Below, one piece after another: positions 1-64,000 of a stretch of DNA of 64,000 nucleotides. A model generated the notes under the pieces. That model saw nothing but the letters and a program-made list of their open reading frames with translations, made no database searches and was not told where the DNA came from. The number at the start of each line of letters is the position of its first letter. Within the stretch, counting starts at the first letter, position 1. The DNA is taken from the NCBI RefSeq assembly GCF_020085105.1, contig NC_058063.1, positions 12,863,651-12,927,650 of the forward strand, given 5' to 3'. The translations under genes and the position numbers were made by a program. This DNA comes from Siniperca chuatsi (taxonomy: Eukaryota; Chordata; Actinopteri; Centrarchiformes; Sinipercidae).

Positions 1-2440
1 ATTTCTGTACAGCAGTTTCCTGTCAGCCGACATACACAATGATAGCAATAGAGCTGTAATGAGCAGAACGTGGCTGATAATATCGACCACGCCACTATAT
101 TAGTCATGCTCTGATGTAAAGTGTGATGTGAAGTGGATGACAGGGAGCTCCCACAATCAGGCGCACATCAGATTTGCATTATATTGTCAGAAAGCTTCTT
201 ATGATTGTGCCCTACTTCTCATACTTTTTAACATGTTTATACTTTATTTAGTTTATGTAAAAAAGCTGTTTATGCATTTATGCTAGAATGATGTTTATGC
301 ATGTAGTCAGTAGTTCAGGGGCTATTGCCATTTAATTTGGGCATACCCTTTTAGGCGTTTGGGTTCAAAAGTAGAAATGAAACTAAATAAAAATCAGCAT
401 AATATTAATTGCTTAGCGTGGAATATGGGTGTTTTCTCGTGTTTTTTTAACTGATAAACATCTGTTTAATTTGTTATCCTGCCAATAACTAAAATACTTG
501 AGACTATTTATTCTTTCCCATTACTGGCATAATTACACACTTTTACATTGAAGGCGAAGTTGCACCTTTTCCGGTCTTCTCTTGGCTAACTTCAAGTGGC
601 TTGATGCTTCTTTCATCCCAATTCCCATGAAACAAACCTCGGCAATTTGGCAAGTTCTGCGCATGCGTGGCTTTTCATTCTAGTGCAGGATGGACCACTC
701 CGCTCTTCTGGAGTTTTTTACTTCTCATGGAGCTCTTACTGTACATAAACGCCGCAACCAGTGTATGTGCTGATCTAGCCACGCGTTTTGCAGATATTTA
801 TCATAGGTTTCTTTAATGAAAATAGTGGAAACAATTGGCTAAAAAGATTTTAATTCCACACTGTCATCATCATGAGCCACTATTTTAATTTTTTTAAAGC
901 ATTTGGGAATTGTTAAACACTTTAACATTTTCACTTTATTATATTGTTTGTACCCCAAATAAAAAGTGGCAAGCCGAGTTTTCCATATTATGCCAAACAG
1001 ACTCCAGTGCCTTTACTTGCATATTGAAGTAAAACATTTCTCATCCAGATGCAGTGAACTGAAAGCACAAGGCCTGTATCAGGGTGTGTACAGGACCTTC
1101 CATTAACTAAACACAAGATTAATAATTTACCCTGCATCTTTGAAAAATGTCTGAATCCACAGTATCAATGCTGCCATCCTGTCAGTGTGCTCATCCGCTG
1201 GCGGTAATTCCCTCTGCTGCTAATAATTACACTTCTAATTAGAGCCTTTTTTCTGTCCAGAGACCCATGGCTTCTGTGCACAGTGAATGGTTTCATTGAA
1301 CTTGGCAGTTCTTAGAGCTGCTGGGTTAAATTTAGTGCTGTGAAACTGGAGTCCTATGACCTATGTGCTGAGGGCTGTAGTTAAAGGCGTAGTTACTGTA
1401 ACCCCAAAATGAACATTCACTTATTGCTTTCTTAACCCTGTGTCAGATTAAACTTCTCTGTTCATATGGGGCCACCAAACCCACAGCAAGCTAGCCCTCA
1501 GAGCATAATACCAGCCCTCAAAAGTTAAAGTGGCTATGTATTTACAGGTCAAAATAATCATAAAATGTCCTTTCCAGACCTTTCCAGACAGCTTACCCAG
1601 CAATCAAATCCAATATGGAAGATTCATTTTAGGATGAACGTTTTCTTCAGTGCAGAGGAGCAGAAACCCACAGCTGGACTGAGACAAGGGAATTAGTTCC
1701 TAATCAATATTGGCTGTAATTACTCAGCAATGTAACAAAGTATTGTTACAATAAACTGATTACTTTGTAAATAATAAGTAAAAAAAAAAAAATCTCACAC
1801 TAATAATAGGTAAGTCCATCATATATAATAGGCTACTAAAATGAAAGTTGTCCCCATTCCCTGACTGATTTTCATCAAAATTAATGTCATCATCATCACT
1901 AAATGCATCATGTTGGACCAAGTCACACAGTTCTTCCCAGTATTGTTTTATTTCCTTCATTGTTTAAACATTCCCTTACTTGCGGTTTCATTTGAAGAGG
2001 AATTTGTTTTCTCTTTCACTTGACAGGAGTAGTACCATGTAGTACTGTATGTATGCTGTCATACAATCATATTTTAATGTAATTTTATAATATAGTGTGT
2101 TTATTGTGGGCTAATGGGGATCCTTGCAGTAATACACTATATAGGCCCTATACTAGGCCTATAGACTTGCAGAAATATATTTTGATATTGTATTTTTGAT
2201 TTTAAGGAGGTTGTGATCACATAGCCTATTTATGTCATATTTTATATCAAATAAAGCATAAGATATGACAAAAAAAAAAACCCAGTGTCTACTTGGGGCA
2301 CCTTGCCACAGGTTTCAGATGAGTTGTTAGCAGTTCCACCAAAGAGACACTTCCCCTCTGAACCTCTAAGATGTTTTCATTTAAATAGCAGTTTGAGGCC
2401 CAGAGAGGTCAAAGTATCCAATATTTCACAAAATATTTTT
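1..2440. other. Upstream intergenic DNA, no gene recognised
   Basis: AT-rich sequence without a recognisable coding exon, RNA gene or long open frame on either strand. The only structured item is at 2250-2280, where an AATAAA hexamer is followed 14 bases later by a run of 11 A residues. This resembles the 3' end of an old retroposed transcript on the + strand, but no source gene could be recognised in the 300 bases before it. Confidence 0.5.
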
Positions 2441-2499
2441 CCTACCACATTAATCATCTCACAACTCCTAAGATTAATCTCGGGAACCACTGAACTAAA

Positions 2500-2787
2500 C
2501 TACCTAACTACTACTACTTTCTACTAGAGAAAGTATAGATAAAAGTAAAGATACCTACCTGGATCAGCTACAACAGCATGCTACTTATGCACTTATGCAC
2601 TGATGCAATAATATTGTATATATGATAATTCATCACGGGCCAGGTACGTTTTCCTTTTGACACTTTCAGTACATTTTGCTGATAATACTTGTGTACTTTT
2701 ACAAGTCATTTTGAATGCTGGACTTTTACTAGTAATGGAGTATTTTTACATTGTGTACTGGTACTTAAGTACATCTTCCACCATTGA
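2500..2787 (-). mobile_element. hAT-like non-autonomous fish repeat, partial copy
   Basis: Read on the minus strand it starts with a CA(A)TGGTGGAAGATGTACTTAAGTA-like end and continues with the AAATACTCCATTAC and AGTAAAAGTCCAGCATTC segments. The same segments occur at 2966-3066 and 54877-55030. The family is familiar from many fish genomes and its ends read CAGTGGTGGAA. Assignment to hAT rests on those ends and on memory of the family. The distal edge is approximate. Confidence 0.6.
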
Positions 2788-2965
2788 AATGCCACTGTGT
2801 TTTCGTCGAAAATAACTGCTTGTCAACTATTGGATAAATCTAAGGGGGCATGGAGGTAGTGATCCAAAAGCAAGGGTCTTGCTGGGAGAAGGAAAGGACA
2901 AAAAACAAGTATTGGTTGGACAGGGGATCATATGGCAAGAAATATGGGAGTGAAAAAGAATTTTG

Positions 2966-3065
2966 CCCAATTGTTAAGTAAAAGTACTAATACCACACTG
3001 TGAAAATACTTCACTACAAGTAAAAGTCCTGCATTCAAAACCTTACTTAAGTAAAAAGGTATTAT

Positions 3066-3098
<33 letters not shown>
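2966..3098 (+). mobile_element. Second copy of the AGTAAAAGT hAT-like repeat, ending in poly(A)
   Basis: Forward-orientation fragment of the family seen in reverse just upstream at 2500-2787, with the AGTAAAAGTCCTGCATTC core followed by ACTTAAGTAAAA. It runs into a 29-base A tract at 3070-3098. The two copies form an imperfect inverted pair about 500 bases upstream of the ybx2 start codon. Confidence 0.55.
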
Positions 3099-3248
3099 CA
3101 CAGGGCAACTAGAGGCCAGTATAAAAAGTGTACGGAGACAGAAAACGGCCGTTTGGTTTTATGAGAGCTACTGGACTAATTTGAGGAAGACTATATCCAG
3201 GAGGAGGCAGTAATGCAACGTGAAGGATGCCAACTGCCGCAAAACCGC

Positions 3249-3274
3249 AAAGAAGAAGAAGAAGAAGAAGAAAA
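3249..3274 (+). repeat. AAG trinucleotide tract in the ybx2 5' leader
   Basis: A short run of AAG units about 65 bases upstream of the ybx2 start codon. It probably lies in the promoter or 5' untranslated region, because the next ATG in the frame of the cold-shock gene is at 3340. The transcription start is not visible from sequence alone. Confidence 0.6.
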
Positions 3275-3339
3275 GTTTCGGGAAGAGCAGGAGGGAGGGG
3301 ACTCCTCCGGAGTGAAAGTGTAGTAATCCGACAGCGAGC

Positions 3340-3739
3340 ATGACCGACGCCGAGCCGCAGAGCGCTCCACCATCGGCACCTGTGGAAGACAAGCCACAGC
3401 CGGAGAGGAAAGTCATAGGTGGGTGTACGAAGTGATTACGGTGCGTTTAGTTCTCCGGGAATCTTTTTAAAAACGACCCCAACTTTCGTGTGAATTCATG
3501 TGCGTCTTGAGCTATGAGTGAAATTGTTGTTGCCGCATAAAGTTTATTTGCATTGTTGTCACACTAATGTAAAAATCAGCTTTGTCATGTGTGAAACAGT
3601 TTTTTTTAATCTATTGTGTCAACTACAGCAAAGTACCACTTAAGCTAAATCAGCAAATAACGGTCAATCAATCATTTCTGTCTTTGACACAAGGGTGTGT
3701 TTTTTTTGGAGCAACACGTGTCCTCTTTTTTTATTTTTA

Positions 3740-3776
<37 letters not shown>

Positions 3777-6523
3777 TATTTTTTTTACACATGGGTTTTG
3801 TGGGAAGCCATTATTTATACAAACGAAGTCAAACCTCTGCTGTTGACCAAATATCCGCTTAAGCGCGTGTACTAACAGAAAAATAAAGTAGTTTAATTTA
3901 ACATAGCTCACTGGCTTTCCTTACATTTAGCCTATTTAGTTTAGCGGCTACCTTTTTTAATATATATATTTTTTGTCTGCACTAAGAAGAAAGACAACAT
4001 GAAGCCACATTATGTGTGTCTGCTAACAGTGTGAACACATGACCTAAAGTCCCAGCTGTCGCGCGCTCCCACCTGGACGTGTGCGCGCGCCCTCACAGGT
4101 GCAACCCATTTTACTGAGAAGTTAACGTTTCCAATTAATCCCGCTGAGGTGATTTCCAAAGGAAACCGCTCACCTCTTGTTCTCACGAAGGAGATGTTTT
4201 TTTGCGTGTCTTGTATTGAACCCTTTTCTGACATGAAACTCGTAGCCTTGTTGTTTAGCAGCCCTCCCTCGTGACCTCGTTTCAAAAGTCTTACTGTTAA
4301 TGATTGACACACAGAGCTCCCATTTCTTGTTGTATGCCAGGCTGCCATTGATACAAGTAAGATAGCAGTATAGTGTGTATTTATTTTATTTTTTTATAAT
4401 GGCTGTATAACAATGTATCTTATGTGAAATGTTACTGGCATACATTTAATCATGTGCTACCTGTTATTGTAGCCACTTTGGTCCAAGGCACAGTGAAATG
4501 GTTCAACGTGCGGAATGGATATGGCTTCATAAACAGGTACTGTGTTTCCTCTACATTACTTACATCACTGCAATTTTAGTGCATCTTCAAGTTTTTTCCA
4601 GTACTAATCTTCTAATTGATCTAATTCAAAGCCCCATGAGCCAAGTTTGCTAACCAGGTTTTATTTCTCACAGGAATGACACCAAAGAAGATGTGTTTGT
4701 TCATCAGGTAAGGCAAAGGGCATTTCCTTGAATTAAAGTTTATAGGCTCATGGAACCACTCTTTGATGTTACATTTGTCTCGTCAGACTGCTATCAAGAA
4801 GAACAATCCTAGGAAGTTCCTCCGCAGTGTGGGAGACGGGGAGGTCGTAGAGTTTGATGTGATTGAAGCCGCCAAGGTAAGGATCAGGGAATCCATTCGA
4901 TGTTGTGGCATTACCACAACAGTTTATGGTCTGCTGATGGAATTTCTCGTTCCTGCCCCACTTTGGTGTCCCACAGGGCTCAGAAGCGGCCAATGTAACC
5001 GGTCCAGGCGGTGTTCCGGTCAAAGGCAGCCGCTACGCACCCAACAAACGCCGCTTCCGTCGACGGTTCTTCCCCCGCAGCCCTCGGCCTGGTGACCAGG
5101 GCAAACCAGCTGATGGCGAAGCCCCCGCTGTTGAGGGCGAGGGATCAGGGGAGAACGGTGGAACGAGACCTCAGCAGCGCCGCCGTAGGCCCCGCAGACC
5201 ACGGCCGGAGGCACAAGATGTAAGCAGAAGGAGCTTAAGAAGAAGCAGAGAACAGTAACAGTTGTTGGCAATCTGTTTCAACTGTATTTACCTGAGATGG
5301 AGGGAGGTTTGGGGGCGTAAAGCAAGCAGAACACTGATAAGAACAACTCTGAGAATAGTGGTAATTTGGGAGATTTAAACATTAGGGGAGCCTTTTCTGA
5401 AGTTTGAAGCTTTGATTTGTTTAGTGCTCCTCTGTGGCAGATTAGTGTGAGGTGTTGTCTGCTTGATCTGTCAGGGTGAGGCTGGAGAGCAAAAGATCGC
5501 AGCAGCGGAGGGCGACCAAACGCAGCGACCGCCACAGCGCAGATTCTGGCGCCCATACCGCAGGTGACACGATGTATATTTTGTTATATAATTTTTCTGC
5601 TGCCGAATTACACGAATGCAGAGCTGACTTTTAATATTTCCTCTGTCCTGGGATTCACAGACCGTTCCGCCCTCGCCCACCTTCAGATCAGGCTGCAGAC
5701 GACCAGCAGGCTGCTCCAGAACAGAGCCAGGAGCAAGGCGAGGTGAAGCAGACGGAGGCCTCCGAGGGCCCCCACACCAACGGAGAAGCAACTGAGGGCC
5801 AGAAACCACGCCGCCAGTCTAGACGCCGCAGGCAAAGGAACTCTGAGTCCTCTACCACGAAAGTGAGTGTGATTTATAGTTTGTGGTCGGCTAACTGCAT
5901 CAAGTGCTCCATGAGTGACAGATGAGCTACTTGGGCCATTTCCCAAATACAACTAAAGACTCAAAGTGCAGAATATCTTTGTGGAACAAATGAGGATTTG
6001 CTTTTGAGCTTTTTTGTGGTCTCTATTGGAGTACGGATTACTGGCTGTGTCCGACTTGCCTCAAGTCCAACAAAGTTGCAGCCCTGAAACAAGATGTGAT
6101 GTCAAAGGTCTGATGTAGGTAACCAGGAAATACTGACCAGAGCGTTCATGAATATAAGCTGGCAAGTGTGTTAGACCATTTTCCTGAAAGTTGTGCTTTG
6201 AGGTTTATTATTGCATGCTTAAGACTTTAGTTTGCTTGCTCATATTGCAGAATGATACAGAGAGGTCTCCATCAGAGCCTGGTACCCCGCCTCAGACCTC
6301 AAAACTAGCTGACCTTAAATCCACATCCAAGTCACCAAAGGGCTCTCCCAAAACCTCTCCTAAAATGCCCAAATCACCTGAGGTAAGGTCAGCCATCTTC
6401 TACTGACTCCCTGATTTGTTCGATCGCCAGTGTTTGTTGGAGTTGACACAAATATCTCTGCTGCCTCCTTCCCCACAGCAGGCAGCAGCCACAACAGTCC
6501 CAGCGCCAACAGAGGGACGCTAG
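3340..6523 (+). CDS. ybx2: Y-box binding protein 2 (cold-shock domain mRNA/DNA-binding protein)
   Basis: Coding exons: 3340-3418, 4473-4536, 4674-4707, 4787-4876, 4977-5219, 5475-5563, 5661-5862, 6251-6382, 6479-6523; 325 aa in one frame. Exons 2-4 are 64, 34 and 90 nt, the lengths I recall for Y-box genes. A short N-terminus (about 27 aa) is followed by the cold-shock domain (about residues 28-96) with RNP motifs GYGFI and VFVHQ. Arg/Pro-rich basic islands alternating with acidic stretches follow. [21 protein letters not shown] and VKGSRYAPN match YBX2 better than YBX1 or YBX3. The family packages and represses mRNAs, YBX2 chiefly in germ cells. The tail carries Ser-Pro-Lys repeats ([11 protein letters not shown]). 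The neighbouring tail-to-tail slc2a4 supports orthology with mammalian YBX2. The start is the first ATG in frame with the conserved domain. Confidence 0.93.
3742..3776 (+). repeat. ATT microsatellite in ybx2 intron 1
   Basis: About 11 tandem ATT units within the first intron of ybx2, flanked by T-rich sequence. A simple repeat with no coding role. Confidence 0.85.
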
Positions 6524-7610
6524 TGAGAGGACAGTCATGTGACCCTTGGCAAGAGGTGGGACCCCACACTAAAGTGATCAGGTCTGGGTCAGGCGGGGTG
6601 GGAGACATGGGGGTGTAGGGTTGCACTTCTTCTGCCACACTGGCTATCTGTCACAGAAGGCAAGATGACGGACATTATTGGGCAGTTTAGTGAGGTTTTC
6701 CTGTAAATGGATTTAAGGTGGAATGATTTTTATGCAGTCTTTAAGGACTTGTCCATTTATGTTTGGACTTAGTCTTTTGTTTAATGAAGGGAACTATTTT
6801 GAGTGAAAGCTCGAACTCTAGGGACCTGGACTCGAGATGAATGTAATCCTTTCTTCAGGTTTATGTCTTTTTTGCGTTTAATGTCTTTTTTGTTTCTTTA
6901 CTGTCTGTCTCTCTCAATCTCCGTGTCTCCCTTGCATTTCTTTATTTTCCGTCTTTGTTTTCGTAGGTCCTAGGGTTGGAGGACTGGACCTATTTCAGAA
7001 CACATGCACTGCTCCTCCCCCCTCCTGCACTCCCCCATCCTCCAACCCACCTCGTCTCACTGTCATCCCTCATACCCCCTCCCCTCTCGTCTTGTCTTGT
7101 GTTGCCCTGTCTAGACACTGACGTTTGGAGAGGGATGAGGTAGGGAAGAAGGGGATACAGGTGGTTGGTGGGTGTGTATTTAGAAATTGAAAGTACATCT
7201 TTTTAAAAAGAAAAATGGGAAAGAATGGACAATTTGCTTGGTAGCCCAGTTATTCCAACCCCCCTTTAAAAACTATTTTTCTTTAATTGCCTAGATGGGA
7301 CACATCAAGTAGTTTATAGAGGAACCAGCCTTGATTTTTATTTAATGTATTTTAATTTGGTTGAAGAGGGGAAAACCAAGCAGGTGTGAGGTTGGTGGTG
7401 CATTATGGGAGTCAGTTTAGTTCTGTTACCACCTCAATCAAGTCTTAAAACATAGTACTCCCTTTGTCTCCTCAGTTGAGGATAGACTAATGAAAAGAAA
7501 CTTTATTTTTTGTTTTACTTATTTGTGTGTTTTTTCTTTGGAGGGGATTATGTGCAATGTCAGTACTTAAAATGCTAATTAATAAATCATGTTTGCAAAT
7601 ATCAGAATTC
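6524..7610 (+). other. ybx2: ybx2 3' untranslated region with poly(A) signal
   Basis: The stretch after the TAG stop has no further recognisable coding exon. The first AATAAA on the + strand is at 7581-7586, followed by a GT-rich stretch (about 7610-7640) as expected for a cleavage site. This suggests a 3' UTR of about 1.1 kb. A T-rich tract ending in CGTAG just before 6967 looks like a splice acceptor, so part of this UTR may be spliced. Confidence 0.5.
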
Positions 7611-8287
7611 AGTCTTTCTTGTCTGACGAGTGGGGTGCAGATTAGAAGATACTGCTTTTGGGCTTATTTGTTTTTAAAATTAGATAACTTAATATTTAAA
7701 CAACACGATTTCTAGTACTAGTTAGAAATTAATGGAACATCAATATTCACATTATACAAATTACAGGTCCTCAATACAAATCTCCAGAAGGTAGTCATAC
7801 ACCATTAAAGAACAGACATCAAACAGCACACATGAGAGATGCTAAGAAAAATACACAAACATAACACTTGTGTAATTTAAAAAAAAAAAAAAAAAAATCT
7901 ACAAGATCTACTCTTTACAGGCAGCCCTTTTGATTGCACATCTTGCTCTAGTCTAGTATATCGGGCTTCTGTTTACAAAACCAAACGCCTACTGGAGTGC
8001 ATAAAGAATTTAAACTTTTAAACCCTCATACCCTTAATATCAACAACCAAATAACACACTATATGTACACATGAAGTACTAAAAACAGATATATATATAT
8101 TTTTTTTTAAAGTAGTGTTTCTGCAGGTTGTGCAATGATCAGAGAAATACTTTGTGATCGCACTTAAGCTGGGAACACGCTATATGATTGAAATGCCAGT
8201 GTGGCAAAGAAGACTTTGATGCGCTCTTCTGTTCGAAAGATTTGAAGGGAGTCTGGTTAAATTAGTGGGACACCATGGACAGTTATT

Positions 8288-9396
8288 GTTGGGGCTGGGT
8301 ATTGTTAGAAACATTTTTCTACCCTGATCCAATACCTGAGTTTTGGTACTGATACCAAAATTGTACTTTTACAATACTTAAAGGGACAATTCACTCCACA
8401 ATCAAAAATATATGACCAGTAGTGTCTTACCTGTAGTGATACTGATCCATTAAGATTATTTTGGTGTGAGTTGCCAAGCTTTGGAGATATCAGCTGTAGA
8501 GATGTCTGCCTTCTCTCTAATATAATGGAACTATATGGCACTCAGCTTGTGGTGCTCAAATCGCCAAAAAAAAACAAAGATGGACGACGCGTCTCTGCTT
8601 GGGTACGGGAGCTGCCATCTTGAGCTGGTGACGTCATTTGGAGCCAGAGTCTGCGCAATAGTGATGGGGGTTGGAGCCGCAGTATCGAGGTCCCGCCCAT
8701 ACACCCGTCAGACTCAATTGCAAGCAGGGCTCAGCTGTCAATCATGATGTGAAACCCCCTTTTTATAGCATCAAATAACTACTTAGAACCAAACTTATCA
8801 GAAAAATGAACACTTGAACCTACATCAGCATGATAAGAACTACCTAAAATGACGGAAACCATCTTTGGAATTTTCTTTCTTTATTTTACGTGTACTTTGA
8901 GTTTTTAGTTTGGCTCATGTCCCATCGGCTAACATGGAGGGGGCGGGGTTTATAATCTATACTGCAGCCAGCCACCAGGGGGTGATCGAGATGTTTTGGC
9001 ATCACTTTTGGGGAGCTGTCATGTCGTCCATCTTATTATACATGCAAGCCAGCATGCTTTTCTGGCTATTCTGACCCATAATCCTCTGTGCGGCATGAGT
9101 TTAAGCAAGAGGGTCAAAGTTCAAGGTGCAATGTTATGGCGAAGTAGTATGTCCCAATTGTAAGCATACTGCAGAAACAGTACATACTTTCTAAGGGCAG
9201 CTGCAGTACGTACTAAAAGTAAAAAGCAAATCTGTATCTGTACTGATACTCGTTTCAGCCGAGTACTCTTCTCAACCCTACCGGTTACTCAAAATAATCT
9301 CCAGACAAATCACAACAAATCTGTGGATTATCTTGAGTAAACAGGTAAGAGGAAAAATATGTATTTTTGATTTTGGGGTGAACTGTCCCTTTTTTA
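8288..9396. mobile_element. Nested non-autonomous DNA transposons (piggyBac-like outer, second element inside)
   Basis: The outer element runs from 8382 to 9390 with inverted ends of about 30 bases (AGGGACAATTCACTCC at left; the right end is its complement). TTAA lies directly at the left (8378-8381) and three bases beyond the right end (9394-9397), as in piggyBac-type insertions. Inside it, 8577-9034 is bounded by perfect 12-base inverted ends AAGATGGACGAC / GTCGTCCATCTT. It includes a segment (about 8930-9034) I recognise from many fish genomes. A third fragment fills 9035-9278. The left flank from 8288 (GGGCTGGGTATTG) resembles the end of a hAT element that the outer element landed in. No transposase frame is seen. 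Confidence 0.65.
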
Positions 9397-10222
9397 AATT
9401 TGAATAAAAACATGTTTTTTTTTCTACAAAATCCTTTTCTTAAACTAACAGAAGTCAAACATCCCAAATGTTACATGTTGTCCAAACCCAAGCAGCTGTG
9501 CAAGAACGTTGCCTAAATAAATTAATCTAAAATTGGTAGTCATAATTTTAATCTGGAACTGTCTGATCAAAGAAGTAAACAAGATTGCATTTTATGCCAG
9601 TTTTTGTTACAATTTTCAATACTTTTTTACAGTTTTTTTTGTTTTGTTTTTTTACGTGTAGTTCAATAGTAAAAATTTGAATGCCGTATGGTAGTCTCTT
9701 ACTTAAATCTGTCAGTTAAACGTGTTTCAATCGATTGGATTTACACTTCTAGAGCGTTCCCAGCAAGCACACTTGACTGTATATCCTGTTTTTTACCTCC
9801 AAACTCTGAAAACTTTGGATGTCTTTGTATATAAAGTGCAGGAATTCCAAAGTCTCTCCACCTCCGTCTGTCAATATTGCAACTGAGTGTATCACTGTGG
9901 AATAAAATCCTACCACACTGGCAGTCAATGCGTCAACAGTCCAAACACTTTGTTCTCAGGTGCATCTTATTCCGTGAAACTATAGTAGTCAACTCTTAAT
10001 TCATAGGTTTTTAGCCTTTGTCGTAACCATTAACCTCATATTGTAGTGGTACCAACAAAGGACAATCCCAAAACACACGTTTAACACTGCTTTGGCACCA
10101 CAATATATATGAATACAACAACTAACCTCAATATACATGTCAGAAAATAAAAGTTTGGAGTCCCACATACACAGTTCATCCCAAACTGTACTCAGTTTCA
10201 TCTCTCTTCAGGCAGGGACTCT

Positions 10223-13200
10223 TTAGTTGATGCTTTCCTCCCCCAAGTAGTCCAGCTCGGTGCTGGACTTGTCCAGGTCCATGTCCAAGTCCATGTCTAT
10301 CATTCCTCCCGTCGAGTGCTGGTGAAAGTTTGCTGCGATCTGTTCAAAGGTCTTGCCCCGCGTCTCTGGCACCCGGAAGAATGTGAAGATGAGAAAGAAA
10401 AGGAGGAGTGCCGCGAAGATCAGGAAGACGTATGGCCCACAAAGGTCCTGGGTAAGGATGGGATCAGATTGAACAACATGAGTCGGAGCAGACCTCGGAC
10501 ATTTGTAGAAAATGTAAGAGCTACACTTGAATGAGGCAGAGAAAATCATCTGTGGGCTACTCATCATTGCGTAGGACATCCACAACATCTACTGAAGTAA
10601 AAAAATACTCACAGCAACATATTGGAAGCACATGCCGATGATGAAGTTGGCAGTCCAGTTGGAGAAGCCGGCCACAGCCATGGCAGCCGGCCTTGGACCC
10701 TGAGAGAACAGCTCAGCTACAAAGAACCAGGGGATGGGACCCGGACCGACCTCAAAGAAGGCCACGAAGCCAAAGATGGACAGCATGCAGATATAGCTCA
10801 TCCAAGGAACACTGTCCTGAGAGGTGGGAGAAAAAAAGGCTTCAGAGTTTTGTTTTGAGAAAATATCGATAACAGTACATGATCCCTGCATCTTTGGGAG
10901 ACTGACCAATAAAGCAAGAGCCATGGTCATGATGATGGCACAGATGCACATCCCACCAAGTCCTAGCATGTGGAGCGTCCGTCGACCCATCCTCTCTATC
11001 AGGAAGAGCTGTTAATAATAAGAAAACAGGGAAACCGAGAGGTTGTTATCCTCAGTTGGCAATTAGAGCTAAAACTTACATATTCTAATTTAGTTGCTAA
11101 AGTTAGCTATTCACCTAGTTTGTCCTGAAATATGATTCTGTCAAAAAATATGATTCATTTTCAAAACAAGACTAAGAGTCTACAGCCATGCTAGCAGCTC
11201 TGTGAGGTTGAACTTGCGGTGCTTTGAGACAAATGCTAACTTCAGCATGCTAGCATGCTAACAATGACAATGCTTACATACTTTTGTTTAGCAGGTATAC
11301 GTAATGTTTACCACATTTAGTGTCTTAGTTTAGTGTGTTAGCATGCTAACATTTGCTAATTAGCACCATACACCAACTACAGCTGAGGCTGATGGGAATG
11401 TCATTAGTTATAGTTTTAAAACTTTGACTTTGTGGCGCTAGATGAAATGTCAGGGGATCAACCAAGTTATTACAGTTCAACTTGAGGAGGACATGAATGT
11501 CTGTACCATATTTCATGGCTGACAATGTCAACCTCATGGTGGCGCTAGAGGAAAAGTCTGGATCATCAGTGTCGATAGGATTCGTCCTCTGGGAGCCTTT
11601 AATTTCTGTACACAATTTCACAGAAATAACTAATAGCTATTGAGTTTTTTTAGTGGTGGACAGACCGACATTGTCATCCCAAGATCCACGCTGCTAGCAT
11701 GGCTAAAGAGCACGCATCTTGACTCATTTAATGACATTGAAACATCTTGACCTGCCAAACCAAACTTTGGATGAATATTTTTAGAGGCAGGCACAAGAAA
11801 AAGGGCTACCAACCTGCCGTGTTATCTTATTTGCTCTTTGATAACAATGTTAAACAGTAATAGAGACACAGTGCTACAAGTGAGAGGGACAGTAATCTTT
11901 AGCATACTAAATTAAAAAAAGATCGAACATTTAATCTTTTATAAGGAAGGAGGAGTACATCAAAAAGCCGAGATGAAGGCATGTTGTTTTTTGTTACTGA
12001 CCGAGACCACAGTGAAGGCACAGTTTACCACGCCTGCTCCTATGGTGGCATAGATTGGACTCTGGACTCCTGCCTTCATGAAGATACTGGTGGAGTAGTA
12101 GAAAATCTGGCCAGAGGGGTAAACAGATTAAGATTATGTCAATATTATACTGCACTGATTCACTTTTTTAAAGATTATCCTTTTGGAGACTTTATGCTGT
12201 GTGTAATGCTGTCATTGGACACTGAATACGTTTATAAAGGAGCCCCCTGACTCACTGCATTGATCCCAGACAGCTGCTGGGAGAGCTGCAGCAGGATGGA
12301 AATGATGATAGGCTGGCGGTAGAGTGGAGAACGAAAGAGTTCCGGGATAGACACCTTCCTCTCCATGTCCATCCTCCTCTTCTCCTCCTTCATCTCTGCC
12401 AGCATGTCGCCCACCTCCTGCCTGCCCGTCAGCCTCCTCAGGCCTGAACAAAGGAGACGTTTAATGAGTGAGAATTGAGAGGTGTGTATGTTATATTAGA
12501 GTTTCGGCCACTATTTCTTTAAGGACAAATGCTTGAAGCCACAGAGGCTCTAGGGGGCTCTATAGGGCCAACTTAAGATCTTATGTACACTATAGAGACA
12601 CTGTTCTAGTACAATCAGCCCCATAAATGTTACGTAAGGTGGCCCTAAAGTACTTTAGTACAAATAGCAAGGTACTGTACAGTAAGTGATTAGACAGTGT
12701 AGTAAACCTGACCAACAAACACACAGTAAGTTGACCCAAGTTCACTTCAGCATTTCAGCTTTCTCTCACAAAATTTAAATTACTGTGGTCATATTTCAAC
12801 AGCAACAAAAATACAGAAAACATCAATAAAATGTCCAACTATTGTAGCCAAATCCACAGAAACAAGCAATCAGGAATAATGACAAAATAATGAGATTTAT
12901 GTTGTACTTGTGGACCTGCAAAATGTTGCATAAGCTGACTGGTGACATTTTATAGATATCTTGAAAATATGTTATTTTATTATAGTTTTGAAGGAGGCTG
13001 TTGTATTTCTGTGTGGTGGTCCAGTTTAGCTTTGACTGAAGATGATAATGACTGTCCATTCCATTCATGATCATAATTTCCCATCACATATTTAGGTTTA
13101 AAATTTAGCTACACAAAAATAAACCACAAATAAAATGATGTTGAAAGTGACAGCAACCTATATATATATATATATAAAATAAAAAAAAGTTGGCCTCTCC

Positions 13201-16200
13201 AGATTGAGTAAATAAAAAAAAGCTTAACTCAAGACCGAGACCTTAAAGATGACCTAAGACCGGCCTGGAGTCAGCCCCGCTCACCTCTCTTGGCCTGGTG
13301 CTCCTGGCAGCGGATGATGTAGAGGAAGCGGGGGCTCTCGGGGCAGAAAGGCAGAAGTGCCATCTGAAGTACAGTCGGCACAACAGTTAAACCCAACAGA
13401 ACTGGCCACAAGTCCTCGCTTCCCAGTAACACCTCCAGACCCAGGATCTGCACAGAAAGAGGGGTCAGATGTGAGGGCATACGATTTAAAAAGATGCTAA
13501 AAACATTTATAGTAAACGCGGTGGTTTACTATTAAAGTTCTGATCACCTTAAGACATTTTCTCACAAATAAGCTGCATGTTTGAAGATTCAGGATCTTTT
13601 TGAGAAAAATGGCCTGATGATTTTCAAATTTTAACTTTCAATCTTTGTTCATACAGAAAGGTTTTATGATCTGTAACATCAATATCATAGTGTGCTGTCT
13701 TACCTGCGCTATGAGAATACCAGTGACTATAGCCAGTTGGTGCATCGTGCCCAGTGCCCCTCGCAGACTTGTAGGAGCTATCTCACCCACATACATCGGT
13801 GTCAGGCTTGATGCCAAACCTGCACAGAGGAAAGTTGGATGAGAGACAGAAACTTTATATCAGGTGTGAAGGAGCTTTCAAATACATTCCTGTGAATTTC
13901 CTGTGATTTTAAAAGAACACAACAGTGGACCACTCACCACAGTAGACACCGATGATAAAGCGTCCGAGGATCATCATTTCAAAAGAGCGGCAGAGCTTGG
14001 ACAACCCCATCAGACTTCCACCCATGAAGGCAAACAAGTTGTTTATGAGCATGGCTTTCCTCCTGGAAAAAACACAGACAAGTATCTTTGTAGTAATTCA
14101 GTTCTCAATTGTACACAGATTGTATTGCTGAGAGGCTGTTTGTTAAAATAACACACATTCTTATAAAATCGCAATAATCATAACATTACTGTTGGTACTG
14201 TAAGTGATAGGGCAACACAATGCTTTTACAGACTGGGATGATGACTTTGAGAAAACAACATATAGAACACTAAAACCCTACAATCACATACTGTACTTTG
14301 ATAGGTAGGCTATGATGCGTGAATACCCTGAGAAAAATGTAAAGATGTATTCAGGGTGAGTATATCTGACAGGGATACATTTTATTTCACAGATTTTTAC
14401 TGAAACAGTTTTTTGTCTAGCTCTATTGTAGCTTGGATGTGCCAGTGATATTTTAGCCTCCAGAGGTCAGTGTCGTACAATAACGTTGAAGGCTTTAATT
14501 TGCATAATCCCTGAAAGTACTAGTTATAACCTTAAAGAAAACTTAAATATGGCACATTTACTAACCTCACCCATGCAGTTTGGCATCATTCCATTTTGTA
14601 TAAAGTTATTTTTAGACCATGATTATTACAAGTCATGCCAAAAGGTTCTTCTTCCAGTGCTGTGCAGCAAAATGACTAGAGCATATGTAACAGAGGCAGG
14701 CGTTTGGTTCAAACCAGGTGCCACCTATACTGAAAAGCTCAACAATCAACATTTAGATTTTAAAGATCCCTCCAGACATGTTTTAAGACATATAATAATT
14801 ATCTGCTTTGAATAATGATTTGAGTCTGTTTTTCAGCAAAAGAAAAAAGGTGAAATGTGAAAACAGTCTTCTGGTGTCAAACTCTGCACGTAAATGATCC
14901 TGCACAGTGAAGGTCAGACATCCAAGCGAAGTAACAATAAGCTTTTTTAGGAAGACCTTGTACTGAGCGCACCAGAGCTGAACGCTGCCACCCCTCGACC
15001 CCCACCTCCTCCACACACCCCTCCTGATACAGTGCTGCCAGCCCTTTTAAGATCCACTTTCAGTAGGTGGAAGCTGTGAAGCTTGGGCACTGAAATATTT
15101 TATCATTTGCTTGATTGTCCAAGCCTAAGATAGCGTGGATTCAGGAAGACTTTTGTAATTTGGTTAACTATACAGTATGTATGCTGTATAATATGCTGAT
15201 TATTATTATTATTCATCTCTATTCAACTTGACTTGATTGTAGAAAGTATTTCAGAAAGCTAGAAGACCCGTTTTGCTTTACTGGGCAGCATATTAAAGAG
15301 TGCAACCACTGACATGGCTGGAAACAGGCACTGGAACCTAAACTTTATTGTAATATAGTAAATCTATTGTAGTCTGGAGCATAAGAAAGGATTTCAAAGG
15401 TTTTGAGTTCATGCAACATGACACAGGCAAGATATAAACTCCCAATTCTAGTAGAAATACCTAAATTAGAGTGTGTGGCATCCTGGTGTGTTTCCCTACC
15501 TGCCCAGCCACTCGGAGATGAAGCCCACACAGAAGGAGGACAGCATGCCGCCGATGGAGAAGATGGCCACGGACAGGGACCAGAGGGAGGTGAGGGTCCC
15601 TGTGGGGATAGGCTCTCCATACCGATGCACCCATGTTGCGTTATAGTCCTCCTCAATCATCTGCACAGGGCACAGAGGTCACAGCACGAGACATGTTAAG
15701 CAACAGACCGTATATTTAAGAATATAGAAGAAATAAGGTAAGTTTAGGTGTTAAGTTTGTCATAGTTAAAGAAACAAGTTTAGAGATTTAGAATCTCTGG
15801 GATAGCCCACACAGCTTGTGACCCTAATAACAGGAATTTAAAATCAGCCTTTGTAAATAGACAAGGATAAGGATACAGTACAAGAATGCTAAAACTGTCA
15901 TGTAAGATACCAGAAAAAACTAAAAACAAACTAGAATTACTGCCCCACAGTTCACAAAATGTGGTGCTTTTGTTTTCTCCTGGCCTTTTTAGATGCGAAG
16001 CCTCTCTATGAGCTGTAGGTGAAACTCACTCACAGGATCACGATTAGCTAGGCGCGCTCCAATACGTTGTTTGCAGTCACATGACTCCGATGACGCTTGA
16101 AATTCAGAATGAGGCAGGAAGTGAAAGGCAGAATGGACGAGATAGAGGAAAGCCCGTACTGTGCTAGTTATTGTTTACTCATTCTGTCGTCCCAGTCAAC

Positions 16201-19200
16201 ATGTGTGTGAAATCTGGAATCGCCCAATTCATTCTTACATTATGGCTAAAAACCTATTTTGAGATCACAATGACCTTTGACCTTTGAGTCGAAAGTGTCA
16301 CCTGTTCACTATCCGACCAACTGTGAAATATGGTCACAATCTCCCTTCTGTTCCTGAGTCTCGGTGTTGAATAATGGCCAAAAAAGTGTTTTCCAGGACA
16401 TTATGATGTCACAGTAAATCTGACCTTTGACCTTTTGGGTAAAAAATAGATCACAAAATCACTACATCTGTGTAAAATTTTGTCACCATCATCAATGCTT
16501 GATAACATAATACCTCCGGCCACAGCTATAGGAAGATTTACTCTTTTTCAGGATACAGAATTTAACACGTTCGATTCACACCAGGGTCTCAAGCTTCAAT
16601 ACTTTTAGGTATCAGCCAGAATGTGTCAGTAGCACAGAGTCTTTAAAGCTGACAAGTACTGATATGGAAAGCTGGCATGGTCAGTTTTTAGTATGGCTCT
16701 CTACAGTCTACAGAGGATTATGTAGAAAAACGTGTATATTTATCAAATTAGGTTAATTGAAAAAATTATTTTTGTATCAAACTTCAGATATTGTGTGTGC
16801 GCTAACACTGAAAATCATATCCAGCCCTTTTCACACTTAAGTTGACCAATGCCAGAGTTTTACTATTTACTATTTATATATGTAAAGGAGTTATCAGTAA
16901 AAACAAATCCATATGGAGGATGCACAGTGCAGAAATTAAAGAATAATCTACAGGTAATAAACTATAAATTGAGGGTTTACAACCTTAATGAAAAGGTAGA
17001 GCAGTTTATTCTGTATATTAAAAACAACCAACACTTTCTAAAACAACTCTATTGTAATGGCCAACAAAACTGTGTCAAAATGTCACAACTTCTCTTTGAA
17101 ACTACCTTGTTCTGCAATGCATTTCTTTATTGACTTGCATATTCAAGTCCTGACTAAAGAGCAGCATACGGTACATACACGGTATAGGCAGTCATAAATA
17201 ATAAAGTACTATATGCATTTCTCACATGCAGTACCCGAGCGTGCCTTCATGCTGGAACGCCAGATGTGGCTGCAATATGAGCAGGAACATATTTTAGGGC
17301 CAGAGCAAGTCAGGTTTTCAAAAAATCATGTGCCTATCTATATGTACTGTGCATACAGTGTTTGTATTTGAAGGCTCTGTAAGTACATGTAGCACCCTGT
17401 TGCCCTGTGACAGAAAACTAATTATATAACCCCCCCCCCCATAAAACAGACAGAAATATCCTCCCTTTCCCATCACACCAGAGTTAGACATGTTATGGCA
17501 CTGCTGTGTTTCCGTACAATAAAGACCTTGCTCTCCTGTCCCCCCTCTGTCATTTTAAGTGTTAATCTGACTCCCTTGCATTTATCTCCTTTGCATCAGA
17601 TGATTTCAACGCATCACGTGCCTGGGACTGTTTCCCTCTTCCAAGTTTATTTTCTAAACACCATCGGCACCGTTTGAGGCAGCGCGATGGGATGTTGTGG
17701 CGTCAAACACACCGCACTTATAAAATCAGGAAAATATGAGAAACAGCTTAGTTGACGTCTGCTTGAATGTCACTGACTTACATCAGCACTTTTATTAACA
17801 CACGTCCATTTTTTTAAACAGACCGACACCAGTTTGGCACTTTCATAGGGTTTTATTGGCTAGTTCTGAATGCCATCCTTGTGGTCGGTGAGTCATTTTA
17901 CCTTCTGAGGTGCATTGATGACACCGATGTTGTATCCAAACTCCAGAGATCCCAGGACAGCAGTGAAGACTGAGAGCGCAAAGGTTCCAGTCACTGTCTG
18001 GAGTAGAAACACACACAAACAAACACATATAGAGAGGCAAAAAAACATTAAAAACGGTATTATTTTCAGAACAGTGAGTGATGCTTAGAAGCTTTTGTGT
18101 AAAGATAATAATAGCAAATAATGAGAGAGCTGAAGCGGGCACAGGGATTGGTTTCAGCCATACTCCACAAACATCAACTATATATAACTGTGATCCTGAT
18201 GAGACAGTCTCTTCAGTGCTGCCCATGACTTCAGAGGCTGCTATACTTTTGACGCCTGAACTTTAACTTCCCTTCAGTTCCCCCATCAGGCTACAGGCAC
18301 CTGTCTCCACGGTGACAGATGAGATGAGCTTGGATGAGGTCTTCCACTCTAACGAAGTGTGTTAAAGTCTCAAAGAGCCATTTCATAACTGGCAGATTTG
18401 TTACCTAGCAGCTCCATGCGAAAGACATAACTCTGTAAAACAGAAGAACGTGGCGATTTTCATGGGGATTTTATTTACTTTTAGAGGATTTATGAAGTCT
18501 TTCAAGTCCTGCTGGATAAACAAAAAAGAAAACACACCCATCATGCTAACAAGGCTTCCTGAAAAGTTGACATTGTGGTGATGTGGGCCATCTAACTAAC
18601 AACAATACGCTGTGACTTCAAACTAAAATTTAGAAATGAAGTTTCATCTTCAGTTTGAACAGAATAATGTCTTTAATATGGAAAAACCAGTTCATACACC
18701 TGGCAAGTGTGCAATATTTGAAAATGCATAATAATACAATATGTGTAATTAGATAATGATAAAAAAGTGTCTAAAAGAAAGCAAGAGAATCTATAAGCCG
18801 TCTGTTGAATTGTATTCTATTGTAATCTATGGGTCGTTCAGCAAAGTTTGAGTTTGCATGTAGTTTGAGTCTGTGTGTGTAGTTAGTGTGCGTCTGTAAC
18901 ACTGCGTTATGACCTTGCTATGCTGAGCCTCTAGATAAATGCTGTTTAGTATTCATGAACCAAAACAAAAGGGTGTGTGTCTGTGTGTGTGTAGGTGTGT
19001 GTGCACGTGTCCTGGCAGCCAGTTATGCTCTATTACACTTCATGTTAACTGCATTTCAGTAAAAACTGCCTTACATAGTTGAGTGCTCAGTAGTTCATTT
19101 ACTTTTCACTTATCGTGAATGAATCTGTACCTGCTTTTAATAACTGTAAGATATAATAAAGGGCCATGTCAAATCACAAGCAACATTTTTCAGGGATTTA

Positions 19201-20066
19201 TTTTACATTGTAGTGTTCACACAGTCTGTCGCCTCTTTATTGGCGATGAAGCAGCTTCAGGAGTCGTTGTCTTTGTGGCATCCCAGATAACAGTCCACTC
19301 TCTCTTGTTTCAAGATTATGGAGAGATTAAACTGTCCAGAATCAGAGGAGTAACACTTAAAACTGATTCGCACAACACAAGCATTGTTGATCAGGGTAGT
19401 GAAAAGGAACCAGTCAAATTAGGTGGCCTGTAACAAACCCACAGCACTTAACTCTGACCTGTAAACTCAGATATTTGGCTGGTCAAGGGCACTGCTCAGG
19501 ACTAAATAAGGGCCAAAGCTCATTCACATCAAGGCTGATGTTGGTTTTCCTCCCCACTGAAAGTGACACTTTTTTTTTGTAGTTACTGATTGTTGCAAAG
19601 GCCATTATTATTGATTATCAGTATTATTCATTTTTCATTATCTTAAACTCTACATAAAGGATTTTGCTTTACATATTTTCAACGAATATGCTTCACGACA
19701 TATTTTAGAGCTGGGAGAAATTAGAAAAATCTTTTATATCATATTAATTTTCAGATCATTTTTTGCCTGCCCAATCAACGAGATTGTGCTTATTTATTGG
19801 ATTATACGAGACGCATGCCTTTTCTCTCACAGGTTTTGTGTATGACGGAGATAAACCCGTGCGTAAAATATATCCAAATAAATACACACCAAGCAGTGAA
19901 TGCGCACGGAGTAAGACTAAAATAACGGCTTGTCGTACAGAACACAATTCATTACATCACTTTTGTGAGTAAAAAACAAGCCCAGCTACATTTATGAATT
20001 GTGAAAAGCTCTCATGAAAAAATGAAAAATTACCTCCCCTCCAAGTTGCTGAAACCCGGCCGGCAT
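10223..20066 (-). CDS. slc2a4: Facilitated glucose transporter GLUT4
   Basis: Coding exons 5' to 3': 20066-20034, 17997-17902, 15660-15500, 14062-13938, 13819-13704, 13447-13285, 12443-12256, 12106-12002, 11008-10907, 10816-10613, 10447-10223; 505 aa in one frame (human GLUT4 is 509). A 12-membrane-segment sugar facilitator of the plasma membrane and insulin-responsive vesicles. Visible family motifs: GRR after segment 2, [25 protein letters not shown], and PETRGK after segment 12. GLUT4 rather than GLUT1/3 is indicated by the N-terminus [11 protein letters not shown] (human FQQI endocytic motif) and the C-terminus [10 protein letters not shown] (human STELEYLGPD). The human di-leucine region is replaced by an acidic Asp-Met-Asp-Leu repeat. 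Converges on ybx2, as in human. No convincing minus-strand poly(A) signal was found below the stop. Confidence 0.95.
11164..11730 (-). repeat. Dispersed fish repeat (TAGCATGCTAAC family), copy 1
   Basis: Lies in the slc2a4 intron between 11008 and 12002. Its end reads as the reverse complement of the end of a second copy at 38020-38520 (GCTAGCATGGCT followed by GACTCTTAGTCTTGTT). Both copies contain CATGCTAACA motifs, ATTCCCATCAGCCT-like text, and sensor-like phrases ending in GGTGGCGCTAGA or CTAGTGCCATCA. I recognise the family as widespread in fish but cannot assign a class. Confidence 0.6.
16205..16530. repeat. Dispersed fish repeat rich in TGACCTTTGACC motifs
   Basis: Located in the slc2a4 intron between 15660 and 17902. 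Contains two internally similar units, each with AATGACCTTTGACCTTT or CTGACCTTTGACCTTTTG followed by a gap and a TCACAAT or TCACAAA phrase. I recall this family from many fish introns. No coding capacity is visible and the class is unknown. The borders are approximate. Confidence 0.5.
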
Positions 20067-20337
20067 GACTTTGGCAGCTCCAGGCACCCAGTAGCAGTAG
20101 ATGGCAGATGCGTCTGGTGCCAAATAGAGACAAGTGAAACTCCCCCAAAAGGACAACAAGCCCCGACCTTAATCTTTAGCACTTTAGCACCAAAAAAAAA
20201 AAAAAAAGCGCACGGAAAAGTAAACTCCAAAAGAGAAGTGTCCTGTACTGTAGGGTGTCCTCTCTTCTTTAAACTTTGTGTTGTGTCCCTCCTGCTGGGA
20301 TATGTGACACCCGCACACCCACGTGCACGCCTCTCTC

Positions 20338-20386
20338 TGTATCGAGAAGGGAAGGGAGGAGGAGAAGGAGGAGGAGGGGGGTGGGT
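20338..20386 (+). promoter_or_regulatory. Polypurine tract in the slc2a4 5' region
   Basis: About 45 bases of almost uninterrupted G/A on the + strand (C/T on the slc2a4 sense strand), roughly 280 bases upstream of the slc2a4 start codon. The position fits promoter or 5' leader. Such tracts can bind GAGA/Sp1-like factors or form triplexes, but no function is shown here. Confidence 0.4.
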
Positions 20387-20499
20387 GAGGCTACTCCAGT
20401 CCAGAGAGGCCTGTGGGCTGATCTTGAGGTCCTGGCAGAGGTCGAGACGCAAGCAGGAAGCTCCTTTGACCTTAACTACTATTGGCTGAAGGCAGAGAG

Positions 20500-23400
20500 A
20501 GCATGTGTAAGGAAAGAAGACCATGCTGTGCAACCAAAAGCTGGGGGGATCTTACAGACAAAGGGGTCTGGTTTTTATTATGGTGTGCAAGATGAAGCAA
20601 AGTGAGAGAGCTTTGATTACATTTTAAGATTCCTGTTTTAATAAACAATAATGTATCAATCTCTGGAGCTTCTGAGTGGGAGGTGTGCTGAGGGCCAAAT
20701 TTGGTCTTAGGGCCCACTTTTATGAGCCTTGTTACATAATGTCGATTGGCCTTTTAAAGAATTATAAACTCTCTAGTGTCGCTGCAAAAAACTGAACCCC
20801 ATGCATCTTTTCTTTGCTCATGAGGTGCAATATTTGCAATATTATGTAAAATAATAAAATAAAATAAAATAATCCGATCATCTTTAGAAGGTAAAATAAT
20901 GGCGGTTACATGGTTGCACAGGTGTTGGACCTTAGATGAAGAGTCAGGGTCCATCACGCCACCAGCTATGACTCAGCATTTCTCATGGGCGGCAAAGAGG
21001 GGCTCGTCTTTGACGGCCTAGCTGTCATTGTCTTCCCAACAGCCATAAATCCCTTTCTATTTCAGATCACATGCCAAAGGGGTCACACACCATAGCTCAC
21101 TCCGTTCCACAAACCCTCCCCCTCTGTTGCACACAACAAAGCTTAATCCTCCTCCAGCAGGCAACAGGTGGACCCTAAATTTAGGCTGTGCCACCTGAGT
21201 TAGCAGTGTAGGTGTGTTTAGGAGAAGTTTGGCGATGGAGCGGAGTGTCCAAGGCGGGGATTAAGGGGTGTGTTGTGGGAGTGTTGCACTAGGCGGGAAA
21301 AGCACAGATCTGCCAAAGAGCTCAGTGGAAAAATATCTGCTCTAGATCTTTCAATCAAATGATTTAACTTTTCCCACCCCCTGCAGACACACCCCCACCT
21401 CACGCTACTCTCTCCTTGAAGCTGGCCGCCTTTGCCTTTTCCTTTTCCTGCCCTCATACGCACATTGAGAAAGAGAGGACGAACCTGACACCCCTCAACC
21501 AAAGCCAGGGCCCCCAAGCACAGTCATGTGTGTGTGTGTGTGACTCTGACTAAATGTACAGAAACATTACACCATCAGAACAGTGGCGTAGAGCCCCTAC
21601 CAACATAGTTTAAGGGTTCATGTGCGCAACCAGGGGCAGACAGAAAAGATAGTATTACATTTCCAAAAAGTGTCACATGAATTCATACAGAGAGAACAAT
21701 GAGAGACCTACAAGTACAAACTTGTAGAAAATGGTATGAATAGTCAGTCAGTGTGTGTTTTACTGTTATCTGAAACAGAAAGTCCCCCCCACACACACAC
21801 ACACACCATGTGACTGCCCTCTATTACTCACTCAAATGATATGAAGAAACAGCCCTTGTAAATACTGCTCCTTCTTGTCGTGACATGTGTGTGTGTGTGC
21901 GTCGGTGGGATTAGCTGGTTCAAAATGGCAGGTGTTGCACTGTATGGTTAGTGTCGGTGTGTGACAGTCATTTTCTGGGAGAAAATTATGAATTCATGTG
22001 TTCAAAAACCTCACAAACATCAGTGATGAGGGTTGTCGTATAGATGTCATATATGTGTTAAAGTGTCACACCTATGGGCCTATCAACCAGCTACACCAAA
22101 AATAATGTAAAACTATGTGACACGATGCAGTGAAATGGTGAAAAATCAGACTCGACAACAGATTACCAACCATGATTTCACAAAGTTCAAAAAGAGCAGG
22201 AGACAGTTCACAAAAGTACCATTTTACTTGAATGACAAAATTATAATTAGCAATAAAAACTTTCAAATTCAACTTTCAACTTTTATTTGTCCCCAAAGGG
22301 CAATTGTTTTTGCAGCAAGACATAGATACAAGATGATAAAATACAAAAAGCACTGAATGTTGCGGACTCGGTGGAAACAACAGTGGTCCCTGGTTGATCT
22401 TCCTTATCATAGGATTAAAAATGTGAGCAAAGCAGTAAATCCAGACAAGTATCTTTATTACAATAAATATTAAAAACTAATTTTCGTCAGTGGACCATGG
22501 CAAAAGACAAAATAAATCTAAAATCTAACCCACGGAAGGGCTCTTGCTGCGAGGAGGTACTTTGTTGAATCCCCCAAACCACATGTGCTCAAGACACATT
22601 CCCCTCGCTTCAAGTCTTTATGCTAAAAGATAACCACCGGCTGCCAACTGTAGCTACATATTTACCACGCAGACGTGTGTGAGTGGTATCCATCTTGTCA
22701 TCCAACTCTCCACAAGGAAGCAAATAAATGTATCTCCCAAAATGACAAACAATTCTTTTACACTGCAAAGTTACAAAAACTATGGTGATTATACAACTCT
22801 AGTGCTTACCAACCCACATGCAGTGAAGAGGGACGAGGGCCCGGGCTACTTCCTGCAGCGTTTCTCCCTGCTGTAAGTGGGAAAGATGGGAATAAAACAA
22901 ACAAACAAAAACAATTTTAATATTTGGTTCTTTAATAATAAGACAGATTTGTCAGTTGGTTTGTAATTTGTAATATGTAGGTTTTCTTTTAATTGATATA
23001 CAAAGCACTTGGATACAGAAGAAACCCCACTAATGAAGAATGTTCGGCTTAAAAGCAAATATTAAAACAATACTTTAATAGTATAGTATTTGTCAATTAT
23101 GCAGTAAATAATACAGACCACATACTATAGTCAATCATTTAAAAGCACTATGACAGCACACTGGTAATAAAGCCTGCATGCAGCTCAGGCTATATCTTGG
23201 CCCTGGTTGGCCTGGCCTCCTATCATGGCACCTGGGAAATATTAGTTACAGCATACAACTCAATGTAGCTCTCTGCTGTGCGTCTGCAGTCATTCTGGCC
23301 TGTATCCCTGTGGCCTTGGTAACCCCTGGAAAGGATTCAAAACACACACCCTCGGCCTCTTGTCCTGCCTCATGACGTGCACACTACGAGAAAATATCAA

Positions 23401-24999
23401 ATTACACACAACATCAGATTAGTTCAACATTCTGCAACATTAATCATGCAAATTCTCTTTTCCCTCTTTGCCCTGGTCCTGTTGTGCCAAACCTCACTAT
23501 TGTATCTATATGCACTGCCACTGGGATCGAGTTCATAGTGGACTCGCTGGCACCATCAACACATTTACTCAAAGGTCAAACAGTCACCTGACCCCAAAGT
23601 GGCACCAATAACCACCATGCACCCAGAGATAGACGAGAACCAACATTCAGTGTGTTCACAAGACGCCAGCAGCGTGCTACAAGTGGTCCGACGCAGCTGC
23701 TCGCACCTGAGTGAGGTCAGTTTCTCTGCAGCTCTGGTCCCCAGTGGTGTAGAAGTTAATCTAATCAGCAAAGGAGCACTTGAAGGGTGTTGAGAGGCGA
23801 CATCATCCAGCCTGTTAGAGCAGATTATGAAATCATTAAAAAGTGTTAAAGTGTGAAATGGACAGATTTAAACTCTAGTTTTCAACACAATCTACGGCAT
23901 AAAGGTAGGACTGTCCAAATCCACGCAGGAGGAAACCATCCCTGACAGTCCTCGAGTAAGACGGGAGCAGGCAGGGTCAGCCTGCTCCCGGGACGCTGCT
24001 TCAAAGGTGACCTCTGACCTCGCTGGAGAGAGAAAGAAGCAGGGGCATAGTGTGGGTTCACCCTTCAAAGATAAACTTGAATACAAATCACTGTTGTCGG
24101 GTGGAAACCTTCGTCAGCTTACACTCAGGTTTCTGAGAGCAAAATATACATTTGTGTGTACTGTATTCACGTGTGTTTTGATTGTGAGTGTAGATGTTAT
24201 GTGAATATAGTACACATATTGCATGCCACTAGGGTAGTATACCCTAAAGTATCAAAGTACTGTGTCAACATCCATTTTGTCATTTGGGACATGTAATAGT
24301 ACCTTTGTACCTTTGTACAGGGCACAAACATGAACCATGTCTAAGGCTACGATACTTATACCATTGCAAAGTACTGACCTAATTTTTTATATATATTTTT
24401 ACCTACAAAGTACAATTGTAGTTGTTTCCTGTGAGTGAACAGGAATTAACACAATTTCATCTTGGAGAGGCTGGTATTTTTGTCATTTGTGGTACATAAT
24501 AGTTTCTTTAGCAGTCCTTAAACACAATATGTGGCCATTTATGTTGAAATCACCCTCTGTTTTGTCAGTCAGCAGTTCCTCATGATGTCCTCATGTTGCC
24601 TTCAGGTGCTCAGCAGAAGACAGTAGTTTTCTTCAGTGCATCATATGTCATTGAAGATTTTGTGTATGTCAAGTCAGCTTTATTTATACACAGTATACAG
24701 TATTGCAGTGGGCTTTCCTGGCCCACATCAGCACCAGCCTCTGAACCTTTTGTACCTGGTAAATATAAATGGGCTGACCTTTCCTAACCCCCGAACTTGA
24801 CGTTTGGGGAACTCAATATACAAAATGATTTACTATGGCAGTAATACATAAAATATTGTTGTTTATTCTTCAAACAAGTAATACAACAAACAAACAAAAT
24901 AATTCATCTATAGACTGAGCAACATTGAATAAACTTTATCTTTATCCTTGGGGGGGATAATTGTACAAATATACAGCCATGATCCATGTAACTACCCCT
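20500..24999. other. Intergenic DNA between slc2a4 and tp53
   Basis: No coding exon with supportable splice sites was found on either strand. Short simple repeats: AAATA-type at about 20848-20872, GT at 21525-21541, CA at 21786-21808. Segments at about 22270-22310 and 24915-24965 look like reverse-oriented LINE or SINE tails (complement of a GGGACAAATAAAAGTTG-like end). A similar reverse tail (complement of AAATAAAGCTGACTT) is near 24665-24690. The interval holds the divergent 5' regions of slc2a4 and tp53. Confidence 0.5.
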
Positions 25000-25039
25000 T
25001 GCTTGGTTTTGTTTAGTTGCAATTTTTCCGATAATAATG

Positions 25040-25275
25040 AATGCAGCAGTAGCATTTCGCGATGTTGCGTTTCTCGCGTCAGGAGAGCAGGACGCTCTGA
25101 TTGGACGCTGCGCGGTATTAAAAACTGCCCCTCCCCCTCCTTTCTGTGGGAATCCCCAGCGACAACGTGCTCCGCTTTACCTCAAAATATTGTGACTTTT
25201 TCGGCTGTTTTAGTTCGCCCCTGTACGCTCACCAGTGACTCATCTCTCTCGGACTGCAGTAGCGGGATATACAAG
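25040..25275 (+). promoter_or_regulatory. tp53: tp53 promoter and probable non-coding exon 1
   Basis: A locally CpG-richer block about 1.3 kb before the tp53 start codon. It holds an inverted CCAAT box (ATTGG, 25100-25104), a C-rich Sp1-like stretch (25127-25140), and GGGAATCCCC at 25148-25157, a palindromic match to the NF-kB consensus. A good splice donor (ACAAG/GTAGAT) at 25275/25276 suggests a non-coding first exon ending at 25275. The acceptor would be at 26479/26480, or alternatively near 26442. The transcription start is inferred. Confidence 0.55.
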
Positions 25276-26046
25276 GTAGATGCGTGGTCATACACGTCTC
25301 ATTCGTTAACGCGAGAGAGCCGAGAGACACTTATTTTTCCGATATAGGAAGTTTTACGGCAGTTTAGCTAGTTCCGAAACGTAGTGCTAACGTAATTAGC
25401 TAGTTAAGCTAATGCTAAGCTCGCTAGCACAACACTAAAAGGGTTGTGTGCTATATTGCGAGCAGCACCCTTGTTACACAATCGATAGTTATTAGCTTCT
25501 GAGCACATATTGGCGTATAGTGAAGTTGTATCCATCGAGTTATTGTTAAAGTGCCGACTCGGTGGCCGAATGAAGCTAGCTTCATTCAGGGCCTCCAGCA
25601 CGAAAAGAATGGACGGTAGCTAAACGTAGCAGGTTCAATGGTTTTTCGTGCTGTTTGTTTTGGGGGCTGCTTATTGTCAAGTCAGTTAACTGGGTTTTAT
25701 TTCGGACTTTATATTTGTGAAATATGGCTGTCTTTAGGAATATTTGTGTACTATTAAGCAGTAGTTGCATATGCTAACGTTACCGTTAGTCAGCAGCTCA
25801 CAGAGCAGAAGGCCTAGTTGTTTTCAACTTTGTGAACTCTTCCTTCCTGTGTGGTAGGCAGCAACCAAGATTTAGCATTCATTCAGTCGCAACAATTACG
25901 TTAAATAATGTTTTCCTCATTGTTATTTGTCACATAAGTAGTCCTCACACGACTTACACTGCCCTTGTCCTTATGTGTGTTTGTCTGTCTGTTTGTTATA
26001 AGTTAAGTGGTGTTGAATTGCCACAGAATATTATTCTAAAACTATT

Positions 26047-26320
26047 TTGATCATCGACTAAGTGTTAAGGTAATTTATCAGACAAAAAGTCAAACATTCC
26101 CTGTTTCCAGCTTCTCAAGTGTGGGGATAAACTGCTTTTCTCTGTTATTATATCGTTGTAAAACTAACATCTTTGGATGTTTTACTGTGACAAACAAAGA
26201 TTCACTTTGAGTTCTTGGAAATTGTGATGGTTTGCACTATTTGCTGTTATTTTGTAGACTAAAACAATTAATCTATGAATCAAAACAATTGACAGATTAA
26301 TTGACGATGATAATGATTGT
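26047..26320. mobile_element. hAT-like repeat in tp53 intron 1
   Basis: Shares order and wording with the element at 33151-34077: a TTCCAGCTTCTCAAGTGTGG-type segment, then a GAAATTGTGATGG segment, then the AATTGACAGATTAATTGACG / GATAATGATTGT end. This corresponds to the common fish repeat whose ends read GGCTGCAACTAACGATTATT. No coding capacity. Confidence 0.65.
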
Positions 26321-26499
26321 TCCCCTAATTGTTAGACATGCACTTTTCGATTAGTGTGGGGGAACTAGTCAAAAGAGTTTGATAGAGATTGAGTTACCTC
26401 TTCAGTTGAACATAAATTCTTACTTCCTGTTGATCCCCACAGCACTCCTGTGCCTTGGCTCTCCCTCGTTTTCTCTCAGCCGGGAAAGGAGGGAAATTA

Positions 26500-29400
26500 A
26501 TGATGGAAGAGCAAAGTTTGGACAATCTTCCCTTGACCCAGAACCTGCCGCTGAGCCAGGACTCCTTTATACAGCTGTGGGACAGTGTGTAAGTTACGTT
26601 TTGATAGTAGATACCATTTTTGAAATGTCAGTTTACTTCAGGAAAAACAAGTTAACTAGTTTGTGTATGTTTGTTTTTGCAGTGTAACTCCCTCCATCTC
26701 CACCATTCCAACGGTGACTTATGTGTCTAATGAAACATGGAGGCCGGACAGTAATATGGATATGCTGGTAAGTATGCCTACCCTTGCCCAAAAACAACGA
26801 ATTGTTGCAGAAGAAAGTTTTCTGTTAGATATTTGTCAATATTCATATGATGGTAGCTTCAATCTGAACTTAATCATTTATAGAGGCTGATTCTTGTTCA
26901 TTTCTCTCCTTTTAAAGCTCATTAATGATCAAGCGCTGACCGAGGGGTTTGATGAGAATCTGTTTGAGCTGCCCCCAGAGATGTCCACTAAAGATGTTGT
27001 TACTCCCCCGTCCTCCACCGTCCCGGTTACAACTGACTATCCGGGGGAATATGGCTTCCAGCTTCGCTTTCAGAAGTCTGGCACGGCCAAGTCCGTCACC
27101 TCCACTGTAAGTAATCCCAGGCCTAAGCCCTCAAAATTTTGAGATTCTACATATTTATTGTTTTCTCATATTCTTAAACGGGTAAATGTGTTGCAGATAA
27201 TTTCAAAAGATAAATGTGCCAGATAACTTTTCTTATTTCTGTTCTGATCAATATGAGACAAAGTACTACCAACCTCAGCAACAGAAGTCTGTACTTACCG
27301 CACATAGTGTATAATTTTAATAGAATTACACAATTTAAATGCTAGACCAAATGTTAAAATTCAACGGGACTTGCAACAGATTATCTTTCAACCAAACATG
27401 ACAAGGAGCAGAAGTTTTCTGTTTGAGCGCCAGAGAACAAAAGGGATTTCAACAGTTGCTCATTTTCGAGGCAGCATTCACTGTTCAACTGAGTGTCTTC
27501 GATCTACGGTGTAATTTTTCCTGTTGCGTATTGTTTTAAGTCACTGAATTCAACTTAACACAGAATTTCCCAAATTAGAGGTTTGGAAATTGAAATGGTT
27601 TACTATAGTAAAGTCACTCACTGGTTTCTGAAGTTTTTATCACCCACAAAATTAAAGTTTTTGAACAAACACGATCTTACCTTGGCAATGCGTTAAAAAT
27701 CCATTATTTCTCTCATGGTGGCATTCATGTGGAATCTTATTCATTGTGTCGATTCGCTAAATTTTAAGGTCTGGAGTCAGTCACTCCGTTTGAAGAGCCA
27801 ATGGCATTAATGTTTCCACGGTGACTCACCCAGCAGCGTGCTGCAGTTGGCCAGTTTAGTTGAGGTTAGGGTGGTCTTCCCCGAATCTCCCGCCCCCTGC
27901 CACTTGTGCGCTGGTCTGTGGGAGAGGTGCAGTCCGGGTGTAAAGCACAGCTCTGACATGACGGGACATGTTCCTGCGCTGTCTTCCTCCAGCACAGAAA
28001 GGGTTAAAAACGGATGAAAGCAAGGTAAAGATTGTCATTTAATTTGATAAATCTGACCTTACTTATTTGGCGAACTTAACATGTAGTTTGTTTTTGGTCC
28101 TTTTAGAGAAGCGAGTAGTTGAACTTTTACTATTTTATGTGCCTTTTTTTAAGAATAGTGTTGGAATTTTAGTCTTTTATAATAGTGTGCTTGTTTTTGT
28201 TTTCTGAGACAGATCTCAGACCAGTGTTTGGCATTTGCTGCTCCATAAGTGCGCAGATAATAAAGTGCATGGTTTTCTCCCTGTGCTTTCTCTCAGTATT
28301 CGGAGCTTCTCAACAAGCTATATTGCCAGCTGGCAAAGACCAGCCCGGTTGAAGTGCTTGTGAGCAAGGAGCCTCCTGCGTGTGCCATCCTCAGGGCCAC
28401 AGCGGTTTATAAGAAGACTGAGCACGTAGCCGATGTGGTCCGCAGATGTCCCCATCACCAGAATGAGGACGGTGAGGAAAATGTTCCAGTGAGAAATTGT
28501 CTTGTATGTACGGTGGAAGACTGTTTGTCTTTGCTAGAAGAATCTGATTGTGAACATAATAGAGCTGAGGTGATTTTTAAGTTTTTCTCATCGGTTTTCA
28601 ATTCAGCCGCGGAGCATCGCAGCCATCTGATCAGAGTGGAGGGAAGCCAGAGAGCGCAGTATTTTGAAGATCTGCACACAAAGAGGCAAAGTGTAACTGT
28701 CCCGTACGAGCCTCCACAGGTACAACTGCCCCACTTGATCTGTCTGAGGGGGAACATGTCTACCCTTTCTACAGCAGTTATTTTTACCCATTCACATATC
28801 CTAATGTGTGACCTTCAAGCATTTTCTATGTGAGTATATAAACAAACAATGGTGTCTGTCACTTTGATATCACATTTTTAGCCTGAAAATTCAATGTACA
28901 TAAAGTGCAGTAATTGTGGAAACCATCCAGGAATGTGTCTCCCAAAATTGAAAAGCTGCATTTTGGACACCCAGAAGAGTCAATGAGGCGTTAAAAAAAA
29001 AAAAAAAAAAAAAAAAACATTTGTAGTGGTACATGTACGAATTAACACGACTGTGATCCTTGGCACATTTCACTGAAGTGGCTCTTGTGATTACAAGAAA
29101 ACATAAGTACCTTTTCCCCCTAATTGCATACACTTCAACAAGCAGTGAATAAAAATTGCTATGCTTTTCCTGTTTTAGTTGGGCTCAGAGATGACAACCA
29201 TCCTGCTGAGCTTTATGTGCAACAGTTCCTGCATGGGGGGCATGAACCGCAGACCCATCCTCACCATCCTGACCCTTGAGACTCCAGAGTAAGTTTTGCT
29301 TCTCTTTTTACAGATGTGATGGGGCGGTGGGAGTGTTGATAGAGGACAAGTGGTGACATGGTGTAACTGGATATCTTGCTTAACATTTTTATGTGTATTT

Positions 29401-30457
29401 ATTGCTAAGGATGTCCCAGTTAAGTTGTGCATTGCTATTCCTATTAGATCTTGATTTCTTTGTGCAGCCTAGGAAAGCATTTTAACCTATACTGTTCATC
29501 TTCTTCCTAGGGGACTTGTTTTGGGCCGGAGGTGCTTCGAGGTGCGTGTCTGCGCATGTCCAGGCAGGGACCGCAAGACGGAGGAGGCAAATAGTGCAAA
29601 GATGCAGAACGGCACCAAGCAGACTAAAAAGCGGAGTGTGTTTTTGTTGTTACATTAGATTTCAGTTTCTGTCCCTGCTTGCTGTTCCCTTGCTAACCTC
29701 ACTTGTTTCTTTAGAAAGCAACCCAGCTCCTGACATGACTTCTGCAAAGAAGCCGAAGTCGGCCTCCAGTGCAGAGGAGGAGGACAAGGATGTGTATGTT
29801 CTGCATGTAAGTAAAGATACATACTGTTATAAAGCTGGACGTATTTACAAAACTTCTATGCTCTTTGTTTAATTTCCCTCTGATCTCTCCTGCAGGTTCG
29901 TGGTCGTGAGCGGTTTGAAATGTTGAAAAAGATAAATGATGGTCTGGAGTTGCTGGACAAAGAAAGGTAAGAAGTGCATCCTTTAATTTTGCATCAAAAC
30001 CACCGTAATCGCTTTCATTGGACTAAACTTCTAACTTAACTCTTAAGAATATCTCAACATGGCCCACACGTGTAGGCTGGTATTCTTTCATTAGCTTGGC
30101 TGCAGTTGAGTTTAAACCTGCTTTGTCGTGAACATGTCTTGTGGTCTCTCACTGGATTTAAACTCCTTCTGTGCCTTGTAGAGATCACCTGCCACTAGAG
30201 GTCACTGTGTTTAGTGTTAAACTTGCTGCACACACAGGTCAGCTGAGGTTAAGGAAACATTTCTATTACATACTGTATATCACTGGGGTATCTCAGAACA
30301 TTAATTTATTTCACTATGTGTGGTGTAATGTAGACTGTTATAACATAAGTGATTGTTTAGGTTATGTAATGGTATGTTGTATGAGTAATTTTTTGTATTG
30401 GATTTTGTAAAGATTTTCAACATTTTTACAGTATTTTCTCATGGACAACAAAACTAG

Positions 30458-30512
<55 letters not shown>

Positions 30513-30966
30513 CCATTATTGTCTAAGTGTACACTTGAATCCAGATGCAGTTTAAACGACTGTAAACACTATCTATTGCCGCAAAGTAGTGCATTGCAGT
30601 GTATGTGCATTCCAACATTTTATCAGGTACTTAAGCAAAAAAACTATTTCAAGTAAAAAAAAAAAAATATATATATATATATTAAGACTAGGTCATTTGC
30701 ACACTGAAAAGAGGATCCCCCCCCAAAAAGATTTGAGTAAAGCTTTTCTTAAATATCATCAACTTTGGTTGCCTTCTAATTTTCAGTGCTGTCATTAAAA
30801 CTATTTTAAATACACCAAATATGTCGCGTCTGCCTTAATCACTGGATCTGTCCTCTTTTCTCTCCACAGCAAAACAAAGACCAAGCTTACTGTTAAACAG
30901 GAGGTTCCACTGCCTTCAAATGGAAAGAGGCTCTTGCAAAGAGGAGAGAGGAGTGACAGCGACTAG
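26500..30966 (+). CDS. tp53: Tumour suppressor p53
   Basis: Coding exons: 26500-26588, 26683-26767, 26918-27106, 28297-28471, 28607-28719, 29179-29288, 29511-29635, 29715-29806, 29896-29966, 30870-30966; 381 aa. Exons of 113 and 110 nt equal human exons 6 and 7. Nuclear sequence-specific transcription factor. Order: acidic activation region (FIQLWDSV, human FSDLWKLL), Pro-rich linker, DNA-binding domain from about residue 100 with zinc ligands in RRCPHH and [13 protein letters not shown] and DNA contacts in [10 protein letters not shown], basic KKRK signal, tetramerisation helix ([18 protein letters not shown]), and basic C-terminus ending RSDSD. Two in-frame ATGs (26500, 26503) are adjacent; the first was taken. 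Cys124 and Cys141 of human are Ser here, and an extra Cys lies in PPACAILRA. Intron 4 holds a p53-type response element. Confidence 0.97.
27954..27973 (+). promoter_or_regulatory. Candidate p53 response element in tp53 intron 4
   Basis: Two abutting decamers of the RRRCWWGYYY type with zero spacer. GGACATGTTC (27964-27973) matches at all ten positions. TGACATGACG (27954-27963) keeps the CATG core with three mismatches. It lies 1190-1209 bases into the tp53 gene's fourth coding-exon region boundary-to-boundary span, between exons ending at 27106 and starting at 28297. In zebrafish a p53-dependent promoter in the corresponding intron drives the delta-113 isoform. Function here is inference. Confidence 0.55.
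28993..29017 (+). repeat. Poly(A) tract in a tp53 intron
   Basis: A run of about 25 A residues between the tp53 exons ending at 28719 and starting at 29179. No flanking element could be identified. Confidence 0.8.
30460..30508 (+). repeat. TA dinucleotide microsatellite in the last tp53 intron
   Basis: About 24 TA units between tp53 coding exons ending at 29966 and starting at 30870. A shorter TA tract recurs at about 30667-30682 in the same intron. Confidence 0.9.
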
Positions 30967-32600
30967 GAACCTTGTTGCTTTGATCATGAGAACAAACTGC
31001 ATCTCTTTCTCCCTCCAAGCCAGTGGGTTTATTTCAGGTTTTTATTCGTCATTGGAACCCCAAATCACCTCCTGCCTCAGTACGCCAGAACTTTATCCAA
31101 TAACTGTACTGCATAACCGTTTACTGTACTCCAAGTACTGTACAGTGTCTTGCTGTTTTTGAGATATGCAAATGAATAAAGTTTGAAAAGATAATCCAGT
31201 GGAGAGCAGTTGATACTGTAAGCAGGTCTGCCTCCTCCTCAATGCCCTCATTGCATTTCAAGGTTGTGTGAAATGGCTTCGAGATCTTTAACTTTCTGTG
31301 CATTTGCATGAAACAGGCTATGGGGGGGGACTTAAAAGTGTGAGGGACTGTATCAGTGTTAATCTTGGCAAGGATTTCGTTTGAGTTTTAATGATTCCTT
31401 TTTTAAAATTGATGTCATTTATATTGTGTCATTTATATATGCATTAGTTATAGTCAATGAAAATGGAAGAGATTCATTCTTGGTCTTTGAATGACATGTT
31501 TTTTTTTTTTTAATGTATGACTTGTCAAAATAGTAATTATGATCTTAATTGGGTTAAGAAGAACTCGAGAAGCAAAGTCTGATCAAATTTTTTGTCACAA
31601 TTAAGACAGATATGTGATCGCAAAGGATCATAATCTTTATACGAGTCACTGCCATTCGTTTGAAAAAGTGCCAAGTCAGGTTTGTAAAACTTGAAGGGAT
31701 GTTTACCTCCATTAATGTTGCTGTATTTCTTAACCATAGCCCATGCAAACATTTACATCCTGTCAAACTGAACTTTTGGGTGTCTGAGGAACTTCCATCA
31801 GTCCAGCTCTTATTAGATGTGCTATTCAAGGGCTTTTTTTTTTTTTTTAATTAGTTTATCTAGGTTTGATATCTTCTCTTTTTTTATCACGAACAGCTGT
31901 AAATACATTTTAGCTCAGTTTAGTTCCATGGATCTGTATGTTGTCTCTTCCTCTTAAATGGTGATGATTGTGCTCGCAGGGAACATTGACAACAGTCATG
32001 ATTTCTGTGAAAAATAACAGATTTGGTAGATGAGGGGCTGGCTGGCTCACCCCAAAAGCTAATCACCTTTTAGTATTTGTAACTTTTATATACAGCAGAA
32101 ATTGTTGGTGGGGGGGAAACATAGGAAAGAGAAATGTTGACATAAAAGCAAAGGAACAGTACACACAGGGACACTGTATAACAAGGACAACACCTAAAAG
32201 AATGATTAGGATGGTTGATACGGCGCAAGCCACTTTGTTCAGATATCAAACTGAAGTGATCAAATGTCATCCGTTTGGATGTCCCACTGTGATTTGAGTT
32301 TGTTTCCATTTTTGACCATGCAATTTATTACTGAATCAGCACTTCCGTTTGATGCGACCAATCTGTCAGTCAATAAAACCACTTTGTTTTTACACTGCCA
32401 AAAAAAAGTATACATAAAGGCATTTCTTTGTTATATTTCTTTATCTTTATAGATTATTTTGGGAACTTAGTTTTTTATAAGAGGTTTATCTTTCTATATT
32501 TTTCATCGTTATTTTTTCATGGCTTTTCTTTTGTACTAATTAGCATTTTGTTACTCAAAGCTTTAAGCCAAAAATAAATGCCTAACATAAAACAGTGTTT
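30967..32600 (+). other. tp53: tp53 3' untranslated region with two candidate poly(A) signals
   Basis: The first AATAAA after the tp53 stop is at 31175-31180, giving a UTR of about 230 bases. A second AATAAA is at 32573-32578, after a long T-rich stretch with ATTTA motifs (for example TCATTTATAT near 31417-31437) and no coding exon. The longer stretch could be an alternative 3' UTR or plain intergenic DNA. Confidence 0.45.
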
Positions 32601-33031
32601 TTGTGTTCTGTTATGACATGCATTTGTTGTCTTCTGTCTTTGCATCTTTCCTTCCTGACAGTTATTTCATGCTAGTACTTTGCATGTTTGGAAGATTAAT
32701 GCAAAACCGGGAACGTCTAAATGTATTCATCTGGGCTGAGTAGAATGGAGCCTTGTGTTGCCAGTCAAATGTGGTGTTTATTACCTGTTGATCTTCCATG
32801 TTGGTTGGTACAGGTGTATTGCATGGACATCTTTCCCGTACAGAGATCGTGTCGTTCTTCAGGTCATAGGATACATCTGTAGCCTGGGTGGGTAGTTAGT
32901 TCAACTCACTTTAGGTTGACTGTATTAGTTTGGTTCCTACTTATTTTTTTTAATTTATATTCTACAGTAGCGGTCCTCTGGGTACATTTTCAAGAAGCTT
33001 CCCTGAATCTAGGATCCACAGGAATCTCAAC

Positions 33032-33532
33032 ATGGCAAAGTCTCTCAAGGATAAAGTCTATGTTTTGATTTGTTGGGGTGAGTCTTATTTTCTCCACGGT
33101 ATTCATCTGTAACCTAGGCAGCATTTTAAAAGACAAAGCAATCGAGTTTAAGCTGCAGCTGATGATTGTTATCATTATCAACTTATCTGCCAATTATTTT
33201 TTGCATTAATTGTTTAGCTAATATCAGAGTAGCAATACATTTCTATCCAAACACTATTCAATTCACAGTGATCAAACAGACATTTTTCAGAGTTAAAAGG
33301 CCCTTACTAAAAAATTTAAAGGTAAGTAAATTTGGCAAGTCATAGAGGTGGAACATCATAAATAATAACTACTTATACATTTTCACTACATTGAGCCCTT
33401 TGCTGCAAAATCCTCTTCAGCCTAGACTGAGAAATGTCCATAAGGGTGTGGCCTGATGATCTTGGGCTCCATTATAATGAAGGCTGCTTTCAGTCAAACT
33501 TTACTTTGTTTTAAATGTTATCCCTTAATTAA

Positions 33533-33608
<76 letters not shown>

Positions 33609-36600
33609 TAAACAACTGTTCTCTGAAGTTACTACTGTTGAGATTATAGAGGTACAGTATATTCTGTAACAGCATACATCTGTTCAGATGTTGATTAGAT
33701 AAAAGTAGAGAAAATAAGTAATATGGCTTGCCAGTTTTAGATTCTTAAACTAAAAACTTTGGTATTCTGTGTAGAGAATTGGTTGATCGAAAATGAATCT
33801 GCAATTATTTTATAATCTATAAATCGTTAGTCAATTTTTAAAGCAAAAATACAAAACACTCTCCCGCCTCTCAGATGTGAGGATTAGTTGTTTTTCATTT
33901 CTATATCATAATGAATTTTGATTTTGGTCAGTTGGTTGGACAAAAGAAGCAATTTAAAGATGTCTCCTGGGGCGCTCAGAAATTGTAATGACATTTTCCC
34001 CACAAAAATATGTTGTAGACCTACACAATCAAGACAATAATTGGCAGATTAATGAAAGTAATAGCTTGTCCAGCCCTAGTTAACTAGTAATGCACTGATC
34101 TGACTTCACTTCCGATATCAATTCTGGGAAGGGAATCTTCTGATACACTACTGATTCAATACCAGTGCTTAATAAGGTTAGTATCGGCCCAGATCCCTAC
34201 TTGAAACCTGTGTCGACAAACATCTGATCTCTTTTCTCCCGGCTGTATGTTTCTCCTCAGCTCTGATGTTGATGTACAGCGCTGCAGAGCGAGAGTACTT
34301 CTGGCAGTCGAGCAGACTCTCCTGGACGGGGGCCAGGAACCACTGCCAGGTACATGAACCTCAGTTTTATGTGGAAAAAAAGAAGCTGAACCGTGAGGAC
34401 GGACTGTGTGAAAATACTGAAGAGGCTGTGGTTTTTAATTACTTAGGTGTGTGTTTGAAGCAGCATTTAATTATACAGCTGTCAAATTAAAACTAGCATT
34501 GCGTTCAGAGCTAGTAATTAGCAAATTTGCTTCCATGTTGTGTTCACAGTGCAGAGTTTGAATTTAATTATCAACGGCTCGTCATTTATTTACAATTATG
34601 TTAAAATCCCAAGTGCTGATAGTCATTGTAAGTTGTAACAAGTACAGTAGACCCTCATCAACACTGACTGACAGACTTAATTGTATTTTTGCTTAACAAC
34701 TCCCTGTAACCATGGCCTCATAATCAACACTGACAAAACACAAACATTACGAGCATCTAGAATTTAATTCTAATAACGGTTTCTATTTTGGATTCATTTG
34801 GATTTTACATTTCATCCCAGCCTATACATTTAGTAAATGTACCAACATTGTGAAAGAAAACCATCTTAATACCACAGCTCGGCACAAAGCAGATCTACTG
34901 TAAAAGACTGACTGTAGCCTTTCACGTCCTGTCAGGTCTGTTTCAAAGAACTGGTGACACTGACTCCTGAAAACATCCAAACCATCACCTGCAAACTCAC
35001 CTCTGGGACTCTCTACTGGGTCGGCCTCCGCAAGAACTTCTCCTCGACCAGCAACTCCACCAGTATGTCCTGGTCCCGCTGGGCCAACGGGGATCCCCTC
35101 GCCTTCCAGAACTGGTACCCTGGCTGGCCTGTGTTCAAATCCTCCTTCCCGAAAAGAGACTGCTGCAGCTGCTCCTGCACCTGCCCAACCAAGACAACCT
35201 CAACAATGACAAGCACCACCGGCTTCACAGAATTTATGACCCCAAACGTGACAGGCTTTAGTGGACTCACTGAAGACCCAACTGGAGCCACGGAGAACGT
35301 AAACAGCTTCACCGACGCCACAGACCGAAACGTGCCCGTGACCACGCTGCTGCCAGTAGAAGCAGCATGTGTGCGATCGCCTATGCTGCTGCCGGATGTC
35401 CCCGACACTGATAAGAACTACATTGAAGACTCTTGTGTGGCCATGCTCAGCTTTGGGGCTTGGGTTGAAAAGAACTGCTCGGAGCTTCTGCCTTTTATAT
35501 GCTATGAAGGTAAGACTAATTTAAACTTTATTTCTATTAATTGCCCCCAGTTTAATGTATGTTGTAAACTTTTAGTTACAAAAATAATTGATTTATTTTC
35601 ATTATTTGGTCTAGATATAAACATCTTCTAGTGTGTTAGTCTCTGTAATGTAAGAATAAGATTTATATTAATATACATTTTTTTTAAAGTGATAGGACAT
35701 ATGTCATCCTCCATATGTCAAGAGATACAAAATCAAAACAGATGATGGCACCCGCACATGAATCTGAACCTCCATTCCAACCCACACCTACCCCAAAAAA
35801 CCCCCCAGAAGCAACAATATAAAACACAAGGCAGCCACAGAGTCTGAGACAAATGAAGCCTTAAGAAAGATCGTATGCCATTTAAAAGATACAAGCACGG
35901 ACTAAAATGAACCTCAACGTCTAACATTGCTTCATTGAAAGAATTAATAGCTTTTCAAAAACTACAACATTTTTCATCCTGCTAAAAAATGCATTAATGT
36001 TTCTTCTTTGCTTTTACATCTGGGACAATATGGGGAATTATCATGTGAGATCTTATGCATCCTTACTGGATTTGTCCAAACAAATGTAAAAATGAGAGGA
36101 TAACATATGCAGTGATTTATAGTCTAATATACACACTTTTTTCAGTATTTTACACCCCATTTTTGCACCTTTTTCTGTGTATTTTTGCCTCCCTGGATAT
36201 CTCAGGTTCTTTGCCAATCAACAGTCTTTATCTCACTTCCAACCACAGATCGTTTCATTGGCCAAGTCAACGTGGCCAACGTGACTAACGAGAGCGCCGT
36301 CCTAACATGGCTACCCGGGCCTGGTAACATCAGCCATTACCGTTTAGAGGTCAAAGACGGCAAAAACCTGTCGGAAAATTTGACTGATTTGACCTATGAC
36401 CTTGTCGACCTGACAGCAGGCACCAAATACTTTGTCCAGGTGTTCCCCGTTAAGTGTGACAGAAACCTCAACCCGCAGGAGGTGGCCTTCTACACCAGTG
36501 AGTTGGCCTCATTCTGAAACATCGACTACATTAAGATAATACTGTTATTTAGATTTATTTACACCTTTTAGCTTCAACGAACAGATCTGCTGTATTCCAT

Positions 36601-39600
36601 GCAACCACAGATGAGAAGCGCAGGGGTCATAGTCACAGTGCTTTAATAATATCCCTGGAACAAAATGAACAACTGTTTCTTTCCTTTGTTGCTAACATGC
36701 ACATTGCTAGTGAAGAAATTAAGCATTTTAAAGAAAAAAGTTTATTTAAAAATTGTATTAAAATCGCATATGTTTTTGTAGAATAACATACAACTGAGTA
36801 AAACTCTTAAAGGTTTTTTTTTCGAAGGATTGGTCAGACGCAGGTTAAATCCTTGTGTCTGATTGGCTATTGCTGCTCGTGTGTGATTAATAATGTCTAA
36901 TAATCACTTGAAAGCTTCTCTTAAAGGTTACTCTCACACTTTGATTAAAAGTCAAGAGGGTCATATTAAAGGCTCGTCTTATTCAGTTTTTACAGATTTT
37001 CAACAGACCATAGTCAACAAGCATAGTCTCTAAATGAGTTAAATAATAAGTTAAGCAACAGCTTTTCCAGTTTTCATAATCCAATTGTCATGCAGATTAT
37101 TTTTAAATTACCACCCTTGTTTTTACGATTTAAAATATACACTGATGCACAGATTAGTAATAATGCAAACACTTTGCTTGTAACCCTGATTATATCTTGT
37201 CTTTTTTTCAGCACCTAACAAAGTCGAAAACCTCAAAGTCACCAAGGTGACAGAAACCTCTGTTTCCTTGAGCTGGAACAAAGCAGCTGGGAACGTGGAT
37301 TTCTATCTCATTCAGGTCAAGGATGAGCAGATTCAGAATAATACAGAAAGTAAGACAGAGGGCATAGACGTCAACAATTTGATACCTGGAAGCCTTTACA
37401 CATTCACCGTAAAGTCAGGCGTTCAGGACAAGTCCAGATGGAGTGAAGAATCCAACATCACGAAATACACCAGTGAGTTTATATCACACAAACCTTTACA
37501 CAAATAAAAGGATTATAATGCCTGATGGGACTGATGTAGCTAAGTAAGCTGCATGTTACACCTTAGAGAATTTTAACAGGAAGTACACTGTGTGGTTGAG
37601 ACCAGTGAATGCACATCAAAAGCTTGCTCAGGTTTAAATGAGGTTTAGAGGTTATTTCTTGCTCACATAATATGAAATTCAAATCAGCGGAGGCAAATTA
37701 GAGCCACATCTGACACCTGTGAGATTGTATTGGGGTCATCTGTAAACAGAGTGATGTGGCGCCTGTTTCATATTTATCTGTCTGTTCTCTCTTTCAGAGC
37801 CTGCGAAAGTGTCCAACCTGATGGTGTCTAACAATACCAACGACTCGCTGCAGCTTAGCTGGATGCAACCCGTTGGAAAGGTCACGGGTTTCAGGGTGGT
37901 GGTTAGGAAAGCAAGGAACGCAAGTAATGAGTATGTATTTGTAGATAGATTTATATTGATAATAATTAATTTACTTATTTAAATTCAGGTATATTTATAG
38001 GGATGTTTATTTTTAGCCGTACTACCGGCCAGGTTCTAGGGATGGCAATGTCGGCCTGTCGGTCGGTCCACCACTTTGGTCAAGAATGAAATATCTCCAG
38101 AGGATGAATCCTTTGGTGAGCCCCTGACTTTTCCTGTAGCGCCATGAGGCTAACATTTTTAGTGAAATATCTCGACAACTATCAGATGGATTGCCATGTC
38201 ATTTGGTACAGACGTTCATGTCCTGCAGGGTGAATTGTAATAACTTTGGTGATCCCTTAACTTTTCATCTAGTGCCATCATCAGGTCAAAATTTCTCCAA
38301 TACTTTGGTTTATGACTAAATACCTGCAAAACTACTGACATTCCCATCAGCCTTATCAAATGTTAGCATGCTAACAAGCTAAACTAAGATTGATGAACAT
38401 GGTAAGCTTTATACATGTTAAACATCAGCATGTTAGCATTTAGCTCAAATCATCGCTGTTCCGAAGTGCAGCCTCACAGAGCAGCTAGCATGGCTGAAGA
38501 CTCTTAGTCTTGTTCTTCTATGTTGCTACATACAAAATAATTTGAAAATTTGAAAGATTTCACTGTTACACAGGAATAGAAATACATCCAAATACAACAT
38601 AGTTTTATTCTAAAACATCACCAAAGCAAACAAACCTTTTAGAATAGTTGAGTTAATGTAAAGCTCTGGAAAGCTGAGCGCAAATGGAGAAAAAGTAATC
38701 TTCAGATTCACTACAACATCTTCGAAGAGAGGCTTCGTATTTACAATTCTGAAATAAATAAGGATAGACAAAATTTAATTTGATCTAACTTTTAAATCAA
38801 ATTTTATTCTGTCTTAATTGATTTTATTCTGTTCTTTTATTGCTTGTTGTTTTTTAATGTTAGTGTAAAGCACTTTGAATTGCCTCTGTGTTTGATATGT
38901 GTCATATAAATAAAGCTGCTTTACCTTGAAATGCAACTAATTTGCTCATTTGATCCAAATTAATCTCACGTACAGACACTCTTTTCACTCACAGGAAGTG
39001 AAGTGTCCTGTATAAACCTATGAAAGAACTTTAAACTATCTCCTGAGCAACAATGAATGAGCGCTGCATTCAGGTTCAGTGGGACTCACAAATGCTAGAT
39101 ATTTTTTGTTACTTGTCCGTTTGTTGTTTTTTGATTAACCACCACAGACTGTCCAGTTGGTAAATGTAATTGTGAATTTGACGTACAGTCCCCTTTCTGC
39201 CCTAATGTCTGACTTCAGCAGGCCTCACAATTTGGGTCCTATTTTTGTAGTTTGGACCATTATTTCTATTGGTTATGATGACATTGCACTTACTGTTGCT
39301 GAGATTTGGGAACACTGCAACACTAAAAAAAAATCCTTCAGAGCAAGAAACACAAACACTCAGACAGGCTGTAAACAACCATTTAACTATTATCTAAACC
39401 TCTTTATTTGGAGGTAAAACTGAAAGTGAGCACATGTGAAATGTTGGTAGCAAGCCCTCATTGCACAGAGAAATGCCTACAGTAGGTTAAAGTTGAACCA
39501 GGGAGTCGTTATGTAAACTGTGATGGATAATTTTACCTTTTACCTTTTGTTTTCTTTTTCAAATAAGTCTGTCTAACCTGGGGTTTGTTTAAAACCTGTA

Positions 39601-42190
39601 TCGTTATCTGACTGCTCGTGTTTCCTACCCTGTCTGACTTTTGAATTATCTGAATTTTAGCAATGTGCTGCATAGGGATAGAAATGCTGTCCCAAACTAC
39701 GCAAAATAAGATCCAAGTTGTGTTTTCTTTCAATTTCTGACAGCGTGTCCATTTTGGAGATGCACAGTTTCCTCTGCCCACAGCAGTTTGAATCAAGTAA
39801 CTGTTTCTCTTCCCAGCAGCATATTCTTGAAGGTGAATGAAACAAAAGTGACAGTAACAGGGCTGCCGATGGGCACCGAGATAACACTCAGTGTGACAGC
39901 ACTGACCAATTGCACTGAGGAGGGAGACAACGTGACCGTCGTCAGCTACACCGGTAACTCTGGGCTAATAGTTTGGCAGTTGACTGCTAGTTGTTGGTCG
40001 GTAGAGAAATCCATGATTCACAGAAACAGAACAAAAACTCTGTTCTTCTGTGTTGAATGTCACTAATCTGACTTTATACCTCCTACATAGCTCCTGGACC
40101 AATTTCAAACCTGAATTTGTTCACAACACATGACTCCCTCAATGCCACCTGGATGTCTCCTGAGAGTGATTATTCGTTTTTCACTGTCAAGCTCCAGCTA
40201 GATGGCACAGATGTAAAAACAATATCCAACGTAACAGAACCTGAGATGCGCTTTGACAGTCTAAAGAGTGCAGCCAATTACACAGTGATCGTCTACAAGG
40301 TTAGCGGACATCTCAAGGGCCCGCCAGTGGAAAGCTCAAACTTCACCTGTGAGTCACTTTGGCCCCTGTTGTATTTTCCCCATTTGTGTGTTACAATTAT
40401 AATATTTAAGATTTGGTTGATTTGGTGACACATTTGATTTAATACTACAGCAAATGCTTCTTGAGCAGCTACTTTGTCAGAATACAACAGGAGAGCAGCT
40501 GGTGTATCTGTTTACAGTGCAGCCAAACAAACCCATGCTGTTTTAACAATGAAGTCAGTCAGTAATCTGCCTTTTTCCATCATGCCATGATCAAGCACAG
40601 CAGGACACAGTGAGCTGACAAAAAAATTACTGTTGTCTTGTTTTGTATATTGAATTTTTGAGGAACAATGTCAGCACTGTGACAAATATATTGCGTTTCT
40701 TGTGACTGCTTCACAATGAAAGCCACCTTGTGTTTAGCCAGTTTTAATTTGAAGCAGTAGGAAATGTTAGCATTAGCAGTAACTTAATACAGCTCTGATA
40801 CTGCGTTACGAAAGTGAACAGTGAGGCTGATATCAGTGAGATAAAATGAAAAAGAATAACGCTGGATTACATGCTGCATAGTTTCCAGTGAATCCCTCGT
40901 GCGTGTGAGGGCAATTTGAACCCTGCAGGGAATGGCGGCCTCCGCCACTAACAATGAAGACTACTATATAATGAGTTTATTTCAGAATGTAAATACATTG
41001 AATGGCTTAGTTGGAATAGTTCCACAAATAGAGTTTGATTTCATGAAAATCTTACTGATTACAATTTATGATGAAAATGCTTTGACTGAAAGATACTCTG
41101 ATGCCTCATTTTCTCTCTCTTCCCTTTTATTTCAGTGCCGTTACCGCCTACTTTAGGCAAAGTCACTTCTTCCGGTAATCAAATCATGATAGAGTGGAAT
41201 CCCCCTGTCAACACGTCAACAGTCAACTACTCTGTCAAAATCAGCTCCAGCTTCTGGGGCCACAACTTGTCTGATACTGTGAACAATACCAACCATACAT
41301 TTTCTGGCTTGAAGTCAGGGACCAAGTACTACTATGAAGTGCGAACATTGGCGGGTGTATGGTCAAGTACCCCACTAGCTGGGAATCAGTGTACAGGTGA
41401 GACTCTCAAACAATAAGCAAAAAAAGATGATAAGAATTGGGTGGTTATTCATTGAAAAGGTTCCATTTTGGCAGCAAAATCTCAAATCTAGGGTTTTGGA
41501 GCTTCCTTTAAAATCAGCACCTGCTTGCAACAATATTGTTACTAGAGCATGACCTGATTCTTGAAACTGACTCTGATATTCAGCCGATTTTTGTTTTTGA
41601 ACAGAAACGCACGACACAAACATTTCTGAGATCCCTTAAACTTGGTTATAAAAGGATGTGACCAAGATATTTGTACTGAGACATTTTACAGTTGAAAATA
41701 AGACTTAAAAATGGTCACACCGTTTCAAAACTACCTCAAACATAGATATATAATATATACAACCCAATACTACTACTAACAGGTCCATTTCGTACTCCGA
41801 CTTTTTACAAAGAGCTGTAAACATTAACTTACACAGACTGACAGGTAGTTCATTCATTGGACAGTTTTCTGTCATCCTGCATTATCAGTGCACCATGCAC
41901 GTACATGACGAAATCAAATTCCAATGACGCTGTGCTGTACTGTACGTTATGTCTTTATTTGTCCTCTCTAGTGGTGACACAGGGCTCACGAAGAAATGAC
42001 TGATTATGAGCATTATTAGTCAAGACCTTAACCGGACCTCATGTAATGAATAATGACAAACAGATAGAAACAGGACAAAAAAAGGGGGTATCTTGTACCG
42101 TAATATTACAAGGGCAGGCGTGTGTTCGCTACACAAGCTCAACACGCCTCTGTTTTAACTCCTTTTCACTTTCTGATGTATCAGGACATA

Positions 42191-42226
<36 letters not shown>

Positions 42227-43719
42227 TGTGTATGCTGTTTATACAGATTTTGTTTTTAACATCACTTCCTTGAGAGATGGATTTAGTAGTCACCTTTTGA
42301 ATTCCTGCTAAAATCTACTGTCATTAAACCAGGGTATTTGCAGGTCTTGAAAAACATCTTAAAAAGCAGCTTCAGTTCCTTCAAAAGGCAGTAACACTAG
42401 TATTTTTGTACGTTTGTGGGTTGGGTTTTTTTTAAGTGGTTGCGGGCTGTCAGGAGATGTTCTACATCTATAAACTACAAGTGACTCTGGTGCAACAGTG
42501 AATTGTGCTGCAGGAGACTGTTCAGTCCTTTTTTGTGGAGTTTCAGTCGGCACCATCAGACCTGCAGCAAACAGCAGCTACTGTAGGAAGCTCATCGACT
42601 CAAGTGTCAATTTTAACAAAAACTTTTTAAAAATTAATTAATTGATTATTTTTGGATTGGTTAATCCATCCATTTTTTTGGGCCACTTATCTGGGTCTAG
42701 GTCAAGTTAATTGATTAATTATATTACTAGGAATTAATATTATATAAATCTGGGAAGCACTGACCAAAATGTGATATAAATGTCAATAAATTAATGTACT
42801 TAATAAATAATTGTAGGCCTTATTGTCGCTACTGGTTCTCTGTCATTCTTTGACTGTGAATACATTATTAAACTGCATTGTATGTGGTATTAATTAAAGG
42901 TTACATTTAATTTGATGGAGAGTGGACTGAAAACCTCCTTTACAGAGTTTGATTGACAGCTTTCACACCAGCCTAAATGAACCAAATCAAACAGATCATG
43001 CATGAAAGCTCCCTAACAAATCAATCAAAATATGTTTATGTTGTGGAAAATGTCCGGCAGTAATGTAAATGATATTTGTAGTCAATGGGCTAAAAATGCC
43101 AAATAAATTAAAGGAAGTTCTTTGGAAGTCCATATACTGTGTACATAAATGGTAACTTAAGTGAGAAAACAAACAGAATTATTTGTTGACATCGTCTGAC
43201 CACAAAGGACATTATTTATTCCCCCACATGCAAATTTTACAGCATGACTGAGAGTGTGCTTCCTTGTTCTAGCGTCCTCTTTACACAATCTCTGTTTGTT
43301 CCCCAGATGCAGTGAAAAGGGACATCAGTCTGTCTATGTTGTGCTCTTCAGCAGAACCTCTCCTCTGTGATCACAACTCCACTAAGGAAAGTGTATTTGT
43401 TCAGGTATGTCAGTCACCACATGGACGAAACGAATACAGGGTTTGGGAGGTAAACCTACTAAGCAAAAGGTGATATTTTTATTCTGCAAAATAGACTCAA
43501 ATAAATAGAACATGTGCAGTAGATAGTTGGAGTATGTGTGGTAAGGAATGGCTCAGTTTTGTGCTTTACAAATAAAGTTGGTTTAAAACTGTATGTCCAT
43601 TAACAGCTTTCTTTATTTTCATGTGTTTGTGTGTTTTGTTGCAGTTGCATGCATATTTCAACAAGCTGTTGGGGGACAATATTTTCTGGGAACTCACGAA
43701 GCAGGACACTGAAAACTAA
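33032..43719 (+). CDS. Secreted C-type-lectin-like / fibronectin type III protein, unfamiliar
   Basis: Coding exons: 33032-33077, 34261-34349, 34936-35509, 36249-36497, 37212-37472, 37798-37930, 39817-39953, 40091-40348, 41136-41396, 43307-43404, 43645-43719; 726 aa, one frame. A hydrophobic signal peptide spans residues 1 to about 24 and crosses the first splice. A C-type-lectin-like domain follows (about 28-236): YFWQSSRLSWTGARNHC, WVGLR, NW, then CVAMLSFGAWVEKNC and FICYE. No EPN or QPD calcium/sugar motif. About 98 residues (111-208) interrupt it: a Cys cluster (CCSCSCTC) followed by Thr/Ser-rich mucin-like sequence. Five fibronectin type III domains span about 237-669; four are single phase-1 exons and the third is split. 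The last 57 residues form an unclassified Cys-containing module. No transmembrane segment or GPI-like tail is seen, so secretion is inferred; many N-glycosylation sequons. Function unknown. Confidence 0.82.
33151..34077. mobile_element. hAT-like element with internal TA microsatellite
   Basis: Inverted ends: CTGCAGCTGATGATTGTTATCATTATC at left and the complement of AATGAAAGTAATAGCTTGTCCAGCCCT at right, each next to a TCTGCCAATTAT segment or its complement. This is the common fish repeat with GGCTGCAACTAACG ends. A TA tract (33536-33607) of about 36 units has expanded inside. It sits in the first intron of the lectin-FN3 gene. No transposase frame. Confidence 0.65.
38020..38520 (+). repeat. 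Dispersed fish repeat (TAGCATGCTAAC family), copy 2
   Basis: Opposite orientation to the copy at 11164-11730. Features: phrases such as GAAATATCTCGACAACTATC, a TGTTAGCATGCTAACA core, and an end reading GCTAGCATGGCT then GACTCTTAGTCTTGTT. It lies in the 1.9-kb intron that splits the third fibronectin domain of the lectin-FN3 gene. Class unknown. Confidence 0.6.
38780..38931 (+). mobile_element. L2-type LINE 3' tail
   Basis: Contains GTAAAGCACTTTGAATTGCC followed by ATATAAATAAAGCTGCTTTA, the typical 3' end of fish L2 (Maui-like) LINEs. Only the 3' end is present, as expected for 5'-truncated copies. It lies in the same intron as the repeat at 38020-38520. Confidence 0.65.
42193..42226 (+). repeat. 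TA dinucleotide microsatellite
   Basis: About 16 TA units in the lectin-FN3 intron between 41396 and 43307. The rest of this intron (41397-43306) has no coding exon. A short segment at about 42664-42710 (ATCCATCCATTTTTTTGGGC then CTTATCTGGGTC) resembles another widespread fish repeat. Confidence 0.85.
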
Positions 43720-44290
43720 GGAACATAAAAGATGTTTTTTTGTTTTTCTTTTAATTGGTGTTGGTGAAGGTATTTTAGAGTGTTTTCTGTCTTGTGTTTT
43801 TTTTCTTTTTTTTTGGGAAATGTGTTAATGTTAAGCCACTGTGTGTGATACTTAGTCAAAACAGGTTATAATTTTTTTTTGTGATTTTAAATCTAGTTAC
43901 AATTCTTAAAATGTGCATTGACTGTCTTTTATATTCAGAATTTTAATTAACAGAAATTTCATTTCCACCAGGAAAAGGGAGAAAAAAAAAGATGAAAGTC
44001 ACGATAAACAAAGATAGTCGTAGATCAAAAAAGTTTACTCAGTAATTCCAAATTATGAGATACAAAAATTATGAGATAATAAATACAAAATTTTGCTTAC
44101 TATGAGCATTTTAGTTTCTATTATGCTTTTTATCTGTTTTTTTCCTGGTGAAAATGTGCTTCCAAATGTGTGTCTGATGTTAATAAAGAAAACAACAATA
44201 TGTTTTGATTATCTGGCAAAGTGGGAGATCATTTCTTCAGTGGAAATTAAAGTTTTGTTCCAGTGTTCAATAAAGTTTTCCAGCTGACTA
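43720..44290 (+). other. 3' untranslated region of the lectin-FN3 gene
   Basis: No coding exon follows the TAA stop at 43717-43719. AATAAA hexamers occur at 44182-44187 and 44269-44274, the second followed closely by a GT-poor stretch. Either could end the transcript, which supports the view that the protein ends without a membrane anchor. Confidence 0.5.
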
Positions 44291-44755
44291 CACATCACAG
44301 ACCTCATTGAATAGAATATACAATATTATTACACTAATAACAAGGTTTGTTAAGGTGGACTCCAACTTTACTGCTTCCTCCAAGCACTTGTAAATAAGAC
44401 AATAGTTTAATAATATGGTTAAATAAATAATAGTACTGCACACTCCTCCCTTTTCTTCCTTTTTCTTTAAACTTTATTAATTAATTATCCTAACAGATAA
44501 AAGTAGCAGGTTCCACTCTCAGCTTCAGAACAGCGCACATACAAAAAAGGGAGTTTGGTCACCTATGAGAAACAAAATGTCACACACTTCTCCATTTTCC
44601 AAGTTACAGTAGTTTCAGGGATCACTAAATGTACATTTTTGCACCTTTTACCAACAACAAACAAACTTGATTACAGACCAAAGTGAGAATCACCTTGACG
44701 TGATGGCTTTGTTTGATAATGAGAGGATAATCAATAGATAAGCAGCAGATAGACA

Positions 44756-46678
44756 GAGATGGGCAGTATTTCTGTTTTTGAGTAGTTTGTAGTTGGTATT
44801 TGACAGGGCTGAAACATTTCAAATGTAATTTGTAACAAGATACTTTAGAGTGGAGTAATTTTGTATTTTCAGAAACCATACAGCTACAGTTCCCAAACTT
44901 GGCAGATGGGTTGGATATCTCACCCACTACTCAGCCAAAAAAAATCATACCGATTAGCCAGATGGTGGCACTATAACAACGAACTCTGCATTTTGGCCTC
45001 CAAGTTTTAAACCTTAAGTCTCAGAAACAAAATATTTTTTTTCTCTGTGGGTCCAGACCAGAGAACTGGATACAGTGTTGGAGGCGGGGCTCCGTTCATT
45101 CCTATGAAAGCTGCTCAGTGGCGCATGAAGCCAAAAATGTTCGACTTCCTGGTATAAAATTACCCGGATCTTCCTATAGTGCATCACATGATGCACCCGG
45201 AAGTTGTAATTCCATGGTTTGGCCGCTATGTCAAATTGACTTCCAAGCCCAGCGCACTTCCTGGGGGCTTGGTCCAGACAAATCTATCCATATAAGCCAC
45301 GGCCATTTTGTCCAAATCTGTTTTTTCGCTATTCCTACAAATTTCGAGCAATTGACATCAACATTTTCAAATAACATATCTGGACCAATCCAGAAAAAAG
45401 TACTTTTTCAGATTTTTGATTTTCAATATGGCTTTGAAATTATACATTTTCTGTGTCTTTAAGTTTCACATAAACGCTCATAAATCAAAATTGGCTTAAG
45501 CTATTGTAACCAAACTTGGTGCACGTGTTTGGATGCTAGGTCCGAGCTTTGCTGAGCAGTCCTGGGATATAGTTTATATCTCATAATTAGTTGTGCATAT
45601 TTGAGTGAAAAAATTTCCACATGTTCTATGGTCATGTTCAATACATTGTATAAAGTTTGATCATGATTGGCAAAACGGAGAGTGGTTTATAAGTGTAAAC
45701 TCACGTTTGCATCTATATTGCAGTCAAAACTTCCACAAATCATTTAAATTTCACCGTAGGTCCTAGAGAGCTGATTTTCTTTTCAGCACATCCACTGATT
45801 GTATGCACAACATTTTCCCTTTTGCAAAGGTTGAGAGTTCAAACTCTACTAAAGGCAGCACTCAGTAGAGATGAAGGTGACAAGTGCAGACGCAGACAGG
45901 TGCTCCCAATCTGCTGATTGATGCTGCAAAACACAGTCCTAACAAGACCGCTCTCCTTCTCTCTGTTTTTAACTGTTAGTCACGTCAAACCTTCAGGTTT
46001 CATTCATAACCAAATTTGGTACATACAGAACATCTCTGGACCTATATCATATCACCTGAACAGTATTTGCTATTGCAACCAAATTTGGTGGACATGTGTA
46101 AATATGATGTCTGACCACGTGACCATAACAAATTTGGTGCCCTTTGGCCAATAGGTGGCGCTGTAGCAGCATCATCAAGTTTAAACAGCCAGAATTCTCC
46201 TGTTTGGCCCCTCAAAATGTGAGATGGCTTCCAGTGTAAGTTACCTCACCTGAGGATACAAAGGTCCTGGGTTCAAATCGCAGGGTGATAAGGTTCTTGC
46301 CTGCTTTTCAAGCTCTCTTCTTTTCTAAAACCATGCATTGTGCTTGGACCCCGTCAATTGCCGCTTATGGCTATATTTTTGCTGTTGTTTTTACAGTTTT
46401 GCTTAGACACAGCAGCATTCTACTTGTTCTTCCTTCCTGTAGGGTTCAAACTCTCAACAGAGCCTTGTGTACATTATAAAAATCTGAATATTCTGCTATT
46501 TTGTACAAATTCAGAATGCCAAATGTTACAAATGTATTTTCCTGTATTTTGAAAACACAAAATACATTTCATCTCGATACATTTTCTGGCACAAGTATTT
46601 TGTATTTTATTTTCATATATTTGAGGGGTATTTTTAATTTTGTAACAAGATACATTTTGATGTATCTTTGCCCATCTC
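44756..46678. mobile_element. Composite element with GAGATGGGCA inverted ends
   Basis: Left end GAGATGGGCAGTATTTCTG (44756) and right end complement of GTATCTTTGCCCATCTC (46678) are inverted copies. Internal TTGTAACAAGATAC blocks flank both sides (about 44833 and 46640). About 1.9 kb, with the centre occupied by other fish-repeat phrases, for example a CCAAACTTGG / GGTGGCACTAT module (about 44895-44980), a GGCGGGGCTCCGTTCATTCC module (45083 on), and GGTGGCGCTGTAGCAGC near 46156. Probably a hAT-like element carrying later insertions. No transposase frame and no clear target duplication were found. Confidence 0.5.
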
Positions 46679-47019
46679 CGAAGATAGATTAGGCCAGGTC
46701 AGCAGATAAACACAAAGAAGTCAAAGCTGTTATGTTGGGTTCAGGTTTGGGCTGCACATTAAAAACCTGCGGGGGTCTGAGATGGTGCCGAATAATTACT
46801 GCATAAACATACTGCATATGTAAGCTGTTGGTACACAGCATGCCCTGCCAACTTCCTCTGTTAAACTTCAAAATGTACTATTTTTGAGCCCATGCTGAAG
46901 AGAACGGCTGTAATATGAGGAAGGGGCGGGGTGGTCGAATTTCTTTGAGCTAAATGTGTGAAAAGTGTAACTATGAGTGAACAAGCATGTGAAACAGTTG
47001 AAGTAAAAGAGCGTCAAAG

Positions 47020-49120
47020 ATGGATTTGAGAAACCAGGAGGAAGATGCTGAGAGGGAAACACCTGCAGGTTAGTTACAAAGATCATCTCCTCTAAACTAT
47101 ACTTTTATATGATTTGATTTTATATAACCAAAGACAGAACTTTAAAAATACACTTTCTCGATCAGCCTTCTTATACTGTTGAACTTGTCACCTGATGCTG
47201 CAGTTACAGGATTAACAATAACAAGCAAAGCTACAGTTTTGTCTGGTTTCAAAGTCCAAGTTTACTTTTCTTTTTCTTAGAAAGTGTCAGAGGTCAAAAG
47301 GTAAAAAAGGCATAATATGAAAAATACTTTTAAATGGTTGTGCGGATTAGTCATTGGTTAATTTTTTTTACCAATGATGTAAAAATGGCAACCATAATCC
47401 TGGTCATAGGACTTCTTTTGTATTTGGTATTATTTGATAAGTATAAATATAAGATAATACATTTAATATATATTTTTATATGATATACTGTACAGTTTTC
47501 ATACACACTTACTGTTGCTTTATAAATCTACAATCCAGCCTAATGCCTTTCTCTATTGACACTATAGGACATCATTTTAGTTTAGTTCTTGTTTCTCAGT
47601 CAGACTATATACAGACTGTGTTTGAATGACATCTCTCTGATCCTACGATTAGTTTTGTTGCACCTTTTTAAGGTGAGACAATTCACACATTTATCATTAT
47701 ATCATCATATTCATGTAGTTTGGTGACCTGACATAATAGGCCCCTTTTTCACAGAAGACATTTTGACATGTCATAGTAGGAAAAATGCAGGTGTAAATAA
47801 TAAAATGATACTTTTCTTGTTGAAATTACAAACCATCTTGGAGTACTTAATGGTGCTGAAGTCAAACTCACATCAAGTTATTTCCACTTCATGTTCATCT
47901 GTAAAAACTAATTTGTCAGTCATGTGGACAGCAGCACCATAGGTGGATCAGACCTCCAAAACTTCAGGAAAGGAGCTGATGGAGCGACTGCAGCAGTGCC
48001 TAAAGGAGTGCCATGATCTGAACCTCATTCTCCATACTGTCACTCAAAGTGATTTACACTTTCTTCTCTGATACAAACATCTGACTTCATGCAAATGTGA
48101 CATCTCAAAAGGTCTGTTAAACGAATGAAATATGGGGGCTGCATTAACTGAAAGTTTCTGGTTATATGTTAAATCTCACAGATAAAGTGGCAATGTTACA
48201 TTTTATCAACCAGCGATTCCAACACTTTCAGTATTTTTATCCTACACTTTCATCAGTGTGTCTTTCCTGCTGCGTGCAGACTCCAGGTGCAGATTGTGTC
48301 CAGATGGCTGGCTGTGGTGGAGGAGTCGCCACTACTTCTTTTCAGTGGGACTGCAGGAAAATCGTCAGTGAAACGAGAGCGCTGAGTTCTGCCAGCAACA
48401 CAACAGCAGCCTGGCTGTAATCAAAGACTCTGCAGAGATGGTTGCAAAGTGGGAGAAGATGTACTTTTGTAAATGAAAACACCATGTGGGAGGCTCTGAA
48501 GCTGTAGTAAACACCACCTTATTAGAGTCCAAGACTAGATCGAGTGGGTTCAAGACGCCAGAGCAAAATGAGCAGGATTACACAGGGATTAAGAACAGTA
48601 TTGTCACAGTGTAAAAATATTGACTCACATTGACTCACTCAGAGATGTAGATTTAAGTTCAAGTTGCTCTTGAACATAACTTTGAAGTCTAGTTTCGAAT
48701 TTGCCTTAAAGGGCTTTACAATCTGTACAAAAAAACCAAAAAGGGCGAACTCTCAGGAAGAGCAGCAGATCCCACTTCCAGGACGGACAGATAATGCAAC
48801 AAATGTCGAGTGTACAGAGTAGACAGAAATAACAATAGCAAAATTGCACTATGGAAAAGTTGAAAAACTGCCACAGATTAAAAGCATACGTTTCATAGTA
48901 AGCAGACAGAAAACATTTCTGTCCCAAAATGGATCTAAAGTCCTCTAAATGTTGCTTCCTCCTCAGGAATTTATCCAAAGTGTGATGAGGAAGTTCCTTA
49001 AGTTTCCCTTCCTGTGGGTGGGACTGACAGATGCCAAGCAGGAGGGTCAGTGGCTGTGGTGGGATGGGACGGACATCCAGCAGTACATGCTTTCCGAATC
49101 GACTGGCACACAGTTATATA
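47020..49120 (+). pseudogene. Decayed C-type lectin (NK-receptor/CD209-like) gene
   Basis: Remnant pieces in order on the + strand. A cytoplasmic-type start exon MDLRNQEEDAERETPAG lies at 47020-47068 with a GTTAGT donor. A short Leu/Gln-rich stalk piece is at about 47975-48060. A first lectin exon is at about 48279-48432 (CRLCPDGWLWW, then FCQQHNSSLAVIKDSAEM). A second lectin exon follows an AG at 48965-48966 (EFIQSVMRKF, WVGLTDAKQEGQWLWWDG). The first lectin exon has an in-frame TGA at 48369-48371 where Trp (TGG) is expected in the Gln-Trp-Asn-Glu-Ser context. The final lectin exon with the terminal cysteines and a clear membrane exon were not found. Host gene remnant, probably not functional. 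Confidence 0.65.
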
Positions 49121-49130
49121 TTATTATATA

Positions 49131-50018
49131 ATATATACATATCATATTATATAGGTGAACTATTATCCTCCTTTTTTCCACTGAATCTACTTTAACCAGA
49201 TTTTAAGACATCATTTTGGTAACATGCACACTCATTTGTTCAGTCAAGTGATCAATAAATGCAAAAATGTATTTGTGAATCTATTATCTCTGTAAGACAG
49301 TAAAATATTTACTATGTGGGTGAAATGATGAAGATTTTTCTCTCCAATTGTGAAAAAAGCCAGAGATAAGTATCAAAGACAACATGATATGTATATGAAA
49401 TATTTATTACGTGCATATCTGAAAGTGCATTATAAAGTGCAAGCGTGTATGTTGATGCAGAATGTGTTCACACTTTCATGTCTACACATAAATCTGGATG
49501 TTGTAGAAATCTGAGTGACATTTTTCAACTTATTTAGCTTTTATCTTAAAAAATAAAATAAATGTCCATTTTATAAAATAAATATTTTTGTTTTTACTCA
49601 AAGTTTAGTTTTCAAAGTTTGTGTTTCTCAAGGTCTGATAAAACTCTTCACAAATTTGTAGCGTGCTATGATTAGAAATATTAACAATATTATACTATAC
49701 TATATTAACAATATCGTTTAGCACTTTGATATAGTTCAGTCTTTGTTTACATGTCTACCCGTGTTCAAAACCAGTTTTTAATTGAAGCGTAAGAGATTTA
49801 AAATTCTGTTAAAGGGGAGAAATTGACATATGTATTTAAAGTAACATTTGGTGAAGGAAAATTCATGTGTTTTTCAATTAATTTGAAATCTAACTGATGA
49901 CACCACTTTTTAAAAAAAAAATCATCATCTTTGTGCATATTTAGTTTTCTGTATTATTTGGTCAAGTCAGTTTTTGTCAAAGTGAAAGCGTCCAATAAGA
50001 GTTGTTAAGGTTCAGGTC
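49131..50018 (-). other. 3' flank and probable 3' UTR of the SPRY gene
   Basis: AT-rich, with no coding exon on either strand. A minus-strand AATAAA (TTTATT at 49403-49408) lies about 610 bases downstream of the SPRY gene stop and could end its transcript. Confidence 0.4.
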
Positions 50019-53000
50019 TCAGTTTACTGAGATTTTATGTGGTGGGATGATTCTCAGTAGTGTACGACCATCCAGCGGGGCAAACAGAGGGTACAGCTTC
50101 CCTTTGAAGGTTCCGATGAAGGTGTAGATGTGGGACTTTGTTTCTGCGTTGTAGAAGGAGATCTGGCCCTCTTCGTAATCCAAGTAGATCCCCATGCGTC
50201 GAGGCACGAGGCCGATGGGCAGCAGCGTCTCTGGCTTGGTGCAGACGTAGAACTGGTTCGTGCTGCGCCACAGGGTCCAGTAACCCTGCTTTGGGGTCAT
50301 GGGGAACCGGCCATGGCGCTCTGAGTTGGCGGTGGTCAGTCCCACACGCCAGTAGCCATTGTTGGCTATGTCCACCTCCCAGTAGTGGCGGCCGCTGCTG
50401 TAGCCCTCCCAGCCCAGCACGCAGGGCCAGCTGTCGAAGCGCTGGGAGCTGTAAGGCAGGTCAGACTCTGACATGCCCTCCTGGACCCTACGCTGGTCAT
50501 CTGACAGCAGCAGCCAGGGGTGGTTGGTCATGGAGTCGAGAACCACATCAGCTGATAGGAAAAAGAGAGTGTCAGCACAAATGAGCTTTTACGTACTGTG
50601 AATGTGATGTTTGCTCTTTGTCTGTTCTATGTGAGATAAGATGACGAGGAAGTGAAGGCTAATCTTACCTGCTGCGCTGCAAATCCAACTCCAAACTGAA
50701 AATAGAGACACAGACATTATGTTAAAGTTGCAGTGGATAAACAAGGGAAATGTTTATTGTACATAGTCTAAACCAGTGATTCCAGGGATGTGAACAAAAA
50801 ACTGAACTGATTTTAAAAATTCACACCTGAGTTGGGGATGTATCTTGGAATTCCTGCTTCCCAGGTCCTTTGCTTTGCCAGTAGCCATAACTGTGGAATC
50901 ATCATCTGAAAAGGAAAAAAAGAAAGATAAAATGAAAATGTATTTTATAAGAAAAGCAGTTTTATGTGGTGATTCCCTAATTCTGCCTTCCCTTATGACC
51001 ATGGAGTTTGCAAATATAATCATGAGCAGTACATCTTGTAAATACTGTGCAAACCTTCCAGGAAACCTTTTTTCATTAGAGCAAAGAGCAGTTTATTGTT
51101 ACTGCACAAGTTGTACACAAGAAAAGTCATGTGAAGTATGCCTTAACTCCAGGTGAAATAAAGTAAAACCAGGCACCAAACACATAATATTCATATCAAG
51201 AACTTTGCTATGTACACCACACCATCATCTGCAAATGTGGTGATAGTTTATCTGCAGAGTCTTCACTATCAGTTATTATTGTTGCTTATCCGTTTATCAG
51301 GGCAGAGACAGATCAGGGTCATAATAACTGAATCACGCACGCATTCAAAGAGCAGGGTTTACTCACATCACGCCTTATGTAAAGCCGTTTCATAACCTGG
51401 TCATGTCTGCACTGCTTGGCATCAAACAACTTTCTGTTTTGGTTTTTGAATTAAAGCCAATAGTTTTTTTTGGCTTTAACTATGGTTTATTTGTGCGTTA
51501 TCAGAGCAATTAAAATGTTTATCTTTGAATTCAAGTGACCTCCCATGGTTTCTATTCATTTTGGCCTCCGAGGAACCCAATTTGTTACACAATTTTATGG
51601 TTTATCTTGGAAGTTATTTCCTTTTTGTTTATTCAGCTTCAACTGGCCTATTTATAGTAGTATTTTATATTAGTATAATAGTATTTTTTTAAAGAATTGA
51701 TGTGGTAGAAATGTTAACTTGTGACTCAACAGTTCCTCACCGTGCTGTCTTCTTTGAGCAGAGACCAGGTGATGAACTCCAGCAGAGGCAGCAGGTTAAC
51801 CAGCCGTTTCTTCTTCAGGCACAGCAGGCGCAACGCTTTACCCAACTCGTCACTCTGCACACCGCAACCCTGCAAACACAAACCCAATACTAATTTCAGC
51901 TACATCATTTGGCACTGTTAAAACACTCTCTGGCAAAATGCTTGCTGGAACTAAAACCTTTCCACAAGTTTTTTGGACTTGTGCTTTTAGGTTTAGGACT
52001 CCTCACCTCAGTCGCCTTCTGCAGCTCCTTTGCCCACTCCATGATCCTCAGTTGTGCCTCCTTATTGGCATCCTTATCTTCTTTATTTTCATGTTCTTGA
52101 CTCTCAGATGCCCAGGGGGTCGCCTTCAGGAGCTAAAGATGCAAAATCAGTAAGTTAAGATTGATATTTTTGCTATTTCTTATATCAGAATAAGTTTTCT
52201 TTCACAACCGTAGCTGTTACAAAGATTGTACCTTCGATGTGTAATTGATAGTTACAGTATAGTCACTTTAAACACTGCAATACTTGATCACACATCGACT
52301 CGTCCGCATACTGACCTTGTCGACATGGTGGAGTTCGTCAGCCCACTCCAGGATCAGTTTCCTGCTCTCCTCGAGACTGCGCTCAGTACGACTGTCTGAA
52401 CTCTGGACCTCCTTCTTGCTGGTGCCCTCCTCTGGATCACCACTGCCCTGCTTAAACACAACACCACACACTGTCAGACACTGTCATACACTCTTAAAAG
52501 CATGATGGTGTGTTACTCTGACATCCACAGACATGGTATTTCTTTTCATTGTTATGTGGATGACACACAGTTGTACCTCCCTATCAAGCCCAATGACTTT
52601 AGTACGTTGAGTTCTCTGCAGGACAGCCTGTCTGACATCAAAAATTGGATGTCAATATATTTTCAGCTCCACTCAAATAAAACCCGAAATCCGTGTTATT
52701 GGGCCCCAACACATCACTAAACAAATACTTTATCACCTCAGAAATATTGCAAAAATCTGATCTATTTTAAATCTTAGTGATGCAGAAAGTGTACATGCTT
52801 TTACCTCCTCATGCGTGGATTATTGTAACAGTCTGTTCACTTGTCTTAATCAAAAAACTTTGACTGCAGACTGTACAGAACTCAACTGCTAGGCTGTTAA
52901 CCAGGACCAAGAGATACGATCACATCACACCTGTTTTAGCCTCTTTACATTGGCTCCCTCTCCTTATGAACCATCACGTAGTTTGAGATCTTCGGGCAGG

Positions 53001-54823
53001 GGTCTTCTGTCTGTAAAGCATATCCTGATCTTACCTGAGCTGTCTTTTTATTTTATTGTTTTTATGTATTTTATCATTCACTGTGGTATTTTATTTCTCT
53101 CTCTGTGAAGCACTTTGTACTTTGTTTTGATAAGTGCTCTAAGCTGCTCAGCCAGCTCATGTTGACAGTAATGTGAGGAAAATGGGGCACTGACTGATCT
53201 TTATTTCAGATATTTCAGAGGTCATCAGCTACACCTAATTTACAGGTCATATCAGCATAAGTTACATGTGGAAAGTTTTCGATTTACAGATGTCAGAAGG
53301 GTCAGGTTAAAGTCATATAAGCCCCTTGTAAAAAATCCGATACAGTGCTTACAGTAAGTGTTGATGATGACCCTACATGTCCTGGCCCTGTGCCTCAGCA
53401 CTGCAAGTCATATAACCAGGCTGTAAAAGAGTCAATAAACGTGCATCCTATCAGCATCCACCCCCCAGTTAACCCAGCCATCTGAAGCATGAACAAGCAA
53501 TAATTATCGTTTCCTGTAACAACACTTATCAATCTTATTATGCATTGAATCTGTATCTTGGGGGGAAAAAAGCAATGAACTGTAACTGAGGGTATTAAAT
53601 AAAAACTTTTGTAAGATTTATATCCAGCTATGAGCTTTTAACAGGCTGAAATGAACAACCACATGAGCCTGTGGCACCTTTTTTCTCTCATCTTCCTGCC
53701 AGAATCAAAAGGCTCTCATCTGTTTTTTGGTCGACTTATTTCCTGAGCTGGCAAACAACCCACAGTAGCCTCATAAAAATGAGGCAAGCAAACCTTTAAG
53801 ATCACTACTCCTTGTCTTGTTCCTACAATCCACTTTTAAGGCATTCAAATACATGCGCTGTATTTCTGTATTTGTTCTTTGCCCTGAATTTACACTGTAA
53901 GACTGCTGTTAATGAGTAATAACATTATTATGTGTCTTATATCTTTTCCTTCCTTTCTTCTTTCCTTCCTTCCCTCATGTCCTACCTTGCAGACTTGGTC
54001 CACTTGCTCCTTCCAGTGATTGATGAACTGCACACACTCCTGCAGGCTTCGTAGATCTTTCAGGCAGTTCTGACGAGGATGTTGCTGCTGGAAGCACAAC
54101 CGGTCAAATTTAAATGTTTATTCCTACTGCAGGTTTTTTTATGAAAAACCCAAATGGGAAATTCATACAGGTTTTTAAAAAATGACCTCAACCTCAAGGT
54201 AAAAAACAAGGATGTTTCAGGTACCTGTGAGTGTTTTGTGAGGCTGTTGGTGTTGGCAGGTCTGCTGGGGGCTGAGCTGTGAGCCTGGACGCTCTCCTCA
54301 GGCAGGTTCCAGCGCACAGCCCCGATTGAGCTGCTCTGGGTGGTGCTGCTGTCCTCCGCCTTCAGCAGTATTCTCACCCCTGCGATTGGGGGGGGGACAA
54401 ATTCTGGATGAAACATGTCTTTTGAGTCTCAGTTAATATCAGTTCACATGGCTGATTTCCAACAGAAACATCCAGCAGAAAATGAGGGGAAAAGGAAGTA
54501 AATCAAGGTAAAATAGTACTGATACTTCCAAATAGCCAACAAATGTGATTATTAGCCTTTCAGAGTGGCTTGAAGGGTGTCACAATCAAGCCTTTACAGC
54601 CACATTTATATATCAGCTTGGATTAAAACCATGAATGATATACTTTAAACATTTATGAGCATCTGATTGAGTATAAGTGCCATGATGTCACATTATCTCC
54701 CCACACTGGGAAAAGGTTGTAAGCTATCAAACACACACTTAGCAGAAAGGTGCCATTCATTGGCAGTGAAGAATATAACAAAAACCTACTTTTATCAGTT
54801 TTCATGATACTTTTCAGCTCCAT
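50019..54823 (-). CDS. PRY/SPRY (B30.2) protein with tryptophan helical repeats
   Basis: Coding exons 5' to 3': 54823-54790, 54379-54225, 54087-53986, 52450-52316, 52132-52007, 51869-51741, 50905-50827, 50695-50669, 50551-50019; 439 aa, one frame. The last exon alone encodes a PRY-SPRY domain (about residues 263-439): ADVVLDSMTNHPWLLLS, LGWEGYSSGRHYWEVDI, a YWRVGL strand, GIYLDYEEGQISFYN, LYPLFAP. Such domains are protein-interaction modules in TRIM and butyrophilin families. No RING, B-box or immunoglobulin domain precedes it. Instead a Ser-rich segment (about 12-63) and successive helical exons each end in a W-centred helix: FINHWKEQVDQVCK, LILEWADELHHVDK, RIMEWAKELQKATE, then FITWSLLKEDST. 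The acceptor of exon 4 is ambiguous by one codon. Start taken at the first ATG in the 54839-54790 exon. An L2 fragment lies in one intron. Orthology not recognised; probably cytoplasmic. Confidence 0.8.
52505..53150 (+). mobile_element. 5'-truncated L2-type LINE fragment (reverse transcriptase region)
   Basis: Opposite in strand to the SPRY gene and inside its intron (52451-53985). The translated start reads SFHCYVDDTQLYLPIKP, the reverse-transcriptase active-site region with YVDD in place of the usual YADD. It is followed by degenerate matches to the LINE C-terminal end (CVDYCNSLF; the phrase around CACCTGTTTTAGCCTC then TTACATTGGCTCCC) and the 3' tail GTGAAGCACTTTGTAC near 53105. Multiple frame breaks; inactive. 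Confidence 0.75.
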
Positions 54824-54876
54824 GGTGATGTCCTCACTCCTGTGGAACACGTGAAAAAAATTTAATGTTTGGTGAA

Positions 54877-55330
54877 CAGTGGTGATAGAAGTACAAACAG
54901 CAATATAAAAATACTCCATTACAAGTAAAAGTCCAGCATTGAAACTGTCACTTAAGTAAGTGTTAGTAAAATGTGCTTTAAGTATCAAGTCTAGTCTAGT
55001 TGGAGCTAATTTTAACTATCTCATATACTGTTGGGTAGTTTAAGACGGTGTAGTCCCTCATTGGTCCAGGAGTGTTCTATCGTAGAAAAGGTTTCAGTCG
55101 TAGTCATCTGGACACTGTTTTCAGAATCAAGACGTTTCGGCTCCCATCCGGAAGTCACTCTCAAATGTGAATTTGTGAATTCTCAATTGAGAGTGACTTC
55201 GGATGGGAGCCAAACGTCTTGATTCTGAAAATAGTGTCCTGATGACTACGACTGAAACCTTTTCTACGTTGGGTAGTTTAGTTAGCAATATAACACATTT
55301 TATAAATATTGCAAGATTTACGTTTTCTTT
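54877..55330 (+). mobile_element. hAT-like repeat (AGTAAAAGT family) interrupted by a palindromic insertion
   Basis: Starts with CAGTGGTGATAGAAGTAC, the family end, and continues through the AAATACTCCATTACAAGT and AGTAAAAGTCCAGCATTG blocks and GGAGCTAATTTTAAC to GTTGGGTAGTTTA. There a 225-base insertion interrupts it. The family text resumes after a second copy of GTTGGGTAGTTTA at 55268. The right end is unclear. Confidence 0.65.
55043..55267. mobile_element. Palindromic insertion flanked by 13-bp direct repeats
   Basis: Flanked by perfect GTTGGGTAGTTTA repeats (55030-55042 and 55268-55280), read as a target-site duplication. The insert has a 39-base leader, then an 83-base left arm (55082-55164), a 22-base loop, and an 81-base right arm (55187-55267). 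The arms are complementary except for a few single differences and two extra bases in the left arm. The insertion post-dates the host repeat. I recall this arm sequence from other fish genomes but cannot name its class. Confidence 0.7.
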
Positions 55331-55774
55331 GTCATGAAAATTCAGAATAAGTTTATAAACTATACTTTGCTCTACGATTAATTTCTTTGACTGTAAATGA
55401 TAACCAACACCTGCCAAAACAATTTAATAATTTGTCATATTAATATATATATATATCATTTATATATAATTTTTAGGTCAGTGATGCCTGAATATCAATT
55501 TAGAATATGAGGCAAAAGTTAAGAAAAAAAGCCTTTTCTTCAGGTTTGTGATCACATGCAAAAAACAGTAATTGACTCTACAATGTTGAATGTTACATAT
55601 ATTTATACCCACAATGCAACATAATTATTCTGAAATAATAATTAAATTCAGAAGAAAATGTTAAAATATTCAACTATGTTATAAATTCTGTCTTATCACA
55701 CAGACCTGTACCACAGACATACACTGTATACTGTATGTAACCTATGCTGATATTCAGAGTTCATCACGTCGTAC

Positions 55775-55965
55775 CTTTAGTCTCAGGAAGAGGTGGTGCA
55801 GCTTTGCTGGTGGAGAAGACTGGACAGCCACTGCTCTCTGATCAGCGTATTTGTTCCTCTCTGCGTCTCCCTGATCTTTGGACTTTTTTATGGCATCTGA
55901 GGTGCCAATGGAAACTCTCTGAACAGCTCTCTGACACGAATCCTCTCAGCTTCCCGGCAGCTGCG
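55775..55965 (-). other. Probable 5' non-coding exon of the SPRY gene
   Basis: On the minus strand a good donor (CTAAAG/GTACGA) ends a locally less AT-rich segment at 55775. Splicing to the acceptor before 54839 would place a GAGTGAGGACATCACC leader before the chosen ATG. The segment contains a two-codon upstream frame (ATG CCA TAA near 55894-55886). Its 5' edge is unknown. Confidence 0.4.
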
Positions 55966-56639
55966 GGAATGTTTACCATGAGGGCAAAAAGCCATGAGTT
56001 TTTTTAACAGTGATAAGTGCATCTCCTCTCCACCATAAACTGCCATAAAAGGAGGAGGTAAAAAAACAAAACCTTAATAAAGATTTGATCATAATCTTAT
56101 ATCGTGTGTAAATGAATATAAAAGTGATGTTTTAAGGCAGTTTTAAAGCACACCTTTTTCAAGAAATGTTTTAACGCCATGCCATTTATACTTTTTCCCT
56201 ATTTTTTCTCTCTCTTCTGGTTGTGTGATTCATTTAGTTACCTTTTTACTTCCTGGTCAGCTACGGTAAGAAACGTCAAAGAAAAACCTGTTACATCATG
56301 GTCCTACTCTGTATGCAGCATCATCACCCTGTAGTCATCAGACTAATAGGCCATAAATACATCACACTGGACCAGACAGTATTTATTGCCTTTGGTGGTC
56401 AAAGCAGCAGTGACATGAATGTTTAGGCCTGCTGGAATACATGAGGATGCACTTGCAGCTGTGAGGCAAGGCAAGTTTATTTGTGACAAAACCATCTGCC
56501 AAATGAATGAAATGTAATGTAATTTCACTAATCTAGTGTAACCAGTGAACCGCTGTGCTTAAACCTGGAGTCAGTGTTTCAGATATGTCTTTATTTGTCT
56601 CTGTTTTCTTGTTCTAACTTTCTATAAAAATTTAATCTA

Positions 56640-56769
56640 TAACATCTGCATCATAGTCTGCAGAATAAACAGGACTAAATAGTAGTACAATGTAGCGTAA
56701 CATGGGAGTGCCTCAAACATTTACATAAGTACAGCATTTGAGTAAATGGCTGTAGTTATTCCACCACTG
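56640..56769 (+). mobile_element. 3' end of an AGTAAAAGT-family hAT-like repeat
   Basis: Ends with ACAGCATTTGAGTAAATGGC then TTATTCCACCACTG, the complementary terminus of the family seen at 54877 and 2787. It could be the far end of the copy at 54877 or an independent fragment. The left edge is approximate. Confidence 0.5.
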
Positions 56770-57295
56770 ATTAAAGAGGACCATGACTGTGACATGTTAT
56801 CATACTGGATTACTGTGTGCAGGTAATATTCATGCAGCCATGGCAACAGAGAGGACAAAGTTTAAACATTGTTATGAAAAAACCATTGTCATGTCATGTC
56901 TTGGCACATTTCAAAGTCAACTTGAAACCGCCTGCAAACATGTGTTTATAGGAAATGAAAATCAAACCACTTCCTCTACAAGTAGCAGTTTCAGATTTAT
57001 TTTTAAATGCAGGCAAATCTGTGACACTAGAACAAATGTATAAAAAAAAATAATTCCAAACTCATTTATTTAAGGTTCTTTTTATATGTCTTCATATCTT
57101 TATAATCTCACCAGAAGACACTTGTTTGCATATATAAAAGTCCGAAACAAGCTACAGTGTGCTCTGTCAGCACGGTACCTGACAAATATGTACATACAAC
57201 TAAATGCATAAGAATGAGATGTATTTTGAATCGGATGCTGTCTGTTTGTCAGATATTCAGCTTCTTCTCGCGTGCAGGATTTGTCCATGATATGT

Positions 57296-58278
57296 TTAGT
57301 TCCAGTTTGTGAAGAACTGCTTGAAGATGATGGTCTCCTTCCCCTGTGGCAGTATCTCCACCTGCAGCACAACGCACACAAACCTTTACTGCTTATTGTA
57401 TAGATAAAGAAGTTACAGTAAATGTACTGCAGGTGATAATCCAGATATGTACATCAGAACCAGCTGGCGTGAAGGCTGCAGGAGCCAGATCTGGTGATAT
57501 ACTGAGAGAGCAGCTATAATAACATTTACAGTAAGTGTGAGACTTTATAGATGGTAATGTTTAATTTGAGTTAGAGTCATGAGCAGTACCTGTGTTTTCA
57601 TCCTGGGGTACTTCATTTTTTCGATGAAGTTATCCGCCATCTGTAGGGCCACCTTCTTCTCCTCAGCATTTGCTCCGTTACCTGACAGTCGATCAATGAA
57701 TGACATTATTACCGGCAGTTTAAGAGATAAAGCATATTGCTAATTTCCTCAAAGCAGGATTATAGATGGACAGTTTGTTTTGTTGGTTTGTTTTTTAGTT
57801 AGTTTGTCATCAGCTCCTCTTTCTGTGTCTACAGAGAAAAGAAACTACAGCAATTTCAATAAATATGTAAGTATTAGTGAGAGTGAAAGTAATGTTATAT
57901 GTATGCACATACATACATCAAAATAGGCTTAAGAGATTCATATAGTTAGTGAAATACCAGCCAGGGCTGTTTCCAGGATTTTATTAATACAGAAGTCATG
58001 AGTCCTCCCAACAAACACTTCACCACCCTTCTGACCACAAACTATTATTTTTTATTTTTTATTTTCATATTTTATTCATTCAGTCAATTGTACTTGTAGT
58101 TGTACATTTTATTTTCCAACAGGAAGTAGTAAATGGTGTTTCAAAACCTTCTCCCACTGCCAGGAATGCTGAAGCTTTCATGTATTTATTGCGATGTTGG
58201 CCTAACCGCAAACATTTTGAGTCTAAAAATACTGGAATCAGCTTGTTAAAATGCTGCTGCTGTTGCTAAAACCCACAA

Positions 58279-58317
<39 letters not shown>

Positions 58318-61300
58318 GAATCCAATGCTGCCGCTCAGTTTTGTGAGAAACTTGAACTTCTGGAGTTGAAAAATACCAAAAACAGACCATCCATTCCAGT
58401 ATTATCCTGCTTTGAAAATTAAAATCTCTACCTGAAAATAATTGTTTTTAACATTCTTGTAAAATATATTGTCTTTTTCATTCAGATGTGTCTGTGAGCA
58501 GAGACAGCATCTTATTTCAAGTTATTTAATTAGATACCGAACATCAAGTTTGCTGGTTCGGGGGGTCAAGTAGCATTTCCTCACCTTTCCAGACGAAGAT
58601 CTTTCCGTTGGCGCCGTTGTCCAGAATGAAGCAGTCGTCGCGGACCAGCGCGTCCTTGGCGAACGGGCTCTTCTCCGACACTTTGGTCATCGTCATGGAA
58701 CCCGTCGCGTCGGACACCTGCGGGATAGGTGTACACAGTTTTATGCTGATGTAAATGGTAGTTTGACATATCAGTGCGGTTTTTAAAGCCCTGCAGATGA
58801 AGTTACCTTGTAGAGGGAGGCAGAGTTGGAAATGTCTGCTTTGTTGTCCTCTTCTTGCGTGCTCGCTGCCAGCTCTGGCTTCTGTCCCAGGACCTGCTCA
58901 ACATGACAGGAAGCTCAGAAAACAGAAACACTACCAAAAAAAAAACATAGTTTTTCAGGACTTCCTTAGCATAGTTAAAAGAATAGTTCCACATTATGGG
59001 GAATACGCTTATTCGCTTTCTTGCCCAGAGTTAGATCACTCTCATGTCTGTACGCTAATGATGAAGCTAAAGGCAGCAGACAGTTAGCTTAGCTTAGCAT
59101 TCAAAGTGGAAAACAGGTGAAACAGCTGGCCTGGCTCTGTCCAAAGGTAACAAAATGTGCCTACCAGCACCTCTAAAGCTCACTAATTAACATGCTATAT
59201 CTTGTTTGTTTAATCAATGAGGGTGATTTCAATTTTCTTCTCTAACTCTTAGCAAGAATGCGAATAAGTGCAAATGTCCAATTATTCCTTTAACATGATT
59301 TAATAATTATTTTTCTCTTAGTCCACCTTAATCTTACTAATGTCTTGTGAACAAAACCACTTACTAGATGAAACACAGCCAACTAAAACAGAATAAAAGT
59401 TACACAGTTACATAATAAAAGTGTGCGTCTACCTTGAGCATCTCCTCAGGCTCCTCCCCCTCGCAGGTGTCCACAATCCGGGCTTTGCCGTGTCTGTCCG
59501 TGTCACGGATCAGCGAGGCGATCTCGCGCACTTTCTGCTTCTCGAACATGTTGGCCTGTGACCCGATCCACGACACAATGGTCTGGAGGGCAAAGAAACA
59601 GCACGAGATCGCAATGATGAAACTGTCACTATAATCATAATCCCCTCGAGTAATTTGCAGTTTTAGACGGGCCAGAGAGTCCCAACAAACTTTATTTTGT
59701 ATTGCAGCAGTATTATGAGCAACTCGATTATGAAAGCTGACAGATTTTGAGCATATATGTTTTCCTGACGCTGGATTTACAGTTTGTGACCTCACCTCTC
59801 CGAGGTCGAGGATGAAGCAGTCTCCTTTGTTGAAGCTGCTCCAGGACAGCTCCACCTCCTTGGCACGGATGTTGCGTTTCCCTTTGATCTGGTACAACCT
59901 GTGCACCGTCCCGGAGCCCTGAGGCCTCCTGAAGCCCGACTCCACACCACCCACCTGCGAGAGATATTCACGGGATAATCATTTAAAGACATTGTGTGTG
60001 GGTTGTTTTTTTTTATGTTAGTTGACCTGCTGGGAAGAAACACTGAGATTTCAACTTTAACATCTCAGATTATTTTAACAAGCTCGAACTGAGTGACATG
60101 AATTAACTTTGGCACAGAGGCCATAATATCCAGGGTGCTGTAAAATGGATTTAACTAGCAATACAAATAAGCTATATAAAAAAGAAATATGTCAAAAGGC
60201 AATTTTTGCATTCAGTTTTTTCATTTATGATTGAAAACTTGAGAAAAATCATTCCAAACACTGCACGTTTTTTAATTAACATTGCAAGGGAATTTAGTAT
60301 AAATTTGAATAATTTCAAATAATCCTGCATGTGTGATATCATTGCTGTTGGATGAAAAGCTTGTGTCTCTAAAATGTCCACTTTTATGGAACTAAGAAAT
60401 GCATGCTTGTGTTTAGCTGGTCATGTAACCAAATTACACCATTCTCTCTGGGAACATTTCTAGGAAATGATTAAGAAATTACAAACTCATAAAAGAAACT
60501 GAAATGTAACTGTCCAGCTGAAGTTATAAAATGAGGTTTCTATTGTGAATTTCTCTCATATTTCAATGGCAGTTCGTTTTTTTTCTTAAAGCATCTGAAC
60601 ATCCAGAATCAGGTCTCTTCCCCCCCCCTCCTCCTCACCTTGTAGCTGACCCCTCTGGGGAAGAGGGCCATGAACTCCGGGGACTCGTAGCCCTGAACCT
60701 GCCTGTGCTGAACAGGGTCACCGCCCAGAAAGTGGTCCAGCTGGGTGGCCAACATGGCACACGCCACCTGCTCGTCCCGAGACGACTTCTCACCTACAAC
60801 AGAGAAAGCATTAAATATCACACACACTCCTCCAAGCAGAAACTTTGATTGATGATTTTATACCATTTTTATAAAACATTTGTTTCTTCATGCATATACA
60901 TGTGGGCGACGTTTGGGCTCATAACCTTTTAAATACTTTTTGTTCAGTGTTTCTGATTTATTCTTTTTTTTTGTTCTTCTGCTTCTCTATAAATTTTTTG
61001 TGTTGTGAGTTTGAGGGAGGTCATTTTTGAAAGAATAACAACTAAATGATGGAGACGGTTAAAAGTTCTAGAAGAGCTTTGTAAAAAACTAGTAATTTAA
61101 CCTTAAGATCTTTTGTCAAACTGCTATTTCCGAGGTCAAGAATCGCTCATATCATAACTGAGCTTGCATGTCGACAAAATCATGTCCCAATCATGTCCTA
61201 GTAGGTAGACCTGGAGTTGGGATTGTTTTGTCAAACAAAACATCCGTTAAAAATTCAAGTGAAGGCGAACAGAAACGCAGTAGAAGAGAGAGAACATCGC

Positions 61301-63030
61301 AATGCAAAAAAGAGATGGGAGGAAACATAAGGAAATGAGGCCAGAAAGGTTAAGATGTCACAATATGAGGAATAAAAGAGCTGCGGACAGAGTTGATGGG
61401 TCCCGGAGACAAAGAGATGAGAAGCAAACAGTGTGTCGACCAGCGGACGCACAAAAACAACACAGGGGTCATCAATTGTAAACAAGTGGAGGAGGGAGGG
61501 AGGCTTCAGAGAGACGCATGCTTGAGCACAGAGAGCCCTCTTCAAGCTGTGACAATCAGCTTAGTGTTACCTAAGCACCGGATACACGCTGGAAACAACA
61601 GCCACATTTGAGTACTGTAACAGTCCTCCTGCATTTTTAATGGGCCCTGCTAAAAAACCTTCCCAGTTTCCCTTTGGGACTTCCTGCCCCTCTTTCTCTC
61701 ATCATCCCTCCAGCCTGTCTCCTCACACAATGATGCAGCAGGTCAGCGCTGTGTCTCATGTGTCATCACCATTACCGGGAGGGTTATTAGCTTTTCAACC
61801 ACAGCGCAGGACCAGGATTAGGTGTGTAGTAAGCACTGGACAATGGTTAGCGCTTTTATTAGAAAGAGTAAAATAGAAATAGGAGAAGTATCCCTTCTCT
61901 GTAAGTCAGGACTACACATTCAAGTGTATGCGTGTCCTGGCTTTTCTAAAGGACGAAAGAAGCTTCCTGTTTCAGTGAGAAGCACAGTTGTCACCGCATC
62001 TCCTGCTGAAGACTGAACATTTCCAGAATATAGTGTGATACAGTATGTGTAGTATCATGTTGCACTGAATGTTGTTCTGTACACGTGTCTTTTAACCCCT
62101 GTGTTGTCCTTGGATATTGGTCTTTTCGGCACTGATCACCAAGACAAATAGTGATTCTGATGCAGAAACTGATCCTGATTTAGCCTGATGATCAAAGTGA
62201 ATTGTCATTTCACTAAATTTTTCAGTCTGACATCGTGTTCATGTTTTACAGGAGTTTTTTTCCCCCTAACCAATCAATAGAGAGTGACTTATCCGTCCTG
62301 CCGATGTCATCTTCAGTAGACACAGAAGCTGCAGTAGCTGTTGCAAATTAACATTTTTCCCGTTGATTGAACAAATATGCCTATTTAAGAGATGGTATTT
62401 CTGTACGTTGACTTGAAATGGTCTAATTTTGATGATCTCTTCTATTTCCCCCTGTAGTGTTTCTTGCACCGAGGAAATAGTATTCAGCTTGCTTTTTCTT
62501 GATAAATAAATAAAGCTGACTTGATTAAATAGCAGTGGTTTGACATTACTGATTGATTTTGTCCTGAAATGAGATGCCATCATTGTAAATGTGCCACCTA
62601 CTCAGACAGACTGGAAGCCTTTAGTCCTGAGTCAGACTGCATAGCTGCATGCAGCATACTCCTGTTGTGTTGTGCCTTGCTAAGGGGATGTGCTGCAACA
62701 CATTTTATATGACTGCTCTCTCATTCAGACTCAGTTTGGCTTGAAAAGAAGCCTATGGTTTATTAACAATCAGGTAGCATTCTTTTCTTCATGACAGAAA
62801 CACATTATCTAACCCAGATGTTTCTCCAGTGTCTCACCTATCCACATGTGGAGGTCGGCTCCCAGTTGACCACGGTTCTCCAGCACCAGGTAGGAGTCCC
62901 CGTTATAAAAGGCTCCCACCTCGGAGGGATCCAGCAAAACTGCCTTCATCTTCTCCACCCTCCACACTCGGAGGCCCATCTCCCGGACCTCTGGACCAAA
63001 CTGACCTGCTGCTGCCTGGATGGTGAGCAT
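57296..63030 (-). CDS. capg: Macrophage-capping protein CapG (gelsolin family)
   Basis: Coding exons 5' to 3': 63030-62838, 60793-60639, 59954-59796, 59582-59433, 58893-58807, 58717-58585, 57681-57590, 57361-57296; 344 aa (human CAPG 348). Caps actin filament barbed ends in a Ca2+/phosphoinositide-controlled way in cytoplasm and nucleus, without the severing of gelsolin. Three gelsolin-like repeats are visible. Repeat 1 has LRVWRVEKMKAV, YNGDSYLVLE, LHMWIG, SSRDEQVACAMLATQLD and PVQHRQVQG. Repeat 2 has GKRNIRAKEV, SFNKGDCFILDLG and GKARIVDTCEGEEPEEM. Repeat 3 has VSDATGSMTMTKV, DDCFILDNG and KIFVWKG, and the C-terminus ends FKQFFTNWN. The ATG used lies just after a splice acceptor (63031-63033), so an upstream non-coding exon is expected beyond 63100. 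A minus-strand AATAAA (57065-57070) lies about 230 bases past the stop. Confidence 0.95.
58282..58315 (+). repeat. CA dinucleotide microsatellite in a capg intron
   Basis: About 17 CA units between the capg exons at 57590-57681 and 58585-58717. Confidence 0.9.
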
Positions 63031-63879
63031 ACTGCAAGGAGGAAAGAGGAAGAAAAGACCAGTAAGACAAAAGGAAAGAAGACGTATGGACAAACTCTGC
63101 ATAAAATAGTGGGGAATGGCCTCAAAAATATGATTTTTATAGTGGATAACAGTCAAATGGCACTTGAGTCATACTTGGGAACCTGCCATTTTGGCTGGTG
63201 GTCTATGTAAATCCTCTCCCACAGAAGGGGAAGAAGCTGGCTGAAACAGGAAGTGTAAATACATGGAGTTGTGTCACTGTTTCCATGTGGGAATGGATGC
63301 TAAGTTTTGGTTGGAATAAGGAGAAGTGAAAGCACAAGTCAAGCCCACGAGGTACTGGCACATGAAGGAAGTACACAACTTGTCACTATCAGAAGACGAG
63401 TGGCTGTTTTTAGACTTTCTTACTGAAATCTTTACGAACCTTTACTGTTCTCCACACTGACTCAAAAAATGTGTTCAACTGCAAAGACCAGAACTCAACA
63501 CAGATGCCTCCAGAGTAGAGGATGTGGTCGGTTGTGGTGAGCGCTATTTCACATATACCCGACACAAAATGGAGGCTTGTGTTGCTGCATAACGACCACG
63601 TGCTACAATACATCACTTTCATGCAACACAACACCTAGCAGGCCACAGTTTGTCCAACCCTGTTACACAGGGTGTGTCACCCAACCACACTTCTGTCTCT
63701 TCCCATCTTCTCTCGCCTTGCTGCACTATATTTTGCATGACTGAGACAAAGTGAGGTCTGTAGAGAGACGAGTTAGTAGCACCTTTCTTTTCCTCGTTTC
63801 TCTCACTCTGTCCCACAATATTGTGATGTGGCAAAAGGTGCCAAAACTGAGATACATTCAGTAGGATTTATTGCAGGGT

Positions 63880-63936
63880 TGTTGTATTAGACTGCATACG
63901 TTTAAGATAGGTGTCCCTAATAAACTGGCAACTGGA
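63880..63936. repeat. Dispersed fish repeat with CTAATAAACTGGCAACTG end
   Basis: The segment GTATTAGACTGCATACGTTT then GGTGTCCCTAATAAACTGGC matches a widespread fish repeat end I recall as GGTGTACCTAATAAACTGGC. Left border and class unknown. Confidence 0.45.
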
Positions 63937-63940
63937 TGTA

Positions 63941-64000
63941 GGTCTACAACTAGTGATTATTTTCATTATTGAATAATCTCAAGATCATATTTTTTAATTT
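63941..64000. mobile_element. hAT-like repeat cut by the window end
   Basis: Starts GGTCTACAACTAGTGATTATT then TTCATTATTGAATAATCT, close to the GGCTGCAACTAACGATTATT terminus of the family at 33151-34077. It continues beyond the window. Confidence 0.55.

Follow-up and report, generated by a model that had tools for sequence, protein, structure and literature searches.

C-type lectins that bind sugars in the classical, calcium-dependent manner carry an EPN or QPD motif together with a WND motif. The R3-type receptor phosphatases such as PTPRJ, and likewise PTP-GMC1 (presumably PTPRQ), have arrays of fibronectin type III (fn3) domains, followed by a membrane segment and a phosphatase (PTP) domain. 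Fibronectin and tenascin are also built on fn3 arrays, and neither is known to carry a C-type-lectin-like domain (CTLD). CTLD and fn3 domains are both common, and their combination in one protein was put in print in 2004, when Zelensky and Gready (PMC514892) listed Fugu CFN3 in their Table 1 as 'Protein with CTLD and FN3 domains'. The entry stands in the unclassified group, which also holds PTP-GMC1 and which the authors rated lowest in quality, and the main text of that survey mentions CFN3 and PTP-GMC1 once each. The same authors found that the commonest fault of automatically made models was to leave out membrane exons (PMC514892). Besides this survey, no paper on the CTLD-FN3 architecture or on the function of such a protein was found in the open-access literature.

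Here we describe a gene of Siniperca chuatsi that follows tp53 and joins a CTLD to five fn3 domains. It is a genuine, intact gene with an unusual but already noted architecture, the sole unusual part being the combination of the two domain types with an altered lectin loop. An earlier note on this DNA could not assign the architecture to a described family, a view that the Fugu CFN3 entry of 2004 does not support (PMC514892, Table 1). As in the CFN3 entry, a single teleost chain combines a CTLD with FN3 domains; the likeness is one of description, drawn from a single table line. By that description the protein probably belongs with CFN3, and this placement forms part of the best explanation offered below.

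Gene structure downstream of tp53

The window, i.e., the whole stretch of 64,000 nucleotides analysed, corresponds to C22:12863651-12927650 in a 719-Mb genome of 65 contigs. Ten of its open frames were compared with Pfam and five matched, namely a P53 domain (28264-28830, forward strand), two sugar transporter frames (10226-10588 and 10592-11011, reverse strand; we take these to be glut4), a PRY/SPRY domain (50022-50588, reverse) and a gelsolin repeat (59403-59978, reverse). The CTLD-fn3 gene lies on the forward strand after the P53 frame, in agreement with the earlier placement beside tp53.

The eleven exons proposed to form one 726-aa frame were reproduced exactly, with 2181 nt including the stop codon, ten introns that are all GT...AG, and agreeing phases. 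Exon 1 (33032..33077), placed by its frame, donor and start context, provides the start codon and the first part of a presumed signal peptide; the remainder of the latter lies in exon 2 (34261..34349; frame, CTLD alignment) together with the start of the CTLD (WTGARNHCQ). Exon 3 (34936..35509; frame, Pfam, CTLD alignment) completes the CTLD and includes a Cys cluster and a Thr-rich loop insertion. Four fn3 modules are single phase 1-1 exons recognised by frame and Pfam, i.e., no. 1 in exon 4 (36249..36497), no. 2 in exon 5 (37212..37472), no. 4 in exon 8 (40091..40348) and no. 5 in exon 9 (41136..41396). The suggestion that the array consists of single phase-1 exons is correct for these four and fails for module no. 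3, which a phase-2 intron splits into a first half in exon 6 (37798..37930; frame) and a second half in exon 7 (39817..39953; frame). The donor of exon 6 is the weakest of the gene, with 5 of 9 consensus letters. A 57-aa tail starts in exon 10 (43307..43404; frame, PDB and own-genome searches of the tail) and ends with the stop codon in exon 11 (43645..43719; frame, hydropathy). The start codon context is CAACATGG, and an in-frame TAA is found at 32951, 27 codons upstream. Candidate poly(A) signals are grouped at 44182..44274 on the same strand (AATAAA at 44182 and 44269, ATTAAA at 44246), less than 0.6 kb 3' of the stop codon, with further AATAAA copies at 44078 and 44422. Runs of TA dinucleotides occur on the forward strand in intron 1 (~33540-33607) and intron 9 (~42195-42225).

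Base composition separates exons (GC 0.37-0.60) from introns (0.35), and third-position GC is 0.61 against the same intron value. When 20,000 draws from the gene's own intronic DNA were read in one frame, none was open at the length of exon 3, 0.5-0.7% were open at the lengths of exons 4, 5, 8 and 9, and 6.0% and 5.7% at those of exons 6 and 7, respectively. These draws, the matching phases and the encoded domains together place the 11-exon frame far beyond chance.

Domain composition of the protein

The proposed CTLD with five fn3 domains was confirmed by Pfam, in which fn3 matched five stretches of the 726-aa protein (E 1.6e-48) and Lectin_C matched the CTLD both whole (E 5.7e-6) and with 62 loop residues omitted (E 3.8e-8), each version passing the Lectin_C cut-off of 22.6 bits. 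The signature of the CTLD superfamily is present, comprising, besides the Lectin_C match, the WIGL-type motif WVGL and aligned conserved cysteines. The closest PDB sequence matches of the CTLD are those of the mannose receptor, the PLA2 receptor and CD23; unlike these, the present protein sets just one CTLD, which has a long insertion in its loop and lacks the calcium motifs, on an fn3 rod. In the PDB, the fn3 array is matched best by fibronectin and tenascin.

Motifs were compared in an alignment with five CTLDs from the same genome. GWP occupies the EPN position and WVE the WND position, so that the domain shows neither EPN/QPD nor WND when aligned with its PDB matches or with the five CTLDs, and is not a classical sugar lectin by this measure. 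This loss is not unique: EPN and WND are both present in three of the five compared CTLDs, and the other two have changed letters and lack both. As the motifs are replaced, calcium-dependent sugar binding of the common type is not expected, and the lectin head may instead recognise a protein ligand. The long loop contains the Cys cluster CCSCSCTC and a 61-residue stretch with 17 Thr, both absent from the five compared CTLDs. An intron hidden in exon 3 that would excise the Thr-rich loop was judged unlikely; four donor/acceptor pairs pass a loose rule, two of them in frame and both of these relying on a poor acceptor at 35415. The protein contains 28 N-X-S/T sequons, and its presumed mature chain 17 Cys.

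Proposed secretion and function

The presumed signal peptide was assigned by inspection and hydropathy, and its 19-mer mean of 1.18 barely exceeds two internal peaks of 1.12 (residue 178) and 1.16 (residue 462). It constitutes the weakest part of the model, and its N-terminal place before two types of extracellular domain suggests that it serves in secretion.

On balance we lean towards the reading that this intact fish gene, situated after tp53 and with no close paralogue found, encodes a secreted, lectin-headed fn3 glycoprotein like CFN3, whose ligand and role are proposed from the sequence. If approximately 24 residues are cleaved, the secreted chain would have a mass of ~78 kDa before sugars are added, and it would offer many sites for N-glycosylation. 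The lectin-like head lacks the standard calcium and sugar motifs and is widened by the Cys cluster and the mucin-like loop; its ligand would be a protein or some other molecule. The five fn3 modules would form a rod that holds the head at a distance, and they may themselves bind matrix or cells. Transcription of the gene, secretion of the product, the type of ligand and a role in matrix or immunity are all inferred in this proposal, the most likely and most economical reading being that of a secreted glycoprotein of recognition or matrix. A more specific version can be put forward tentatively, in which a fish-specific soluble recognition protein, encoded beside tp53, combines a non-calcium lectin head and a mucin-like ligand loop with a receptor-phosphatase-like fn3 rod, and serves as a decoy or opsonin, either in the circulation or bound to the matrix. 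The earlier note likewise put forward a teleost-specific adhesion or immune protein as a possibility. Should orthologues follow tp53 in further fish species, CFN3, an orphan since 2004, would be given a definite chromosomal place and a complete exon structure, and its function would become approachable by ordinary knockout in zebrafish or medaka.

Search for a membrane anchor

Hydropathy revealed no hydrophobic C-terminus in the 726-aa model, which thus has no membrane or GPI tail. The 57-aa tail matched nothing in Pfam (E up to 1) or in the PDB (E up to 10); in its own genome it retrieved only the two exons that encode it and a single further match (E 0.9). The latter (C4:8814079; 36% identity over 39 aa) was regarded as chance, and no fn3 or lectin frame was recognised around it by eye.

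A search for downstream exons likewise found no anchor, in agreement with the earlier note. By a simple pyrimidine rule applied to 43.4-50 kb, no acceptor opens in phase after exon 10 to a hydrophobic segment; this rule covers membrane segments that lie within 50 kb and in one exon. Five PTP pieces of a phosphatase gene on contig C4 were used as queries and gave no convincing phosphatase exon in the window, in 10 kb to its left or in 9.3 kb to its right; the pieces did find their own C4 locus, as a positive control, and the best other match had E 0.11 over 11 residues. Moreover, a whole-genome search with PF00102 gave none near C22:12.9 Mb among the matches listed from its best 150 of 272 candidates. 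The downstream transmembrane or phosphatase exon that the earlier note had named as evidence against its reading was found neither up to 50 kb (membrane, by the simple rule) nor in the window with its flanks of about 10 kb (PTP).

It is nevertheless conceivable, if rather unlikely, that the 726-aa frame is an incomplete model of a membrane receptor, or one of several isoforms, to which a further 3' exon or splice site adds the membrane segment. Missed membrane exons are a known failure of fish CTLD models (PMC514892), and two open frames near the end of the gene encode hydrophobic 19-mers: that of exon 11, which is open upstream into intron 10 (43576-43716; mean 2.41), and a second one over 43604-43825 (mean 2.14). 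Both, however, belong to the 3' UTR and the T-rich sequence that closes intron 10, and downstream hydrophobic 19-mer frames occur at background density (1.91 per kb vs 1.65-2.07 per kb in introns, on the opposite strand and in a separate stretch), in addition to the lack of in-phase acceptors by the simple rule. A longer exon 11 may extend into the hydrophobic T-rich end of intron 10.

Possible relation to receptor phosphatases

A search of the genome with the whole protein yielded 27 matches at E <=0.1 (among the best 62 of 91 candidates), ten of which are the gene's own exons, exon 1 being too short to appear. The other 17 are weak (best E 4.8e-7) and include four in very long C12 frames that we take for titin, seven at C4:18.70-18.71 Mb and three CTLDs on C9 and C6, the remainder being one fn3 match each on C1, at C4:33.2 Mb and on C16. 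Hence no close paralogue was found among the best 62 of 91 candidates. When 121 Lectin_C matches (from the best 150 of 322 candidates) were compared by eye with 150 fn3 matches (the best 150 of 1160), no pair within 50 kb pointed to a second lectin-with-fn3 gene; this is weak evidence, given that many of the fn3 matches fall in titin-like frames and the window gene itself is in neither list.

The C4:18.69-18.71 Mb gene contains an fn3 array, a membrane segment and phosphatase exons, and is by these parts a PTPRJ-type receptor phosphatase. R3-type phosphatases, this gene among them, share the fn3 array with the tp53-adjacent gene and are among its nearest fn3 matches, whereas their membrane segment and PTP domain were not found there. 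Descent from such a phosphatase, by N-terminal gain of a CTLD and loss of the membrane and phosphatase parts to leave a soluble protein that acts as a decoy by binding the same ligands, seems doubtful to us. Apart from the titin-like frames, the near fn3 matches do include exons of the C4:18.69-18.71 Mb gene, and the fn3 match at C4:33.20 Mb has PTP exons 16-20 kb further on the same strand; in addition, Pfam Fn3_Dep-1_3rd is matched at E 0.0057, under its cut-off, and the Fugu table lists PTP-GMC1 among CTLD proteins (PMC514892). The fn3 identities, however, are just 27-40%, a titin-like frame scores better than the phosphatase (4.8e-7 vs 8.7e-6), fibronectin beats PTPRJ in PDB (6.3e-13 vs 1.9e-5), and phosphatase genes yielded no match to the 57-aa tail. 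A receptor-phosphatase origin of the fn3 rod is accordingly no more than possible from these comparisons, and a secreted glycoprotein like CFN3 remains the preferred reading. Within the C4 phosphatase gene, near-identical tandem fn3 exons at C4:18707.1-18709.1 kb (reverse strand) look like a recent exon duplication.

Flanking and other lectin sequences

Between the CTLD-fn3 gene and the SPRY gene, the forward strand at ~47020-49128 holds what may be the remains of another C-type lectin gene. Its frame 48949-49128 matches Lectin_C under the cut-off (E 0.0018), a CTLD-like start was seen by eye before a TGA at 48369 in a frame without a Pfam match, and joining the two frames did not raise the score (E 0.0042). 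That the CTLD-fn3 gene, which adjoins this apparently broken lectin gene, might itself be a decaying copy without function is very improbable, as its eleven exons contain no stops, frameshifts or broken splice borders and its third-position GC stands well above that of its introns. The sequence at ~44900-46700, 3' of the gene, reads by eye like a repeated element.

Elsewhere in the genome, clusters of C-type lectin domains were observed at C22:16.70-17.61, C9:5.36-5.40, C4:5.50-5.55 and C13:10.18-10.25 Mb. On the reverse strand of C18 (9.077-9.094 and 9.121 Mb), a phosphatase match comes first and is separated by 27 kb from lectin-domain matches of the same strand, an arrangement that may bear on the PTP-GMC1 entry of Fugu.
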